From positions 434,001 to 498,000 of the forward strand of contig NZ_BMER01000004.1 in NCBI RefSeq assembly GCF_014636865.1: 64,000 nucleotides of DNA, read 5' to 3'. The position numbers were made by a program, and so were the translations under genes. The notes beneath the pieces are model-generated. The model saw nothing but the letters and a program-made list of their open reading frames with translations. It searched no databases and was not told the DNA's origin. Positions 1 to 64,000 of the stretch are shown in pieces; the first letter of the stretch is position 1; each line of letters begins with the position of its first letter. Source of the stretch: Parapedobacter pyrenivorans (lineage in GTDB: Bacteria; Bacteroidota; Bacteroidia; Sphingobacteriales; Sphingobacteriaceae).

Positions 1-1
1 T

Positions 2-1099
2 GCCGCACTTTGCAATACCGGTTCAGAAGCGGTTCTGGGCGCGATGCGAATCGCCCGGACGGTAACGGGTCGTTCCACGATCGTGGCCTTTTCCAATTCC
101 TACCACGGCATTGTAGACGAAGTAATTGTGCGGGGCACAAAGAAGCTGAAGACCTTTCCCGCTGCGCCGGGAATTATGCCGGAGGCGGTACAGAACATGT
201 TAATCCTTGACTACGGCACCCCTGAGTCGCTGCAGATCATCAGGGAACGGGCTACCGAACTGGCTGCAGTGCTGGTAGAACCCGTGCAAAGCCGGCGACC
301 GGAGTTTCAGCCTGTCGAATTTGTAAGGGAACTACGCAAAATCACTGCCGAATCGGGCACCGCACTTATTTTTGACGAGGTAATCACCGGCTTCCGCATG
401 CATCTTCACGGGATGCAGCATCTTTGGGGCATCGAGGCAGACCTGGCCACCTATGGAAAGGTTGTGGGATCCGGTATATCCATCGGAGTCATTGCCGGTC
501 AACGGGCTTTCATGGATGCATTGGATGGCGGACATTGGGAATATGGGAATGACTCAGTGCCGGAAATAGGTGTTACGTATTTTGCAGGTACGTTTGTCCG
601 GCACCCATTGGCATTGGCAGCCACCAAAGCGGCGTTGGAATACCTGAAAGCTCAGGGCCCCGAGTTGCAGGAAAATCTTACAAAACGCACGAAGTCACTT
701 GCCGACGAATTGAATAAAATCTGCCAAAAATACCGGACCCCCATGTATATTGCACAATATGGTTCGTTATGGAAAGTGAAATACCATCAAGAATTTGCCT
801 ATAGCGAATTGCTTTTTGCTGCAATGCGGCTGAGAGGCATCCACATATTGGATGGATTTCCGTGTTTCCTGACCACTGCGCATACAGACGAAGATATCAG
901 GCAGATTCTGCACGTATTTGAAGGTAGTGTACATGAGCTGGTGAAGGCAGGCTTCATTCCTACGGACCTGGAGGACAATGCGGATTCCCTTCCCCCCGTC
1001 CCCTACGCCCGTCTGGGAAGAGATGCAAACGGGAATGCAGCTTGGTTTGTACAAGACGAGAAAAACCCGGGAAAATTTTTGCAAGTAGTTACATCTTAA
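2..1099 (+). CDS. C-terminal part of a PKS/NRPS-associated class III aminotransferase (partial, 5' end outside window)
   Basis: The reading frame is open from base 2 and ends at TAA 1097-1099, so about 365 residues are visible and the start lies outside the window. The visible part opens with the CNTGSEAV motif and continues through LIFDEVITGFR to ATYGKVVGSG, whose lysine codon (458-460) is the expected PLP-binding residue. These belong to the glutamate-1-semialdehyde aminotransferase-like AMT domains found in hybrid PKS/NRPS enzymes. The tail (PPVPYARLGRDANGNAAWF) resembles the linker that follows such AMT domains. In the family, AMT replaces a beta-keto group of a carrier-bound acyl chain with an amine. 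The NRPS gene begins 5 bp after the stop, so the two are surely co-transcribed. Upstream FAAL/KS/AT/ACP domains are expected but cannot be seen. A stand-alone aminotransferase is the alternative. Confidence 0.85.
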   Translation, partial: AALCNTGSEAVLGAMRIARTVTGRSTIVAFSNSYHGIVDEVIVRGTKKLKTFPAAPGIMPEAVQNMLILDYGTPESLQIIRERATELAAVLVEPVQSRRPEFQPVEFVRELRKITAESGTALIFDEVITGFRMHLHGMQHLWGIEADLATYGKVVGSGISIGVIAGQRAFMDALDGGHWEYGNDSVPEIGVTYFAGTFVRHPLALAATKAALEYLKAQGPELQENLTKRTKSLADELNKICQKYRTPMYIAQYGSLWKVKYHQEFAYSELLFAAMRLRGIHILDGFPCFLTTAHTDEDIRQILHVFEGSVHELVKAGFIPTDLEDNADSLPPVPYARLGRDANGNAAWFVQDEKNPGKFLQVVTS

Positions 1100-1104
1100 C
1101 CAAC

Positions 1105-4100
1105 ATGAATACAGATTTTTACAACCTAACACCGATTGACCACGATCCATTTTACATCGGTGAGATTGAACGAATTGTTCCTACTGCGGAAACACAACTG
1201 GAAATCTGGTTATCATGTGCCATCGGAGGTCGCGATGCCAGCTGCTCGTATAATGAATCCATATCCCTGAAGCTGGAAGGCACATTGGACTCGTCGATCC
1301 TGTACGAGGCATTGGATGAGGTTATCCAACGCCACGAAGCGCTACGCTATACATTTAGCGCAGACGGCAGGGAAATCCACGTGACGGCGCATAGCCTGAC
1401 GGAATTTCGCTACGAAGACATCACGGCCCAAACAGACCCGGCCCAGAAGCAAATTCTGAACGAATTCAACGGACGGGACGCAGCGGAACCTTTTGACCTG
1501 GCAGACGGTCCGCTTTTCAGGGTGTTTTTATTCAAGTTGGCGGAAGATGTACATTTGCTGCGATTGACAGCCCACCATATCATCTGTGACGGGTGGTCAT
1601 TCGGCATTATATTGGAAGAACTATCCGAACTCTATCGATCAGCGTTGGCCGGACGGCAGGCAGCACTTCCGAAGGTCGTTCCCATGTCGCATTACAACCG
1701 GGAAATGGAGACCTATGCAAAAAGTGAAGGTTATCAACAAACCCTTCGCTACTGGCTCGATAAATTTCAGGAGATACCTGAACCCCTTACCCTGCCGACG
1801 GACCGGCTCCGGCCGGAGGAACGTACCTACAAAAGCCGTAGGGATGATTTTGTCTTGGACGCCGCGCTCGTGCAGGGTATCAAACAACTGGGTGCAAGCA
1901 ATGGCCTCAGTCTCGTAAATACGCTGCTGATTTCCTTCGAAGTGTATTTAAGCCGGTTGACAGGACAATCCGACGTCGTCGTGGGTTTGCCCACGGCCGG
2001 ACAAGCCGCCACCGGTCATTTCAACCTGGTGGGGCATTGCGTAAATCTTCTCCCCATCCGGAGTTCGATCGTTTCTTCAATGCCATTTATCGAACATCTG
2101 AAGCGCAGAAAAACCCAATTGCTGGATGATTATGATCATCAGTTATTCACATTCGGAACCCTGCTCAAATCATTGAAAATAAAACGGGACAGCTCTCGTG
2201 TTCCTTTGGTTCCGATTGTTTTCAACATCGATATGGGGATGGATGGCAATGTGTCCTTTCCCGATATAAAGCATACATTGATTTCCAATCCGCGGGCGTT
2301 TGAGAATTTTGAGATTTTTCTGAACGTGACCGGATCCCGCGATAAATTTGTGCTGGAATGGTCCTATAACACTCACCTCTTTGATGCGGAAACCATCAAA
2401 AAGATGATGAATGATTTTGAAAGCCTGTTAAGCGCCGTCATTCAGATTCCATCCACACCGATCGGGAAGCTGAAAATTACGCATACGCAGCATGCGGTTG
2501 AAATGCCGTCTTCAGCAGTACCTTTCAAACAGATTTATCCAAGAGAGACGCCATTTTTTAAACTGATCAGCGAGGCCGCACAACGTACACCGGGAAAATC
2601 CGCTGTTCGATTCGGATCGCAGCGCCTGTCCTACACGGAGCTGGACGAGCGTTCCAATCAGTTTGCGCATTACCTGCGGCGGCAGGGAATCACCCAGGGT
2701 GACATCGTCGGAATCGCTGTAGACCGATCCGCGGCGCTTCTGGTTGCCCTGCTTGGCATCGCCAAGTCTGGAGCGACGTACCTACCCCTGGATCCGGAAT
2801 ATCCCATTGAACGGATCACCTATATGCTGGATGATTCCGGTGCCAAACTACTTATTTCCAACCAGAAATATATTGGCTCATTCACAACCCAAGCGCAGAA
2901 AATTCCGCTTGAATCACTTGAGCGCGAAAGCTCGCACCTGCCGCTCCATGCACCGGAAAACCATACCAACGGTGATGATCTGGCCTACATACTTTATACA
3001 TCCGGCTCTACCGGCAGGCCCAAAGGTGTGGAAATTGAACACCACAGCCTCACCAACTTCCTGCTAAGCATGCAGCAGAAACCCGGAATGACGCCGGAAG
3101 ATCGTTTACTGGCGGTTACCACGATATCGTTCGACATCGCCGGACTGGAGCTGTACCTGCCGCTGATCACGGGTGCGGAACTGATCCTCGCCGATAAAGA
3201 ATCGGCAAGAGACGCACGGAAACTGCTGACGCTCATGGATACCGAACAGGTGACGGTTATGCAGGCCACTCCTGCAACTTGGCGTATGCTGATTCACGCG
3301 GGATGGGATACGAAGAAATCGATTAAAGTGCTGTGCGGAGGTGAATCGTTACCGAAAGACCTTGCCGAGCGGTTGATGCAGCTCGGCGGCGAGGTATGGA
3401 ATATGTACGGACCCACCGAAACCACGATCTGGTCGACCATAAAACAGCTTCGCACCCACGAACTGAATACCATTACGGTAGGCACTCCTATCGCAAACAC
3501 CTCGGTATATATCCTCGACGAACAATTGAACCCCGTTGCGCACGGCGAGACAGGACAGCTGTTTATCGGTGGCGAGGGGGTTGCCAGGGGGTATCATGGC
3601 CGGCCTGACCTTACCCGGGAACGCTTTGTACCGGATCTGTCGGATTCCTCAAAACGGATGTACGCTACCGGCGACCTTTGCAAGGTTGCCGAAAACGGTG
3701 AAATCATCTGCCTCGGCCGGATGGACCATCAGGTCAAAATCAGGGGATATCGGATTGAACTGGGCGAAATAGAACACCAGCTGTCCAAACAGCCCGGCGT
3801 TAAGGAAGCGGTGGTTGTCGCCCGGGAAGATACGCCGGGTGATCAGCGCCTAGTGGCTTATGTGATCCCCGAAGCGGTCAGTGAGCCAACTGAACAATCC
3901 GTAACGTGGAAGGATAAATGGGATAACATTTACCATCAGGGAATCAGCTCGGAAGCCGGTCTGGATCTTTCCGAGCAGAATCTCGACGTAGCCATCGTAG
4001 AGCAACTGGGCAATCAAGCCGATGACCTGAAAGAACAAACGGCGGAATGGCTGAGCAGTTCGATAGACCGTATCAAGCGATTGGCACCCAGACGGATTTT

Positions 4101-7100
4101 TGAGGTCGGAAGCGGAGCGGGCCAGGTCATGTTTGAGTTGGTTGCCGGAGCCGAACAGTATATCGCTACGGATTACGCCGAATCGGCCATCCAGAAACTG
4201 CAGGAGAAAATCGACGCCTCGCCCGGCACCTTAGGTCATGTTCGGGCCCATGTAGCCCCAGCAGATGATTTCAGCTGCCTCAATGGACTGAAACCCGACC
4301 TTGTGCTTGTGCACAGTGTGGCTCAGTATTTTCCTGATATGGATTACCTGGTAAAGGTAATCAGCGGGGCTGCCGACCACATGGACCGGGGGTGTATATT
4401 CCTTGGCGATATCCAGGGCAAGAACACCCTGCCCATTCACCATACGGCTGATCAGTTACACCGGACAAAAGATACGGCAACAATTGCCGACTTCAGGAAA
4501 ATCATCGCCAACCGGTTGCGACTGGAGGATGAACTGACCATAGATCCGGCATTCTTCTACCGTCTTCCGGAACTGGTACCTCAGATCACGGGGATAGATG
4601 TGCAATTGCGCCGCGGAAAATTCATCAACGAAATCACCAAGTACCACTATGATGTATGGCTCTACATCAATGGCAACCAAGAGCAAGCAGCGGGTGTTCG
4701 CCGCGAAACATGGCAGTCCATTGAACATACCAAACAGCTTCTGAGCCGGCATCGGGGCGATACCCTGGCTATCCAAGGCATTCCAAACCTTCGTACCGCG
4801 CGGGACCTGACCATTATGGCCCGCCTGCAGGGATTGCAAGACAGTGATACCGTGGGTATGCTGAAGGAACGCATGGAACAAACTGCTAGTCAGGAAAGCG
4901 TGGATCCGGACGTGCTGTGGGACATGGCCAGCCGATACGGTTACCGAGCACACGTACGGTGGTCGGCGGATGGTACCGACGGCCTATTCGAAGCTGTGTT
5001 TATTATGGAATCGGCCGAGCAACTGCTCCCCCCGCCCCCCGCTTCGGTCGACAGTCCTGCTTCCATCCGAGAGTTTATCCGCATCCCGGGCAAAACAGAA
5101 GCGACAGTCGACAATGGCCAATTGGCGAAATGGAAATCGGACCTGCGTCATTCATTACCGGATTATATGTTGCCGAATGACTGGGTTGTACTTGACCGGT
5201 TTCCGCTAACGGAAAACAATAAAATTGACCGAAAGGCGCTTCCAAAACCCGAAAAGCAAGTTTCTAACGAACAGCCAGACCACCGGGCAACGTTGTCGGC
5301 GAATGAAAAACTGATTGCGGACATCTGGGCCAAGGTATTAAAAATCAACGAAGTGAACCCAGACGACGATTTCTTTGAACTGGGCGGGCATTCGTTGCTC
5401 ACCGTTGAGGTAATGACCCTTATCGAGCGGGCTATCGGTGTCTCTTTACCGTTAACCAGTATATTTAAGTATTCGGTCTTACGCGATTTCGCCAAACTCG
5501 TCGCACCCGAGGAACCTTCAGCTGAAAATAAGTCGCCTGACGTTGATCTGATCCGTACGCCTGAGGCAGAAGTGATACAGGTGCTCCCCACCATCGAACC
5601 GCAGCGCGAAATCTGGGTGGCCTGTATGATGGGCGAACAAGCCGCCACTAAAGCTTACACAATCCCGTTTGCTATCGCGTTGTCGGGAGAGCTTGACGAA
5701 GACGCACTCCGCCGTGCGGTACAAAAGCTGGTGGAACGGCATGAAGCACTGAGAACTACGTTCAATGAAGATGGCTCGGAAATGCGGGTACACGCTGAAA
5801 TGATGATTCCGTTTATCCGTGAAGATATTTCTTCCCTTTCCGAACTTGATCAACAAAAATATCTTTCGGATTTTCATCAGGCTACAACAGAATTCGTTTT
5901 CGATTTCATCAACGGGCCTCTTTTCCGCACCACGCTGATCAAACTGGATGACACGGAGTACCGATTAATGCTCTCGGCACATCACATCATCTGCGACGGT
6001 TGGTCTACAGCCGTAATTGCAGAGGAATTGGGTGCACTGTACAGTGCTCATCGGAACGGTAAGGAGCCCTCCCTTGCTCCTGCACCGAAACTGACCGACT
6101 ACATCGCCCAGAAACATCGATTTTACGAAAGCGATACCTACCGGGAAGCAGGGGATTACTGGCTCAGAAAATTTCAGCATGATATTCCCGTGCTAGATCT
6201 TCCCGTTGATTCGGTAAGACCTGCGGTACGCACCTACCAGAGTCGCCGCTCACTTTTTTTAGTCGATGCACCAACAGTAGCATCTTTCCGGCAAATGGCA
6301 AAAAAAACAGGAGGAAGCACGGCCATTAATCTGATGGCACTTGTGGAAATCTTACTTTACAGACTCACCGGATCTCCCGATATTGTTTTCGGGCTACCCG
6401 TTGCCGGACAACTGGAAGCTGCCGAAAACCATGGATTGATCGGGCATTGCGTAAATACCCTGCCGATTCGAAGTGAGGTGTCGGGGGGCCTTACGTTTGA
6501 ACAATACCTAAAGAAACGGAAGGTCGAAATTATTAACGACTACGATCATCAGCAGTATACTTTCGGCAGCTTGGTACAGCGGCTAAATATGGTGCGGGAT
6601 TCTTCACGCATTCCGCTGATACCGTTTTTATTCAACTATGAAGCCAAATCAACTGACACTGTGCAGTTTGCTGACCTGACGCACAGTTTCATTACCCAGG
6701 AACGGTTATACGACAACTTCGAAATCGTATTGAATGCTTCTGATGTCGATGAGGGATTGCTGTTTTCGTGGGTCTATAACAAGGGTCTGTTTTCTCCGGC
6801 CTCTATTGAGGGGTTCCAACGGAAACTGGCACGTCTATTGGAAGCTGTGAGCAGCAACCCATCGCTGTCGATAGACGAGCTTCCCTTCTATGATGAAGAG
6901 GAACTGAATAGAAAGAAACAGGCCTGGACAGCGGAGTATACCGAAAAGGCGATCGATACAACCATCCAGCAACTTTTTACGGATAGTGTTCAACGGTTTC
7001 CTGAACATCCAGCCTTATTTTTCGAAGGTCAATCGCTATCCTATAGCCAACTGGACAAACGGGCAAACCAACTCGCCCATTTACTCATTGAAGAAGGCGT

Positions 7101-9594
7101 CCTTCCGGGCGACCATGTGGGTATTGCGCTCGAACGGTCCATGGAGCTCATCGTGGCCGTGCTTGCCATCCTTAAAACCGGGGCGGCATATGTGCCGTTG
7201 GATTTGTCTTTTCCTGAAGACCGGCTGGCAACGATCATCGGAAACGCAAACATCAACTGTTTGCTGACCTACCGGAGCAACGAACACAAATACCCGGAAG
7301 AGGTGTTATCGCTATACACCGAAGAGTTGATTCCGAACCTGAAATCATTGCCGGACTCAGCTCCTGAAGTGGAAGTTTCGGGTAATCATACGGTATACAT
7401 CTTACACACTTCCGGATCAACAGGCCAACCCAAAGGAGTTTGTCTGGGAGATGAGGCCTTAACAAATCTTCTGCTCTGGCAGCGCGAACAATCGGCAGCG
7501 AATGAACAAACACGTACGTTGCAATTTGCTCCGGTCACTTTCGACGTATCTTTTCAGGAAATCTTTGCTACCCTTACGACTGGAGGCTGTCTGTACCTGA
7601 TTCCCGAAACGCTTCGGCTAGATATCGATTCTTTGTTGGAATACCTGGATCAAAATCAGATAAGCCGTATTTTTCTGCCGTTCGTTGCACTGAATGCGCT
7701 AGCCGAGCAAGCTTACGAAACACGCAGGTACCCGAGGTTCCTCACGGAGGTGATGACCGCAGGCGAACAGCTCAAAATCACGCCTCAGATCATTAACTTA
7801 TTTGAGAAGCTACCTCAGGCCAAGCTATACAATCAATACGGGCCCACAGAGGCACATGTGGTGACTGAACTGGAGCTTGTAGGCGATCCCAATCAGTGGC
7901 CAAATCTTCCCAGCATCGGAAAACCGATTTACAATACCCGGATACTGATACTGAATGAACAGCTGAATCAGGTGCCCCCGGGAGCCGTCGGTGAATTATG
8001 CATTGCGGGGAAGTGCCTCGCCGAGGGGTACCTGAACCTACCCACGCTTACCGCTGAGAAATTCATCACATGGACAGGTCCGGACCAGGAAGCCATACGA
8101 ATTTACCGTACAGGCGACCTTGCCCGGTGGCTTCCCGATGGAAACATCGAGTACCTCGGACGCAACGACAGCCAGGTAAAAATCCGCGGGTACCGGATAG
8201 AGCTTGGTGAGATAGAAGCAATACTGAGCAAGAGCGATGATATCAAGCAAGCGGTTGTCTCGACGCAACCGGATAACCGCGGGATTGAGCGGTTGGTTGC
8301 CTATGTCGTACTGAACGGGCAACCGCTGGATATAAACCAGCAACGTACTTCTTGGAGGCACTTTTTACAACTTTCGCTTCCCGAATACATGATACCATAC
8401 GAATTTGTTGTACTTGAAAGCCTGCCCGTGACAAATAGTGGAAAGGTGGCCCGGAATGCGCTTCCGAAAATCACCAGTTTTTCAGAACACCATTCGGACA
8501 GCTATGTTGCGCCCACAAATCAGACGGAGCAACTGATCGCGCAGATTTGGGCAGATGTACTTGGTATCAATCGCGTCGGAATTCACGATAATTTCTTTGA
8601 ATTAGGTGGTTATTCATTAATTGCTGTGAAGGTGATGCTGGCCATCGAGAAAGCAACCGGAAAACGGATGCCGCTATCGGCCCTATTCGAAAATGCGACC
8701 GTTGCCAAGTTGGCCATGCTGGTTCAAGCCGGAGAGGAGAAAATCCGTTGGGATGCATTGGTTCCGATTCAGATAGAAGGATCGAAGCCACCGATTTACC
8801 TAGTGCATGGTGGTGGGCTGAATGTGTTGATTTTCCAGTCCATGGCAAAATACATAGACAGTGACCAACCCGTTTATGCCTTGCAGGCACTTGGCTTAAA
8901 CGGGCACGGTAAGTTGTTTGAAACCATTGAAGAGATTGCGGCGAAATATCTTGAAGAAGTGATAGACAACAACCCCGCCGGGCCGTACTTACTCGCGGGC
9001 TATTCGTTAGGTGGAAAGATAGCCTATGAAATGGCAAAGCAACTGTTAGCCAAAGGCAAAGAAGTTGCGCTATTGGGTATTTTTGATACCGTGGCAACCC
9101 AGCCTCCGTGTACAACGCAAATTTGGGCCAGGTTGGCCGAAAAAATAACCCGGCAATTCAGGAAAATTCCATTTTGGATCAGAACATTTAAAGAAAGTCC
9201 GGGGGAAGCGTTCGCTTATCAGCGGCTCATTATAGGCGAACGTCTGAAGGAAGTAATTCATGGTAAAGATTACGATGGTATGGAATCTTTTTCATTCAAT
9301 CCAGAGATTTTAATGACGTATATAAAGGCATACGACAATTATCAAATTGAGCCGATTGATCTGAAAATTGACTTATTTAGAGTGAAAAAGCGGTTATATT
9401 ACCTCGATGACCTTACCTATCTCGGTTGGGGAAAATTTGCTAAGCGAGGAGTGGATGTTCATGAAGTGCCCGGTGATCATAAAACGTTCATTCTTCCTCC
9501 CAATGACAAGGTTTTAGCCTCGGTTTTACAGCGATGCTTAACTATGAAGTCTCAGGTGATATCAAGCACTCAGCAAATAACTTTTCAGAAATAA
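1105..9594 (+). CDS. Dimodular non-ribosomal peptide synthetase, C-A-MT-PCP-C-A-PCP-TE
   Basis: A 2829-residue synthetase. ATG 1105 is chosen because it lies just after the upstream stop; the frame is open further upstream but inside the aminotransferase gene. Condensation domain 1 spans about residues 20-460, with HHIICDG at 157-163. Adenylation domain 1 begins near 480, with YTSGSTG at 631. A methyltransferase is inserted after core A8, about 930-1300, with SAM motif VGSGAGQ at 1001-1007 and a HSVAQYFP motif. Adenylation then resumes and ends at NKIDRKALP (Lys1373 region). Carrier 1 has its pantetheine Ser at 1430. C2 has HHIICDG at 1626; A2 has HTSGSTG at 2101; carrier 2 has Ser2504. The thioesterase has GYSLGG (Ser2634) and a likely catalytic His2792. 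Read by alignment to GrsA positions, A1 gives D-I-L-Q-C-G-M-I-W-K, close to glycine codes, and A2 gives D-V-Q-F-M-A-Q-V-V-K, proline-like. It probably extends the amino-acyl chain made upstream by two residues and releases it. Confidence 0.95.
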   Translation: MNTDFYNLTPIDHDPFYIGEIERIVPTAETQLEIWLSCAIGGRDASCSYNESISLKLEGTLDSSILYEALDEVIQRHEALRYTFSADGREIHVTAHSLTEFRYEDITAQTDPAQKQILNEFNGRDAAEPFDLADGPLFRVFLFKLAEDVHLLRLTAHHIICDGWSFGIILEELSELYRSALAGRQAALPKVVPMSHYNREMETYAKSEGYQQTLRYWLDKFQEIPEPLTLPTDRLRPEERTYKSRRDDFVLDAALVQGIKQLGASNGLSLVNTLLISFEVYLSRLTGQSDVVVGLPTAGQAATGHFNLVGHCVNLLPIRSSIVSSMPFIEHLKRRKTQLLDDYDHQLFTFGTLLKSLKIKRDSSRVPLVPIVFNIDMGMDGNVSFPDIKHTLISNPRAFENFEIFLNVTGSRDKFVLEWSYNTHLFDAETIKKMMNDFESLLSAVIQIPSTPIGKLKITHTQHAVEMPSSAVPFKQIYPRETPFFKLISEAAQRTPGKSAVRFGSQRLSYTELDERSNQFAHYLRRQGITQGDIVGIAVDRSAALLVALLGIAKSGATYLPLDPEYPIERITYMLDDSGAKLLISNQKYIGSFTTQAQKIPLESLERESSHLPLHAPENHTNGDDLAYILYTSGSTGRPKGVEIEHHSLTNFLLSMQQKPGMTPEDRLLAVTTISFDIAGLELYLPLITGAELILADKESARDARKLLTLMDTEQVTVMQATPATWRMLIHAGWDTKKSIKVLCGGESLPKDLAERLMQLGGEVWNMYGPTETTIWSTIKQLRTHELNTITVGTPIANTSVYILDEQLNPVAHGETGQLFIGGEGVARGYHGRPDLTRERFVPDLSDSSKRMYATGDLCKVAENGEIICLGRMDHQVKIRGYRIELGEIEHQLSKQPGVKEAVVVAREDTPGDQRLVAYVIPEAVSEPTEQSVTWKDKWDNIYHQGISSEAGLDLSEQNLDVAIVEQLGNQADDLKEQTAEWLSSSIDRIKRLAPRRIFEVGSGAGQVMFELVAGAEQYIATDYAESAIQKLQEKIDASPGTLGHVRAHVAPADDFSCLNGLKPDLVLVHSVAQYFPDMDYLVKVISGAADHMDRGCIFLGDIQGKNTLPIHHTADQLHRTKDTATIADFRKIIANRLRLEDELTIDPAFFYRLPELVPQITGIDVQLRRGKFINEITKYHYDVWLYINGNQEQAAGVRRETWQSIEHTKQLLSRHRGDTLAIQGIPNLRTARDLTIMARLQGLQDSDTVGMLKERMEQTASQESVDPDVLWDMASRYGYRAHVRWSADGTDGLFEAVFIMESAEQLLPPPPASVDSPASIREFIRIPGKTEATVDNGQLAKWKSDLRHSLPDYMLPNDWVVLDRFPLTENNKIDRKALPKPEKQVSNEQPDHRATLSANEKLIADIWAKVLKINEVNPDDDFFELGGHSLLTVEVMTLIERAIGVSLPLTSIFKYSVLRDFAKLVAPEEPSAENKSPDVDLIRTPEAEVIQVLPTIEPQREIWVACMMGEQAATKAYTIPFAIALSGELDEDALRRAVQKLVERHEALRTTFNEDGSEMRVHAEMMIPFIREDISSLSELDQQKYLSDFHQATTEFVFDFINGPLFRTTLIKLDDTEYRLMLSAHHIICDGWSTAVIAEELGALYSAHRNGKEPSLAPAPKLTDYIAQKHRFYESDTYREAGDYWLRKFQHDIPVLDLPVDSVRPAVRTYQSRRSLFLVDAPTVASFRQMAKKTGGSTAINLMALVEILLYRLTGSPDIVFGLPVAGQLEAAENHGLIGHCVNTLPIRSEVSGGLTFEQYLKKRKVEIINDYDHQQYTFGSLVQRLNMVRDSSRIPLIPFLFNYEAKSTDTVQFADLTHSFITQERLYDNFEIVLNASDVDEGLLFSWVYNKGLFSPASIEGFQRKLARLLEAVSSNPSLSIDELPFYDEEELNRKKQAWTAEYTEKAIDTTIQQLFTDSVQRFPEHPALFFEGQSLSYSQLDKRANQLAHLLIEEGVLPGDHVGIALERSMELIVAVLAILKTGAAYVPLDLSFPEDRLATIIGNANINCLLTYRSNEHKYPEEVLSLYTEELIPNLKSLPDSAPEVEVSGNHTVYILHTSGSTGQPKGVCLGDEALTNLLLWQREQSAANEQTRTLQFAPVTFDVSFQEIFATLTTGGCLYLIPETLRLDIDSLLEYLDQNQISRIFLPFVALNALAEQAYETRRYPRFLTEVMTAGEQLKITPQIINLFEKLPQAKLYNQYGPTEAHVVTELELVGDPNQWPNLPSIGKPIYNTRILILNEQLNQVPPGAVGELCIAGKCLAEGYLNLPTLTAEKFITWTGPDQEAIRIYRTGDLARWLPDGNIEYLGRNDSQVKIRGYRIELGEIEAILSKSDDIKQAVVSTQPDNRGIERLVAYVVLNGQPLDINQQRTSWRHFLQLSLPEYMIPYEFVVLESLPVTNSGKVARNALPKITSFSEHHSDSYVAPTNQTEQLIAQIWADVLGINRVGIHDNFFELGGYSLIAVKVMLAIEKATGKRMPLSALFENATVAKLAMLVQAGEEKIRWDALVPIQIEGSKPPIYLVHGGGLNVLIFQSMAKYIDSDQPVYALQALGLNGHGKLFETIEEIAAKYLEEVIDNNPAGPYLLAGYSLGGKIAYEMAKQLLAKGKEVALLGIFDTVATQPPCTTQIWARLAEKITRQFRKIPFWIRTFKESPGEAFAYQRLIIGERLKEVIHGKDYDGMESFSFNPEILMTYIKAYDNYQIEPIDLKIDLFRVKKRLYYLDDLTYLGWGKFAKRGVDVHEVPGDHKTFILPPNDKVLASVLQRCLTMKSQVISSTQQITFQK

Positions 9595-9614
9595 AAGTTA
9601 ATAGGCACGATAAT

Positions 9615-9640
9615 TTATTTTTAAAATAAGGTTTTTTTTT
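9615..9640 (+). terminator. Possible weak terminator after the NRPS gene
   Basis: An all-AT stem (TTATTT / AAATAA, loop TTA) at 9615-9629 is followed by GG and a run of nine or more T. It lies 20 bp after the NRPS stop. The T-run fits a Rho-independent terminator but the stem is weak. Confidence 0.35.
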
Positions 9641-9710
9641 ACATGTCTTGAAATAAGCCGTCAAATTTTCCGTTCTTTGATTGTGGTTGAACACTTTGAA
9701 CGAAAATTCA

Positions 9711-11180
9711 ATGATGATTATTAATTCCTTTGCAAAGGTATTTGTTACAAGATTTACTGTATGCTGTTTGATTTGGGGTGGGATTTTATTGTTGCCGGTC
9801 CTATTGGCGTCTTGTGGAAAAAGGCAGGTGATTGCAGAAATCCCCACTACCCCTCCTCCCGGTCCAACTGATGGTAAACAGGATGATGATGAAGATAACC
9901 CGGATGAAGAGGACCCTGATACTACTCCGCCAGAAGGGGATTTTGTTACCGTAGGTAGTGGAAGCGGATCGTTGATCATCGACGGAAAGGATGGGCGCTA
10001 TTCTTGCAGTACAGCCATCAAAATCAAGAGCGGGAATTACGCAAGCATTGCCATACGTAATTTATCTGGTGAGCAAGGTTGCCCCTTTGTCATTGTAAAT
10101 GAAGGTTCGGTCGAGCTTAGCGGGTCCGGTAGGGTGATGTCTCTTGAAAATTTATCCTACGTTAATATACTTGGAAATTCGGACCCGTCCGTGACACATG
10201 GTTTTTTGTTCCGGAATATGAACAATGAGGCTATCCAAATGAACGGTACGATCAACAATTTCGCGCTATCCAATGCACGTTTTGAGGGGATCAATGCATA
10301 CGCAGTTATCCGGTATAAACCGACTTTAGCATACGATGGATCGGATCGCTCTTTTATTAAAAACTTGCGGTTCTTGAATCTGGCTTCCGACAACAGCGGC
10401 ACATTAATACGCTTTGAAGCGAGTGAGGGCAATGGAACTGTTACAGGTTTAATACGTGGAATTGAAATTGCAGGCGTCCGTTTTTCCAATTCGCCCGCTG
10501 TAGGTAGCGTTGTCGTACTGGAGAAAGCAGAAGATGTCGACATACACAATAACGTCATCGAAAATATCAATTCGTCCAATAATAACCACAACGGTGTATT
10601 TTACATACAAGGTAACGGTAGATTTTACAACAACATCGTCAGACATCATCAGGGAAATGCCATCCGGGCCTGGATTTTCAGCATTGGTAACACGCCTAAA
10701 GAGATGCTTATCTACAATAATATCGTTGTCAACTCGCGCGAATACGGCGCATTTGAATTACAGGCATTCCCGCGAGACATCGTTGCCGGCATTTCTACAT
10801 TCGCAAATGCCAAGGTATTCAACAATACCTGCGGTGATTTGCGACCGAAAGCTGGTACATTTCCCGCACAGGTAGTCGATTTATATAGTTTACGGGGCGG
10901 GACATGTGAGATTTTCAACAATGTAGGCTATACATTCTATCGGGTGGGCCAAAACAATACCAATTATTTTTGGAATGAATTAGGAGATACATCTCCCTCC
11001 AAACACAGTAACAATCTGTACTACGATAACTACCAATTAGCGGGTATTATCAACGACTCCGAGTTTTTTTTGAATACAGCATCTCCCCTTAAAAAGGCAG
11101 CGGTGCCATTTCATTTGCTTACGGAAGACATCTACGGAAATAAACGCGGCGATAAACCCTCAGTGGGTGCGGTAGAATAA
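9711..11180 (+). CDS. Secreted lipoprotein with right-handed parallel beta-helix
   Basis: About 489 residues from ATG 9711. An ATG directly follows at 9714, and a TTG at 9681 is also in frame but would lengthen the signal peptide awkwardly. The N-terminus is hydrophobic and ends in a lipobox, LLAS-Cys35, so the mature protein should be lipidated and probably surface or periplasmic. A low-complexity Pro/Asp/Glu linker follows (about residues 47-80). The rest shows repeated short strands with Asn-rich turns (VDIHNNVIENINSSNN, GRFYNNIVRHHQGN, EMLIYNNIVVNS), the pattern of NosD/pectate-lyase-like beta-helices. Such proteins bind or cleave acidic polysaccharides. No catalytic residues could be assigned. 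It precedes a glycosidase-like lipoprotein and faces the polysaccharide locus, so a role in trimming or attaching that glycan is plausible but unproven. Confidence 0.8.
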   Translation: MMIINSFAKVFVTRFTVCCLIWGGILLLPVLLASCGKRQVIAEIPTTPPPGPTDGKQDDDEDNPDEEDPDTTPPEGDFVTVGSGSGSLIIDGKDGRYSCSTAIKIKSGNYASIAIRNLSGEQGCPFVIVNEGSVELSGSGRVMSLENLSYVNILGNSDPSVTHGFLFRNMNNEAIQMNGTINNFALSNARFEGINAYAVIRYKPTLAYDGSDRSFIKNLRFLNLASDNSGTLIRFEASEGNGTVTGLIRGIEIAGVRFSNSPAVGSVVVLEKAEDVDIHNNVIENINSSNNNHNGVFYIQGNGRFYNNIVRHHQGNAIRAWIFSIGNTPKEMLIYNNIVVNSREYGAFELQAFPRDIVAGISTFANAKVFNNTCGDLRPKAGTFPAQVVDLYSLRGGTCEIFNNVGYTFYRVGQNNTNYFWNELGDTSPSKHSNNLYYDNYQLAGIINDSEFFLNTASPLKKAAVPFHLLTEDIYGNKRGDKPSVGAVE

Positions 11181-11189
11181 GTAAGATTT

Positions 11190-11208
11190 CGGTTTTAGCT
11201 GAAAACCG
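11190..11208 (+). other. Short perfect stem-loop between two lipoprotein genes
   Basis: CGGTTTT and AAAACCG form a perfect 7-bp stem around a 5-nt AGCTG loop, between the beta-helix stop (11180) and the next ATG (11223). There is no strong T-run. It could be a weak terminator or an mRNA-stability element that separates expression of the two genes. Confidence 0.35.
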
Positions 11209-11222
11209 TTAATTAGAAATGA

Positions 11223-12827
11223 ATGAAATATAGTTATCAAATGATCAAGCTCTCAGTATTTTACATCATCCTTGGGATGAATATCATAGGATGTTCAAAA
11301 AATGGTGCTCGGGAGGATAGTATCCAAGGTCCGGACATCGAACGGCCATCCGATGTTGGAAATAAGCCGAATGGCATTCCCTTTAGTAATATGCTCGGTG
11401 TAAACGGGTTTGACTGGGAGTACACCAATAATACTAACGCCTTTGATGATCGTAAATTTGAACTGATCAAGACATTTACCGGGTTCAGGCAATATTTGGA
11501 TTGGGATCGGATAGAAGAAAAGGAGGGTTTTTATAGATTCAGTTACGACGAAATTTATAAAAAAAACCAGGAGAATGGCATCACGACACTGGCGTGTTTG
11601 CAGATTATTCCGCAGTGGTTCAGAGAGAAGTATTACGCGGGTGAGTACAATGTCTCTGACCGTTATAATAGTTTGAGAGATTATACTCCGGTGCCGAAAG
11701 GCGCTGACAAAAGTAATCCCAGGTCCTATATTGATATGGGAAAATTGGGCTTTCAAATGGCGGCCCGATACGGAAACAACCCGTCAATTGATCCAAAGTT
11801 AATCAAGGCCGTGACATGGGGAGACGCCCGGGATACTAAAATCGGATTGGGTACATTGAAATATATTGAGTGTAGCAACGAACCCGACAAGGATTGGCGG
11901 GGGCCTGAGGCACAGCAGACACCGGAGGAATATGCAGCTCAACTATCCGCATTTTACGATGGTCACATGGGCACTTTAGGTGAGGGAGTCGGTGTAAAAA
12001 CCGCAGATCCATCGATGAACGTAGTGATGGCGGGTATTGCCTTCCCTGATCCGAAATGGGTAGAGAAGATGATTGAATGGTGTAAGAAAAATCGGGTCAA
12101 GGATGGTCAATATACGCTCTGTTTTGATGTTATCAATTACCACGAATATTCGGCGAAGCGATCGGGCGAGTATTGGAACAATCCGGATCTAAATGCCAAC
12201 CATGGGATGGCTCCGGAGCTTTCCAACGTTGGTAAAGTCGCGACTAATTTTAGAAAAGTAAGCGAAGAAAAGGCGGGCGGATTGGAGGTCTGGGTTACCG
12301 AATGCGGGTTCGATGTGAATGAAAGGAGTATACAAAGAGCACTACCGATCAAAAACAAAACCACATTCGACTCTCAAGCGGATTGGACATTGCGCACTTC
12401 GCTGCTGTATGCCCGAAAAGGAATCGACCGGGTATTTTTCTATATGTTGAATGATGTCAATATTAACAGTGATATCCAATATGCATCATCGGGTCTCATC
12501 GAGGGAAACGAGCGCCGGCCATCAGCAGATTTCCTTTTGCAGGCTAAAAATTTGATCGGTGAATACGTGTATTCAGGAACTATTAATGATGACCCCCTAG
12601 TGGATATTTATACTTTGGGTCAAAACAAAATATACGTACTGACCGTACCGGATCAAAAGGGCAGAGAAGAAAAATACACACTGGACTTGCCCGGAATCAA
12701 AGGCGTAAAAATCCATACGCCCCGCAAGGGCCACGATTCGATGTTATCGGCAGATCAAGCTCTCGCGAACGGAAAACTGGAAGTCCTTGTAACGGAAACC
12801 CCTACTTTTGTAGAAGTATTGAACTAA
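11223..12827 (+). CDS. Clan GH-A-like glycoside hydrolase lipoprotein
   Basis: A 534-residue protein from ATG 11223. The signal ends in the lipobox IIG-Cys24. The body reads as a TIM-barrel glycosidase: it has a YIECSNEPD segment, where Asn219-Glu220 match the Asn-Glu acid/base pair of clan GH-A, and VWVTECGF, where Glu360 fits the nucleophile strand. FDVINYHEYS and a late beta-rich tail (about 450-534) also fit families such as GH39 or GH5 with a C-terminal beta domain. The exact family and substrate are not recognised. It follows the beta-helix lipoprotein by 42 bp and converges on the polysaccharide operon, ending 11 bp from the flippase stop. It may degrade or process the polysaccharide made by the neighbouring locus. 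Confidence 0.75.
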   Translation: MKYSYQMIKLSVFYIILGMNIIGCSKNGAREDSIQGPDIERPSDVGNKPNGIPFSNMLGVNGFDWEYTNNTNAFDDRKFELIKTFTGFRQYLDWDRIEEKEGFYRFSYDEIYKKNQENGITTLACLQIIPQWFREKYYAGEYNVSDRYNSLRDYTPVPKGADKSNPRSYIDMGKLGFQMAARYGNNPSIDPKLIKAVTWGDARDTKIGLGTLKYIECSNEPDKDWRGPEAQQTPEEYAAQLSAFYDGHMGTLGEGVGVKTADPSMNVVMAGIAFPDPKWVEKMIEWCKKNRVKDGQYTLCFDVINYHEYSAKRSGEYWNNPDLNANHGMAPELSNVGKVATNFRKVSEEKAGGLEVWVTECGFDVNERSIQRALPIKNKTTFDSQADWTLRTSLLYARKGIDRVFFYMLNDVNINSDIQYASSGLIEGNERRPSADFLLQAKNLIGEYVYSGTINDDPLVDIYTLGQNKIYVLTVPDQKGREEKYTLDLPGIKGVKIHTPRKGHDSMLSADQALANGKLEVLVTETPTFVEVLN

Positions 12828-12838
12828 AATTATTTAAA

Positions 12839-14182
12839 TCATCTTCGGTAGCGGGCGAATTTCAATAGCCGTTGGATCTCAAAAGAACTTAATTGCAGTA
12901 TTCCCAGTAAAGGAATGGGAAGTCTATTTCGCGCCAAGGCTAGAAACCCGAATACCAGTCCAATGACGATACTGACAGCACTGGAAAGCGTTGCAGCATA
13001 AATGCTTTTGGTAGCATACACAGCCACAAAGCAGGTAAGTACCCCAACTGCCACCATAATCACCACTTTAATAAAGTTGATTTTAGGTAGGCGGAAAACA
13101 TCAATGGTCAGCGCGAGGAAACGTTCAGCTGGGTAAAGCAACGTAATAATCATGTAGATCCGCAGCAGGTTGGGTGCTTCTGTACCAACGTATTTTTCTC
13201 CCGCAAGCAACAATATCGCGTAATCGGCAAAAAATATCGTTGCCACACAAACAGGAAGTAGCGCAAATGAAAAAAGACCGATGTATTTTTGTGTCATACG
13301 AAGTACTCCCGCCCGATCTCCTTGATTATACGCCTCAGACATGGTTGGCATAGCGGCGAATACGACGCTCCGCAAGGGTAACTCGACAATTTGAATCAAC
13401 TTTGAACCTGCATTATAGACGGCTAGGGCTGCGGTTCCTAGCAAGAACTTAATGATAAATGTGCCTGAAAGATTCATCAATGTGGCGGTAATACTTGTAC
13501 CGACACTGTATTTTCCAAAATTAAACAGTTCTCGGATGTAGGGCTTGCTTACCAACCTGATTTTACTGATCAAAGTCCATCTGCAGGCGATCGCTATTCC
13601 ACTCGACAGCAGGTTCGATGCCATATAGCAATAGATAACATGAACAACTGTTAATTCTCCTATGAGAATTGCCACTATAATGAAAACCATCAACGAACCC
13701 TGATTTGTCAAATTAAGCGCCAATAACCTATCAAACTGCTGTCTCGCCTGCAGTACGCAGTTCGCCATGAAAAAAGGCAACGAAAACAAATAAATGACAC
13801 CAAAATACTGAAGAAATAATCGAATACTTGAGTCTTCGACCCGATCGACAAAAAGATAAGCGATACCATTGACAAGTAAAAATATGCTGGTTATGCAAAT
13901 TGCGATTATCCAAGCCGCACCTGCAATCTTATCCTTTTTTACGGGCCCCTCTCCGGCATAAAAATTAATAAAGGCTGTAGACAGAAACCCTGACCTGAAC
14001 GTGTCAAAGAATAATAATACGGTTAGAAAAAAGCTGTATTCCCCCATATCATTGAGTGATAAGTATCGGAACAGCAGTGTCAACGTGAGCATACCGATAA
14101 GGGCACTTGAACCATTGCTCAACAACGATAACACATACTTATTTTTAAAAATACCGCTTACATATTTCATCAAACCAACCAT
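12839..14182 (-). CDS. Wzx-type polysaccharide flippase (MOP superfamily)
   Basis: A 447-residue integral membrane protein with about twelve hydrophobic segments spread over the whole length, typical of Wzx/RfbX flippases (usual length 400-500). These move lipid-linked oligosaccharide repeats across the inner membrane. The start is ATG 14182; an in-frame ATG four codons later (14170) is also possible. It is the last gene of the minus-strand polysaccharide locus and starts 13 bp after the stop of a glycosyltransferase gene. Together with the Wzy-like protein at 22492 and the Wzc-like protein at 23941 it indicates a Wzy-dependent pathway. Substrate specificity cannot be read from the sequence. 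Confidence 0.88.
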   Translation of the reverse strand: MVGLMKYVSGIFKNKYVLSLLSNGSSALIGMLTLTLLFRYLSLNDMGEYSFFLTVLLFFDTFRSGFLSTAFINFYAGEGPVKKDKIAGAAWIIAICITSIFLLVNGIAYLFVDRVEDSSIRLFLQYFGVIYLFSLPFFMANCVLQARQQFDRLLALNLTNQGSLMVFIIVAILIGELTVVHVIYCYMASNLLSSGIAIACRWTLISKIRLVSKPYIRELFNFGKYSVGTSITATLMNLSGTFIIKFLLGTAALAVYNAGSKLIQIVELPLRSVVFAAMPTMSEAYNQGDRAGVLRMTQKYIGLFSFALLPVCVATIFFADYAILLLAGEKYVGTEAPNLLRIYMIITLLYPAERFLALTIDVFRLPKINFIKVVIMVAVGVLTCFVAVYATKSIYAATLSSAVSIVIGLVFGFLALARNRLPIPLLGILQLSSFEIQRLLKFARYRR

Positions 14183-14195
14183 CTTTCGATCTTCC

Positions 14196-14999
14196 CTATT
14201 TACGTGTGAGGTTTTTTGCTCTGTTCAAAAGTGCACTTACCAATCCGCCCTCCTGCTGAAGTTTACGATCGGATGTCCAAACCAACGATTTCCAACCTTT
14301 GACGCGTTTCAATTCGCCAAAACGCTGATTGAGTTTCAACGCGAGGTAGCCATCCTCGTTCGCTCCCTCAGGGTGTTCATAACCTTCGACTGTTAACCCA
14401 TCGCTTTTCCGATAACCCGAGCTACAGCCATAAACATACATAGCATGATTCTTTCTACCGTTGAAAATCTTATATAGATCGCCAAGTGACTCATACAGGA
14501 AATAGGCAAAGCGCGCCCCTTTCTTTTCAGAGAAAAACGCAAAACTCCCATATGTACAGGCTACCTTATGATCACGAAGAGGTAACGTCATCCTGTCAAT
14601 CCAATATGGGGAATAAATCGAATCCGCATCGGCATTAAGAATAAATTTTCCTTTTGCATGCTGCAATCCGGTATTCCGTGCATGTTTAACGCCTTGGCGC
14701 ATTTCTCGTAGCAGTGTAACTCCGGTTCCTTCAACAAATTCAATTGTGCGGTCGGTGGAATTGTTATCTACAACAATAATTTCGACGGCTTGATTGGTGA
14801 CTGAAAACGACAATGAAGACAGGGTCCGCAAAATATGCGTTTCCTCATTGTATGCGGGGATAACCACTGATACTTGCGGTTCCACTGAACAAAGTCTGGT
14901 CAAACGATCTTTAATCAGGTCCTTTTGTCCTAAGAACCACTCCGCAGACCTTAGGTGGCTGTTGACGAAGTCAGGTGAATTCAGTGGTCTTACAAACAT
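14196..14999 (-). CDS. Family 2 glycosyltransferase
   Basis: 267 residues. After a short N-terminal extension, the GT-A start VSVVIPAYNEETHILRTL (about residue 43) and VVDNNSTDRT lead to the metal-binding NADADSIY motif. The later segment has GANEDGYLALKL, fitting the acceptor-side acid. No membrane segments were seen, so it is cytoplasmic or peripheral and should transfer a sugar from a nucleotide donor to the growing lipid-linked repeat. Its stop lies 13 bp before the flippase start. The donor and acceptor are unknown. Confidence 0.88.
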   Translation of the reverse strand: MFVRPLNSPDFVNSHLRSAEWFLGQKDLIKDRLTRLCSVEPQVSVVIPAYNEETHILRTLSSLSFSVTNQAVEIIVVDNNSTDRTIEFVEGTGVTLLREMRQGVKHARNTGLQHAKGKFILNADADSIYSPYWIDRMTLPLRDHKVACTYGSFAFFSEKKGARFAYFLYESLGDLYKIFNGRKNHAMYVYGCSSGYRKSDGLTVEGYEHPEGANEDGYLALKLNQRFGELKRVKGWKSLVWTSDRKLQQEGGLVSALLNRAKNLTRK

Positions 15000-15020
15000 A
15001 TTTCAAATGAACTAGTTGAA

Positions 15021-16712
15021 TTATAAATTTCTGCTCTTTAATTGGGATACGGCATAATCACAGGCCCTTGCAGTCAGCGCCATGTATGTCAATGATGGAT
15101 TTTGGCAACCGGAAGAGGTCATGCAACTACCGTCCGTAACAAATACATTTTTTACGCTATGAATCTGATTGAATCCATTCAATACAGAAGTATTGGGGTC
15201 ACGTCCCATACGCGCCGTCCCCATTTCGTGTACGGAAGATCCGCCAGGAGTCTTGTAGTTAAAAGAAACTATTTTATCGAAACTTGCCTTATCCAGCATT
15301 TCGAACGCACTTTCTTTAATATGTTCCCGCATCAAGCGCTCATTTTCTCCGAATGAGAAATTGATCTTTATCAAAGGCTGACCCCATGTATCGGTCCGAT
15401 CGGGCGAGGTGGTGACCCTGTTGTCACGATAAGGAAGGCATTCGCCCCATCCGGCGATCCAAACCATCCAGGGTCCGGGTTGGGTCAAACGCTGCTTGAA
15501 ATCCTCACCAAACCCTTTGAGTTCAAACATCTGCTCTTCCCAACCTTGTCGTTCGCCAGCTCCCTGCAGATTATATCCTCTTAGAAAGCGCTCGGTGCGG
15601 TTGCCTTCTAAATTCTGATACCTGGGAATCAAGAACCCGCAGGGTCGTCTTCCCTTATAGTAGGTATCCTTAAATCCTTCATAAACCCCGTAGGCGCCTG
15701 CTGAAGAATGGTGGTCCATCAAATTTCGGCCCAATTCACCACTATCATTGCCCAACCCATCGGGAAATCTACTCGACTTGGAATTCAAAAGAATTGCCGC
15801 CGTAGCAATCGTCGAAGCATTCAGAAAAATAATACGTGCAAAATATTCATACGTCTTCTTTTCTATTGTATCAATAATGCGAACCCCTGTAGCCCGCTTC
15901 GTGTCATCATCATACATGATCTCCGTAACAATAGAAAATGGGCGTAATGTCAAATTGCCCGTAGCTACCGCTGCGGGAATGGTAGCACTGTTACTACTGA
16001 AATATCCCCCATAAGGACAACCCCTCGTACACAGGTTTCGATACAAACACGGTCCTCTTCCCTCCCACCCGCGTGTCAAATTAGCCACTCGTGCGATGGT
16101 CAACGTTCGACCATCGAAATTTTTCCGGATCGAATCCGCTAAATGTTCTTCCACACAATTTAGCTCCATAGGAGGTAAAAATTCGCTGTCAGGTAATTGG
16201 GAAAGATTCTCCCTGCGTCCACTGACACCTATAAATTTCTCAACGTAGCTATACCAAGGTGCAATATCTTTGTATCGAATAGGCCAATCTACCGCAATCC
16301 CATCTTTCTGATTAGCTTCGAAATCTAGGTCACTCCAACGATAACACTGCCGACCCCACGTCAGCGACCGCCCTCCTACTTGAAATCCCCTAAGCCATCT
16401 AAATGGCTTTTCCTGAATATAAGGGTGGTGTTCATCTGAAGCAAAGAAATGCCGATCTGCTTCATCTCCCGCCCACGCTTGGATCGGGTTCTGTTTGGTG
16501 TATTGTGCTGTGTTCCGCAGCCGGTGAGGAAAGTCCCAAGGATTAAGCATAGCGGTGGGATAGTCCTTACTATGTTCCACGTTCTGACCGCGTTCCAACA
16601 GCAAAGTCTTGAGCCCTTTCTTACATAATTCCATGGCTGCCCATCCTCCGCTGATACCGGAGCCGACGACAATTGCGTCGTAGATATTGTTTTTTATGTT
16701 GACCGGGCACAT
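15021..16712 (-). CDS. GMC-family FAD sugar dehydrogenase with probable Fe-S motif
   Basis: 563 residues. The N-terminus has the FAD-binding GSGISGG motif followed by LLLERG. At 222-232, Cys222, Cys228 and Cys232 form CX5CX3C, the spacing of the cysteines that hold the 3Fe-4S cluster in bacterial FAD-dependent glucose dehydrogenase. The C-terminus carries HEMGTARMG (His495) and QNPS (Asn538), the expected His/Asn catalytic pair. Enzymes of this subgroup oxidise sugar hydroxyls and pass electrons to a cytochrome. The next gene upstream encodes the gluconate-2-dehydrogenase subunit 3 partner, 30 bp away, so the two form a complex. No cytochrome c subunit is adjacent. Its place inside a glycan operon is unusual: it may oxidise a sugar of the polymer, for example at C3 as in glucoside 3-dehydrogenases, but that is inference. 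Confidence 0.88.
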   Translation of the reverse strand: MCPVNIKNNIYDAIVVGSGISGGWAAMELCKKGLKTLLLERGQNVEHSKDYPTAMLNPWDFPHRLRNTAQYTKQNPIQAWAGDEADRHFFASDEHHPYIQEKPFRWLRGFQVGGRSLTWGRQCYRWSDLDFEANQKDGIAVDWPIRYKDIAPWYSYVEKFIGVSGRRENLSQLPDSEFLPPMELNCVEEHLADSIRKNFDGRTLTIARVANLTRGWEGRGPCLYRNLCTRGCPYGGYFSSNSATIPAAVATGNLTLRPFSIVTEIMYDDDTKRATGVRIIDTIEKKTYEYFARIIFLNASTIATAAILLNSKSSRFPDGLGNDSGELGRNLMDHHSSAGAYGVYEGFKDTYYKGRRPCGFLIPRYQNLEGNRTERFLRGYNLQGAGERQGWEEQMFELKGFGEDFKQRLTQPGPWMVWIAGWGECLPYRDNRVTTSPDRTDTWGQPLIKINFSFGENERLMREHIKESAFEMLDKASFDKIVSFNYKTPGGSSVHEMGTARMGRDPNTSVLNGFNQIHSVKNVFVTDGSCMTSSGCQNPSLTYMALTARACDYAVSQLKSRNL

Positions 16713-16742
16713 TTCGTTGTATACTAATTAGGTATATATATA

Positions 16743-17327
16743 CTAGTTGGTTGCCCAACATTTTTGTCCCGCCCCCATCGCTAAGCAGGGTTGGTATACC
16801 CCCGGCACATAATCATAAGCCAAGGCTTGCGTAGCACCTTCCATGGAAGTGCAATAGCTGATTATTGTATACTTTTTCATCAACTCCATGCCATCCATCC
16901 CCAAAACCCGTAATCTGATCTTTCGAAATAGAGAATTTTGCTCGTCATTATGTTCGTAGCGGATGAGAATCGTAACCCGTTGTGGATAATTACAGCTGGA
17001 AAATGACTGTCCATATTTTTTTTCACTATCCCGCTCTACCCGCTTCAACCAGTTGATGAAAGATTGCTGTGCTTCCCGGGATTCGCAATCACCAATCAAT
17101 TTGACGACACAATTAGCTACCCCTGCATCGTTTGCTCCGGGCGAATCAGTCTTCGGTATGATCGTTTCGGCTATATCTCCTATTAATGTCTGAAAATCAG
17201 AAAGCTCAACCACATGCCCCCCTCCCATCAATCGATTATTATACAATGATTTAAACAACGAAAAAGAAGCAATCACACCGGCCACTGCGGTGACTGCTTT
17301 AATAGCTGATCGTCTATCCATTGTCAT
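16743..17327 (-). CDS. Gluconate 2-dehydrogenase subunit 3 family protein
   Basis: 194 residues from the ATG at 17327. A longer frame reaches 17396 but would overlap the upstream glycosyltransferase, and the chosen start gives a normal signal. The N-terminus MDRRSAIKAV followed by a hydrophobic stretch is Tat-like, suggesting export of the folded complex. The family signature AETIIPKTDSPGANDAGV and the C-terminal DYVPGVYQPC are present. Such small subunits accompany GMC-type dehydrogenase subunits and carry them across the membrane. The GMC gene follows directly. The cysteine near the C-terminus (YQPC) is typical of the family. The start sits 20 bp downstream of the glycosyltransferase stop at 17348. 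Confidence 0.85.
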   Translation of the reverse strand: MTMDRRSAIKAVTAVAGVIASFSLFKSLYNNRLMGGGHVVELSDFQTLIGDIAETIIPKTDSPGANDAGVANCVVKLIGDCESREAQQSFINWLKRVERDSEKKYGQSFSSCNYPQRVTILIRYEHNDEQNSLFRKIRLRVLGMDGMELMKKYTIISYCTSMEGATQALAYDYVPGVYQPCLAMGAGQKCWATN

Positions 17328-17347
17328 CTTCTTTTCCGCATTAACGT

Positions 17348-18481
17348 TTACAAAGATTCGTATACATTCAACAACTTGATGGCTGCATTTCTCCAAGTGA
17401 ACGCTTCCGCCCGCTTCAGTCCTTTTATGATCATCCCAGTTCTTTGTTCTTCATTACTCAGTACCTGTCCTATAGCGCCCGCCATATCCGTTACGTCCAA
17501 TGGATCGATTAGCAGAGCAGCAGGGCCTGCCACCTCAGGCATTGACGAAGTATTAGACGTAATGACAGGTATCCCACAGGCCATAGCTTCCAAAATCGGC
17601 AGGCCAAAACTCTCTCGGAGAGAAGGATAAATGAACAACGTTGCCGAATTATACATTAACGGCATCTGATCTGGCAGAATATATCCCGGAAAGATAAAGT
17701 GGTTTACCAATTTTGCATAACCCGATTGCTGTAATTGCTCAAGCACCATTTCTCTTGAATAGTCCAAAATCACCATTGGCAGCGGTGCCGTTGCATTAAC
17801 GATATACTTTATGTAAGCATCAATAGTATTCTTGGTATTCTTTTTCGGTGCTGTATTTCCTAAAAACAGTGTAAATTTATCGGGCAACCCTAATGATTTC
17901 CTGAACTTTTCAACTTCATCGTCCAGATAGTAATTATTAAACCGGGAATTGACAGCATTATGAATCACTTTGATCTTATCTTCCGGGATTTGAAGCCGAT
18001 CCAACATGACTTTTTTTTCAAATTCGGAAACGGTGATGATGGCTTTGGCTTTCCGGACAGCGGACGGCACCACCCATCTTCTATAAATGTTACCGAAATT
18101 CTGATACCACGTGCCGGCCATATCCAATTTTTCCAAGTATATGATATCGTGGAGCGTAAGCACCAACGGTACGGATGGAAGCAATGCCGCCGTATTGCAA
18201 GTTGCATGTAAAATGTCTAATTGTGCATTGCGTATTGTCTTAGGTAGCAACATTTGCTCCCAGATGGGATAAGGCAAACTTGCCAGTTCGCAAACCCGTA
18301 CGTGAGCCGACTCCTCGATACATCTATCAACATCCTTTTTTACAAAGATAGTGTATTCATGCTTGGAGTCGACGGTTTGCAATTCTCTAATAAGCTCCAA
18401 GGCCACTACCTCCATCCCGTGTTTCTTAGGCCGAAACAGCCTTTGTACTTCAATGCCTATCTGCTTGCCCGCTTTTCCCAT
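17348..18481 (-). CDS. Family 4 (GT-B) glycosyltransferase
   Basis: 377 residues from ATG 18481. A start at 18505 is possible but would overlap the upstream gene, and 18481 leaves a clean 4-bp gap. N-terminal Rossmann-like half, then FTLFLGNTAPKKNT at the start of the donor half, and the C-terminal ESFGLPILEAMACGIPVI block with the EX7E acid pair of GT4 retaining enzymes. It likely adds a hexose to the polysaccharide repeat. Donor and linkage are not predictable. Confidence 0.88.
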   Translation of the reverse strand: MGKAGKQIGIEVQRLFRPKKHGMEVVALELIRELQTVDSKHEYTIFVKKDVDRCIEESAHVRVCELASLPYPIWEQMLLPKTIRNAQLDILHATCNTAALLPSVPLVLTLHDIIYLEKLDMAGTWYQNFGNIYRRWVVPSAVRKAKAIITVSEFEKKVMLDRLQIPEDKIKVIHNAVNSRFNNYYLDDEVEKFRKSLGLPDKFTLFLGNTAPKKNTKNTIDAYIKYIVNATAPLPMVILDYSREMVLEQLQQSGYAKLVNHFIFPGYILPDQMPLMYNSATLFIYPSLRESFGLPILEAMACGIPVITSNTSSMPEVAGPAALLIDPLDVTDMAGAIGQVLSNEEQRTGMIIKGLKRAEAFTWRNAAIKLLNVYESL

Positions 18482-18485
18482 GTTA

Positions 18486-19655
18486 TTAGTGGTTATCCTT
18501 ATCAATATAATGTTCGGTTGCTACGGACAGCTTATTTGCTTTTTTTGCTTTTAGCAAAGCCAACAGTTGATAACCGATAAACTTAGGAATCGAAATCAGT
18601 GAGTGATATATCTTTTGATCTGCCTTGAAATAATAAAGTGAATATGCAACAATAAGCGCAAAGACAGATAATCCTCCCATCCAAGCAACAGCCATCCAAG
18701 CATTTAAAAATAGATTAATAACCAAGCAAATGGAGGCGATTCCAATCAGCATGAACAAGGGCGGTCGAAGTAACATCAAACTGAACCAAAATCGGTTCAG
18801 GCTGAGTCTCGCGAGCGATGCTATAAACAACTTCCACCCGAGATATGTATACTTAAACCAGGTGTTAATCCACCTCGAACGCTGTTTAACCAACTGCTCC
18901 GTCATCGACGTTTTCTCATCAAAAACGATTGCTTTTTCTGCGAATGCAATAATATGATTTCTCATCAGCAGTTCATATTGTAGCACTTTATCGAAACCAG
19001 CGCCATTTATTTCTGCTTTTTCGAGACACTGTAAGTATAACGCTGTTGTAAACGCCATGCCCGAACCCGACAAAGCTGCTGACGATCCCCCTTCAAACAA
19101 AAGTTTCCTATCAATCATCCGGTAGTAGATGTCGCCTGCCTCATCCAGACACGCATACGTTGTATTGAGGTTCTTCGCCTTTCTCACCCCTTGGACAGCC
19201 TGAAATCCGTTATCGAAAAGAATGTTCAGCTCATTCAGGTATTCGCTATCCAGTAAATTGTCACTATCGATGATCGTTAGTCGTTCATGAGCCCTCTTGA
19301 AATGCTCAATCGCATAAAAATGCGACTTGACATTGCTCGCCAGTACTTCTGGCGGCCTTAGTACGATAACTCGTTTATTATCAAAAAACAAGCCTTCGTC
19401 GTCGCAGTTGTCAGCCACGATATAAACGAGGTAATTACTGTAATTCAATTTCAATATCGAATCGACCACGGAGGATAATTGCTGCGTTTGTTGATAAGCT
19501 GTTACAATAATCGCATAATCCGCGGGATGAGGTAAACCGGAGCGAAGTTTCCTTGTCTTCCTAGCATACTTCGCAACCACCAACAGGAGTGGCATGACTA
19601 ATTGTGCGATTAAGCACCACTGGATAATTAAGCCAAAGATTATCAATGCTTCCAT
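18486..19655 (-). CDS. Membrane-bound processive-type family 2 glycosyltransferase
   Basis: 389 residues from ATG 19655, two bases after the stop of the upstream gene; the open frame extends further but inside that gene. One N-terminal membrane helix, the GT2 catalytic domain with YIVADNCDD and IDSDNLLD, then QRSRW, the QxxRW motif of cellulose-synthase-like enzymes, and two or more C-terminal membrane helices. This architecture binds the acceptor in a membrane pore or groove. It may make a main-chain linkage or act on the lipid-linked repeat. Confidence 0.87.
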   Translation of the reverse strand: MEALIIFGLIIQWCLIAQLVMPLLLVVAKYARKTRKLRSGLPHPADYAIIVTAYQQTQQLSSVVDSILKLNYSNYLVYIVADNCDDEGLFFDNKRVIVLRPPEVLASNVKSHFYAIEHFKRAHERLTIIDSDNLLDSEYLNELNILFDNGFQAVQGVRKAKNLNTTYACLDEAGDIYYRMIDRKLLFEGGSSAALSGSGMAFTTALYLQCLEKAEINGAGFDKVLQYELLMRNHIIAFAEKAIVFDEKTSMTEQLVKQRSRWINTWFKYTYLGWKLFIASLARLSLNRFWFSLMLLRPPLFMLIGIASICLVINLFLNAWMAVAWMGGLSVFALIVAYSLYYFKADQKIYHSLISIPKFIGYQLLALLKAKKANKLSVATEHYIDKDNH

Positions 19656-19657
19656 TA

Positions 19658-20857
19658 CTAAATATGACTTGCTATCGCATTTTTTATTGCGTTGACACTG
19701 TTTTCCCATGTATGTGTGCACGCAAATGCCCTCCGACTTCTTTCTTTTTGTTCCGAATTTTCCCGCATGGCCCTTTCAATTTGAGTCACATACTCCTCTT
19801 TATTTGTGCATAGGTAAGTATACTCACCAAAGAACTCCATAGTACGTGTATGCGTCGCCACGACCGGCTTGCCCATAGCCAAATACTCATCGATTTTCCG
19901 TGGATAATTACCGATTGTAACCTCATTGACGACTTGCGGATTGATGCATACGTCGAACATCTGGATATAAGAAGCTAGTTCTTCGGGATTTCTTTTTCCG
20001 ATAAACACCACATTGGGCAAGTTATGCAGTTGACTTGTTTTAAATGCCTCGCTTTCTGGACCTACTAACACTAAGTTCCATTCGGGTTTGGTCATGGCAA
20101 TGTGCTGTAGCACCTGTATATCCAGTCGAAGCTCGTGAAGTGCTCCCACATACCCGATGATCGGACCGTCTGATACAGCGAATCCGTTAGCTTTGCTTGT
20201 AACTTCGGCATCAAATAACTCGAGATCGCATCCCTGCCCCACGTAATAAGAACTAAGATTATATTGTTTGCAATAATCGGTTAGATATTCCGAATTTGCC
20301 ACACATAAATCATTTTTAGCAATCAGCAAGGGCTCCAGCACTTCACCGTGTCTCTTCCAATAGTTGACAGCCAGCATATAATCTCTCGAATAATACACAC
20401 TTAACCTTGGCATGAGAAATTCATTCAGGTAAAATGCCTTAAAAATTTCATTATCATTAAATAATATAACCTGTCCAAATCCCAATGCCGCGATACCCTT
20501 TTTTATAGCCGCTGCAAACTGCTTGTTATTCCTTCTGTTAAAAAAATCAAATATCTTTCTACCATTCAGCCAATTGATGGATTCAACCAAACAATCCGGA
20601 TACAAAACCCATAGGTTGTCCTGAATCTTCGTCACCCCGGCAGCGTTCCCTTTGATAACCGCGAGTCTTGTTTTTACCCACTGATCGCTCCTTCTCCGAT
20701 AGCGTGTAAATCTATCCAACGGGGAGTTGACATAGAGCACGCGGTTCGTTGTCGCCATTTCAAGGGCAATATTCTTGCAATTACTGCCAATGTCGGTATC
20801 CCATGCTTGCTGGCCGACAATCACGATGTCAAATCCGTTCAGATTATCTATCCTCAT
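19658..20857 (-). CDS. Family 4-like glycosyltransferase
   Basis: 399 residues from ATG 20857, which overlaps the stop of the upstream acyltransferase gene by 14 bp; a longer frame to 20926 has no better start. FDIVIVGQQAWDTDIGSNC at the N-terminus and GPIIGYVGALHELRLD at the start of the donor domain fit the GT-B fold. The block NPQVVNEVTIGNYPRKIDEYL, then GKPVVAT, replaces the usual EX7E and is typical of a GT4 subgroup seen in polysaccharide loci. Donor unknown. Confidence 0.84.
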   Translation of the reverse strand: MRIDNLNGFDIVIVGQQAWDTDIGSNCKNIALEMATTNRVLYVNSPLDRFTRYRRRSDQWVKTRLAVIKGNAAGVTKIQDNLWVLYPDCLVESINWLNGRKIFDFFNRRNNKQFAAAIKKGIAALGFGQVILFNDNEIFKAFYLNEFLMPRLSVYYSRDYMLAVNYWKRHGEVLEPLLIAKNDLCVANSEYLTDYCKQYNLSSYYVGQGCDLELFDAEVTSKANGFAVSDGPIIGYVGALHELRLDIQVLQHIAMTKPEWNLVLVGPESEAFKTSQLHNLPNVVFIGKRNPEELASYIQMFDVCINPQVVNEVTIGNYPRKIDEYLAMGKPVVATHTRTMEFFGEYTYLCTNKEEYVTQIERAMRENSEQKERSRRAFACTHTWENSVNAIKNAIASHI

Positions 20858-21518
20858 TCTTTTCCGTTGCTTTTTCTTGTTGTACCATCCCCGAATTGGA
20901 TTGAGAAACCCGCTCCCATTTTCCAAGTTCGGAATTGAATGCCTTTATCACCCTTGCCGGATTGCCCACCGCTACTGAAAAAGCGGGGATATCACGTGTT
21001 ACAATACTTCCGGCGCCGATTACAGCGTGCTTACCGATTGTGACCCCTGCGGTCACAACGCTATTCGCGCCAATCCATACCCTGTCTTCGATGCGGATCA
21101 ATCCAAGGCTTACGTCCTGTTTGCTTGGTGGTAATTCCGTATTTTCGTACCCATGATTCAAACCCGACAACACAACATTTTGCGCTAACATGACGTCATC
21201 TCCGATAAAAATTGGCCCGATAATCACGTTACCTATCCCCACAATGGACCTTTTTCCTATTGATACATCTCCAACCCCGTTATTGATGGTTGCGAAATCC
21301 TCGATTAACGAATAGTCTCCCAATGAAAAAGCATAATAGGGAAATACATCTTTGCGCGTACGTCTTCGAATCAATGCCCCCTTTCCTTTCCGATGTACAA
21401 AAGGATTGACGAACCATTGTATCCATACGCGGGGGCGTTGCTGATTCGTTGGAATCATCATCCACAGCAACAGCCTTTTTAACCTCGGTTTGTCCTTTAT
21501 GTATTCAGCGATCTTCAT
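20844..21518 (-). CDS. Left-handed beta-helix acyltransferase (WbbJ-like acetyltransferase)
   Basis: 224 residues from ATG 21518. The start is supported by a purine-rich GGGG stretch just upstream (AATAGGGGTAGAT); a start six codons earlier at 21536 is possible. The central part contains hexapeptide repeats (IGKRSIVGIGNVIIGP, IGDDVMLAQNVVLSG, IGANSVVTAGVTIGKHAVIGAGSIV) and the PARVIKAF ending of maltose/galactoside acetyltransferase-like enzymes. It probably acetylates a sugar of the repeat unit using acetyl-CoA. The nearby SASA-type esterase could remove such groups. Confidence 0.87.
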   Translation of the reverse strand: MKIAEYIKDKPRLKRLLLWMMIPTNQQRPRVWIQWFVNPFVHRKGKGALIRRRTRKDVFPYYAFSLGDYSLIEDFATINNGVGDVSIGKRSIVGIGNVIIGPIFIGDDVMLAQNVVLSGLNHGYENTELPPSKQDVSLGLIRIEDRVWIGANSVVTAGVTIGKHAVIGAGSIVTRDIPAFSVAVGNPARVIKAFNSELGKWERVSQSNSGMVQQEKATEKNEDR

Positions 21519-21552
21519 ATCTACCCCTATTAGCATCTATTAACCCAGTTGC

Positions 21553-21639
21553 TTATGCTACGTCATTTTTCCGTATGGCAACAATGAACCCCCACAGAAA
21601 ACAGAGAAGTCCGGGCACTAAAAAGATTTCAAACGGCAT
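21553..21639 (-). CDS. Putative 28-residue single-pass membrane peptide
   Basis: A short frame with ATG at 21639 and TAA at 21553-21555 fills the gap between the esterase stop (21655) and the acyltransferase start. The peptide reads MPFEIFLVPGLLCFLWG, then FIVAIRKNDVA. That is one hydrophobic helix followed by a positively charged, polar tail, a normal small membrane protein. AAGG lies close upstream of the ATG. The gap is otherwise unexplained in a tightly packed operon. No family is recognised. It could be a small regulator or a subunit of the polymerase or acetyl-transfer machinery, or a chance frame. Confidence 0.45.
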   Translation of the reverse strand: MPFEIFLVPGLLCFLWGFIVAIRKNDVA

Positions 21640-21652
21640 ACCTTACTAAATT

Positions 21653-22492
21653 TCAGTGATAATCTTTAATTACTTGATACCAAGCCATAGCCAGTTGGTC
21701 TAATCCTTTTTCGCTGAAATGCACGGCATCGTATCGATAATAGGCCAAGTTCAAGGCATCCACATTTGGGCCTTTCAGCACGTGATTGGCGCTATCCAAT
21801 ACACTCAATTGGCCTTGCAGAACCTGTTCGGAGATACCCAACGGATTACTATTGTTGAACGGGAAGTAACTGGTCAGGGAAACAAAAAAAGGTGCTTCAA
21901 TATCCCTGTTTCTGAAATGGCCGATTACTTTCTCCAATTCATTTCCGTACTCAGCTGCAGTAGTTCCATTTACATTATCGGTTTCACCTTGACACCAAAA
22001 AACATGTGTTAGTTTAATTCCATCGCGGTTTAAGTCATCCAATATCTCGTTAACCTTATCAGCGCATTCGCCGGATGACCAACATTTTACGGGTGTTTGT
22101 CCTATACCACATGGTACGATAATCGCCCGATCGTACAAACCGCTATCTATTACTAAATCTGCCACACGCGTCCATACACTAGACCCTTTGCCGTCAGGTC
22201 CAAGCAACGGTTCAGCCGCTGCATACAATTTTCCCTTGTAATAATTATACACTTCGTTTCGGACGTTATATTTTCCGGCTCCATAGTCAGCAGAATTGGA
22301 TTGGCCAAACGCCATGAATATAAGCACCCTTTCCGAGTTTACGATCTTATCTATTGCACGAAACTCCTTTCTGAAGTGGAGATGATTTCGGATGAATTGT
22401 CCGTCAATCAAAAAGCTTCTATAGCGGTGGGTCAATACGCCCAATAAAAACACGAGAAGCAGAATCGTAGATGAACGTAAAATTTTCTTCAT
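21653..22492 (-). CDS. SASA-domain (sialate O-acetylesterase-like) carbohydrate esterase, membrane-anchored
   Basis: 279 residues. A single N-terminal hydrophobic helix (STILLLVFLLGVL) without a clear cleavage site suggests a membrane anchor facing the periplasm. The catalytic region opens with LIFMAFGQSNSADYG, where the Ser in GQSNS is the family nucleophile. HVFWCQGETDN and the late YDAVHFSEKG, with its Asp and His, complete the SGNH-like/DUF303 pattern. The family deacetylates sugars. The ATG overlaps the TAA of the upstream polymerase gene in the order TAATG, implying translational coupling. It probably trims acetyl groups of the exported glycan. Confidence 0.82.
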   Translation of the reverse strand: MKKILRSSTILLLVFLLGVLTHRYRSFLIDGQFIRNHLHFRKEFRAIDKIVNSERVLIFMAFGQSNSADYGAGKYNVRNEVYNYYKGKLYAAAEPLLGPDGKGSSVWTRVADLVIDSGLYDRAIIVPCGIGQTPVKCWSSGECADKVNEILDDLNRDGIKLTHVFWCQGETDNVNGTTAAEYGNELEKVIGHFRNRDIEAPFFVSLTSYFPFNNSNPLGISEQVLQGQLSVLDSANHVLKGPNVDALNLAYYRYDAVHFSEKGLDQLAMAWYQVIKDYH

Positions 22493-23937
22493 TATGAGAG
22501 GTTCTCTTTATTTTGAATACGAAGCGTTAAGAAAGACCACGACAACGCGGTATTGAATAGAAAGGACGACGGCATCGCGTTCATCACCTCATTGCCATAA
22601 CTACAGACAAACAATCCAGCCGCCATAGCAAGCAGCGAAACCAATTGGACTTTAAGTCCTTTATCTTTCAGGTTAAAAAGCGCTCCCCCTGCACGCCCCA
22701 GCAAATACATAATCATGCAAAACCAGAGAACAAATCCGACGATTCCGTACATTGCCCAAATTTTAACCCAATAACTATCGGGTTCAATGGTGGACAAAAA
22801 TTTGTCTGAATTATATTCGTGTCCCCAAAATCCAATGACTCCCAACCCTTCGCCGAATGGTTTGTTTGCCAAATAGGCACGAAGAATTTTTTGATTCTCC
22901 AGTCTGACGTTCAAAGAGGCTTCCTTAGGATCGAGAGCAGACCTAATTCTTCTAATTTCGTAATTACCGCTACCAATGGATGTGAACTTCAATAGGCCAA
23001 AGCATAGAGCACCGGCAACGATGCCCACAATCATAACTTTGTAATTTTTGCTCAACAAAACCGCAAAGAAGCCTGAGATGAACAGTGCAAAGAGGGCTCC
23101 CCGCGTCCCTGATATTAGCATCCCATAAAGGAACATGCCACACATTAAAAAAAAGACAATTTTTTTAAAAGGACGAGACGATCCAAGCGCGAGTACAGCA
23201 GCGCCGACAGCTAATACCGCTTGTGCTGCACCAAATTGTCCTGCATCACTAAAAAAAGAAAAGACCCTAAGTTTTCCCCAAATCATATGTGTGGGTGATG
23301 TTTCAACAAAAAGCTGTTCTCCGGGGAACAACCCTAGGTGCTTCTGTTTTATCCCATTTAAAGCCGCCAAAAATCCCAGGACAAACACTAATGTGATGAA
23401 TACTTGTAATTCTCGTTTTGATTCAAATAATAAAAGGGAAAGTATAACAACAATTAACGGATTCAGTGCCACGCTCCTAAATTCCTGCAGCCATCCCATG
23501 AAACTTGGGCCCGCGGGATTAAATAATTGAAGGGCACTAAGCGCAAACCAACCAAGATATAACCAAAACAGCGGGCAATTCAACCGGGTCCAATTATATC
23601 GTTGATATTGCATCAATAGAATACATAATGTAAATACACCTAAAAATTCGATGCCAATCCCGAAGGGAATGCTTGGTATTTCCCGTCCTAATAAACCAAA
23701 GAGAAAACAATATCCCGTAAGTGTATATAAACCAATAATAGGCTTATTGTACACAATGATTGCGTACACTAAAAATGCACAGCCTACGATTATGAGGATG
23801 GGCAGGATATCGTTTAAAACCGAAAGAACTGCTATGGACGCCCCCAACAAACCGGCAATGGAAAGCCAGAGACGTCTATTGCCCACGCTAAAGAACGAAG
23901 TACGGGCACCTCTTCTTATATGGTTAACAGTTTCCAA
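22492..23937 (-). CDS. Wzy/O-antigen-ligase-type polysaccharide polymerase
   Basis: 481 residues with ten or more membrane helices, including clusters at the N-terminus (LWLSIAGLLGASIAVLS, IIVGCAFLVYAIIVY). A large soluble loop contains NVRLENQKILRAYLANKPFGEGLG, the hallmark of the O-antigen ligase/polymerase family (Wzy_C), where conserved Arg and Gly residues handle the lipid-linked glycan. It should polymerise repeats in the periplasm. It follows the Wzc-like gene by 3 bp and is coupled to the esterase gene. A ligase role cannot be excluded, but the Wzx/Wzc context favours polymerase. Confidence 0.85.
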   Translation of the reverse strand: METVNHIRRGARTSFFSVGNRRLWLSIAGLLGASIAVLSVLNDILPILIIVGCAFLVYAIIVYNKPIIGLYTLTGYCFLFGLLGREIPSIPFGIGIEFLGVFTLCILLMQYQRYNWTRLNCPLFWLYLGWFALSALQLFNPAGPSFMGWLQEFRSVALNPLIVVILSLLLFESKRELQVFITLVFVLGFLAALNGIKQKHLGLFPGEQLFVETSPTHMIWGKLRVFSFFSDAGQFGAAQAVLAVGAAVLALGSSRPFKKIVFFLMCGMFLYGMLISGTRGALFALFISGFFAVLLSKNYKVMIVGIVAGALCFGLLKFTSIGSGNYEIRRIRSALDPKEASLNVRLENQKILRAYLANKPFGEGLGVIGFWGHEYNSDKFLSTIEPDSYWVKIWAMYGIVGFVLWFCMIMYLLGRAGGALFNLKDKGLKVQLVSLLAMAAGLFVCSYGNEVMNAMPSSFLFNTALSWSFLTLRIQNKENLS

Positions 23938-23940
23938 AAT

Positions 23941-26079
23941 TTATATTTGAACTTTATTGATGATCCATCCTAAAAATCCCTCATGGCTATCTACCTGATT
24001 CAGGAACTCCTTGTCCCTTGCCCCTATTTCTCGCCCTGCTTCGAATACCGCAACACTTTTATCCGTGAAAGACAGCCATTCCTTTACCTGATTGATACTT
24101 TTAAGGCTATTTAGATCGATAATAATAATGTCAAACTCCTTCTTAAGCACTTCAAAGGCCGCTTTCAGGCTATTGGAATCCTTGATTTCCAGCAACGACT
24201 TATTGTCGGGATTTTTGCTCAGTACCGTAATCATATCTTCCGTTTTGATTTCCTTTTTCACTAAGAAGGACTCAAATGCTTGATTTTCCTTGTGCTGTCT
24301 ATTAGAAATCAATTCAGTAAGATTGGGATAATTATCACCTATTAATAAAACTTTCTTACTAATCAGTGCAAATGCATAGGCAAGACTTGAAGTTAAAAAA
24401 GTTTTCCCTTCACCTTCCGACAGGCTGGTCACACCGATTACTTTTTCATCACCATTGGATAACGACTTATTCAGCTCAAAGCGTAAAGAACGCAATAAAT
24501 CGCGATAAAAAACATGATCTTCTTTTAGGTTACTTTCGTCCCATATCACTCTCAAGTCCTTTTCGCTATCTCCTATCAGGTTTACTCCCCCAATTACCGG
24601 TTTGCCGGTGATCGTTGCCAATTGATCCGATGTCTTGATGGAATGATCTAAGAGGGATAGGATCAAAAGTATGGTTAATATGAAAACCAAGCTGGCGAAC
24701 CAAGATATCGCGGTAAACTGCACCACCTTAGAAGGTTCAGGCGGGCCAGGATAACCGGATTCCACGACGGCTAAATTCAGCATCGCCGAATTCTCCAACG
24801 CGGCTTGATTATACTTATCCATTGCATCGGTGTATTCCTTAATAGCCAGATCGGTCTCACGCTCTAAATTTTGAACGCCGGCGTCTGCCGGCATCATCGC
24901 TCCAAACCTAGCACGCAAATTCCCCAGCTCAGTGTTAATCGTGGATATCGAGTTTTCAGCCCTAGCCAATGCAATTTCAAGATCGGATTTCTCTTTCAAC
25001 AAGCCACGCCTGACTTCTTCAGTATTTACGGGAGATTGCCTCGACAATGCAGAGATCTTGCTGGTGCGAAGCGCTTGAAGCGAGTCAATGATCCGTTTAT
25101 CGGCGGGATTAAAATTGTTTTCAAAATAGCGCTTATTTGCCTGATCCAATTGCTTACCGATTTGGATGATTTCGTTATTTTCTTTAATCGTACTTCCCCT
25201 ATCAAAATTACCTGAGTTCAATTTCCCCTCAATGCTTCGAATCCCCCCTCGTAAAGACTGCATTTCCCCCATTAGTTGGGATCTCCGATTCTCTTGTTCG
25301 GCAATCTGCTGGTACAGCATATCCGATTGAGCTGTCAAATCCAACACACCGCTCCCCGCTTTGAAACTCCTCAATTGGGCATTCTTCTCGTCCATGATTG
25401 TTTTTTTCACCTGGAGAATTGAATCCAACAAGGTTGACGTATTTCGTCTGCTATTTGACGTTACACGGCCATAATAGAAAATGAACTCCTTCGAAAAAGT
25501 GTTGACGGCAAAAGCTGACAGGTCAGGGTTTCCGGAAACATAATCTATATTAATAAAATCACTTTCACCATATCGATAGATAGAAAGATTTTCTGAGATT
25601 GATTTTTCATCGTATCCCATATTCCTTGCCCAATCAAACAACGGATATTTTCCGTTATCCATTGGTGTAATAAATGCGTTATTACTTTGCTTTTCTTTCA
25701 AAATGGAAATTACCTCTGCCAACCCCTGCTGCGAGAGTTTAGTAATATCTTCCGGCAGTTGAGTGTAAGCAGTAGATGGGTTTTCCAAATCGTGCAAAAT
25801 CAAACGAAGCGAAAGTATATTTAATACCCGCTTCGTACCCATCAACTCAATAATGTTTCCGAATTGTTGACTTACCCGGAAGTAATCCAACTGATCGCCG
25901 GATAGAATTTCCTGTGACCTATCGGTTATACCCGTAGTCAGTTGTACACTCGATTTATATTTTTTTGGTAAATCTTTGACCAGAAAGTACGTAGCCACGG
26001 CACAAGCAAATGGTATAAAAATGACCAACCACTTATTGCGCCATACGTTTCTTAGAAAATCGGGGATATTAATCATCAC
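23941..26079 (-). CDS. Wzc/GumC-like chain-length protein with reduced BY-kinase domain
   Basis: 712 residues. An N-terminal membrane helix (residues 16-32) starts a Wzz-type periplasmic domain with long coiled coils (about 210-410), and a second helix (about 450-470) follows a Pro-rich segment. The C-terminal 166 residues form a P-loop domain with SEGEGKT (Lys559) and IIIIDL (Asp655). The usual Walker A' LLIDxD reads LLIGDN, the domain is short, and no C-terminal tyrosine cluster is seen, so kinase activity may be absent or altered. The start is ATG 26079, or the next ATG at 26076. Role: length control and export of the polymer, with the TolC-like protein upstream in the operon. Confidence 0.86.
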   Translation of the reverse strand: MMINIPDFLRNVWRNKWLVIFIPFACAVATYFLVKDLPKKYKSSVQLTTGITDRSQEILSGDQLDYFRVSQQFGNIIELMGTKRVLNILSLRLILHDLENPSTAYTQLPEDITKLSQQGLAEVISILKEKQSNNAFITPMDNGKYPLFDWARNMGYDEKSISENLSIYRYGESDFINIDYVSGNPDLSAFAVNTFSKEFIFYYGRVTSNSRRNTSTLLDSILQVKKTIMDEKNAQLRSFKAGSGVLDLTAQSDMLYQQIAEQENRRSQLMGEMQSLRGGIRSIEGKLNSGNFDRGSTIKENNEIIQIGKQLDQANKRYFENNFNPADKRIIDSLQALRTSKISALSRQSPVNTEEVRRGLLKEKSDLEIALARAENSISTINTELGNLRARFGAMMPADAGVQNLERETDLAIKEYTDAMDKYNQAALENSAMLNLAVVESGYPGPPEPSKVVQFTAISWFASLVFILTILLILSLLDHSIKTSDQLATITGKPVIGGVNLIGDSEKDLRVIWDESNLKEDHVFYRDLLRSLRFELNKSLSNGDEKVIGVTSLSEGEGKTFLTSSLAYAFALISKKVLLIGDNYPNLTELISNRQHKENQAFESFLVKKEIKTEDMITVLSKNPDNKSLLEIKDSNSLKAAFEVLKKEFDIIIIDLNSLKSINQVKEWLSFTDKSVAVFEAGREIGARDKEFLNQVDSHEGFLGWIINKVQI

Positions 26080-26102
26080 TTTTTGAACTATACGTCTATT
26101 TT

Positions 26103-26780
26103 TTACTTTACGTCCTCTATTTTGGCTCCGATTAGTTCTTCTAGCGCATCTTTGGCAGTTAAATAATTCACTTCTACCTCCAGTTTAGCAGAACTGGCTT
26201 CTGAAACAGAAGCTTTAGCTTCGGCGTAATCACTGAGCATTACTTCGCCCCGCTCAAACCGCAACTGCAGATCATCACTGAACGTCTTACTATCTTGAAG
26301 TGCCAGTTCTTTGATCCGCAATTCATTAAAGGCTTGAATGTAGGTGTAATAACGAATTTTCACCTGATTTTCCAGCTCAATTTCATAAGCCTGACGTTCA
26401 AATTGGGAAATCTTATGATCTATTCTTGCTTGTTTGATTTGGGAGGGCTTCTGAAGAAACGCTCCCAAATTTAGATTCACTCCAAATTGGAAACCATTAA
26501 CAACGTAAGGGTTTTCCATCCCTAGGGCTGCCCGTTCACTGGGCCTGTAAAAGTAAGATACGTTTACTAGGTCCAAGAAGTTGACCGCTTGTGTACTGAC
26601 TATTGAACGTGCCTTTTCTTCATTCAATTCCAAGATTTTCCGTTGTGGATGGTAATCTTTAGCCATTTGAATCATGCGAAGTAATTGCTCTTGGTTAATG
26701 CTTCCTATAATCGATTCCTGAGCAGAAACCGTACCGCAGATAGCTGTAAAAAGTATGCATAAAGGAATAAAATTTTTCAT
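26103..26780 (-). CDS. Half-length TolC-family outer-membrane protein
   Basis: 225 residues from ATG 26780; an ATG at 26804 is also in frame but adds a polar tail before the signal peptide. The signal peptide is MKNFIPLCILFTAICGTVSA, cut before QES. The mature part has alternating amphipathic helices and a short strand region (ENPYVVNGFQFGVNLNLGAF), followed by YTYIQAFNELRIKELALQD and RFERGEVMLSDYAEAKASVS, typical of one TolC/OEP repeat. Normal TolC proteins have two repeats and over 400 residues. This one contains only one, so it would need more subunits to close a barrel, or has another role. It sits where an OPX/Wza gene is expected, 23 bp before the Wzc-like gene. Confidence 0.75.
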   Translation of the reverse strand: MKNFIPLCILFTAICGTVSAQESIIGSINQEQLLRMIQMAKDYHPQRKILELNEEKARSIVSTQAVNFLDLVNVSYFYRPSERAALGMENPYVVNGFQFGVNLNLGAFLQKPSQIKQARIDHKISQFERQAYEIELENQVKIRYYTYIQAFNELRIKELALQDSKTFSDDLQLRFERGEVMLSDYAEAKASVSEASSAKLEVEVNYLTAKDALEELIGAKIEDVK

Positions 26781-26892
26781 AGAGGTATGATTCGAAATTT
26801 TCATTTTTTGTTAATTCCATGGCAAAAATGAAACATATTTTGTTGTAGCTGGTGCCTTCTAGGGCAAAATAGTTTTTTTTGTAGTTATACAC

Positions 26893-27903
26893 CTACAAAC
26901 GCCGCAGTGACCGGAATATATGTGTTAAATTGCTAACCAGACGCTTTATTCCGACGGGAAACAACATAAAATGAACGGCTAATAATAACCATCCCCAAGG
27001 TTGGGTTATTGCAATATGAACAAGCAATGCCAACGGTAGAAATACTTGGTAACCATCCAGCATGACTACTTGATAAGGTCGGTTGTCAGGTATCAAAAAA
27101 ACGATGGGCTTCAAATCAAAAAAACGAATTCTTAACCAAACGACCAATCCGTATCCCACGAGAAAAACATAAACAATGGGCAAGTGCATATACCACAGCA
27201 TTGACCCGAAAGCCAACAACTCAACTCCCAATAGTGGCCACTCCAGATGCCTTGCCTGTGATTGGGCAACGAAACTGGCAAAGGTCCTGACTCCGGTATC
27301 ACGATCATTTTCTCTATCAACGAATTGATGCCATAAAATGCCCCGGATACCGTAACTGAAAGACCAAATACCGATACTGAGTTCCCACCCCAAATCGGCC
27401 TGATCCGGTATTTGATGAAAAATCACCGATACAACGAATAACGAAGGAAAAAGGTGAGCACCACCAGCGTCTGCAAAAACACCCAGTATGCCCCGTTGCT
27501 TAAAACGAAAAGGGCTAATGGAATAAAGGCTAAAGGAAATCCAAGCCATCACATACCACATCGTCGAATGCCAGTCGGGCCACAAATACCAACAAACGAA
27601 AGTCCCTCCAGACAAACAGATCACTGGGAAGATCCAACGCCATCGGGACGGTACGCTCATCATACCTGTCCGTTTACCTGCGCGACGATCTTCTTCAATA
27701 TCGGTAATATCATTGATCAAGCTTACGTAAACGGCACCAATTGCAATAGCCAATAGGAGAAGCAAGATATAGCCAACGAACTTATAGGCTGGTGTGTCGG
27801 AAAAAAGCAGTGTTGCGTACGCGACGGCCAACAACGGACAAAGCTTGTACTCCCACCATTCCGCTAGCCTAGCAAACCTAACTAGCTTTCGTATCGCTTG
27901 CAT
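26893..27903 (-). CDS. UbiA-family membrane prenyltransferase
   Basis: 336 residues with about nine membrane helices. The first Asp-rich motif is NDITDIEED (Asn64, Asp65, Asp68, Asp72) and the second is VDRENDRDTG (Asp196, Asp200), the two Mg-diphosphate sites of the UbiA superfamily. Members join a prenyl diphosphate or prenyl phosphate to an acceptor, including a sugar phosphate in decaprenyl-phosphate phosphoribosyltransferases. It lies inside the polysaccharide operon, 14 bp after a methyltransferase gene, so an unusual polyprenyl-linked sugar donor or a prenylated end group is possible. A quinone or pigment role is the alternative. Confidence 0.84.
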   Translation of the reverse strand: MQAIRKLVRFARLAEWWEYKLCPLLAVAYATLLFSDTPAYKFVGYILLLLLAIAIGAVYVSLINDITDIEEDRRAGKRTGMMSVPSRWRWIFPVICLSGGTFVCWYLWPDWHSTMWYVMAWISFSLYSISPFRFKQRGILGVFADAGGAHLFPSLFVVSVIFHQIPDQADLGWELSIGIWSFSYGIRGILWHQFVDRENDRDTGVRTFASFVAQSQARHLEWPLLGVELLAFGSMLWYMHLPIVYVFLVGYGLVVWLRIRFFDLKPIVFLIPDNRPYQVVMLDGYQVFLPLALLVHIAITQPWGWLLLAVHFMLFPVGIKRLVSNLTHIFRSLRRL

Positions 27904-27917
27904 ATCTCACGTCTTCC

Positions 27918-28820
27918 TTACGGTCGCTTTATCGCATAGCGTACTTTACGCAACGCAGCTTTCGCTAACTCTCCAGACCCTATACGCCTAATTAGCTCTC
28001 CCACAAGTGCTTTGTTCGTCAAAAATGCCAGTGGTGATCTTTCATCGACTTTCTTATCTGGTAAGCTTGGATGCTCTACAATAATTGCTGAACTATCATC
28101 ACCGATATCGCGCTTTTGACTACAGACAATCACCCTGCGCGGGATTAGTAGGAAGTCCGGTTCATGCGGCCATTTCAGGATTTCGACCTTGCGAAAGTGC
28201 TTGGAAAACCAGCGAATCCACTGATCAAGGTTTGGGGACAGGCAGTGGTGATAAACGGTATCCATTTCCTTGAGGATCCAATGGATACCGGTAATATGAG
28301 TAGTATTATTGGTCAGCCGGTTAATGTCATAAACAGCGGGCAATTGATTCGGCATAAAATCCGATATATCAATGGGAGTAAGCATGCATTTTCCGTCCTT
28401 TGAAGTCCAACTCGCCAAATTTGCAACCGCCTCTTCGATTGCTTCCAGGGTTGGTAAGTATGACCAAGGTTGTCCGGTACAGGTTACTAAATCGAATCCA
28501 ACTCGCTCCAACTCCGCGTTGGATTCTGACATACTTTGATGCACAAAAGATACATTTGGATTCTCTTTTCGAGCCTGTTCCAACATCGCGCTCGAAAAAT
28601 CAAGTCCCACGCGATCAGCGTCGGGAAAGCAACTTAACAGAAACCCGGTACCACACCCCACATCCAGCCACTTTCCCGAAGGATTTATTAAGTCCGCAAT
28701 CGTTTTGATATGTAATTTTGCCTCGGCTTTCCAAATAGGATTTTCACACCAGATTTGGTTATACAGCGAGGCATAGTGTTCGTCATAAGGACCGTCTATC
28801 CGGTGATATGTCTTTTCCAT
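27918..28820 (-). CDS. Class I SAM-dependent methyltransferase
   Basis: 300 residues. The SAM-binding motif WLDVGCGTGFLL lies near residue 52, followed by GLDFSSAMLEQAR and FDLVTCTGQPWSYL at the motif IV position. The C-terminal 60 residues are basic and may contact the membrane or an acceptor. The start overlaps the upstream glycosyltransferase by 25 bp. It probably O-methylates a sugar, possibly a chain-end cap, but the acceptor is not readable. Confidence 0.82.
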   Translation of the reverse strand: MEKTYHRIDGPYDEHYASLYNQIWCENPIWKAEAKLHIKTIADLINPSGKWLDVGCGTGFLLSCFPDADRVGLDFSSAMLEQARKENPNVSFVHQSMSESNAELERVGFDLVTCTGQPWSYLPTLEAIEEAVANLASWTSKDGKCMLTPIDISDFMPNQLPAVYDINRLTNNTTHITGIHWILKEMDTVYHHCLSPNLDQWIRWFSKHFRKVEILKWPHEPDFLLIPRRVIVCSQKRDIGDDSSAIIVEHPSLPDKKVDERSPLAFLTNKALVGELIRRIGSGELAKAALRKVRYAIKRP

Positions 28821-29818
28821 GAGTATTTTAGTATATTTTCTGAACCCTGCTGTTTCATCTTCCTAGCAAATAACTCCAAGTGATTACGGAATCCGCTAAA
28901 AATAATCTTTGGAATGGCTATTAATGTTGCAGATAAATCTATATTGAAAGACTGGCGGAGCAAGGAACTTGCGGCACTTAAATTACGCTCCCTAAGCACC
29001 TTGTGCTTTGCCAGTTCAACTAGTCCATTAATATACCGATTTTCAAGGACAGAAAGCTCATGTTTAGTTAGCAGATGGCGGTACTTATTCATGACTTCGA
29101 ACGTATCTTCTACCAATAAAAGCCTTACCACCTCACTCCATTCCCTTCCGTCGTAAATATTCTGGCCGTCGATGTCTTTATACCAAAGCATTTCAAATGT
29201 GAATGCAGCTTTACATGACTTATTTAAAATCATATCCAAGTATAGGCACCAGTCATCACCAATGTTTAAAAGCTGATTCCATTGGGACACCATTGAAGAC
29301 TTCCGCATAATCAGCGATGATGATGGCGAAGGACATGCTTCCAAATATAACGCCCTTAAATCGCTCTCATTTAGTATATGCCATGTTTGGGAAGCATCTT
29401 TGATGAATGGTGCAATATAGGGATCAACTGATAAAAAGTCACGCCATTCTCCGGATTTATGTGCCTGATGCCAATTGGCAAATACAAAATCCAATTCATA
29501 CCGTTCCATCGCTCGCACACATTTTTCAACGAAATCAGCGGTCCAATAGTCATCCGAGTCCAAAGAAGCAATCAGTTCTCCGGTTGCATATTGTAACCCC
29601 GTATTACGTGCGACCGCCTGACCGGCATGAGGTTGCAGGATATATTGAAATCCCTCCAAATTTCCCAGCCGCTCCTTGGTATCATCATCAGAGCCGTCAT
29701 CCACGACAATCAATTGGATGTGTGGATATGTCTGAGACAAGACACTTTCAATGGCTTTTAATACCCTCTTAGAACGATTATAGGTGGGAATAATGACCGA
29801 TACTAATGGTGTGTTCAT
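28796..29818 (-). CDS. Family 2 glycosyltransferase
   Basis: 340 residues. The GT-A start PLVSVIIPTYNRSKRVLKAI is followed by VVDDGSDDDT and the metal-binding SLDSDDYW. The rest, including SSSLIMRKSSM and NIGDDWCLYLDM, matches GT2 enzymes of polysaccharide loci. Its ATG overlaps the stop of the GT4 gene by four bases (29815-29818), so the two are coupled. Confidence 0.88.
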   Translation of the reverse strand: MNTPLVSVIIPTYNRSKRVLKAIESVLSQTYPHIQLIVVDDGSDDDTKERLGNLEGFQYILQPHAGQAVARNTGLQYATGELIASLDSDDYWTADFVEKCVRAMERYELDFVFANWHQAHKSGEWRDFLSVDPYIAPFIKDASQTWHILNESDLRALYLEACPSPSSSLIMRKSSMVSQWNQLLNIGDDWCLYLDMILNKSCKAAFTFEMLWYKDIDGQNIYDGREWSEVVRLLLVEDTFEVMNKYRHLLTKHELSVLENRYINGLVELAKHKVLRERNLSAASSLLRQSFNIDLSATLIAIPKIIFSGFRNHLELFARKMKQQGSENILKYSWKRHITG

Positions 29819-30969
29819 TTTATACTCATTAAATCATTGACAAAATCTCTTTCAGGTTTCTCCGGTATCATTTTATCTACATATAAAGCCGCTTTTTTTC
29901 CCATCTCTTCCCAACGATCACGCGCTTCCCAAGCTCGTAACATCGCTGCTTCAAACGATAACTCATCCGCTCCACCGATGAATCCCGTTTCTCCCTCTGT
30001 AAGTAATTCTGCATTCCCGCCAACGGCCGTAGTAATGACCGGCCGACCTGCCCGCATTGCTTCCACAATCGTCAATGGCAGCCCTTCACTGCGTGATGGC
30101 AAAATCAACGCATGATGCGACTCCCAAACCGCGCTTACATTCGTTTTAAAGCCTAAAAATGTTATGTTTTCCACATCAAGTAACTCGGCCATTTCTCTTA
30201 ACGCATCCTCATCTTCACCGCGACCTACGAAGGTAATGTGGATCGGCATCGATTTCCACAAAGGCTTACTCAAGATACGCAGCAAGATATCTTGTCCCTT
30301 ATCCAGGATGAAAAGACGGGCGATACAACATATACGGACAACAGATTCCATAGCTGGAAAAGGAATCGGTCGTGAAATCTTTACTGGATTAAATATGACC
30401 TGACTACGCTTAAGACGAAGACCAAACTGCTCTTCCGTGAGCCGGAGATTGTGTTTCGAAACAAAATAACACTTATTTGCTTGATCGTAAACCTCTTTCA
30501 TAAGACTCCGATCCGTGAACGATGGCCAATAGAAGTCAACTGCCTTTTGTGAAATAATAACATACCTAATATGTTTACATAAGCATGCATAGGCATATCC
30601 CAGACCATCAAAATTTATGCCTTGCGAGACAACAACCAAATCGGGTTTGTATTTTGACAGGTGCTTGCTGAATTGTCTTACGGATGCTGTTTGTGCAAAC
30701 CCCGGAATGGCTCCATTCGGTCGCCATACTGCCCTGCGTACTAAGCGAGCTATTAGCGATGTTTTGGGTTTTATATCACACAGCTCAATACCTTTTTTTG
30801 CCAACTGGACATATTTAGTGTGTTTTCGGGGTAGCCCGTCCTTGCATACTACAATCCGGTCTCCTCGTTCCTTCAGAAGACAAGCGCTTGTTGACCACAG
30901 TTCTTCACTTCCTCCCCAATCGTCGCCGCAGGTCGTAACAATCGTTATCGTCTGTTGATGTATCTCCAT
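29815..30969 (-). CDS. Family 4 glycosyltransferase
   Basis: 384 residues. The N-terminus has CGDDWGGSEELW, a glycine-rich acceptor-side loop. The donor half has VRICCIARLFILDKGQD and ITFVGRGEDE. The C-terminal SRSEGLPLTIVEAMRAGRPVI carries the EX7E pair. It follows the ABC exporter gene by 8 bp. The donor is unknown. Confidence 0.88.
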   Translation of the reverse strand: MEIHQQTITIVTTCGDDWGGSEELWSTSACLLKERGDRIVVCKDGLPRKHTKYVQLAKKGIELCDIKPKTSLIARLVRRAVWRPNGAIPGFAQTASVRQFSKHLSKYKPDLVVVSQGINFDGLGYAYACLCKHIRYVIISQKAVDFYWPSFTDRSLMKEVYDQANKCYFVSKHNLRLTEEQFGLRLKRSQVIFNPVKISRPIPFPAMESVVRICCIARLFILDKGQDILLRILSKPLWKSMPIHITFVGRGEDEDALREMAELLDVENITFLGFKTNVSAVWESHHALILPSRSEGLPLTIVEAMRAGRPVITTAVGGNAELLTEGETGFIGGADELSFEAAMLRAWEARDRWEEMGKKAALYVDKMIPEKPERDFVNDLMSIK

Positions 30970-30977
30970 TGCCTACT

Positions 30978-32798
30978 TTAAAATTCTTGAACGAATTCTT
31001 TTTTGAAGAGCGATGCAAATTCGCCACCGGCATATTGCAATTGCTCATACGTACCAGATTCTATAATTTTGCCATTCGATAACACATAGATGTAGTCGGC
31101 ATGTCTCACAGTAGAATGCCGATGGCTGATCACCAAAGCTCCCCTTCCATTCAGGTTCTCTTTTAATTCTTGAAAGAATTTCTGCTCAGATTTAGCATCC
31201 AGTGCACTTGTAGCTTCATCTAGCACCAAAAATTTACTGGAACTGTACAACGCGCGCGCGATGGCAATTTTTTGCCATTGACCGATGCTTACTTCGTTAC
31301 CATTTTCAAAAATACGCCCCATAATCGTATCGTAACCATCTGATAGACTTTCGATAAACTCGTGCGCTCCTGCTCGTTGGGCTGCAGATTTAACCTTGTT
31401 CAATTCATGTGTTGGTTTGCTAATATCTCCTAAGCTTATGTTTTCTAATACGGATACATTATACCTGCAAAAATCCTGGAATACTGCACTGATATAACGC
31501 CGGTACTGTCGATCGGGGAAACTATTTATACTTACATTACCTAGGCTTATATTGCCTTGCGTAGGTTCGTAAAGCTTACAAATCAACTTAATCAATGTAC
31601 TTTTACCTGCCCCGTTTAATCCAACAATAGCAACCACTTTTCCCTCTGGGAAAGATAAATTTATACCACTCAAAGTCGGCTTAGCTGCATGTGGATAGAT
31701 AAAACTGACATTGTCCAGTTCAAGCGAAATCGGAGCCTCCGACTCGATCGTCACCTCAGTTTCGACCGTCCTCTTCTCCGTGCCTTTGACATCAAATAAA
31801 TCAAATATACTCTTTACAAAGATATTATTGTGATAAACAACTGTTATACCGTTAGTTACACCTTGCATCATATTGAACACCTGCGGAAAGATGACCAGAA
31901 AGACCGCTATGTCACCGATCGTTACAAGCCCCTTAATTGATCCCCATACTACATACGCGATACACGCAAAAAAACCGAAAGTTGCTAATACAGTAGCCAT
32001 TACTTCTTTTATGGTTCTCCGATAACTGATAGCCAATCGCTCACCGACAATCGCTTTTCTGATATCAACCAGCCGGGACATAAAGTGATCCCCTAAACCG
32101 AAGAGACGTACCTCCTTTGCGGAGTTTTCAGATGTCAAAAGGCTACCGAAGTATCCTGATTGGCGCTCAAGCGCCGTATGACGGAGCCGCAAAAGATTGA
32201 GCTTATCCGAGTAGTAAATCCGTATAAACAACGTCGGTAACATACAAGCTACCAATAATGGTAGAAGTAATGCGTCAATGGAAAAAATAACAGAAGCTAT
32301 GGCAAAGAGCCCCAACACTTGCTTTAACGTGTCAAACAATGTGACTACTACCGCATGAGGCCGATCATAGCCAGATTCCTTGGCACGTTGCAGTACATCA
32401 AAATATTCAGGACTTTCATAAAAAGAATAATCCAATGCCGCAGCCTTTTCATGTATCTTCGCATAAAGATGCTCTGAAACCTTCGCAGATTGTATTTCAG
32501 TTGCATATACGGAAAACGCCTTTATAACATGGTAACAAATAGTTAATAACGCTGCCCAAACTAACGTGTACATAATCTCCTCCACCTCAGTCTGTTCCTT
32601 GCTTATGGTTATAGACACCGCATCAATCAGCATTTTTAATGCATATATAGACCCGAAAAACAACAGGGTTTCTAAAATAATCATACAGATCGCCAAAACA
32701 GACCACTTGCCAGCGACCGACCAAACCAACCTCAAAGTACGGGAAATATTGAGATTTGATTTAAAAATCGCTATTCGTTTAGAAATCCGCTTAACCAT
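30978..32798 (-). CDS. ABC exporter half-transporter (TMD-NBD fusion)
   Basis: 606 residues. Six N-terminal membrane helices (about 20-320) are fused to an ATPase domain with GLNGAGKSTLIKL (Walker A), VSIGQWQKIAIARAL (signature, in the VSIGQ form) and FLVLDEATSALD (Walker B). The VSIGQ signature is common in exporters of peptides and lipids. It would dimerise in the inner membrane. In this locus it could export a lipid-linked sugar, a glycolipid or a peptide, in addition to the Wzx route. It is the first gene of the minus-strand run left of the opposite-strand GT14 gene. Confidence 0.88.
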   Translation of the reverse strand: MVKRISKRIAIFKSNLNISRTLRLVWSVAGKWSVLAICMIILETLLFFGSIYALKMLIDAVSITISKEQTEVEEIMYTLVWAALLTICYHVIKAFSVYATEIQSAKVSEHLYAKIHEKAAALDYSFYESPEYFDVLQRAKESGYDRPHAVVVTLFDTLKQVLGLFAIASVIFSIDALLLPLLVACMLPTLFIRIYYSDKLNLLRLRHTALERQSGYFGSLLTSENSAKEVRLFGLGDHFMSRLVDIRKAIVGERLAISYRRTIKEVMATVLATFGFFACIAYVVWGSIKGLVTIGDIAVFLVIFPQVFNMMQGVTNGITVVYHNNIFVKSIFDLFDVKGTEKRTVETEVTIESEAPISLELDNVSFIYPHAAKPTLSGINLSFPEGKVVAIVGLNGAGKSTLIKLICKLYEPTQGNISLGNVSINSFPDRQYRRYISAVFQDFCRYNVSVLENISLGDISKPTHELNKVKSAAQRAGAHEFIESLSDGYDTIMGRIFENGNEVSIGQWQKIAIARALYSSSKFLVLDEATSALDAKSEQKFFQELKENLNGRGALVISHRHSTVRHADYIYVLSNGKIIESGTYEQLQYAGGEFASLFKKEFVQEF

Positions 32799-33005
32799 TT
32801 ATTCTGCTGTTGTATATTCCTGATAAAATGAGATTCAAAAATCCACTGACATAGTACAGAGTTGCCTAAGTTGACTATTTACTGTGTATAATGGGTAATT
32901 TTTGTTTTTCAGGTGCATAATTATCTATTTTTTTTTACATTGCAATGGCATCTGTAGCATTGAATAATATATTGTAGTAAATCGACCACAATCAGATACA
33001 AATAC

Positions 33006-33890
33006 GTGACAACTACCCCTGAAATCTTATTCCATCCCCGCGTTGCTCATCTCCTTTTAGTACATAAATCTCCTTGCCAGGTAGGAAGACTGGTGAAACG
33101 TTTACAGCATCCTTCTGCCTCTATTTATATTCATGTTGATGGTAAGGCCCCTATTGAGCCCTTTAGAAACGCTATTTTAGAAACGGGGGTCTCCAACGTG
33201 GAATTTATAACCGACAGATATTGTATCAATTGGAGTGCTTTTAGCATGGTCGAAGCAACATTAAGTTCTCTAAGACATATCGCCACTATCGAAAAATACG
33301 ATTTCATAAATTTAATGAGTGGGGAAGATTACCCGTTGAAATCGCCATTGCAATTTCATACTTTTTTGAGTAATCATAGGGATAAGTCTTTCATGGAATT
33401 TCAAAAGCCGGGAGATGAGTGGTGGGAAGAAGCTCAGATCCGCTTCAGACGATACTATCTAAATGACTTTACCCTAAAAGGTCAATTTTTTCTGGAAAAG
33501 GTAGTCAATAAATTGACCCGTCCTCGCAAGCACCCGAAAAGTACAGTAATCGTCGGAAAATCACAATGGTTTACATTGGCTGTACCCCACCTCATGTATA
33601 TACTTAAAAACGAGAAAAAATTACGTTATCTAAAGCGGTTTTTCAAATATTCCTGGGCGCCAGACGAATTTTTCTTTCAAACGTTGTTGTATAATTCACC
33701 CTACCGCGAAAAAATCATTAACGACAATTTGCGCTATATCAATTGGGATAACGGCAAATCAAGTCCCAAAATACTCACTGCTGAGGATTTACCTGTATTG
33801 AAAGCCTCCGGAAAGTTTTTTGCAAGGAAATTTAATACAGATATCGATCGCGGCGTACTAGACCGCCTTGATGAATGGATTCTTCCATAA
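33006..33890 (+). CDS. GT14 (core-2/I-branching-type) glycosyltransferase, GTG start
   Basis: 294 residues. The only plausible start is GTG 33006: no in-frame ATG occurs before the conserved start VAHLLLVHKSPCQVGRLV, and the frame is closed upstream at 32961-32963. IHVDGKAPIE, LMSGEDYPLKSP and WAPDEFFFQTLL are the hallmarks of the beta-1,6-N-acetylglucosaminyltransferase-like family, whose bacterial members make xylosyl or GlcNAc linkages. It is the only plus-strand gene inside the minus-strand locus, so it must have its own promoter in 32799-33005. It may add a side branch under separate control. Confidence 0.85.
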   Translation: MTTTPEILFHPRVAHLLLVHKSPCQVGRLVKRLQHPSASIYIHVDGKAPIEPFRNAILETGVSNVEFITDRYCINWSAFSMVEATLSSLRHIATIEKYDFINLMSGEDYPLKSPLQFHTFLSNHRDKSFMEFQKPGDEWWEEAQIRFRRYYLNDFTLKGQFFLEKVVNKLTRPRKHPKSTVIVGKSQWFTLAVPHLMYILKNEKKLRYLKRFFKYSWAPDEFFFQTLLYNSPYREKIINDNLRYINWDNGKSSPKILTAEDLPVLKASGKFFARKFNTDIDRGVLDRLDEWILP

Positions 33891-33923
33891 TAGAAAACGG
33901 CGCATGAAACAATCTTCTATTAT
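33887..33923. terminator. Inverted repeat between convergent genes
   Basis: ATAATAGAA (33887-33895) and TTCTATTAT (33915-33923) are perfect 9-bp arms around a 19-nt loop. The left arm covers the stop codon of the GT14 gene and the right arm ends 6 bp before the sugar transferase stop. The position suggests a bidirectional stem that ends or protects both transcripts. There is no T-run and the stem is AT-rich, so efficiency is doubtful. Confidence 0.4.
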
Positions 33924-33928
33924 ATCTC

Positions 33929-35014
33929 CTAGACAGCCTCTTTCTGAAATAAAGCCGGTACTGTCTTGATTAAAATTTTCAGGTCCATCCAAAAAGAAAA
34001 ATGATTGGCATAATCGTTGTCCAATTGCCGGCGCTCTTCGTCGGACATTTCACTTCGGCCTCGTTTAGTGACTTGCCATAACCCCGTAATCCCCGCGGGA
34101 CCTAGGAAGCGTAACGCCCAATCATCGGAAGTGAGTTCCTGTGCCTCGTACAGGGGTAAAGGCCTATTTCCCACTAGCGACATATCTCCGTTCAATACGT
34201 TGAAAAGCTGCGGAAGTTCATCCAAACTCGTATTACGTAAAAAAGAACCCAGTCTGGTAACTCTAGGATCATTCTTTATTTTGATGAATGCCGATGAACC
34301 GCCATTTGTTGCGTATTGATTTAACGCAGACAATTTATCCAATTCTTTATCGGCATTGACGCGCATAGAACGGAATTTATAGAAATCAAACACCTTATAC
34401 CCGGTTCCTGCCCGTTTGCTCCGATAAAAAACCGGACCTTTCGAATCCAATTTTATTAGTAAGGCGATTAACAACATAATCGGCAAAAAAAACAATAGGA
34501 CTAAACCGGCAACCACGATATCAAACAATCGCTTTGTAGCCGGAATCTTGTAATGTATCGCAGGAACACTAACCCGATAGGCTTTCCCTTCATTCCGGAT
34601 ATGCTTAAACCTCAATATGAACTTAACACGTTCTCTAAGATCAGCGACGTTGAACGGATAAAAGTAAATATCATTTACAAAAGGCCGAAATGCCTCGATC
34701 ACCGTATTCTTATTTCCTGAAAAATTCAGCAAAATAATACTGACGCCTTGAGTAATGGGATTGCTTTTTATGCTCGTAATCAGACGTTTGACTTCTGCCG
34801 TTTCGATACCGACCTCCAGCAATAATAATTCGGGGACATGCAATAAGTCGCAATTACTGATAAACAGCTCCAAATCCCTGATTTGGCTAAATTTAGTAAT
34901 ATCAGCGTTATCAAAAAAATCACTAGCCAGCTCATCACTGAACCTATTTCCTAAATACGCAATAGATATAGTAAGAAAATGCCGTTCATTTTTTACATCA
35001 GTTAATAAATCCAT
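33929..35014 (-). CDS. Initiating sugar-phosphate transferase fused to a pseudo-receiver domain
   Basis: 361 residues. The C-terminal part (about 160-361) is a bacterial sugar transferase (WbaP/WcaJ/PglC class): KRLFDIVVAG, a single membrane helix, FYRSKRAGTGYKVFDFYKFRSM, LDELPQLFNVLNGDMSLVGNRP and GLWQVTKRG. It should transfer a sugar phosphate to undecaprenyl phosphate and start the repeat. The usual multi-helix N-domain is missing. Residues 10-140 instead read as a response-receiver fold in which the acceptor Asp is Glu67 (LLLLEV), the Lys-Pro-Phe motif is Tyr119-Pro-Phe, and the switch Ser/Thr is Asn97. It cannot be phosphorylated in the normal way, and Glu may mimic the phosphorylated state. 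The gene overlaps the stand-alone receiver gene by 17 bp. Confidence 0.87.
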   Translation of the reverse strand: MDLLTDVKNERHFLTISIAYLGNRFSDELASDFFDNADITKFSQIRDLELFISNCDLLHVPELLLLEVGIETAEVKRLITSIKSNPITQGVSIILLNFSGNKNTVIEAFRPFVNDIYFYPFNVADLRERVKFILRFKHIRNEGKAYRVSVPAIHYKIPATKRLFDIVVAGLVLLFFLPIMLLIALLIKLDSKGPVFYRSKRAGTGYKVFDFYKFRSMRVNADKELDKLSALNQYATNGGSSAFIKIKNDPRVTRLGSFLRNTSLDELPQLFNVLNGDMSLVGNRPLPLYEAQELTSDDWALRFLGPAGITGLWQVTKRGRSEMSDEERRQLDNDYANHFSFWMDLKILIKTVPALFQKEAV

Positions 35015-35387
35015 AGGTCGATGTGTTAAAAATATTTCCGATTGATTGTTTTAGCTTAAGTGGATCAAAAGGTTTACGGAGACATTGATTGACAGCATAC
35101 GGAAGGTCGTTTAATTCTTCGTGGATATTCTCGGACGCAGACAATACAATGACGGGTATTTCAGAATATAGACCACTCACTTTAAGACATTTAAGAAAGG
35201 ATTTACCGTCCATATGTGGCATGACCCAATCCATGATAATTAAGTCAGGAACATTCCTGTTTTCCAAATAAACAAAGGCTTCGTACCCATTAGGTGCAGC
35301 GTCCACGTCAAAGTCCTTTGACAATATGAAGTGTAACAATCTTTGTATTGTGGGCTCGTCTTCTACCAGAAGTATTTTCTTCTTCAT
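34998..35387 (-). CDS. Stand-alone response-regulator receiver protein
   Basis: 129 residues, only a receiver domain. All key residues are present: acidic pair Glu9-Asp10, acceptor Asp53 (IIMDWVMP), Ser83 (VLSAS) and Lys105 (RKPF). There is no output domain, so it acts by protein-protein contact. Its end overlaps the start of the sugar transferase with a degenerate receiver domain, and the coupling suggests the two proteins interact, perhaps as a heterodimer of true and pseudo receiver. No histidine kinase is in the window. It is the first gene of the minus-strand locus. Confidence 0.9.
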   Translation of the reverse strand: MKKKILLVEDEPTIQRLLHFILSKDFDVDAAPNGYEAFVYLENRNVPDLIIMDWVMPHMDGKSFLKCLKVSGLYSEIPVIVLSASENIHEELNDLPYAVNQCLRKPFDPLKLKQSIGNIFNTSTYGFIN

Positions 35388-35469
35388 ACTTTATAGCTTG
35401 GAAATCTTACTCGGACAAATCTCCACGTTTTTTGCGAAATCTAACTGAAAAACTGTGCCTTTTCGTTCA

Positions 35470-35491
35470 ATTGTAGCGATTCCACTACAAT
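35470..35491. promoter_or_regulatory. Small inverted repeat in divergent intergenic region
   Basis: ATTGTAG and CTACAAT form perfect 7-bp arms with an 8-nt spacer. It lies 83 bp upstream of the receiver gene and 85 bp upstream of the CPBP-like gene. It could be an operator for one or both divergent genes, or chance. Confidence 0.3.
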
Positions 35492-35527
35492 CTTACTTTC
35501 CGTTTCAAAAAAGCACGTTTGACACTA

Positions 35528-35556
35528 TTGATTTACCATTAATTTTTACACTTTTG
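35528..35556 (+). promoter_or_regulatory. Possible Bacteroidota promoter of the CPBP-like gene
   Basis: TTG at 35528-35530 and CACTTTTG at 35549-35556 are 18 bp apart, close to the TTG / TAnnTTTG consensus with one mismatch in the -7 box. The ATG is 20 bp downstream. Confidence 0.35.
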
Positions 35557-35575
35557 ATTTTAAATTCATAGCCCG

Positions 35576-36373
35576 ATGAGAGATTTTATTAAAAAACATG
35601 AAGTTTGGATATTCTTGACGCTCGCGCCTTTACTCAATGCAGTTGTAACTTATGCGAACAGTAAGGGAATTGTTGAAGGATACGCGTATCAACACGGTCG
35701 ATTTTTTGCCCTTTTATTTTTTTTGATTTGTGTTGTAACCTTTACAAGAGGGATAAAAGGCGTGAAAGATTTGTTTAGACCGATGTTGATATGGAAAATT
35801 AATCCTAAATGGTATCTATTCAGTTTATTATTCTCATTGACAATCTGTTCCTTCACACTATTGCTTAAGAGCTTTTATCACGGAATTGATTATTCTTCGC
35901 TGATGAAGTTTGATTTTCCGCCATTCGGAATCTCTATCATGTTGTTGACTTGGGCATTTATGGGTGAGGTTGTCTGGGTCAGCTACGCCATTCGGGAATT
36001 ATCAAAAACGTTACCCCCTTTTTATGCAAGTCAAATCATCGGTTTTTTCTGGACTTGTTGGTGGCTACCCTCAGTTTTAATCAATGTAGGTGTGATCTCC
36101 GACCTTCCGATATGGGCCCTCCTGCTGAATATGATGGGCGCCGCCGGGATGTGTGCGGTAGTTTATGGAAAAACGAAAAGTGGTGTCTGTGTGTGGATAT
36201 TACAATTTATGCTGAATATGTCTCTACTCATACTACCCGTATCGCCCACAGTGGGCGGGGCAGCGACGTATAGTACGTTCGCGGTGCTTTATTATGTGGT
36301 AATGTTAGGCTTTATGTATTTTATGAATCCGGCAAGTGAGCGAGTGATGAGATTCAAACCTAACCCGCAGTGA
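35576..36373 (+). CDS. CPBP-like membrane protein with degenerate protease motifs
   Basis: 265 residues with about eight membrane helices. The helix pair containing GEVVWVSYAIREL and, later, FFWTCWWLPSVL looks like motifs 1 and 2 of the CPBP (Rce1/Abi) glutamic protease family. In the usual EExxxR / FxxxH pattern the second Glu is Val, the Arg is lost and the motif 2 His is Trp. It is therefore probably a non-catalytic relative, perhaps a membrane regulator or scaffold. It is transcribed away from the polysaccharide locus. The function is unknown. Confidence 0.6.
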   Translation: MRDFIKKHEVWIFLTLAPLLNAVVTYANSKGIVEGYAYQHGRFFALLFFLICVVTFTRGIKGVKDLFRPMLIWKINPKWYLFSLLFSLTICSFTLLLKSFYHGIDYSSLMKFDFPPFGISIMLLTWAFMGEVVWVSYAIRELSKTLPPFYASQIIGFFWTCWWLPSVLINVGVISDLPIWALLLNMMGAAGMCAVVYGKTKSGVCVWILQFMLNMSLLILPVSPTVGGAATYSTFAVLYYVVMLGFMYFMNPASERVMRFKPNPQ

Positions 36374-36387
36374 TTGCCGTACGCCTG

Positions 36388-36429
36388 AAAACAAAAAAGC
36401 TGGCCATGTATCTTCCTGCATGGCCGGCT
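36388..36429 (-). terminator. Rho-independent terminator of the HEAT/DUF1080 gene
   Basis: AGCTGGCCATG (36398-36408) and CATGGCCGGCT (36419-36429) form an 11-bp stem with one G-T pair and a 10-nt loop. On the minus strand it is followed by TTTTTTGTTTT. It starts 23 bp after the stop codon of the minus-strand gene and also lies after the stop of the plus-strand gene. Confidence 0.65.
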
Positions 36430-36451
36430 ATCAATTCCGTTATCAGAGATC

Positions 36452-39400
36452 TTACAACCGCTTAATCCGTATATTCCGGAAATGTACCTCCGATCCATGG
36501 CCCAGGAAAGCGATGTGCCCTGATTTACGTTTCAATCCGGGGTGTTCTTTATGGTCAAGTGTACCATTTTTCGAAGCCGCAGCCAAATCACCATCTACGA
36601 TCACCGTGCCATTCAGTGTTACCCTGATTTTGTTGCCCTGTACACGTATCTCCTGTTCATTCCATTCGCCAACTGGCTTCAAGTATCCACGCTTCGCTGG
36701 AATAATGCCATAGACGGAACCATGGTATTGGTATTCGGCTAAATCCTTATACATATCCGCGCCATCATCCAACACCTGTATTTCCATACCCGCATAAGCG
36801 GCATCACCATCCATTGGACTACGGATGCCGATCCCGTTATTCGCACCTGGGGTCAGCCTGAATTCGAATCGGTACACGAAATCGGCGAACTCTTCCTTGG
36901 TATAGAGGTTTCCGCCCGATCCTTCTGTCGGATAGATGGCTAATGTACCTTCATCACTCACGTGATATGCAGTTGTGTTACCAGTCCATGCCTCCAAATC
37001 AGTACCGTCAAATAATACCTTATAACCATCTTGCTTTTCTGCGTCACTAAGGCTGGAAATTTCCTTTCGGGGCAACTCACGGATGTAAATGTCCCGGTAG
37101 GAAACAAGGGTCCCATGGGCCTGTAATTCAATTTGTTCCTTAGGAAATATGGGTAGGCTTCTGTCCCAAAAGTTTTCGAGTACGACTTGATCGGTTACCA
37201 GTTCTCCATTGAGGTAAACAGTTACGCGATCATCAATCATGATGATACGGAACGTATTCCATTCTCCCAACGCATTGTCGGCTACTTTAAGTGGTTTACT
37301 CTCATGCTTTTGATTGTTGTATAGTCCGCCTGAACCCACTTGTGCGCCGACGTTCACACGTGAAGTATCCCAAATTTGCACCTGTGGGGTGCCCCGAAGG
37401 TAAATCCCCGCATCGCCTTCTTTCCCCTCTTTGGCCAGTTTCCAGTCGACCAACATTTCGAAATCACCGTATTGCTTCAACGTTGCAATATTATCGCCAT
37501 GCCCGTTGAAAAGCAATTCGCCATGCTGTACAGACCATCCACCACGCATGACTTCATCTGCTTTGACTTGTGCTTCGGCCAATGTTTTGGCATCCATATT
37601 AGCTCGCTTAATGGGGTCGGCGACCAAACCTTTCCATCCCTCCAAGTCTTTTCCGTTGAATAACGAAACAAATCCAGGTCCTTTTGGTAATTCATTAACA
37701 TGCTTCTGGATCGCTTCGCGCAGGTAACTACTTTCGCTGCCCGAAAGCAGTTCAATCACCCGATTTAACAGGCGGACTACATCAGCACCGTAAAAGCTCT
37801 TTTCTTCCAATGCGATGTTCATGACCGTATTTGCGGCTGTCGCACTTAACTGCTTATCATCGAGGAATTTCCCTGCAAATAGCAATGCGTTGTAGGTTTT
37901 ATTGGCTTCCAACGCCCTCAAAATCAGCTTGCGCTGATCTGCGGTTTGCGCGATTTCAAATAGATCACGCAGATGCAAGACTTTTTGCGCAGCCGGTAAA
38001 TCGGCGATGCCGATAACCCGCACGAGTCCTTTGACAATTGCGTCCAATTGGGCTGCATCCGTCACTTTCTTACGGCTTAATGCAATCAATTCGGGCAATG
38101 CTCCAGCATCAATCCAATTTGCTAATGCAGAGGTAGCTGCCCCACGCAATGCAGGGTCCTGCTGATTCGTGAAATCAGACACCACGGTTAAAGCGGTCTG
38201 GCCACCGACCCCCGACAGAATGGGAAAGAAGTTGAGCTGTTGGACGCTGCTCGCAACCTTCAGCCGAGAAATGATAAGTTTTAATTGCGCCTCCTTATTA
38301 TCACTGCGGTTTACCGCGACAACTGCGGCTTTCTGAACCGATGCTGTAAACGCTCCGTTGTCAGTAGCAGACAATAAAGCGAGTAGGTTGTCCAAATCAT
38401 CCGGACGGACCATTTGAGGTAGTGCAGCATAGGCAGCCGCCTTTATCTCTTCTGAGGCATCACTGCGAATAATATCAAGGATCGCAGGCACATGCTCACC
38501 AGCCCCCCGTTGTGCCAGCACATCCATCAATAACACCTGGACATTTCCGTCGTTCTCCGCAGACAGCGCATCGGCCACCAATTGCGGAAGTTGTTTGTTT
38601 TTGGAGATAAGCAGTACTTGCTTAATAGCCGCCCTTGTTTTTGGTTCGCTTTCCGGAAGCAACGCCAACAATTCCTCCACGGCTGCCTCTCCGGTTAATT
38701 TGTGCAAAGCCTCGACGGCGGCTCCACGGACGTAGAGCGAATTGGAATGCAACGCTTCCCTAACTACGGGGAGTGTCGAACGCAGCTGGTTTTCACCCGC
38801 ATACCGGAGGATATCTGCTTGGATCTGCTCATCCGCCTTAGCGAGATTCCGCACCAGTCGTGAAGTCGAGTGATCATCCAAATAAGGGACCAGCAGTTGT
38901 AACGCCGCGTTTCGGTATGTCGCGTCGTCGTCTTTGGATGCTTTCAATAGTTCCTTTACTTGCTTGGCTCCGTTTATTTCCGTAAGCAGTCCCAAAGCGG
39001 CAATACGGGTGTGTACCTGCTGAGCCTGTTTAGTCTGCTTAAACAAGCTTGTTGCTATTTTACGTGCGGTAGCGACATCATCCCGCGCAACCAAGCGATG
39101 GGCATAGTTTACGTAAGCAGTGGTTGCACCGGTCGGCTCGTAGATATAGCCAGCTGCTTTGGCAGCATCCGACAACACCAATTTTGAGGACGCTCCTCCA
39201 ATGCGCGAAAGTGCGTACAATGCGGCCTTGCGCAATCCGATATCGGTAGTGGCCGATTTCGCTAAAATAGATTGCTCTGCCGGTGCGTAAGCCATGAATC
39301 CAAGTGCATTAATAACATGGATCGCCACATTGTCCGCGGCATCGGGCAATGCTCCCATCAGGGTCTTACCAGCTTCGTCCGTACCGATACGTGCTAACGC

Positions 39401-39862
39401 ACGAGCGGCCTTTTCACTTAAATACTGGTCCGTTAGGTACATACCCAGCGGAGCCACGGCCAAATCATTTCCTGCATTTTGTAGAAGTTGAATGATAAAG
39501 CCTTTGGAGTCTTTGTCTGTAAGTACCGCAAGGGCATCTGCAGCTCCTTTAATGAACGTTTCACGTTGGCTGGTTTTTCCAGGAAGCAACACGTGGTAGC
39601 TGTAACTGTTTGAAGCATATTCGATACCCGCGTCGCTGCCTTCGCCTGGGGGCGTAAGTTTCCCAAGCAGGGTGGCTATATCTGATGCGGAAAAGCGCTC
39701 AAGTTGACCCATCGCATCCTGAAGCCGCTGTGGAGTTTCCGAGGGCTGTAAAGCAAGTAAATCGGCTATTTTGGTTGTCGCCGTCCGTGTATCGCTTTGC
39801 TGGGCAAATACGGGTAATTGCAATATGAAAAGCGCTAGAAGCGCAGGCATTATTTTTTTCAT
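36452..39862 (-). CDS. Secreted HEAT-repeat protein with two C-terminal DUF1080 domains
   Basis: 1136 residues from ATG 39862, where the signal peptide MKKIMPALLALFILQLPVFA begins. The longer frame to 39925 would run into the oxidoreductase gene. Residues 30-720 are helical HEAT-like repeats (for example DDVATARKIATSLF, NSLYVRGAAVEALHKL). Two concanavalin-like DUF1080 domains follow at about 725-930 (SLFNGKDLEGWKGL) and 940-1136 (VLFDGTDLEAWTGN). DUF1080 proteins are known to act on 3-keto-glycosides. It is periplasmic or secreted. The Tat-exported Gfo/Idh gene lies 28 bp upstream in the same direction, so the pair should work together on a sugar or glycoside. Confidence 0.88.
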   Translation of the reverse strand: MKKIMPALLALFILQLPVFAQQSDTRTATTKIADLLALQPSETPQRLQDAMGQLERFSASDIATLLGKLTPPGEGSDAGIEYASNSYSYHVLLPGKTSQRETFIKGAADALAVLTDKDSKGFIIQLLQNAGNDLAVAPLGMYLTDQYLSEKAARALARIGTDEAGKTLMGALPDAADNVAIHVINALGFMAYAPAEQSILAKSATTDIGLRKAALYALSRIGGASSKLVLSDAAKAAGYIYEPTGATTAYVNYAHRLVARDDVATARKIATSLFKQTKQAQQVHTRIAALGLLTEINGAKQVKELLKASKDDDATYRNAALQLLVPYLDDHSTSRLVRNLAKADEQIQADILRYAGENQLRSTLPVVREALHSNSLYVRGAAVEALHKLTGEAAVEELLALLPESEPKTRAAIKQVLLISKNKQLPQLVADALSAENDGNVQVLLMDVLAQRGAGEHVPAILDIIRSDASEEIKAAAYAALPQMVRPDDLDNLLALLSATDNGAFTASVQKAAVVAVNRSDNKEAQLKLIISRLKVASSVQQLNFFPILSGVGGQTALTVVSDFTNQQDPALRGAATSALANWIDAGALPELIALSRKKVTDAAQLDAIVKGLVRVIGIADLPAAQKVLHLRDLFEIAQTADQRKLILRALEANKTYNALLFAGKFLDDKQLSATAANTVMNIALEEKSFYGADVVRLLNRVIELLSGSESSYLREAIQKHVNELPKGPGFVSLFNGKDLEGWKGLVADPIKRANMDAKTLAEAQVKADEVMRGGWSVQHGELLFNGHGDNIATLKQYGDFEMLVDWKLAKEGKEGDAGIYLRGTPQVQIWDTSRVNVGAQVGSGGLYNNQKHESKPLKVADNALGEWNTFRIIMIDDRVTVYLNGELVTDQVVLENFWDRSLPIFPKEQIELQAHGTLVSYRDIYIRELPRKEISSLSDAEKQDGYKVLFDGTDLEAWTGNTTAYHVSDEGTLAIYPTEGSGGNLYTKEEFADFVYRFEFRLTPGANNGIGIRSPMDGDAAYAGMEIQVLDDGADMYKDLAEYQYHGSVYGIIPAKRGYLKPVGEWNEQEIRVQGNKIRVTLNGTVIVDGDLAAASKNGTLDHKEHPGLKRKSGHIAFLGHGSEVHFRNIRIKRL

Positions 39863-39890
39863 TCGGTTTATAGCATTTATATGAGCAATC

Positions 39891-41162
39891 TTAAATCGAC
39901 CACGGACCGCGCATGGGCTGGTCAATCAACCTATTGGCAGCGTCGTCATCAATGAATACCTGATTTTGAGGGTCAAACTTAAGCGACCTGCCTAAACGCA
40001 AGGCCATCAGTCCCATATTCACAATGGTACAAGAGCGGTATCCATTTTCCTCATTGAGTGCGAATTTCCTACGGGTCTTCACTGCCTCCACAAAATCGGT
40101 CATTTGAGGTTCGGGGTCGGGGAAGGCAGCTAGTTTACGTTCCATATCCGGAATGTCTGATTCAAACCCCTTGAAAAGTTTTCCGTTCGGACCTTCAATG
40201 TAAGGCATGCCTACATCTTTACCTTCGCCATCCAGGATGATCTGGCAGCCATCCGAGTACGTAAACGTAATCCGACGCCAAGTACCCACCGCATCACTGT
40301 GCTGTTGGGGAGCATCGATCTCCACAGAAATGGGGCTTTCGTTATCCTTATTCAGGAAATATTGGACAGGGTCGATATAATGTTGCCCCATGTCGCCTAA
40401 ACCGCCTCCGTCATAATCCCAGTACCCTCTGAACGTGGTATGTACACGATGCGTACTATAAGGCTTATATGGAGCTGGGCCTAGCCACATATTGTAATCC
40501 AATTCACTTGGCACCTGCTCCACAGGTAAGTTCTCTTGCCCCACCCAGTAAAACTTCCAGTCGAATCCGGTGTGTTTGCTGATTGTTACTTTAAGCGGCC
40601 AGCCCAACATGCCGGAATTCACCAGCTTCTTAATGCGCTTTACCGGAACGTTCATCCCGTAAAAATTGTCCTCAAAACGGAACCACGTGTTCAAGCGGAA
40701 AATATTGCCATGTTGTTTTACGGCTTCAACCACGCGCTTCCCCTCGCCTATCGTACGCGTCATCGGCTTTTCGCACCAGATGTCTTTTCCCATCCGAGCG
40801 GCTTCCGCTGCCATAATACCATGCCAGTGCGGCGGGGTAGCAATATGGACAATGTCTACCTCCGGCAACTGAATCAGGTCGCGGAAGTCCGCGAATTGCT
40901 TGACGCCTTGATCACCAAGCTGTTTCATGGCCAGTGCCAAATGGCGGGTATCCACATCACAGATGGCAACGGTTTTTGTACCTGCATAACCAAAATGGCC
41001 ACGCCCCATACCTCCCACCCCAATCACTCCCTTAGTGAGGTGGTCACTGGGTGCCAAAAATCCTTGGCCGCCCAATACAAAACGGGGAACGATGCTAAAT
41101 GCCGCCGCCCCCATCAAAGATTTCTTGATAAATTCCCGACGGGACTTGTTGTTTTCCTTCAT
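39891..41162 (-). CDS. Tat-exported Gfo/Idh/MocA oxidoreductase
   Basis: 423 residues from ATG 41162; an ATG six codons earlier only lengthens the N-terminus. SRREFIKKSLMGAAAFS is a Tat signal, so the enzyme is exported folded, with its nicotinamide cofactor. GVIGVGGMGRGHFGYAG is the nucleotide-binding motif, and WCEKPMTRT carries the EKP triad of the family. The C-terminal part (DMGQHYIDPVQYF) gives the substrate-side helix. Members interconvert sugar hydroxyls and ketones. With the DUF1080 protein behind it, a role in 3-keto sugar handling is likely. The divergent ROK repressor may control it. Confidence 0.9.
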   Translation of the reverse strand: MKENNKSRREFIKKSLMGAAAFSIVPRFVLGGQGFLAPSDHLTKGVIGVGGMGRGHFGYAGTKTVAICDVDTRHLALAMKQLGDQGVKQFADFRDLIQLPEVDIVHIATPPHWHGIMAAEAARMGKDIWCEKPMTRTIGEGKRVVEAVKQHGNIFRLNTWFRFEDNFYGMNVPVKRIKKLVNSGMLGWPLKVTISKHTGFDWKFYWVGQENLPVEQVPSELDYNMWLGPAPYKPYSTHRVHTTFRGYWDYDGGGLGDMGQHYIDPVQYFLNKDNESPISVEIDAPQQHSDAVGTWRRITFTYSDGCQIILDGEGKDVGMPYIEGPNGKLFKGFESDIPDMERKLAAFPDPEPQMTDFVEAVKTRRKFALNEENGYRSCTIVNMGLMALRLGRSLKFDPQNQVFIDDDAANRLIDQPMRGPWSI

Positions 41163-41196
41163 GACTGTTTTGATTTCCAAATCGGTTTTGTATCGA

Positions 41197-41226
41197 CAAA
41201 ATTATTATTTCCCACAATAAACCAAA
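41197..41226 (-). promoter_or_regulatory. Promoter of the Gfo/Idh gene
   Basis: On the minus strand, TTTG (41226-41223) and TAATTTTG (41204-41197) are 18 bp apart and fit the Bacteroidota TTTG / TAnnTTTG consensus. The ATG at 41162 is 34 bp downstream. A palindrome lies 33 bp further upstream. Confidence 0.55.
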
Positions 41227-41258
41227 AACTTTTCATATTTTTTTTCAAAAGAAATGCA

Positions 41259-41272
41259 ATATTTGCAAATAT
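41259..41272. promoter_or_regulatory. Perfect 14-bp palindrome, candidate ROK operator
   Basis: ATATTTGCAAATAT reads the same on both strands. It lies between the divergent Gfo/Idh and ROK genes, 97 bp from one ATG and 61 bp from the other. Repressors of the ROK family bind AT-rich dyads in this kind of setting. Confidence 0.5.
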
Positions 41273-41332
41273 GTAGCAAAACTAACATCGAATTATCCAG
41301 TTAATATATTTTGGTCCCGCAAATTACATGAT

Positions 41333-42583
41333 ATGCCGCCGTTGTTTTTAAGTAAGAATCGCTTGCAAAACAAGATTGAAAAGAAAAACCACCGTTTCAG
41401 ATTGAAACTGATGAAAGCCCTGATTGCCGATAGCGGGATGACCAACGCCGCTATCTGCAAACATCTTAAAATCAGCGCGCCAAAATCACTGGAATTGATT
41501 AACAACCTGGCGCAAGCCGGTATATTGGAGCAAAATGAAAAAGGAAGCTCCATTGGCGGCAGAAAACCCGTATTGAATAAGCTGAAAAGCCGTACTTTTT
41601 TTACCGTATGTGTAGAGGTTGAGTTGTTCAGGGTGAAAATGACCCTTGTCGACAACACCAATGCATTTATCCATTCGGCTTCCGAGGCTTTCTTATTGAC
41701 CAAGGATTGGTCATCTGTCGACCAACTAAATCAGCTCCTTGTTGACTTCGGAAAGACATCCGGTATTGCGTGGACTTCCGTGCTGGCAATAGGCATCAGT
41801 ATGCCGGGGCTTATAAACCACCGAGACGGACGCAACTATACCTACATGACGAACGACGACGGAAAAGAGTCTTTGCAGGATTACCTTTCCAAGCAATTCG
41901 ACAAGCCTGTATTCATTATCAATGATGTGAAGAGCGCAGCAGTAGCGGAGTTGAGGTTCGGTTTGGCGAAAGGGCGTAAAGACGTGTTAGTCATATTGAT
42001 GGATTGGGGTATTGGTTTGGGTGTCATCATGGATGGTCAGCTACGGAATGGAGCAACTGGCTTTTCCGGGGAAATGGGCCACATTCCCTTCGCCGAAGAT
42101 GGAGCGCTGTGCTATTGCGGAAAAAAGGGCTGTCTTGAAACCGTTGCTTCAGGTGTCGCGTTGGCCAAAATGGCAAAAGAGGGAATCCAATCCGGCCAGG
42201 ATTCCCTGCTTAATAGCCTGTCCGAACTGGAAATTGAAAATATTGAACCTAAGGTGGTCATTGATGCGGCAAACAACGGCGATCAATATGCGATTAGCAT
42301 TCTCTCCCATACGGGTGAAAAACTTGGGAAAGGTATTGCGACACTCATCCAACTTTTCAATCCGGAATTGATTATCTTAGGCGGAAAAATTGCCGAGGCA
42401 AACCAGTACATTACCGTTCCAATTCAGCAAGCCATCAATACCTACTGCATGACGCAGTTAAGAGACATCGTAAAGGTCGAACTTTCGCAATTGGGAGCCG
42501 ATGCCGGGGCAAAAGGTATCGCACATATTACTTTCGAGCGTTATTTTGATCGCCTCCTGTCCAGTATCGAACTTGATGATTAG
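41333..42583 (+). CDS. ROK-family transcriptional regulator
   Basis: 416 residues. The first 85 residues form a winged helix (MTNAAICKHLKISAPKSLELI). The ROK kinase-like fold follows: ISMPGLINHRDG, INDVKSAAVAELRFG, and the zinc site with His250 and Cys260, Cys262 and Cys267 (CYCGKKGC). Such proteins repress sugar operons and release DNA when they bind a sugar or sugar phosphate. It diverges from the Gfo/Idh-DUF1080 pair and has a perfect palindrome in between. The PPTase gene follows two bases after its stop, so they form an operon. Confidence 0.88.
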   Translation: MPPLFLSKNRLQNKIEKKNHRFRLKLMKALIADSGMTNAAICKHLKISAPKSLELINNLAQAGILEQNEKGSSIGGRKPVLNKLKSRTFFTVCVEVELFRVKMTLVDNTNAFIHSASEAFLLTKDWSSVDQLNQLLVDFGKTSGIAWTSVLAIGISMPGLINHRDGRNYTYMTNDDGKESLQDYLSKQFDKPVFIINDVKSAAVAELRFGLAKGRKDVLVILMDWGIGLGVIMDGQLRNGATGFSGEMGHIPFAEDGALCYCGKKGCLETVASGVALAKMAKEGIQSGQDSLLNSLSELEIENIEPKVVIDAANNGDQYAISILSHTGEKLGKGIATLIQLFNPELIILGGKIAEANQYITVPIQQAINTYCMTQLRDIVKVELSQLGADAGAKGIAHITFERYFDRLLSSIELDD

Positions 42584-42585
42584 CT

Positions 42586-43347
42586 ATGAATGACACGGTT
42601 ATCACTTCTGCATGGCTTAATCCTATCCGCTGGACTGACGGTTGGGGTGTTTTGCAAGGCACCGATAAAATCAGTCACCCAAGCATATGGGCAATCGACC
42701 CCGCTGCAACGCATTTAGTATTAGCGGATCGGTATGAAAATATACTAACGTCAGAAGAGATAGCTCGGGGCAATAGGCTCCATCAAGCCGCTCACGTCAT
42801 CCGATACAAGACGGCGCATACCGTCCTCCGTTTGTTATTGTCGTCCGCTACCTCTTCAGATCCGACGGCCATCTGTCTTACGAAAGGACACCATCATAAA
42901 CCACGATTACAGGGGCATTCAGATAACCCGATCGAATTCAATCTCTCTTATAGTGAAAACAAGGCCGTGATTGGCATGGCCAGTGGTTACCAGATGGGAA
43001 TCGATGTCGAGTGGTTACATCGACCGCTGGACATCAAAGACATGTTACATGTGTGTTTCTCCGATAGGGAGATCGCTTTCATAACGTCGCAAAACGAAGG
43101 TATGCACCATCGTTTTTTCACGTTGTGGACACGCAAGGAAGCTGTTCTCAAATTGACCGGAGAAGGCATTGGCGAACACCTCCCGCTTTTTGAAGTGTTG
43201 GATGGGGTATCTATTGCGGGAAAAGATATCATTGGTGGGCAACCGCCCAATGCCATTTACCTGTATTCGTTTCCCTTAGGACATGATTTCCTGGGGTGTT
43301 TTGCTTCCTCGACACCCGTCGATGAGCTTTTTTTCTATCAGCTATAG
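42586..43347 (+). CDS. Sfp-type 4'-phosphopantetheinyl transferase
   Basis: 253 residues, the normal length of Sfp-type enzymes. The two signature blocks are GIDVEWL, with the Mg-binding Asp and Glu, and FTLWTRKEAVLKLTGEG (WxxKEAxxK type). It attaches the phosphopantetheine arm of coenzyme A to carrier domains, for example Ser1430 and Ser2504 of the NRPS at the left edge. ATG 42586 lies 2 bp after the ROK stop. It may instead serve a carrier protein outside the window, but the broad specificity of the family makes the NRPS a likely client. Confidence 0.9.
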   Translation: MNDTVITSAWLNPIRWTDGWGVLQGTDKISHPSIWAIDPAATHLVLADRYENILTSEEIARGNRLHQAAHVIRYKTAHTVLRLLLSSATSSDPTAICLTKGHHHKPRLQGHSDNPIEFNLSYSENKAVIGMASGYQMGIDVEWLHRPLDIKDMLHVCFSDREIAFITSQNEGMHHRFFTLWTRKEAVLKLTGEGIGEHLPLFEVLDGVSIAGKDIIGGQPPNAIYLYSFPLGHDFLGCFASSTPVDELFFYQL

Positions 43348-43357
43348 CGTTACTTAC

Positions 43358-44536
43358 CTATTGTTTGCGATTCGAGCGCTCCCACACAGCGCTTTGCCCA
43401 CCTCGGAAATACCTCACGATCCCCGCCAATACGGCATAATTCATCACACAGAAATAGTAAGGGATAAATGCTACCTTCAGCTTTAATGCACGCCGTTCAA
43501 GTAAATAACCAATAATTGCCAGTGCATAAAACAGCACCTGACCATAGAAAAATAACGTATAGATATACCCCGAGTCACGGAAATACAAGTTGGCGTTAAT
43601 GATAAACAGTGCGACCAATAATATTGGGGTAATCGTCCATCGCAATACCCGGTGACTGATGTATTGAAATGTCAACACCGGGTTCAAAAAAGGATTCAGC
43701 ACCCGTCTTAAACGCGAAATGGATTGAATACCCCCTGCGGCTATCCTGATTTTCCGCTTTAATTCCTCTTTGACGTTTTCGGAAGCCATCTCAGTAGCAT
43801 AGGCGCCGGGTTCATAAACAACCCGATACCCTTTTTCGGCTATCCGCATGGAGATCATAAAATCATCCAATACGGTATCGGACGGGACCGCTTCATATAA
43901 ATCGCGCCGGATGCTAAACAATTCGCCAGCACTCCCAACCACCGAGTACAATTCAGAATCCCACCGCTTCAATGTTGATTCATATTTCCAGTAAAAACCT
44001 TCTCCCGCTGCGCTCGCATCCGCTTCACTCCCTGAATACACCCGCTTTTCACCAGCGACGGCACCAACCTGTGGATCAGCATAATGTTTACATAATTCCA
44101 TTAAGGCATCACTATTGAGCAAGGTGTTGGCATCCGTAAAAACCACAATATCGGTTTCCACTTCATTCATCACACGATGGATAGCCGCAATCTTGCCCCG
44201 GCGTTCCGGCGTGTGCAAGAGCACGACTTCCGTATATTTCCTGACGAGCTCGGGTGTTTCGTCGGTTGAACCGTCAGTAACAACGATATAACGAAGCTTT
44301 CCTTCGGGGTATCGCAAGGCAAGCGTGTTCACCAATTTATGCTCAATGATTGTCGCCTCATTGTAAGCTGCGACGACCACCGTACAGGAAGGCAGTAGAT
44401 GAATAGGCTCCCAATCCCGTCTAGCTTTCCTTCCGACCGCCCTTTTGCTAATTACTAAACAATACAATACGATACCGTAACCGACATAGGTATAGCAAAT
44501 GACAAATAGGCTAATCCAGAAAAAAAACTCCATCAT
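43358..44536 (-). CDS. Membrane-bound family 2 glycosyltransferase
   Basis: 392 residues. One N-terminal helix is followed by the GT2 domain, with CTVVVAAYNEATIIEHKL, VTDGSTDET, VFTDANTLLN, then DDFMISMRIAEKGY and KRKIRIAAGGIQSISR, and at least three C-terminal helices (about 300-375). This is the layout of cellulose-synthase-like and poly-GlcNAc synthase-like enzymes, without a QxxRW motif seen. It lies apart from the polysaccharide operon and converges with the PPTase gene, 10 bp away. The substrate is unknown. Confidence 0.87.
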   Translation of the reverse strand: MMEFFFWISLFVICYTYVGYGIVLYCLVISKRAVGRKARRDWEPIHLLPSCTVVVAAYNEATIIEHKLVNTLALRYPEGKLRYIVVTDGSTDETPELVRKYTEVVLLHTPERRGKIAAIHRVMNEVETDIVVFTDANTLLNSDALMELCKHYADPQVGAVAGEKRVYSGSEADASAAGEGFYWKYESTLKRWDSELYSVVGSAGELFSIRRDLYEAVPSDTVLDDFMISMRIAEKGYRVVYEPGAYATEMASENVKEELKRKIRIAAGGIQSISRLRRVLNPFLNPVLTFQYISHRVLRWTITPILLVALFIINANLYFRDSGYIYTLFFYGQVLFYALAIIGYLLERRALKLKVAFIPYYFCVMNYAVLAGIVRYFRGGQSAVWERSNRKQ

Positions 44537-44542
44537 CTATCT

Positions 44543-44579
44543 CAAAAAACTGGACGAATGTAGGAAATTATCATCCAGT
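44543..44579 (-). terminator. Rho-independent terminator of the Nudix gene
   Basis: On the minus strand AACTGGA and TCCAGTT form a 7-bp stem around a 19-nt loop, followed directly by a run of T. It starts 35 bp after the Nudix stop and just before the glycosyltransferase start. Confidence 0.5.
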
Positions 44580-44613
44580 TCCTATCCAAAGCGCACCGAT
44601 GTGCACGTCAAAA

Positions 44614-45066
44614 TTATAAACCGTGGCTATTTTCTGACATAAATACCCGCCAAGCAACCCTATCCATCTCAAAGGTCAGATCGTTTTCGTTCAACTCTTC
44701 CATGGGAACCCAACGAAATACCTGATCTGGCTCCTTTCCATATTCGAAATCGAAAGCTATTTTACTGAACCTGCAACTCAGCGGGTCTTTGCTCTTCACT
44801 AAGTAATAGACGCCAATAACCTGGCTTTCGTTGAATGCAGACTGAAAGAAAACGTCTGTTGTATGGATATGGCGTATGATTTCGATATCCGCCTCGCATT
44901 CTTCTTCAAACTCGCGTACGAGCCCTGCCAACAGTCCCTCACCATATTCGAGTCCGCCGCCGGGGAACTTGGTGAACGCCATGCCATATTCCCGCTCGTC
45001 ACTGATCAATACTTCTTGTGTATCATTGATGAGGATGCCGTAAACGCGTATGTTAAAATTACCCAT
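44614..45066 (-). CDS. Nudix hydrolase
   Basis: 150 residues. The Nudix box is present as GGLEYGEGLLAGLVREFEEE, with the metal-binding REFEEE core. It hydrolyses a nucleoside diphosphate linked to another group; which one cannot be told. It is monocistronic, divergent from the desaturase gene and followed by its own terminator. Confidence 0.87.
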   Translation of the reverse strand: MGNFNIRVYGILINDTQEVLISDEREYGMAFTKFPGGGLEYGEGLLAGLVREFEEECEADIEIIRHIHTTDVFFQSAFNESQVIGVYYLVKSKDPLSCRFSKIAFDFEYGKEPDQVFRWVPMEELNENDLTFEMDRVAWRVFMSENSHGL

Positions 45067-45158
45067 TGATCATATGCTTTTATTCGCTTCCTGTATGAAA
45101 CAACTTCCCCGGTTTATCCGTTTATCCAATAAATAGTGCGCTGCCCAAAAGTACGCTT

Positions 45159-45182
45159 AAAATATGATTCTTGTCATATTTT
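45159..45182. promoter_or_regulatory. Perfect inverted repeat upstream of the desaturase gene
   Basis: AAAATATGA (45159-45167) and TCATATTTT (45174-45182) are perfect 9-bp arms with a 6-nt spacer. The centre is 72 bp upstream of the desaturase ATG and 105 bp upstream of the Nudix ATG. The size and symmetry fit a dimeric repressor or activator site. Confidence 0.5.
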
Positions 45183-45226
45183 GAATATAATCTAGTAGCT
45201 GAAAAAAGATTATCAACGCATTTGAC

Positions 45227-45234
45227 TACCTTTG
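45227..45234 (+). promoter_or_regulatory. Candidate -7 box of the desaturase gene
   Basis: TACCTTTG matches TAnnTTTG exactly. It ends 8 bp before the ATG at 45243, which would give a very short or absent 5' leader. No clear -33 TTG was found at the usual distance. Confidence 0.35.
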
Positions 45235-45242
45235 CAAGAACT

Positions 45243-46238
45243 ATGCAGACATTGACGCAACAAATACCTGAAGGATCACGAAAAGAAGTAATGGCTTATT
45301 TAGAGCCGTTTATGCTGAATGAAATGAGTGATTACCTGAAGCCCGTAGAGGAAATGTGGCAACCCGCAGACTTTCTCCCGGATGCTTCAAGGGATACTTT
45401 TTTTCAGGAAGTAAAGGATCTGCAGGAAAGCGCTCGGGAATTGTCCTATGACCTGGTGGCTGTTCTGATTGGGGATACCATTACCGAAGAAGCATTACCT
45501 ACCTACGAATCATGGCTCACCATGGTGGAAGACGTCAACAAAAATGAGCAGGGCGGATGGATGAAATGGGTAAGGGCTTGGACGGCAGAAGAAAACCGTC
45601 ATGGAGACCTGCTTAATAAGTACCTGTACCTTTCCGGACGCGTGAATATGCGGGAAATGGAAATCTCGACGCAATATTTGTTGCAAGATGGCATCGAAAT
45701 CGGAACGGGCAATGACCCATACCGCAATTTTATCTATACCTCTTTCCAGGAACTCGCCACCAACGTATCGCATAGGCGGGTAGCGGCTTTCTCGAAAAAA
45801 GACGGAGACAGGTTACTGGCCAAGATGTGTGGCGTAATCGCGTCTGATGAAGCGCGTCATGCTAAAGCATACATGTCTTTTATTTCCAAAGCGATGGAGG
45901 TAGATCCCAGTGAGGTTATGCTGGCATTTGAAGACATGATGCGAAAAAAGATAGTCATGCCGGCGCTCTTGCTCCGGGAATCAGGGGAACCGCAAGGGGA
46001 AGCTTTTAGCCACTTCTCGGATGCAGCCCAACGATTGGGCGTGTACACGGCAATCGACTACGTGGATATCCTGAAAGAGTTATTGCTAGAATGGAAGGTA
46101 GAGTCTGTGAAGGAGCTGAATGAAGCCGGTGAACGTGCGCGGGATTACTTGGTTCGGCTGCCTGACCGGTTACTTCGCCTTGCCGATCGAATGAAGGTGC
46201 CAGATAAAAGCTACAGCTTTAAGTGGATACGTGCCTGA
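45243..46238 (+). CDS. Acyl-ACP desaturase (ferritin-like di-iron enzyme)
   Basis: 331 residues from ATG 45243; the frame extends upstream only with a TTG start that would overlap the inverted repeat. Two iron-binding motifs are seen: EENRH (116-120) and DEARH near residue 203, as in stearoyl-ACP 9-desaturases. It introduces a double bond into acyl-ACP using oxygen and ferredoxin. A dyad operator and a TAnnTTTG box lie upstream, so control by membrane-lipid status is plausible. It is divergent from the Nudix gene and converges with the DUF1543 gene. Confidence 0.88.
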   Translation: MQTLTQQIPEGSRKEVMAYLEPFMLNEMSDYLKPVEEMWQPADFLPDASRDTFFQEVKDLQESARELSYDLVAVLIGDTITEEALPTYESWLTMVEDVNKNEQGGWMKWVRAWTAEENRHGDLLNKYLYLSGRVNMREMEISTQYLLQDGIEIGTGNDPYRNFIYTSFQELATNVSHRRVAAFSKKDGDRLLAKMCGVIASDEARHAKAYMSFISKAMEVDPSEVMLAFEDMMRKKIVMPALLLRESGEPQGEAFSHFSDAAQRLGVYTAIDYVDILKELLLEWKVESVKELNEAGERARDYLVRLPDRLLRLADRMKVPDKSYSFKWIRA

Positions 46239-46245
46239 TGGTTGC

Positions 46246-46818
46246 CTATCTCCTATCCGTGTCGACCAACTTGCTTAGCTTGAGGTATCCAGGATGCAAT
46301 TCATCTTCCGATGAGATGGCGGTACTTTTTTCGACCAAGACCGCATATTTTTCTTTCAAATGAGGTGGAAGGACCTCTTCAATTTCGAAAATATCATCCA
46401 CATCAATCCCATATTTATCATCGATATGCGATGAAACGCGGTGTTTCCAAAACGTTTGGGCTTTGGCTTGTCTGATTGCCTCCGCAGTATTTGCTGCCAC
46501 GGAAAGGCATTTGTAGTGGTATTCCTCGAAATCGTTTTCCTTATAACCGCCAAGGTTTATAAAAAAAAGTTTGTGCTGTTCTTCGTTTTTTGACACATCT
46601 CCTCTCATCGTCACCCTTACTGAATATCTATCCACCATGTTCACCTCACGCCAAGCGTCGATGTGGATCTTACCATTCGCTTCCGGCCAAAAATCAATAA
46701 TAGCGGGCACTAGGTCTGTCAATGAGGTTCCGATGCCGAAAAAAATATCGTGTTGTTCCGTATGCCTGCCATACGGCTTGCAGCCGAGTAACAACATATA
46801 TAGTTTGATGCCATCCAT
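46246..46818 (-). CDS. DUF1543 family protein
   Basis: 190 residues from ATG 46818; a longer frame to 46872 has no family-like sequence before this Met. The start KLYMLLLGCKPYGRHTEQHD and IHIDAWREVNMVD match DUF1543. The function of the family is not known. It ends 7 bp from the desaturase stop and diverges from the NTF2-like lipoprotein; the promoter of that gene overlaps its start. Confidence 0.8.
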   Translation of the reverse strand: MDGIKLYMLLLGCKPYGRHTEQHDIFFGIGTSLTDLVPAIIDFWPEANGKIHIDAWREVNMVDRYSVRVTMRGDVSKNEEQHKLFFINLGGYKENDFEEYHYKCLSVAANTAEAIRQAKAQTFWKHRVSSHIDDKYGIDVDDIFEIEEVLPPHLKEKYAVLVEKSTAISSEDELHPGYLKLSKLVDTDRR

Positions 46819-46838
46819 GCTAAAAAGTAATATCTTTG
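46804..46838 (+). promoter_or_regulatory. Promoter of the NTF2-like lipoprotein gene
   Basis: TTTG (46804-46807) and TATCTTTG (46831-46838) lie 23 bp apart and match both Bacteroidota boxes. The ATG at 46858 is 20 bp downstream. The -33 box lies inside the start region of the divergent DUF1543 gene, so the two genes may influence each other. Confidence 0.6.
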
Positions 46839-46857
46839 TAAAGATAGAAATCCACCC

Positions 46858-47286
46858 ATGAAATTCCTCCATTTACTTTTAATCCTCTCTTCGCTGATCA
46901 GCGCTTGCTCGGACAGCAATACTACAGCCGAATCCGCTATTTTCGCTGCCATGCAAAAGCAAGAGACGGCATGGAATGCTGGAGATATCCACACCTTCAT
47001 GGAAACGTATTGGCACCACGACAGCTTGTTGTTTGTAGGCGGTGTCGGACCGGTATACGGATGGCAAAATACGCTCGACCGTTACCTCAAGACCTATCCG
47101 GATACTGTTGCCATGGGAAAGCTTAAGTTCAATATTATCCAGGTAAATCGGTTATCGTCAAATCATTATTTTGTATTAGGCAACTGGCAACTAACGCGTG
47201 CAATTGGGAATGCATCCGGTCATTTCACGTTGTTATTTGAAAAAATCGATAATAAATGGCTCATTGTTGCTGATCATTCGAGTTGA
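46858..47286 (+). CDS. NTF2-like (DUF4440/SnoaL) lipoprotein
   Basis: 142 residues. The lipobox is LISAC (Cys17), so it is probably a lipoprotein of the cell envelope. The mature part, IFAAMQKQETAWNAGDIHTFMETYW, then YVLGNWQLTRAIGNA-type strands (read here as YFVLGNWQLTRA) and FTLLFEKIDNKWLIVADHSS, is an NTF2-like cone fold as in DUF4440. Members bind small molecules or have enzyme-like pockets, but no ligand can be named. Its end overlaps the convergent CtlX gene by 26 bp. Confidence 0.78.
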   Translation: MKFLHLLLILSSLISACSDSNTTAESAIFAAMQKQETAWNAGDIHTFMETYWHHDSLLFVGGVGPVYGWQNTLDRYLKTYPDTVAMGKLKFNIIQVNRLSSNHYFVLGNWQLTRAIGNASGHFTLLFEKIDNKWLIVADHSS

Positions 47287-48181
47287 CGGGCAGGTATACT
47301 TCCGCCATCATACAACGTGCACTACCACCACCATATTGTTCTATGGTATCCAATGGAGAATGGATGATCGGATCAAATGATTCCAACTTCCTTACTTGCG
47401 CCAGTTGAAGCGAATGGAAAGCACGCGATGACATGACAAGAAAACTTTTCCCCTGCTTGTTTTCAACCTGCAGCATGTTACCTGCAAAATCGATCATCTG
47501 GGCCTGATTAATCGCTATGATACTTTTCCCCGACTCGTTCAGTGTTTTCATAACCGATAGACGGTCCGACTCGACAATGCTTTCCAGATTAATGACAGCA
47601 TAGCTATCCGCTATGCACATTAGCACATTGGTATGATATATGGCCCTTCCCTTTTCATCCACAGCATCAAAAACAACGGGCTTAAAGTTAAATTGGCGAC
47701 AAAACTCCAGAAACAATGATTCATCGGTACGGGGAGACCGGCAAGCATAAGCAATGCCGTTCTTTCGGTCGAGCACGAAGCTACCGGTTCCTTCCAGGAA
47801 TTTTCCTTCGGCTTCATGTTTGGTATAGTCGATTCGCCTATGAATCAAAAATACCCTTTCAATCGCATGGAGTACGCTCTGCTTGCGCTCTAGGCGCCTA
47901 TTTGCTGCAAACATAGGGTACAGTACCACCGATCCATCGTGGTGAAAAGATATCCAGTTGTTTGGAAAAATACTATCCGGCGTATGCGGCATCGGCGTAT
48001 CGGGTACGACCAATACATCGATATCGTTGTCACGGAGCTTCGCTACAAAAGCGTCAAACTCCCGAACAGCGCTATCTTGGACAACAACGGTATCTTCTAT
48101 ACCCTGCCTTTGGAATACGTTATTCACGGCGGTCTGTGCATTGTAAGCAAACTGGACTGGGCGAATCATTAAAATGGTCAT
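47261..48181 (-). CDS. ctlX: Citrulline hydrolase-like amidinotransferase-family protein (CtlX type)
   Basis: 306 residues. MIRPVQFAYN, DSIFPNNWISFH, LEGTGSFVLDR and the C-terminal GGGSARCMMAEVYLP with the catalytic Cys match the citrulline utilisation hydrolase CtlX group of the guanidine-modifying superfamily. It should act on citrulline or a related ureido compound. It lies 30 bp after the arginine deiminase stop, so the two probably form one arginine breakdown unit. The end overlaps the convergent NTF2-like gene. Confidence 0.82.
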   Translation of the reverse strand: MTILMIRPVQFAYNAQTAVNNVFQRQGIEDTVVVQDSAVREFDAFVAKLRDNDIDVLVVPDTPMPHTPDSIFPNNWISFHHDGSVVLYPMFAANRRLERKQSVLHAIERVFLIHRRIDYTKHEAEGKFLEGTGSFVLDRKNGIAYACRSPRTDESLFLEFCRQFNFKPVVFDAVDEKGRAIYHTNVLMCIADSYAVINLESIVESDRLSVMKTLNESGKSIIAINQAQMIDFAGNMLQVENKQGKSFLVMSSRAFHSLQLAQVRKLESFDPIIHSPLDTIEQYGGGSARCMMAEVYLPVNSNDQQQ

Positions 48182-48211
48182 GTCCTAAACGGTGTTAGTG
48201 CAAAACAGCCA

Positions 48212-49654
48212 TCAGTCTCTAAGCAGTGGCATACTCATACAGTGAAACCCGCCCCTGGCGCGCGATAACTCTGCTGATGGCATCAGCACTAAGGTGTCGC
48301 TCAACTCATCCACGCATATACGGCCGGCTTCCAAATCGGCGAGCAGATCTTTTACATCTACGATGTCGAAGCCGGCCGCTCGAAATGCGTCGGTGGTTTT
48401 ATCATTCCGATCGTACCCTAATACCACTCCCTCCCTGATTGCCAGTAGATTGCAACTATCTGTCCATTGTTCGCGCGCGTCGTAGGGGAACTCATTATTG
48501 CCTGATAAGATGATTCGCACGCTTTCTGGAGCACACCCCAGGTCATCCACACTGATCGCTACCAATAAGTCTTCCAACGAATGAAAACGCCGCGGCTCAG
48601 ATTCCTTTCCCTTTTCAAATTGAAGAATTTCCAACTCGTCTATACGATGTGGCTGGATACGGAGGGCCCGATGTACCTCGTCTGTCTGCAGTCCTTTAAT
48701 GCGTTCGGTTGAAAAATCACCCAGCATTACCCATACATTCCGCTTCACCTGAGTAAACACCGTATCGATATGCATATAATCACGTTTCCGAGGAATTTTC
48801 ACAATGGTAACCTTCTTTACTACGTTTTTGTCAAATAACTTTCTTACTGCTTGCGCAGCCGCTTCACTATTCGTCCGCTCACTTACCCCGATCAATACGT
48901 GATCTCCGCTTACAACCATCACATCCCCACCTTCTAATGTCACTCTCTCCACTTCCGTATCGTTGGGTAGTAGGAAATGATGTGGAGTGTCCGTCAATTC
49001 GATGATCTTATCGCTATATGCTGCAAATATTGGATGATGGAAGAAAATATACTTGGCTATGAGTGCCTCCCGTTTACGCGCTTCTTTCATCGGCTTATTG
49101 AGCAGGATGTGATCGTTAATCACAATACCGATGTCGCGTGTAAAAATGAAGTTCGGTATTGGCGGAAAAATCATCTCGCTTTCATTGGGTGTGCCGCTGA
49201 AAAAAACCCTAGCCAAGGTGGCGGGACTATACCCCATCAGCTCACGCTGCACGTGATAGCTACACGCCTCGATAGCACAAACCGAAGCCACCAATTGATT
49301 TTTAATCGACACGTCATCAAGTATTTCCGAAAGTAATTCCTGCAATTCAACGACCTGCTCGGAACGGTAAAAGTCAGCGTGGTCTGGTTTATAGAAATTC
49401 CGGTGATTTTCCGTTGCATCAATGATCGCCAGTTGTCCCTTTATCTTTTCATCGTCCAAAAAGTACAGCAATAACTTAATGTAGTAATCATATTCATTAC
49501 GCCGGATCGTGTTTAAATGAACGATGTCTTCAAACAACCAATCTTGCGCTTTGGAAGGGACGACCCGACCTAATCCACTATCGGGACTATGGACCAATAC
49601 TTTTCGCAACCGGCCTGTTTCTGACGATACGTAAATGGCATCACGATTACGCAT
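48212..49654 (-). CDS. Arginine deiminase-family protein
   Basis: 480 residues. The family motifs are all present: FTRD (171-174), EGGD (241-244), HID (295-297) and the catalytic Cys472 in GGFHCMSMPL. The enzyme converts arginine to citrulline and ammonia. It is somewhat longer than classic ArcA (about 410), with extra residues in the N-terminal 170. CtlX follows directly, so citrulline may be broken down in turn. No carbamate kinase or ornithine transcarbamylase gene is nearby, so this is not the usual ADI operon. Confidence 0.85.
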   Translation of the reverse strand: MRNRDAIYVSSETGRLRKVLVHSPDSGLGRVVPSKAQDWLFEDIVHLNTIRRNEYDYYIKLLLYFLDDEKIKGQLAIIDATENHRNFYKPDHADFYRSEQVVELQELLSEILDDVSIKNQLVASVCAIEACSYHVQRELMGYSPATLARVFFSGTPNESEMIFPPIPNFIFTRDIGIVINDHILLNKPMKEARKREALIAKYIFFHHPIFAAYSDKIIELTDTPHHFLLPNDTEVERVTLEGGDVMVVSGDHVLIGVSERTNSEAAAQAVRKLFDKNVVKKVTIVKIPRKRDYMHIDTVFTQVKRNVWVMLGDFSTERIKGLQTDEVHRALRIQPHRIDELEILQFEKGKESEPRRFHSLEDLLVAISVDDLGCAPESVRIILSGNNEFPYDAREQWTDSCNLLAIREGVVLGYDRNDKTTDAFRAAGFDIVDVKDLLADLEAGRICVDELSDTLVLMPSAELSRARGGFHCMSMPLLRD

Positions 49655-49750
49655 ACTGACAATTTATTGGAAAAGGGCAAGATACAAAATTTGCTGGATA
49701 TTGGTTGAAGAGTATACCCCAATTAATCTACAATTTGCATGCAATTTATA

Positions 49751-49783
49751 AGGGTTTTCTAGGGGTTTTCTAGGGGTTTTTTA
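49751..49783. repeat. Three tandem copies of an 11-bp repeat
   Basis: Units AGGGTTTTCTA, GGGGTTTTCTA and GGGGTTTTTTA lie head to tail in the divergent region between the arginine deiminase gene and the DUF6266 gene (49655-49903). A 10-bp palindrome, TTGCATGCAA, lies just left at 49735-49744. They may be regulator sites or a slippage tract. Confidence 0.6.
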
Positions 49784-49852
49784 GGTAATTGATACATAGT
49801 TATTCCTTAAAATTATTAAAGAAGTATGATTTAATTCATTTTTGAATTTTAT

Positions 49853-49883
49853 TTTGTCGTATTTATTTTTTACATTAGCTTGG
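49853..49883 (+). promoter_or_regulatory. Possible promoter of the DUF6266 gene
   Basis: TTTG (49853-49856) and TAGCTTGG (49876-49883) are 19 bp apart. The -7 box matches TAnnTTTG in all but one position. The ATG at 49904 follows after 20 bp. Confidence 0.4.
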
Positions 49884-49903
49884 TAATCAATGATAACTCA
49901 GTT

Positions 49904-50548
49904 ATGGCAACTTTCAAAAACGGTGTAAATGGCAGTTTCAGCGGGAGGGTGGGCAACGTAATCGGCTATCAATGGCGTGGCATCAACGTAATGCGCGCAC
50001 TACCAAGAAAATCCAACAAACCACGCAGCGAAAAGCAACTGGCAAACGAAATGCGCATGAAGCTTGCGATGTCTTTCCTTTCGCCCCTAAGCGGTCTGAT
50101 CGCGGTGGGTTATCAGCAGGCCGCCGATGGGCTGCCGATGACACCGTTCAACATCGCCTTGTCGTACCACAAGAAGCATGCGATCGGAGGTGAATATCCG
50201 GACTTATATTTCGATTACAGCAAGGCGATCATCAGCACCGGGGCTCTTACCCCTGCCGAAGCGCTCGCAGCCGAGTGGACCGACGAAGGGCTGGCCGTTT
50301 CATGGCACGCTTCTCCGCAAGATGGGAACCTCGTGAATAGTCAGAATACGACCATCATATGGTGTCTTGCCACCAACGAGAAATGGGATATCCGTACGTC
50401 CGGCATCACGCGGGGTATGGGCCGATACCTTTTTCCCTTGCCGCAAGACGTGATCGGAGCAGATGTCCATGTGTACCTGGCTTTCAACAAAGCACTATCC
50501 AGTGAAATGTCCGAAAGCCGGCACGTGCAGGTACAGGCGAACAGCTAA
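49904..50548 (+). CDS. DUF6266 family protein
   Basis: 214 residues from ATG 49904; the open frame starts with a TTG at 49880 inside the promoter region. The N-terminus, with GVNGSFSGRVGNVIGYQW and RALPRKSNKPRSEKQL, is the hallmark of DUF6266, found in Bacteroidota. No signal peptide. The N-terminal 50 residues are basic, and the rest looks like strands of one or two beta-sandwich domains. The function is unknown. Confidence 0.8.
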   Translation: MATFKNGVNGSFSGRVGNVIGYQWRGINVMRALPRKSNKPRSEKQLANEMRMKLAMSFLSPLSGLIAVGYQQAADGLPMTPFNIALSYHKKHAIGGEYPDLYFDYSKAIISTGALTPAEALAAEWTDEGLAVSWHASPQDGNLVNSQNTTIIWCLATNEKWDIRTSGITRGMGRYLFPLPQDVIGADVHVYLAFNKALSSEMSESRHVQVQANS

Positions 50549-50585
50549 CGAACGCAACAACATGTAGCGGCCGTAGTGTTAGCAA

Positions 50586-51971
50586 TTAGATGCCAACTAT
50601 GGCCTGGATTTCTTCCATGATCTGTCGGGCAATGGCTTGCGCCTTTTCCGGAGTCGAGCCTTCCGAATAAATCCGGATAATCGGTTCGGTGTTGGATTTC
50701 CGGAGATGAACCCATTCCTGTTCAAAATCTATTTTCAAACCGTCTATCGTACTATGCGGTACATCTTTATACCGTTGCTGCATAGTGGCCAACAGCCCGT
50801 CGATGTCCAGTCCCGGCGTAAGCGTGATCTTATTTTTAGACATGTAATATTGCGGATAGCTTGCTCGCAATTCGGAAATACGCTTACGGCTCTTCGCTAA
50901 ATGCGTAAGGAAAAGCGCAATCCCGGCCAACGCATCCCTCCCGTAGTGTATCGCAGGGTAGATAACCCCACCATTACCCTCCCCTCCGATTACCGCACCG
51001 ACTTCCTTCATTTTGGTCACTACGTTAACTTCGCCTACGGCTGCTGCATGGTATTGAAAGCCCTGGTTGATGGTTACATCCCGCAATGCTCTCGTCGATG
51101 AGAGATTGGACACCGTATGTCCAGGCGTGTGCTGAAGTACATAGTCAGCCACCGCGACTAATGTATATTCCTCGCCAAACATCGCTCCATCTTCCATCAC
51201 AAAACAGAGCCGGTCTACATCGGGGTCGACTGCAATGCCCATATCAGCGTTTTTATCAACGACCAATGCGGATAAATCGGTCAAATTTTCTGCAAGTGGC
51301 TCCGGGTTGTGGGGAAAAAGTCCGTTTGGTTCACAATAAATTTCATGAATAGTCCCTACGCCAAGTGCCGCCAATAAAGCAGGTACAAAAACTCCCCCGG
51401 TTGAATTGACAGCATCCACAGCGATCTTGAAATCCGCCTTTCGAATCGCTTCGACATCGACCAATGGCAGAGCCAATATCTGATCGATGTGCTTCTGCAA
51501 ATAACTATTGTCAGTGGTCACACGGCCTAGATTACTTACTTCGGCAAAATCAAAATCCAGGTTTTCGGCCATATCCAGCACTTGTCTACCCTGTGCATCG
51601 TTAATGAATTCGCCAGCGCTGTTAAGCAGCTTTAAAGCATTCCACTGAGCCGGATTATGGCTCGCAGTAAGGATGATCCCCCCACCAGCACCTTCCTGCG
51701 GTACGGCTATCTCCACTGTCGGTGTGGTAGATAAACCCAAGTCGACCACATCGATCCCCATACTCTGCAGTGTCCCAACTACCAGGTTTCGTACCATCTC
51801 ACCAGAAATGCGCGCATCACGGCCGATAACAAGCTTACTGATTCCGGTTTCCTGTTGGATAAAACGACCAAACGCGGCAGTAAACTTAACGATATCAATA
51901 GGAGTGAATGCATCACCCGGCTGCCCGCCGATGGTACCTCTAATACCCGAAATGGATTTGATTAATGTCAT
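50586..51971 (-). CDS. glmM: Phosphoglucosamine mutase-type phosphohexomutase
   Basis: 461 residues. The four-domain alpha-D-phosphohexomutase pattern is complete: the active Ser in LTASHNPAQWNALK, the metal loop DPDVDRL, the sugar-binding GEGNGGVIYP, and the phosphate-binding RKSNTEPIIRIYSEG. In Bacteroidota this group is the GlmM enzyme that makes glucosamine-1-phosphate for UDP-GlcNAc. A phosphomannomutase or phosphoglucomutase role is not excluded by these motifs. It is monocistronic and divergent from the PAP2 gene. Confidence 0.85.
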   Translation of the reverse strand: MTLIKSISGIRGTIGGQPGDAFTPIDIVKFTAAFGRFIQQETGISKLVIGRDARISGEMVRNLVVGTLQSMGIDVVDLGLSTTPTVEIAVPQEGAGGGIILTASHNPAQWNALKLLNSAGEFINDAQGRQVLDMAENLDFDFAEVSNLGRVTTDNSYLQKHIDQILALPLVDVEAIRKADFKIAVDAVNSTGGVFVPALLAALGVGTIHEIYCEPNGLFPHNPEPLAENLTDLSALVVDKNADMGIAVDPDVDRLCFVMEDGAMFGEEYTLVAVADYVLQHTPGHTVSNLSSTRALRDVTINQGFQYHAAAVGEVNVVTKMKEVGAVIGGEGNGGVIYPAIHYGRDALAGIALFLTHLAKSRKRISELRASYPQYYMSKNKITLTPGLDIDGLLATMQQRYKDVPHSTIDGLKIDFEQEWVHLRKSNTEPIIRIYSEGSTPEKAQAIARQIMEEIQAIVGI

Positions 51972-52037
51972 GTTGGTCTTTGCTTTTTTGCGGCGATAAA
52001 AATAGGCATATTGTTCGGTATTTTTAAATTCATTCCG

Positions 52038-52071
52038 TTTGATTGGATTTCCGAATTTATTTTTACTTTTG
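52038..52071 (+). promoter_or_regulatory. Promoter of the PAP2-ZIP operon
   Basis: TTTG (52038-52041) and TACTTTTG (52064-52071) match both Bacteroidota boxes at 22 bp spacing. The ATG at 52093 is 22 bp downstream. Confidence 0.6.
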
Positions 52072-52092
52072 TTGCAACTTTGTTTAATTTAT

Positions 52093-52677
52093 ATGATCGA
52101 CCAACTCATTGCATTAGATCAAGAAGCCTTTTTGGCCATTAACCAAGGGTTAAGTAATGTATTTTTTGATTGGCTGATGCCTATCTTGCGCAACCCTTTT
52201 ACCTGGGCCCCCCTGTACCTCTTCATTGTTATTTTCTGCATTAAAAATTACAAAAAGACTGGCGTGTTGATTGTCCTTTTTATATTGATCACATTTGGTA
52301 TTGCCGACCAGCTCTCGTCTTCGGTCATCAAGAAATCAGTCAAGCGCGTGAGGCCGTGCAACGATATCGAGTTCAAGGAAGAAATCAATTTACGTGTGCG
52401 TTGCAGCGGTGGCTACAGCTTTACGTCGTCACATGCTACCAATCATTTTGCCATGGCCATGGTAATGATCATGATCTTTTACAAACGGTGGAAACATATT
52501 TTATGGCTTGGCTTGCTATGGGCAGCGCTCGTTAGCATTGCCCAAGTATATGTGGGCGTCCATTATCCTTTGGACATCGTAGCTGGCGCGTTATTGGGAA
52601 GTTTAATAGGTTGCGTTACGGGGCTGGCGTTCCGCTTTATCAGCCCTAACTTGACACCGGTAACGCATACGTCATGA
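52093..52677 (+). CDS. PAP2-family membrane phosphatase
   Basis: 194 residues from ATG 52093; the longer frame begins with TTG 52039 inside the promoter. Five or six membrane helices. Catalytic motifs: KSVKRVRP, FTSSHATNHF and VGVHYPLDIVAG. The SSHATN block replaces the more usual PSGH. Members dephosphorylate lipid phosphates such as undecaprenyl diphosphate or lipid A phosphates. The stop overlaps the ZIP start by four bases (52674-52677). Confidence 0.87.
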   Translation: MIDQLIALDQEAFLAINQGLSNVFFDWLMPILRNPFTWAPLYLFIVIFCIKNYKKTGVLIVLFILITFGIADQLSSSVIKKSVKRVRPCNDIEFKEEINLRVRCSGGYSFTSSHATNHFAMAMVMIMIFYKRWKHILWLGLLWAALVSIAQVYVGVHYPLDIVAGALLGSLIGCVTGLAFRFISPNLTPVTHTS

Positions 52678-53417
52678 GTTCCATCTTGATTATTGCCATT
52701 CTATTCACTTCCGCATTCGCTAGCGGGGTTTCTGTTTTTTTTGTGAGGCGCGATAATACGAACGCCCTCAAGCTTATTCTCGCTTTCAGTGGTGCGTACC
52801 TATTTTCCATCACCGTCTTACACTTAATTCCACACGTATATCATACTCACAGCTCACACAACGAGACCATAGGCTTATTTGTATTATTGGGTTTTCTGTT
52901 TCAACTGGGTATGGAGCAGTTTTCTCATGGTATAGAACATGGACACATCCATCATTCCCAAAAAGCAGGCGGAATCTTTCCCTTGGGGATCATGTTGAGC
53001 CTTTGTCTGCATGCCCTGCTGGAAGGCATGCCTTTAGCATCGGGCCACCAAGGAGCATTGACTTTTGGCATCGCGTTGCACCATGTACCGGCAGCCTTTG
53101 CCCTAGGGAGTCTACTGCTTAACACCTCACTACACAAAAGGCACATCATTGCATTATTGGCGGTATTTGCTTTAATGACCCCGCTAGGCTACCTCATAAG
53201 CAGTGCAATCGCCTCAGGTGATATCGGTCATATCGAGCAGTATTTTGACCGCATGATGGCGGTCGTGATCGGTATTTTTCTTCATATTTCTACAACGATC
53301 CTATTCGAATCAGGATCAGCCGATCATCACAAATTCAATAGAAAGAAAATGATCGCTGTTGTATTGGGTGTCGCGGCCTCGCTATTGAATTTCTTGTTTG
53401 ATTCACACGGACATTAG
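52674..53417 (+). CDS. ZIP-family metal transporter
   Basis: 247 residues with about eight membrane helices. His-rich loop HGIEHGHIHHS, then HALLEGMPLASG and ALHHVPAAFALG carry the metal-binding residues of helices 4 and 5 of the ZIP family. It should import zinc or another divalent metal. Its ATG overlaps the PAP2 stop. It converges with the MarR gene, 6 bp away. Confidence 0.88.
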   Translation: MSSILIIAILFTSAFASGVSVFFVRRDNTNALKLILAFSGAYLFSITVLHLIPHVYHTHSSHNETIGLFVLLGFLFQLGMEQFSHGIEHGHIHHSQKAGGIFPLGIMLSLCLHALLEGMPLASGHQGALTFGIALHHVPAAFALGSLLLNTSLHKRHIIALLAVFALMTPLGYLISSAIASGDIGHIEQYFDRMMAVVIGIFLHISTTILFESGSADHHKFNRKKMIAVVLGVAASLLNFLFDSHGH

Positions 53418-53423
53418 GGTCAC

Positions 53424-53876
53424 TTATCCCCCGCGCATTTTATCGAGCAATTCATTAAGTACTTGACATTCTGATTCAGTGATGTTTTCATGGAGGACGT
53501 CCATCATCATCATGCTCTCATCCAAATTAGCTAGAGCGTCTAACCCCTTTGAAGTAATCTTAACATCAACTGCACGTCGGTCGATGGCAGATTTACCCCT
53601 GGAAACCATTCCCTTCGCTACTAACCGATTAATAATTCGGGATACATCAGGCATTTTATCCAGCATTCGTTGCTTAAGCAGGCTATTGGTTATCGGATTA
53701 GGATATTGCCCTCTCAATATACGAAGTACGTTGAATTGTTGTAAGGTGATTTGCTGTGCGTTTGCCCTTCTCTCCAAAATATCGGTAATCCAATTGCTGG
53801 TAAACACAATATTTATTGTAGCCTTATGTCGTTCGTTAAGGAACTTTCGGGTCTGGATTTCCTCTTCTATTTTCAT
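53424..53876 (-). CDS. MarR-family transcriptional regulator
   Basis: 150 residues. Winged-helix core: ITLQQFNVLRILRG, MPDVSRIINRLVAKGMV and KSAIDRRAVDVKITSKG, the MarR recognition helix and wing. It is the last gene of the mqnE operon, 15 bp after mqnA. The target and ligand are unknown; autoregulation or control of menaquinone supply are possibilities. Confidence 0.87.
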   Translation of the reverse strand: MKIEEEIQTRKFLNERHKATINIVFTSNWITDILERRANAQQITLQQFNVLRILRGQYPNPITNSLLKQRMLDKMPDVSRIINRLVAKGMVSRGKSAIDRRAVDVKITSKGLDALANLDESMMMMDVLHENITESECQVLNELLDKMRGG

Positions 53877-53891
53877 CGGAAATAATTTATT

Positions 53892-54653
53892 CTAAAGGCC
53901 TGATGGAGCCTGCATTTTTTGCGTAAGCGTGCAGTCCAATTCCTTCATCAACTTCAAATATAGCGCTACTGCTTGCTTCTTTTTATCATCATATTGGTAA
54001 TCAATCTGCTCCATCAAATACAGTCGATAATCGAAATCGAGTCGAAAAGGCAACTGCTCGATAACCAACGTGCGGTGTGCCAAGCCATAAGCCAAGGCAT
54101 CATTAAATGACTGGACAAACGACATGGGTAGCGGTTTGTTGGCCACCCAAACGGCAAATGCAAATGGCAATCCGGTAAACTGCTGCCAGTGTGCGGCTAA
54201 GTCATACCTATAAGGGTGTAATCCGTGTTTTCCGAAAGTACGATCTCCAATCTCTACATACGCGTCGGCCACGCCCTCAGTGATTACCGTCACCTCCCGC
54301 TTCCAGTAATATCGTAATAGAATTTGTGCCAATCCATTTGACGTTCTTGACTGGCTATCCAATCGTAGTGTATGGATTTCATCAATCGGCTTCTCACTGA
54401 AAATAAAAACCGAATTAACAGCTCCTGTTGCACCTATACAGTAATCCGAAATAATCTCAGCTTCAGGCAAATCGAGCAACGTCGCAACGGGAACGATACC
54501 CAAGTCTACCTCGTTATGAATTAGCTTATGTGCACACATACTCGGCACATCCAAACTAAGTACCAACTGCGCTATGATACCCGAATGTTGTAACCCGTAG
54601 ATAAAAGGCGTTGTATTCGTATAGGATACCGCAGATACCTTCACTTTTTCCAT
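53892..54653 (-). CDS. mqnA: Chorismate dehydratase
   Basis: 253 residues. The start VSAVSYTNTTPFIYGL, the segment ELVDLGIVP-type (here NEVDLGIVPVATLL) and the SRTSNGLAQILL block match MqnA. It converts chorismate to 3-enolpyruvylbenzoate, the first step of the futalosine pathway to menaquinone. mqnE is in the same operon two genes upstream. The start is 5 bp after the phosphatase stop. Confidence 0.9.
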   Translation of the reverse strand: MEKVKVSAVSYTNTTPFIYGLQHSGIIAQLVLSLDVPSMCAHKLIHNEVDLGIVPVATLLDLPEAEIISDYCIGATGAVNSVFIFSEKPIDEIHTLRLDSQSRTSNGLAQILLRYYWKREVTVITEGVADAYVEIGDRTFGKHGLHPYRYDLAAHWQQFTGLPFAFAVWVANKPLPMSFVQSFNDALAYGLAHRTLVIEQLPFRLDFDYRLYLMEQIDYQYDDKKKQAVALYLKLMKELDCTLTQKMQAPSGL

Positions 54654-54658
54654 AAGTA

Positions 54659-55285
54659 TTATTCTGTAAACAGCCCTGCTAAATGCTGGATATTATAAGC
54701 ATCTTCGATGGAAAACCCCTCACCGTTGTAGCGCACTTTGTAAAGTGCCGTATTTGTATGTGGAAAATCATCCATCAAAGCGATTTCACGGTTGGTTAAC
54801 AGGCAAAGAAATACACGCATGGCACGCCCGTGCATGCAAACCAGTACGTTTCGCTCGTCAGGAAAGGAAAGGATATGCTGGAGTGCCTTTCGTTGTCTGG
54901 CGACCAATTGATTAGGCGTTTCGCCACCCGCCACACTAACATCCAACTCACCGTTGCGCCATCGTGCAATCAAGTCAGCAAAGCCCTCCATAATGGCTTC
55001 GGTCTGTTCCTTACCTTCATAGATTCCCCAACCTATTTCGTCGAGCCCTTCCAATTGCTCCGTGGGTATGCCCTCTTTTAGAAACGCAGCCACGGTTTGG
55101 TGAGTACGCAACAAGGTGGATGTATAAATTTTATCGAAACGCATATCCTTATAATAGGCATAGAACGCCTCGGCCTGTCTTTCCCCGATTTCATTCAAGG
55201 GGGCATCAACCCCCCGGCCTTGTACAATCCCTTTTAGATTGAAATCGGTTTGTCCATGTCGAATGATATATAATGTTTTTTCCAA
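54659..55285 (-). CDS. Histidine phosphatase family protein
   Basis: 208 residues. The catalytic RHG motif lies at the N-terminus (LYIIRHGQTDFNLKG). IYTSTLLRTHQTV and the second His in CMHGRAMRVFL complete the active site. The family includes phosphoglycerate mutases and small-molecule phosphatases. It sits between mqnE and mqnA (10 and 5 bp gaps), an arrangement that suggests a metabolic link, but the known futalosine route has no such step. The substrate is unknown. Confidence 0.87.
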   Translation of the reverse strand: MEKTLYIIRHGQTDFNLKGIVQGRGVDAPLNEIGERQAEAFYAYYKDMRFDKIYTSTLLRTHQTVAAFLKEGIPTEQLEGLDEIGWGIYEGKEQTEAIMEGFADLIARWRNGELDVSVAGGETPNQLVARQRKALQHILSFPDERNVLVCMHGRAMRVFLCLLTNREIALMDDFPHTNTALYKVRYNGEGFSIEDAYNIQHLAGLFTE

Positions 55286-55295
55286 AAATATATTG

Positions 55296-56504
55296 CTATT
55301 TGCTGTTCAATACGGGTAATTGATAATACCTGGACTGCTTATCGGCGGAATCTTCCGCAAAAATCACGTCCTTATAGTCGGTAACGATATTATAAAGGGT
55401 ATCCCTTTCGACCGGGTGCCTACCTGCCTGTTGGATTAATTCCACCAGTTCGCGCGTAGTCATCGCCGGATGTTGCTCTTCTGCACCCGCCATGGAGTAA
55501 ATCTTTGTCGTATCATCCAGTGTTCCGTCAATGTCGTCTACCCCGAAACCCAACGCCAATTGCGCAGTTTCCCTACTGATCATTGCCCAATAGGCCTTAA
55601 TATGAGGGAAATTATCCAGATAGATACGACTGATCGCATAATTACGCAAGTCTTCCACCACCGACACTTCTGGAACGTGAGACATTTGGTTGTCTTTGTT
55701 TCGGAATTTAAGCGGTATAAAGGTCTGGAAACCACCTGTCTTATCCTGCAGTTGCCGAAGTTTTTCCATATGGTCCACGCGATGCCAATAGTGTTCAATA
55801 TGACCATAAAGCATGGTTGCGTTGGAATGCATGCCTAGTCTATGCCACACTTCGTGTATTTGCAGCCATTGCTCGGCATTACATTTATCTTTTGCTATTT
55901 GTTCCCTGATCTCGGGATGGAAAATCTCTGCCCCACCACCTGGCATCGAGTCTAGGCCGGCACCTTTCATCATAGCCATACCGGACGCGTAATCTACCTT
56001 GGCCTTCTTGAAGATGTAGTGGTATTCTACCGGTGTAAGTGCCTTTATATGGAGATCTGGTCGGTGCTTTTTAATGGCAGCAAACAGGTCCATATAAAAT
56101 GATAGGTTGTACTGCGGCAGCACCCCGCCCACAATATGAACCTCGGTTACCGGCTCGCTGTCATAGGACTTCACTACGCCTATCATTTCATCCATCGTAG
56201 CTTCCCATCCGTCTTCGCGTTCTTTGATTAAACGTGAGTATGAGCAGAATTTACAATCGTATACACAAAGATTAGTAGGCTCGATATGGAAATTACGATT
56301 GAAATAAGTGACATCGCCATGCTTCCTTTCCCTTATGAAATTGGCCAACACGCCCAAGTACCCTAACTCGCCACGCTCGTACAACAATACCCCGTCCTCC
56401 TCGCTGATCCGCTCGCCATTGCCTACTTTCGTCGCAATGGACTTCAGTTCTTGATCGAGGCTTTTATTTTCAAGAAGAAACGTGAGCTTTTTTTCGGCAT
56501 CCAT
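55296..56504 (-). CDS. mqnE: Aminofutalosine synthase (radical SAM)
   Basis: 402 residues. CX3CX2C at Cys80, Cys84 and Cys87 (CVYDCKFC) binds the 4Fe-4S cluster. HIEPTNLC, GGVLPQYNLSFY and SMPGGGAEIF match MqnE rather than MqnC. It joins SAM-derived adenosyl radical to 3-enolpyruvylbenzoate, giving aminofutalosine. It heads the operon with its own promoter upstream. The other futalosine genes (mqnB, C, D) are not in the window. Confidence 0.9.
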   Translation of the reverse strand: MDAEKKLTFLLENKSLDQELKSIATKVGNGERISEEDGVLLYERGELGYLGVLANFIRERKHGDVTYFNRNFHIEPTNLCVYDCKFCSYSRLIKEREDGWEATMDEMIGVVKSYDSEPVTEVHIVGGVLPQYNLSFYMDLFAAIKKHRPDLHIKALTPVEYHYIFKKAKVDYASGMAMMKGAGLDSMPGGGAEIFHPEIREQIAKDKCNAEQWLQIHEVWHRLGMHSNATMLYGHIEHYWHRVDHMEKLRQLQDKTGGFQTFIPLKFRNKDNQMSHVPEVSVVEDLRNYAISRIYLDNFPHIKAYWAMISRETAQLALGFGVDDIDGTLDDTTKIYSMAGAEEQHPAMTTRELVELIQQAGRHPVERDTLYNIVTDYKDVIFAEDSADKQSRYYQLPVLNSK

Positions 56505-56523
56505 ATCCTGAAATCTTTGACAG

Positions 56524-56554
56524 CAAACTTACCTAAATTGCCATTTATATACAA
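56524..56554 (-). promoter_or_regulatory. Promoter of the mqnE operon
   Basis: On the minus strand, TTG (56554-56552) and TAAGTTTG (56531-56524) are 20 bp apart. The ATG at 56504 is 19 bp downstream. The -7 box is an exact TAnnTTTG match. Confidence 0.55.
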
Positions 56555-56622
56555 GTCACAAAACCGCCATATCATGTACCTGCCGGACTATTTAGGCACT
56601 TTTATACCTATTGAGATCCAAT

Positions 56623-58443
56623 TCAGTCTCCAAACTGCTGCATCTCAATCAATTTCTTATACAGGCCATCATTCGCTAGTAATTGTTGATGCGTACCTTC
56701 CTCCACAATCTCCCCTCCCTCTAGCACGACAATTTTATCCGCGTTTTTGATGGTACTCAACCGATGGGCAATAACCAACGTTGTGCGATTCTGCATCAAC
56801 ATAGACAGGGCTTCCTGTACCAGCTTTTCAGACTCTGTGTCTAAAGCAGAGGTTGCTTCGTCGAGCAGTAACAGGGGGGGGTTCTTCAAGACGGCCCTGG
56901 CTATGCAAATCCGCTGACGCTGCCCCCCAGACAATCTGATTCCGCGGTCGCCAATGTAGGTTTCATAGCCCTGTTCCGTTTCGAGAATGAAATCATGTGC
57001 ATTGGCAATTTTGGCAGCGGCTACGACGTCATCCATCGTTGCGTTTTCCATTCCGAATGCAATGTTGTTATATATGCTATCATTAAATAAGATAGAGTCC
57101 TGATTCACGAAACCAATTAGACTACGTAAATCATTTACTTTAAGTATCTTTATATTGATACCATCAACCATTACTTCACCTTCTCCAACATCATTGAACC
57201 GAGGAATGAGATCCATCAAGGTCGATTTTCCACCACCCGAAGGACCTACCAATGCGACCGTCTGGCCTTTCGGGATATCAAGATTGACCCGCTTCAGCAC
57301 TTGTTTATCGCCATAGGAGAAGCCTACGTCAACCAACTGGACACCCGTTTCAAAGGTCTTAATCGGTCGTGCATCGGGCGCTTCTGGCAATTCGTTTCGT
57401 TGATCTATCAAATCCAGCACCCGCTCACCAGCGGCAATACCCGAATTGATATTACTAAATGCGTCCGTAAGCGCCTTTGCCGGACGCATCACCTGTGAAA
57501 AAATGGCAATATAGGTGATGAACGCTTCAGCAGGTAACTCACCAGAGCCACTCAAAACCAGTTTGCCACCGTAAAGCAACACGACAGCAACCATGCCCAC
57601 CCCCAATAATTCCGACACCGGCGACCCTAACTGCTGCCGACGCACCATCCGCCTACTTATTTTAGAAAACCGGATATTTTCTTTATGGAACCGGCTTTTG
57701 ATAAACGACGTCGCATTGAACGCCTTAATAATCTTAATGCCCGACAGCGCTTCGTCTAAGTAACTGATCATATTGCCGTAAACCTGTTGCGCCAAGGTCG
57801 CCTGCGCTTTGAGCCGCTTGACGATCCGCGAAATGATGAACGCAGAAACGGGAATGACCAGTATGGCAAACAACGTAAGCTTTGTAGAAAGAAGAAAGAG
57901 TACGATGACGTAAACCAATAGCGTGAGTGGCTCCTTAAAAACGACTTGCAACGTAGCCGTAACGGAAAACTGTACAACCTGTACATCAGAAGCAATCTTT
58001 GAAATGATATCTCCCTTACGTTGGTTATTGAAATAACCGACGTGCAAATCCATCACATTGTCGAAAACTGCCTTCCGTAAATTCAATAACGTATGGATAC
58101 GAAGGTTCTCCATTATTCGTTGCGATAAATACCGAAACAGGTTGCTAAGAAAAACCGAAGAAATAATAACAATACACACCCGTTGCAGTGCGCCATAAGG
58201 GCCGAAGACCACGCTGGCATGAGTGGCGTAATACTTAAAATGCGCAGCAATGTCGTACCAATTTTCGGGAGCCACAGCAACGACCGTTCCGCCCTCTTCT
58301 GCAAATAGCGTTTGGAGTAATGGTATGATCAGCGCTAGATTAAGTACCGCAAACACGACACTCAATAATGTGGTGACGGCATAGGGAACAGCAAATCTCC
58401 CAATGGGTTTAGCATATGATAGTAATCGAAAATATGTCTTCAT
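56623..58443 (-). CDS. MsbA-like ABC exporter
   Basis: 606 residues. Six membrane helices, then the ATPase domain with GPSGGGKSTL (Walker A), RLSGGQRQRICIARA (signature) and LLLLDEATSALD (Walker B). The layout fits homodimeric lipid flippases such as MsbA. It probably moves lipid A precursors or other amphiphiles. It is monocistronic and divergent from the aminotransferase gene. Confidence 0.88.
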   Translation of the reverse strand: MKTYFRLLSYAKPIGRFAVPYAVTTLLSVVFAVLNLALIIPLLQTLFAEEGGTVVAVAPENWYDIAAHFKYYATHASVVFGPYGALQRVCIVIISSVFLSNLFRYLSQRIMENLRIHTLLNLRKAVFDNVMDLHVGYFNNQRKGDIISKIASDVQVVQFSVTATLQVVFKEPLTLLVYVIVLFLLSTKLTLFAILVIPVSAFIISRIVKRLKAQATLAQQVYGNMISYLDEALSGIKIIKAFNATSFIKSRFHKENIRFSKISRRMVRRQQLGSPVSELLGVGMVAVVLLYGGKLVLSGSGELPAEAFITYIAIFSQVMRPAKALTDAFSNINSGIAAGERVLDLIDQRNELPEAPDARPIKTFETGVQLVDVGFSYGDKQVLKRVNLDIPKGQTVALVGPSGGGKSTLMDLIPRFNDVGEGEVMVDGINIKILKVNDLRSLIGFVNQDSILFNDSIYNNIAFGMENATMDDVVAAAKIANAHDFILETEQGYETYIGDRGIRLSGGQRQRICIARAVLKNPPLLLLDEATSALDTESEKLVQEALSMLMQNRTTLVIAHRLSTIKNADKIVVLEGGEIVEEGTHQQLLANDGLYKKLIEMQQFGD

Positions 58444-58461
58444 TAAAAACTAAACAAGCTG

Positions 58462-58469
58462 CAAAGCTA
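58462..58469 (-). promoter_or_regulatory. Candidate -7 box of the ABC exporter gene
   Basis: TAGCTTTG on the minus strand is an exact TAnnTTTG match, 18 bp before the ATG at 58443. A TTTC at the -33 distance matches the TTTG box only in part. Confidence 0.4.
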
Positions 58470-58551
58470 CCAAAAAAAGAAAGGCTAGCCGAAAAATACG
58501 AATCCAAATATTGGCCGGTTTTGTGTAATTTAGTCGCCTAAACGTAAAAAA

Positions 58552-59721
58552 ATGCAGATACAGGTTGCAAAAAGGCTAAAGCATACGGAAGAATACTATT
58601 TTTCGAAAAAGCTAAGCGAAATTGAGACGCTCAATCAGACTGGTGAAAAGGTCATCAATCTAGGCATTGGAAGCCCCGATTTACCTCCTCATCCAGCGGT
58701 TATCGAAACACTTCATGAATATGCATCGTTATCGTCTACCCACGCCTATCAAAACTATAGGGGGGTATTGCCATTGCGGTCGGCAATCGCCGATTGGTAT
58801 AGCACGTATTACCAGGTTTCTTTAGACCCGAATAAACATGTACTCCCACTGATAGGCTCCAAAGAGGGTATTGTTCACATTTGCATGACTTATCTCCAAG
58901 AGGGTGATGAGGCGCTTTTCCCGAATCCTGGATATCCGGCGTACGCTGCGGCGATCCGATTGAGCGGTGCAACCGGCGTTCCATACGACCTGGATGCATC
59001 CAATGGCTGGCTCCCCGATTTAGATGCCTTGGCCAAACGTGACCTCAGCAGGGTCAAACTTATGTGGCTGAATTATCCGCATATGCCTACGGGTGCAACT
59101 GCGACAACGACATTTTTTAAGGAGGCGGTAGCTTTTGCTAAGCAACATAACATTCTGCTTTGTCATGACAACCCGTACAGCTTTATATTAACTGATCGTC
59201 CGCAGAGCCTGCTATCCATTGAAGGTGCGATGGAGGTCGTGATTGAACTGAATTCGCTAAGTAAATCTTCCAATATGGCCGGTTGGCGAGTTGGTATGCT
59301 TCTTGGTGCTGAAAATCGTATCAATGAGGTTATACGATTTAAAAGCAATATGGACTCGGGGATGTTTCTGCCTGTGCAAATGGCTGCTGCCAAAGCCCTT
59401 TCTCTCGGTCGCGAATGGTATGATGAACTGAATGAAAGCTATCGAAACAGGCGGGAAAAGGTATTTCGATTGTTGGATACGTTGAGGTGCACATACGACA
59501 AACAACAGGTGGGCCTTTTTGTATGGGCAAAGATACCCGTCGATTATCCAAACGGCTATGCGTTAAGCGACGAGATACTCCAACAATCACGGGTATTCAT
59601 CACTCCCGGTGGAATTTTTGGAACCGGGGGCGACGCCTACATTCGGGTGAGTCTGTGTGCCACGGAAGCGGTATTGGATGAGGCCCGAGACCGTATTATA
59701 AATGCTAAGACAAATTTATAG
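58552..59721 (+). CDS. Class I/II aminotransferase, likely for aromatic amino acids
   Basis: 389 residues. N-terminal INLGIGSPDLPPHP, NYPHMPTGA, and the PLP lysine in SLSKSSNMAGWRVG show a class I/II aminotransferase. It precedes prephenate dehydrogenase by 33 bp in the same direction, as in Bacteroidota aromatic amino acid operons, so phenylpyruvate or hydroxyphenylpyruvate is the likely acceptor. Other keto acids cannot be excluded. Confidence 0.87.
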   Translation: MQIQVAKRLKHTEEYYFSKKLSEIETLNQTGEKVINLGIGSPDLPPHPAVIETLHEYASLSSTHAYQNYRGVLPLRSAIADWYSTYYQVSLDPNKHVLPLIGSKEGIVHICMTYLQEGDEALFPNPGYPAYAAAIRLSGATGVPYDLDASNGWLPDLDALAKRDLSRVKLMWLNYPHMPTGATATTTFFKEAVAFAKQHNILLCHDNPYSFILTDRPQSLLSIEGAMEVVIELNSLSKSSNMAGWRVGMLLGAENRINEVIRFKSNMDSGMFLPVQMAAAKALSLGREWYDELNESYRNRREKVFRLLDTLRCTYDKQQVGLFVWAKIPVDYPNGYALSDEILQQSRVFITPGGIFGTGGDAYIRVSLCATEAVLDEARDRIINAKTNL

Positions 59722-59754
59722 TTTTAGTTTATTGACAATTAATATACGCAAAAA

Positions 59755-60594
59755 ATGAACGTAGCTATTGTTGGTGTGGGTCTTATCGGTGGATCCATTG
59801 CCATCACATTGAAAGAAAAAAAAATTGCCGCAAAAATCGTAGGTGTCGATAAAAGCGAAATCAATTTAAAAAAGGCACTTCAGATGGGCTTGATTGATGA
59901 GGGAGCCACGTTAGCGGATGCCATTGGCAAATGTGAAATCATACTGCTTACCATCCCCGTTGATGCTATTATGAGCCTGTTGCCCTCCCTCCTCGACCAG
60001 GTAACGAGTCAGGTGATCGTTGACATGGGCTCTACCAAAGAACGTATCCTGCAGGCCATAGCCAACCACCCCAAGCGTGGACGGGTCGTAGCAGCACATC
60101 CCATGGCCGGTACGGAATACTCCGGCCCCGAAGCTGCCATCCCTAATCTATTTACCGGGAAAATGATGGTATATGTGGATGCGACGAACAGCGATGAGGA
60201 TGCCTTTGAGGCCGTAGATGCGATCACCGAACAGCTCGAAATGCACACCACATTCATGAATGCGCGTGAGCATGACGTGCATACCGCCTATGTGTCGCAC
60301 ATATCGCATATTACCTCGTTTGCGCTGGCGCTAACGGTATTGGAAAAAGAGAAGTCTCAGGGTCGGATATTCGAGCTAGCCGGATCGGGATTCGAATCCA
60401 CGGTTCGGCTAGCCAAAAGCTCGCCAGATATGTGGACACCTATTTTCAAACAAAATCGTGAAAATGTACTCGAAGTACTCCAAGAACACATTAAACAGTT
60501 GCAGCATGTCCACGATGTGCTTAGCAACGAGGACTACGAAACCTTCTATAAATTAATCAAGAAATCAAACAAAATCCGCAGAATCCTAAAGTAA
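59755..60594 (+). CDS. tyrA: Prephenate dehydrogenase
   Basis: 279 residues. The NAD-binding VGVGLIGGSIA opens the protein, followed by VDMGSTKERIL and AAHPMAGTEYSGPEAA, the substrate-side motif, and YVSHISHITSFALAL. It oxidises prephenate to 4-hydroxyphenylpyruvate on the way to tyrosine. The C-terminus is short, with no chorismate mutase domain. It converges on the OmpA gene, with a terminator in between. Confidence 0.9.
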   Translation: MNVAIVGVGLIGGSIAITLKEKKIAAKIVGVDKSEINLKKALQMGLIDEGATLADAIGKCEIILLTIPVDAIMSLLPSLLDQVTSQVIVDMGSTKERILQAIANHPKRGRVVAAHPMAGTEYSGPEAAIPNLFTGKMMVYVDATNSDEDAFEAVDAITEQLEMHTTFMNAREHDVHTAYVSHISHITSFALALTVLEKEKSQGRIFELAGSGFESTVRLAKSSPDMWTPIFKQNRENVLEVLQEHIKQLQHVHDVLSNEDYETFYKLIKKSNKIRRILK

Positions 60595-60609
60595 TGGCTT
60601 CTTGCTTTC

Positions 60610-60645
60610 AAAAACAAAGGGCAACCCAATGGGCTGCCCTTATTG
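60610..60645. terminator. Bidirectional terminator between tyrA and the OmpA-domain gene
   Basis: AAGGGCA (60617-60623) and TGCCCTT (60635-60641) form a 7-bp stem around an 11-nt loop. On the minus strand the stem is followed by TGTTTTTG, a good T-run; on the plus strand by ATTGATTTT. It lies 23 bp after the tyrA stop and 26 bp from the OmpA stop. Confidence 0.6.
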
Positions 60646-60666
60646 ATTTTCGGGTTGATTGAAATG

Positions 60667-62622
60667 CTAGTACTCCAGTACGGTTACCTCAGTCCGTCGG
60701 TTAGCTTGGTGCTCATCACGCGAACAAGGGACACCATCCGCGCAGCGGTTCACCAATTTGGACTCCCCGTAGCCCTTGGCTACCATTCGATCGCGTGCGA
60801 TCCCCCTACTCACCAAGTAATCCACCGCTGACTGTGCCCTGCGTTGAGAGAGTGCTTCGTTATAGGTATTGCTACCCCGGCTATCTGTATGGCTTGATAG
60901 TTCAATCTTCAATGTTGGATTGTCGCGCATCGTCCGCACCAGCTCGTCCAAAATCGCCGCCGCATCCGGCCGGATGTTATGCTTATCGAAATCGTAATAA
61001 ATATTTTCCAACTCGAAGGTCTGCCCTACTTGGAAAATGGGTTCCAATAGCAATGCCACTTCAAGTGTATCCGATTTCACGATGCCCCGCGTATTCACTT
61101 TCGCCGAGTCGGCATGGTAGCCTTCTTTTTGTGCCAATACAGTATAGTCACGGTCACGGTCAAGTATAAACTCAAACGTCCCGGCGTCACTGCTGCTCTT
61201 TTTCGCAATAATTTGCCGCTCACCATCATAAAGTGTCACGTCTGCGGCTGGTAGACGCTCACCCGTAGCTTTATCCGAAGTAGTACCCTTCAGGATAATG
61301 ATAATTCTTGGTTTCTCTAAAGAAAACGAATAGATATCGTCCCCGCCTTTCCCCCCACGCCTATCTGATGAAAGGAAGCCGCGCACCCCGTCCTCGTCTT
61401 CGTCATCAATCAAATACGCAAAATCATCAGACGCACTATTAACCGGATATTTTAAGTTTTCAGGACGACCCCATTGTCCTTTATGCCCTGTGGATTTAAA
61501 AACGTCTAATCCCCCCATCCCTGCAAAACCATCACTTGAATAATATAGTGTGCCATCCGGCGCAATGCTTGGAAATAACTCCTCACCAGCACTGTTAATA
61601 ACAGATCCAGCATTTACTGGGCTTCCCCACGTACCATCAGCCTGCCGCTCACTGTACCAAATATCGGTTCCTCCCTGCCCACCGGGCATATCGCTTGCAA
61701 AATAAAGGACATCTTCATTGGGCGACAACGCCGCATGGCCTGTCGAATATTCCTTCACGTTATTATAGGCAAAAGGCTCGGCTACCCAAGCACCGTCGAT
61801 CTTTTGATAGCGATAGAGTTCCAACGCGTTCGTGCGGTATTTATGTCCCGCTTCTCGTTGCATACCTCCGTCCTTGCCAACGTGGGTACGCGTGGCATAT
61901 AAGGTATTGCCGTCTTTTCCAGCAATGACTGGCCCCACGTGATATTTTACGTCGTTAAGCGTCGCTTCCGCAAAAGAAGGCGAGCCGAGCGTACCGGCGG
62001 CAGATAACGGTGCCGTGTACACCCGTAGAAAAGCATTGCCTGTCCATCCATAGGTATGCTTAAACATTTCATCGTCGGGCTCACCTGCATAATATACATT
62101 ATCGCCCCATGGAAAAGCCGCAAATTCGGAATTGGTTGTATTCACGGTGGCTTCATTGCGCAAACGGTGTAGCGTCGGCGATGCCATCCAGCGCAATGCG
62201 GAATCACAACCTGCCACATGTAGAGCTACCTTAGCCGTATTTCCCGTCTTCACTGCATAGGTTTCCAATTGCTGCTTGGCTTCCTTATATTTTCCGTTTA
62301 TTTTCAAGACTTCTCCATAACGAAGCAGATTTTCCGGTGAAGCGTCTTCGAGCTGTACGACCCGAGCATACCAGTTCTCTGCCGATTCATAGTCTTTCAT
62401 TTTCCAATAGCTCTCAGCCAGGCGCTCAAGGTCTTGCGAACGTGGATTTCGGGTATCAACAAGTTTGGCATACAGTTTCACTGCATTTGCATATTCGTAT
62501 CGCCTGTACAGCTCATCAGCGCGGTCGCGTAGGCCTGGCTGTTCTTGGGCAATGGAAACATTGAAGAATAACAGCAATGAGCCAATCAATATACTCGAAT
62601 ATTTATTTTTCATATCAATCAC
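60667..62622 (-). CDS. Outer-membrane TPR/PD40/OmpA-domain protein (T9SS-associated type)
   Basis: 651 residues. A signal peptide (LIGSLLLFFNVSIA) precedes TPR-like helices (about 30-150), a PD40-type beta-propeller (about 170-430, with repeats such as DVLYFASDMPGGQGGTDIWY and GTLYYSSDGFAGMGGLDVF), a carboxypeptidase-regulatory-like domain (about 440-540) and a C-terminal OmpA domain (YYDFDKHNIRPDA, LSQRRAQSAVDYL) that binds peptidoglycan. This is the PorE-like design found with type IX secretion components. PorP/SprF follows upstream in the same operon, 58 bp away. Confidence 0.87.
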   Translation of the reverse strand: MIDMKNKYSSILIGSLLLFFNVSIAQEQPGLRDRADELYRRYEYANAVKLYAKLVDTRNPRSQDLERLAESYWKMKDYESAENWYARVVQLEDASPENLLRYGEVLKINGKYKEAKQQLETYAVKTGNTAKVALHVAGCDSALRWMASPTLHRLRNEATVNTTNSEFAAFPWGDNVYYAGEPDDEMFKHTYGWTGNAFLRVYTAPLSAAGTLGSPSFAEATLNDVKYHVGPVIAGKDGNTLYATRTHVGKDGGMQREAGHKYRTNALELYRYQKIDGAWVAEPFAYNNVKEYSTGHAALSPNEDVLYFASDMPGGQGGTDIWYSERQADGTWGSPVNAGSVINSAGEELFPSIAPDGTLYYSSDGFAGMGGLDVFKSTGHKGQWGRPENLKYPVNSASDDFAYLIDDEDEDGVRGFLSSDRRGGKGGDDIYSFSLEKPRIIIILKGTTSDKATGERLPAADVTLYDGERQIIAKKSSSDAGTFEFILDRDRDYTVLAQKEGYHADSAKVNTRGIVKSDTLEVALLLEPIFQVGQTFELENIYYDFDKHNIRPDAAAILDELVRTMRDNPTLKIELSSHTDSRGSNTYNEALSQRRAQSAVDYLVSRGIARDRMVAKGYGESKLVNRCADGVPCSRDEHQANRRTEVTVLEY

Positions 62623-62680
62623 AATTAATGGGAGATGTTAATTATTGTCTGGTTTTATTACGGATACAATCACGATATAA

Positions 62681-63691
62681 CTAGAAAAATCTCGGACTCA
62701 ATATACGTTGCGCTTTGGGACCAAGGGTTACACCTAAAGTGACCTCATGAGATCCGTTTTGAACATTGGAAAGCCTACTGGTAATATAGTCATAGGAATA
62801 ACCTATGCGAAGCGAATTGGTCACATAGATCTGGGTAACAGCCGAGAATGAATTACGTCCGCTCAAGCTATTACCGCTTAACCGGTTGTATTCACGTTCG
62901 AATACCGTGACACCCGTGCGCCAACCCGCACCGAGCCAGAACCGCTGCCCGAAAATGAACATGGCATTGAGGTCCAGGCTCGTAGGCCCTTTGAAGTCTT
63001 CCTTGATAAGCAGACTGGGGCGAAAGTCCAACCCTTTACCCAGATTAAACAACGCTCCACCGATAAAGTATAGGTGGCGCTTGCGGCGGATGTTGTCCGT
63101 GGTTGTATTATCCCAACGGAAAATATTATTACTTTGGTCGCCCGAAAGCAAATCCATCACCGACACTCCAGCATACCATTTCGGGTTGTAATAATATATG
63201 CCGAAGCGGATGTCAGGTACCCAATTGCTTATCTTGCCCGCAGGTATAACCTGATCGCTGCCTTCAATAGGATCCAGCACCGCACCATCCAAGCTGTATT
63301 GCGTCGCACCAGCACCGATACCGAAACTCAATCGTTGGGTATCTTCTTCGTTCAGTCGAAGACGGAAAGCGTAATTGGCGTATGCCGACGTCGCTGATTG
63401 CGGCCCCAATTTGTCTGCGATAACCTGCAACCCCAATCCGTGGCGTTTGTTTATTGGATCAGCAATGCCATCTATTGACAACGATCCCGTCCGAGGTGCT
63501 CCCGCTAGGCCTACCCACTGGCTTCGTAAACCCAACTGTCCGAACCATTCCTCCTTGTACCCGGTATAGGCGGGATTTACACTCATCGAATTGAAAATGT
63601 ACTGCGTGAACTGGATATTCTGTTGAGCACGGGTCTCCCCGATCACGCCCGTGCCGATAATCAATACCATTAATTTTATAATGCGCTTCAT
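62681..63691 (-). CDS. PorP/SprF family type IX secretion membrane protein
   Basis: 336 residues. The signal peptide ends before QQNIQFTQYIFNSMSVNPAYTGYKE, the family hallmark. The rest is a series of amphipathic strands of an outer-membrane barrel, ending in VTLGVTLGPKAQR. PorP/SprF-like proteins hold specific T9SS substrates or surface proteins at the outer membrane. The upstream gene encodes a protein with a type B sorting domain, its likely partner, and the OmpA-domain gene follows. Confidence 0.9.
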   Translation of the reverse strand: MKRIIKLMVLIIGTGVIGETRAQQNIQFTQYIFNSMSVNPAYTGYKEEWFGQLGLRSQWVGLAGAPRTGSLSIDGIADPINKRHGLGLQVIADKLGPQSATSAYANYAFRLRLNEEDTQRLSFGIGAGATQYSLDGAVLDPIEGSDQVIPAGKISNWVPDIRFGIYYYNPKWYAGVSVMDLLSGDQSNNIFRWDNTTTDNIRRKRHLYFIGGALFNLGKGLDFRPSLLIKEDFKGPTSLDLNAMFIFGQRFWLGAGWRTGVTVFEREYNRLSGNSLSGRNSFSAVTQIYVTNSLRIGYSYDYITSRLSNVQNGSHEVTLGVTLGPKAQRILSPRFF

Positions 63692-63772
63692 AGCTATAGT
63701 TTTTGGAGTTTATGCACAGCCTACGTGATGTATTCGGCTGGAATGCCTGTCCTTATTTTCGTCGATTAATAA

Positions 63773-64000
63773 TTACTGCCTTTTGATAAGTACCCATCCC
63801 GCATACCGTTCCTGGCGTCCACCCTCATGCGTGATAATAACATAGTAGTACGTTCCTTCGTTCAATCCCTGTCCATCCCAATTATTCCGGTAGTTGTTAT
63901 TGCGGTAAACCTCGTTGCCCCAACGATTGACTACTGTAATCTCTGTGCGGTCAAAACCTTCAATACCGACGATTTCGAAGACATCGTTCTTGCCGTCGCC
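63773..64000 (-). CDS. C-terminus of a T9SS type B (gliding-motility-associated) cargo protein (partial)
   Basis: The last 75 residues of a larger protein run to the right window edge and end at TAA 63773-63775. The visible part reads GDGKNDVFEIVGIEGF, then ITVVNRWGNEVYR, NNWDGQG, GTYYYVI and GWVLIKRQ: the type B sorting domain used by T9SS for surface display or secretion. The frame is open to base 64000, so most of the protein lies outside. Its position just upstream of porP/sprF-type and OmpA genes is the usual one. Confidence 0.85.
   Translation of the reverse strand, partial: GDGKNDVFEIVGIEGFDRTEITVVNRWGNEVYRNNNYRNNWDGQGLNEGTYYYVIITHEGGRQERYAGWVLIKRQ

Follow-up and report, generated by a model that had tools for sequence, protein, structure and literature searches.

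Phosphorylated EpsW of Myxococcus xanthus (EpsW~P) is reported to stimulate the PGT EpsZ (PMC12802240). The likeness to the gene pair described here is that a phosphorylatable single-domain receiver goes with an initiating monotopic PGT, for a Wzx/Wzy-type exopolysaccharide (PMC12802240). EpsZ belongs to the large monoPGTs and carries a TM bundle and a DUF, whereas our fusion has a pseudo-receiver in their place; the genes of our pair are adjacent and overlap, unlike those of EpsW and EpsZ; and there is bench evidence for EpsW–EpsZ, whereas our pair is known here from sequence and models. Receiver domains in small monoPGTs were found by O'Toole, Imperiali and Allen in 2021, as reported in PMC12802240. 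Those fusions belong to the same architecture class as ours, as far as a one-sentence description of them allows the comparison; it is relevant to that earlier survey that PF00072 misses the pseudo-receiver of our protein.

In PleD, a receiver works together with a pseudo-receiver fused to a catalytic domain (PMC12632262). The NCBIfam model of PleD, matched under its cut-off, relates our N-domain to the second receiver of PleD and our stand-alone receiver to the first. However, PleD is a single chain and a diguanylate cyclase, whereas ours is a system of two polypeptides with a PGT as output. In Salmonella enterica WbaP (8t53), an N-terminal cytosolic module also precedes a catalytic domain of the same kind, and this module reportedly stabilises the dimer and has a regulatory role (PMC10942596). 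The WbaP module is made of a PF13727 domain and a four-TM bundle, unlike the N-domain of our fusion. In OmpR/PhoB receivers, an acid four places before the conserved Lys (K-4) and an Arg ten places after it (K+10) serve in the alpha4-beta5-alpha5 dimer face. The pseudo-receiver shares these two residues but has no acceptor Asp, metal site, conserved Lys or DNA-binding output. PhoB dimers reportedly depend crucially on two charged residues in the middle of this face, whose conservation is absolute (PMC2586830).

The control of the first step of surface-glycan synthesis, which consumes the lipid carrier, is poorly understood (PMC10942596), and a 2025 review calls the switching mechanisms of bacterial pseudo-receivers a mystery (PMC12632262). 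The gene pair joins both questions in one small system, and its relatives form a natural variant series, with Asp, Glu, Ser or Ala at the acceptor position on one side of the pair or the other. Among the papers listed in our literature search (titles and abstract openings, subscription journals being sparsely represented), none described this receiver/pseudo-receiver-PGT pair of Bacteroidota. As far as we searched, both ingredients are known in print; the split module and its conserved features are not described. The observation is real, well conserved and functionally suggestive.

The fusion protein and its N-terminal domain

The window, which is the whole stretch of 64,000 nucleotides that we analysed, carries the genes of the fusion and of the stand-alone receiver on the minus strand (Table 1). 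The plus strand of 33929-35014 is full of stops, and Rfam gave no match in window positions 30000-40000.

Table 1. Features of the window discussed in the text, with the evidence for each assignment
Feature	Position	Strand	Evidence
Pseudo-receiver/PGT fusion protein, 361 aa	33929..35014	-	ORF, Pfam, AF2
Pseudo-receiver domain, residues ~13-140	34595..34978	-	AF2 topology, Z against PDB receivers, PhoB/PleD models
Glu67 codon	34814-34816	-	
Monotopic PGT catalytic domain, residues ~159-356	33947..34540	-	PF02397, PglC structure match
Stand-alone single-domain receiver, 129 aa	34998..35387	-	PF00072, E 5e-21
Reading-frame overlap of receiver and fusion, 17 bases	34998..35014	-	
TolC/OEP-like outer-membrane protein	26103..26804	-	NCBIfam, under cut-off
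Wzc-like chain-length determinant/autokinase	23941..26079	-	TIGR03007 and TIGR01007, under cut-off

As its sequence indicates, the transferase half of the fusion is an intact small/bifunctional monotopic PGT of PglC type with an Asp-Glu dyad. Bac_transf (PF02397) matches residues 161-356 with an E-value of 3e-63, and VIA-align superposes the model of the catalytic domain on PglC (8e37) with Z 20.9, over 181 residues at 2.8 A. The dyad, Asp265-Glu266, which we take to be catalytic as in PglC, is invariant in the alignment of 41 rows. The earlier note had proposed that the usual multi-helix N-domain is replaced, and the predictions agree: Pfam finds no PF13727-type domain before the catalytic domain at E<=1, and the AF2 model has no helix longer than 15 residues N-terminal to residue 159. 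By these predictions, the fusion does not belong to the large monotopic PGTs, which are characterised by a four-TM bundle and a PF13727 DUF.

The N-domain itself has no match in Pfam, even at E<=1, and it is absent from the 93 matches that PF00072 gives in the genome of the organism, which include the stand-alone receiver. Two NCBIfam models match under their cut-offs: that of PhoB (residues 59-140 against profile positions 45-126, E 2e-4) and that of PleD (residues 60-140 against 198-278, E 1e-4). Since the PhoB match runs at an offset of 14 with no net gap, Glu67 corresponds to D53, Asn97 to T83 and Tyr119 to K105, which are the acceptor, switch and Lys positions to which the earlier note had assigned these residues. 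In the same alignment, Asp115 corresponds to D101 and Arg129 to R115, which we take to be the charged pair of the PhoB dimer face.

The AF2 model, calculated from 41 rows, has a mean pLDDT of 80.4 (71-93 per ten-residue block over residues 11-140). It predicts the receiver order, five alternating strands and five helices over residues 16-137: b1 16-21, a1, b2 37-42, a2, b3 63-68, a3, b4 92-97, a4, b5 115-118 and a5 123-137. Foldseek matches the N-domain model to receivers with E-values of 1e-5 to 1e-3, and VIA-align gives Z 15-17 against known receivers, with an rmsd of ~2 Å over ~115 residues (3dgf, for example, aligns over 116 residues at 1.8 A). Residues ~14-139 are predicted to form a CheY-like receiver by fold, as claimed from the sequence in the earlier note. 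The residues found at the site (Tyr20, Leu21, Glu67, Asn97 and Tyr119) are not those of a functional CheY-like receiver, which would have an acid pair, an acceptor Asp, a Thr/Ser and a Lys. The N-domain is a pseudo-receiver, though PF00072 fails to recognise it.

Relatives and the former phosphorylation site

We searched 201 genomes of the family, 201 of the order, 395 of the phylum and 295 of the class, and scanned named genomes (Mucilaginibacter, Pedobacter, Arcticibacter, Daejeonella, Desertivirga and others), from which 80 of 115 loci were kept. Counts over genomes are lower bounds. At E<=1e-8, profile A1 matched at least 18 of the 395 phylum genomes and at least 15 of the 295 class genomes, some of these matches being plain receivers. 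Profile A6, built from 18 N-domains with divergent ones included, matches receivers in at least 387 of the 395 phylum genomes; since it picks up every kind of receiver, it supports homology but is of no use for counting fusions. The 247 loci collected yielded 173 distinct fusions once proteins below 340 aa (L184, L236) and 18 PGT-less loci had been set aside and identical proteins merged.

The 173 fusions were sorted by hand into 153 core and 20 divergent ones. In a rapidly built catalytic-domain tree (72 of the 173 rows), which leaves 31 of 68 inner branches open, the core forms one side of a branch with an SH-aLRT of 89. Two members of divergent type belong to genomes of the window's own family, namely L266 and L179, the latter being identical to L267. 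L266 (G013) and L267 (G035) represent a second type of receiver/PGT pair, of 399-404 aa with Tyr at position 67, and G013, also of this family, carries both types.

Position 67 is Glu in 151 of the 153 core members (Asp in L249, Ala in L258), more than chance would give, and among positions 1-149 it ranks fourth in conservation in the core (weighted, Neff 66). The earlier note would have taken random residues at this position in relatives as refuting the mimic; Glu is conserved in the core but not outside it: the 20 divergent fusions have Asp in 6, Glu in 5 and another residue in 9 (Tyr in 3, Gln in 2, and Lys, Gly, Ser and Asn in one each), and the tree requires seven changes between Glu and not-Glu. 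Tyr occupies position 119 in 94 core members. Acids at positions 20, 21 or 22 occur in 0/153 of them.

The constancy of Glu67 could mean that it is a built-in phosphomimic, which would hold the domain in an active-like state and make it a permanently "on" binding partner. PhoB D10A/D53E (2jb9), which is titled constitutively active, carries similar changes, with a metal acid lost and Asp replaced by Glu, and superposes on the model with Z 15.4. Receivers without the Asp also most often have Glu at the D position (PMC12632262), and four of the 150 core partner receivers have likewise changed to Glu. However, a Glu mimic is thought to act perhaps via the conserved Thr and Lys, and Phe at K+2 biases CheY to the inactive state (PMC12632262). 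In the core, Lys is never found at position 119 (0/153), Ser or Thr is found at position 97 in just 78 of the 153 (Ser in 75 and Thr in 3, against Gly in 35, Ala in 20, Leu in 18, and Asn and Asp in one each), and Phe stands at K+2 in 120. The two exceptions at position 67 and the variability of the divergent relatives also speak against a mimic, and the structures that match the model include receivers in both active and inactive states, judging by the titles of the entries. The "locked" state of the earlier note is not supported by these residues, and we regard a phosphomimic as improbable, although the similar changes in 2jb9 keep the idea in play. Because the Lys never occurs in the core and Ser or Thr in only half of it, we rather judge Glu67 to be structural or to make a new contact, for which Tyr20 is a candidate.

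Tyr20 is kept in 140 of the 153 core members; apart from it and Glu67, the catalytic pocket of the domain has been lost. Both this residue, at a former metal place, and Glu67, at the acceptor place, could instead be contacts of a small ligand in a re-used pocket, by analogy with WbaP, whose domain is proposed to sense a nucleotide, UMP (PMC10942596). Such a use of the pocket would leave the pairing of the fusion with a receiver unexplained, and both residues vary outside the core; we give it little credence.

The stand-alone receiver and a proposed switch

The receiver encoded upstream of the fusion has a complete acceptor site (E9, D10, D53, S83 and K105). Pfam finds a receiver domain alone in it, and no DNA-binding domain was seen. 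The PGT of the window resembles EpsZ in that its cognate single-domain receiver has an intact acceptor site.

A receiver was counted as the partner of a fusion when its gene lies upstream on the same strand and either overlaps the fusion gene or is at most 70 bases away. By script, 150 of the 153 core fusions and 19 of the 20 divergent ones have such a partner (169 in total). The partners of L051 and L136, masked by a start called too early, were found by hand, and a receiver precedes the fusion in 171 of the 173 distinct fusions overall. As for the others, L201 has no receiver within 12 kb, and in L143, which lacks one within 8 kb, the gene immediately upstream codes for a histidine kinase. 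With starts as called by the script, the reading frames overlap in 119 of the 150 core pairs and in 122 of all 169 pairs; among the first 110 loci, the overlaps are most often 23, 20 or 17 bases long. As a control, we considered the PF02397 PGTs of 13 genomes, including that of the window (30 of 35 matches). A receiver lies beside all 9 PGTs of the fusion type and beside none of the 21 others, which are 16 large and 5 bare PGTs.

This control and the pairing of 171 of 173 fusions make it likely that the stand-alone receiver directly controls initiation. The near-universal pairing in the relatives suggests that a signalling protein acts as the switch for the first step of sugar-chain synthesis. 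The tie to two-component signalling put forward in the earlier note is supported to this extent, but not its claim of direct binding: the chain model in which the two proteins are read through as one is not confident (pTM 0.42), and its superposition on the PleD arrangement gives an rmsd of 19 A over 252 residues, a comparison limited by the low pTM. Co-variation between the two proteins (150 pairs, Neff 70) amounts to noise, with inter-protein pairs ranked as high as intra-protein ones.

The acceptor of the partner is not universal either. Asp53 is kept in 153 of 169 partners and Lys105 in all 169. The 16 partners without Asp53 are among the 150 core ones and have Ser (12) or Glu (4) instead, and the second metal acid is altered in all 16. 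The Ser partners are those of L141, L191, L224-L227, L231, L237, L250 and L257-L259, and the Glu partners those of L192, L229, L256 and L260. The tree requires three changes between Asp and not-Asp in the partner. Without Asp53, the pair cannot rely on ordinary phosphorylation of the partner in these lineages, and this is evidence against a purely two-component interpretation in their case.

We lean towards the view that the gene pair works as a single switch at the initiation of exopolysaccharide synthesis, under direct control of the stand-alone receiver. The fused receiver, which has lost its phospho-chemistry, would serve the PGT for docking and dimerisation, and the stand-alone receiver would be the phosphorylatable input, binding the PGT through or beside the pseudo-receiver. 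Most likely, in our opinion, the pseudo-receivers would pair mutually via their alpha4-beta5-alpha5 face, using the acid at position 115 and Arg129, and the partner, usually phosphorylated by a presumed kinase, would stabilise a productive arrangement, as proposed for EpsW~P on EpsZ.

The conserved residues of the pseudo-receiver point to this face. Arg129 is present in all 173 fusions and position 115 is always acidic (Asp in 168, Glu in 5), so that the signature of the OmpR/PhoB dimer face, an acid at K-4 with an Arg at K+10, is found in 173/173. By comparison, among 34 receivers of the organism's own genome (taken from 29 of the best 30 of the 93 matches), 22 have Asp at K-4, 9 have Arg at K+10 and 7 have both. 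In the core (weighted, Neff 66), Arg129, Tyr117 and Asp115 never vary, and the constant residues of the domain sit on beta5 and alpha5. Conservation does not extend over the entire supposed face, however: alpha4 scores 1.72 bits, against 2.96 and 2.74 for beta5 and alpha5. The acidic residue 115 and Arg129 would still speak for pairing on the alpha4-beta5-alpha5 face, despite the poorly conserved alpha4. The description of small monoPGTs as functional monomers (PMC12802240) weighs against a dimer.

The same face could serve in a heterodimer of receiver and pseudo-receiver, which phosphorylation of the partner would make or break. Such heterodimers are named as a possibility in PMC12632262, and the one-to-one pairing of the genes suits them. 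The 19 divergent partners would also suit, with Asp at K-4 in 17 and Arg at K+10 in 11, and 125 of the 150 core partners have an acid at K-5, the position before K-4. The core partners mostly lack the two charges themselves, which the pseudo-receiver always keeps: K-4 is Ala, Ser or Gly in 113 of 150, and Arg is not among the seven commonest residues at K+10. The chain model, as noted, is not confident. We find a heterodimer possible but doubtful; the core partners mostly lack the charge pair, though they retain the K-5 acid, and this weakly favours homodimers of pseudo-receivers over a symmetric heterodimer. An alignment putting the stand-alone receivers onto the pseudo-receiver (A3) was dropped for its low identities.

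The weak conservation of alpha1, beta2 and alpha4, together with some three losses of the partner's acceptor site in the tree, could also be what is left of a decayed receiver, kept for folding alone, with the partner acting elsewhere. We give this only a slim chance: it fits poorly with the invariance of Asp115, Tyr117 and Arg129 in the core, with co-occurrence in 9/9 against 0/21 PGTs, and with the frequent overlap of the genes.

The proposed switch has further exceptions to accommodate, namely the receiver beside a bare PGT in L274, the fusion without receiver in L201, and the rarity of kinases, with kinase-like ORFs near core pairs at 7 of 80 named loci (three query kinases, ORFs >=200 aa). 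Going further, a split PleD-like switch might exist in many Bacteroidota, with a PGT dimer held by pseudo-receivers locked in alpha4-beta5-alpha5 pairing and the receiver of the overlapping gene toggling initiation; in some lineages of Sphingobacteriaceae, where the partner has lost its acceptor site, it would have become a phosphorylation-free receiver pair still in control of the enzyme. We offer this generalisation tentatively and would not rely on it.

Genomic setting

In the window, the partner and the fusion head a minus-strand run, interrupted by one plus-strand gene (33006-33890), which continues with an ABC exporter, two glycosyltransferases, a methyltransferase, a TolC-like protein and a Wzc-like protein. 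Homologues of the TolC-like and Wzc-like proteins are each found in the examined flanks of 68 of the 80 named loci. In L093, the TolC-like and Wzc-like genes directly follow the PGT, and an O-antigen ligase-family protein comes next.

Two loci outside the core give the best genomic hint of a two-component input to the initiation step. In L274 (G284; 5011-8278), a hybrid kinase (HisKA, HATPase, receiver, Hpt) is directly followed by a stand-alone receiver and by a bare 258-aa PGT, so that receiver and PGT are paired without any pseudo-receiver. In L271 (G599; 1935-7904), genes for an H-NOX protein, an HNOBA-PAS-PAS-kinase, a FIST protein and a kinase, all on the same strand, immediately precede a receiver-type PGT, whose receiver has Asp at the acceptor site; there is no stand-alone receiver in the 8 kb examined. 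A route from nitric oxide to glycan initiation is possible in L271.

The plus-strand gene at 33006-33890, just past the PGT gene, codes for a core-2/I-branching-type glycosyltransferase (PF02485), at a place where relatives like L093 have the TolC-like gene. Last, the glycan cluster is flanked at window positions 44-9594 by two genes named by eye, one resembling a PLP aminotransferase and the other a nonribosomal peptide synthetase of 2850 aa.
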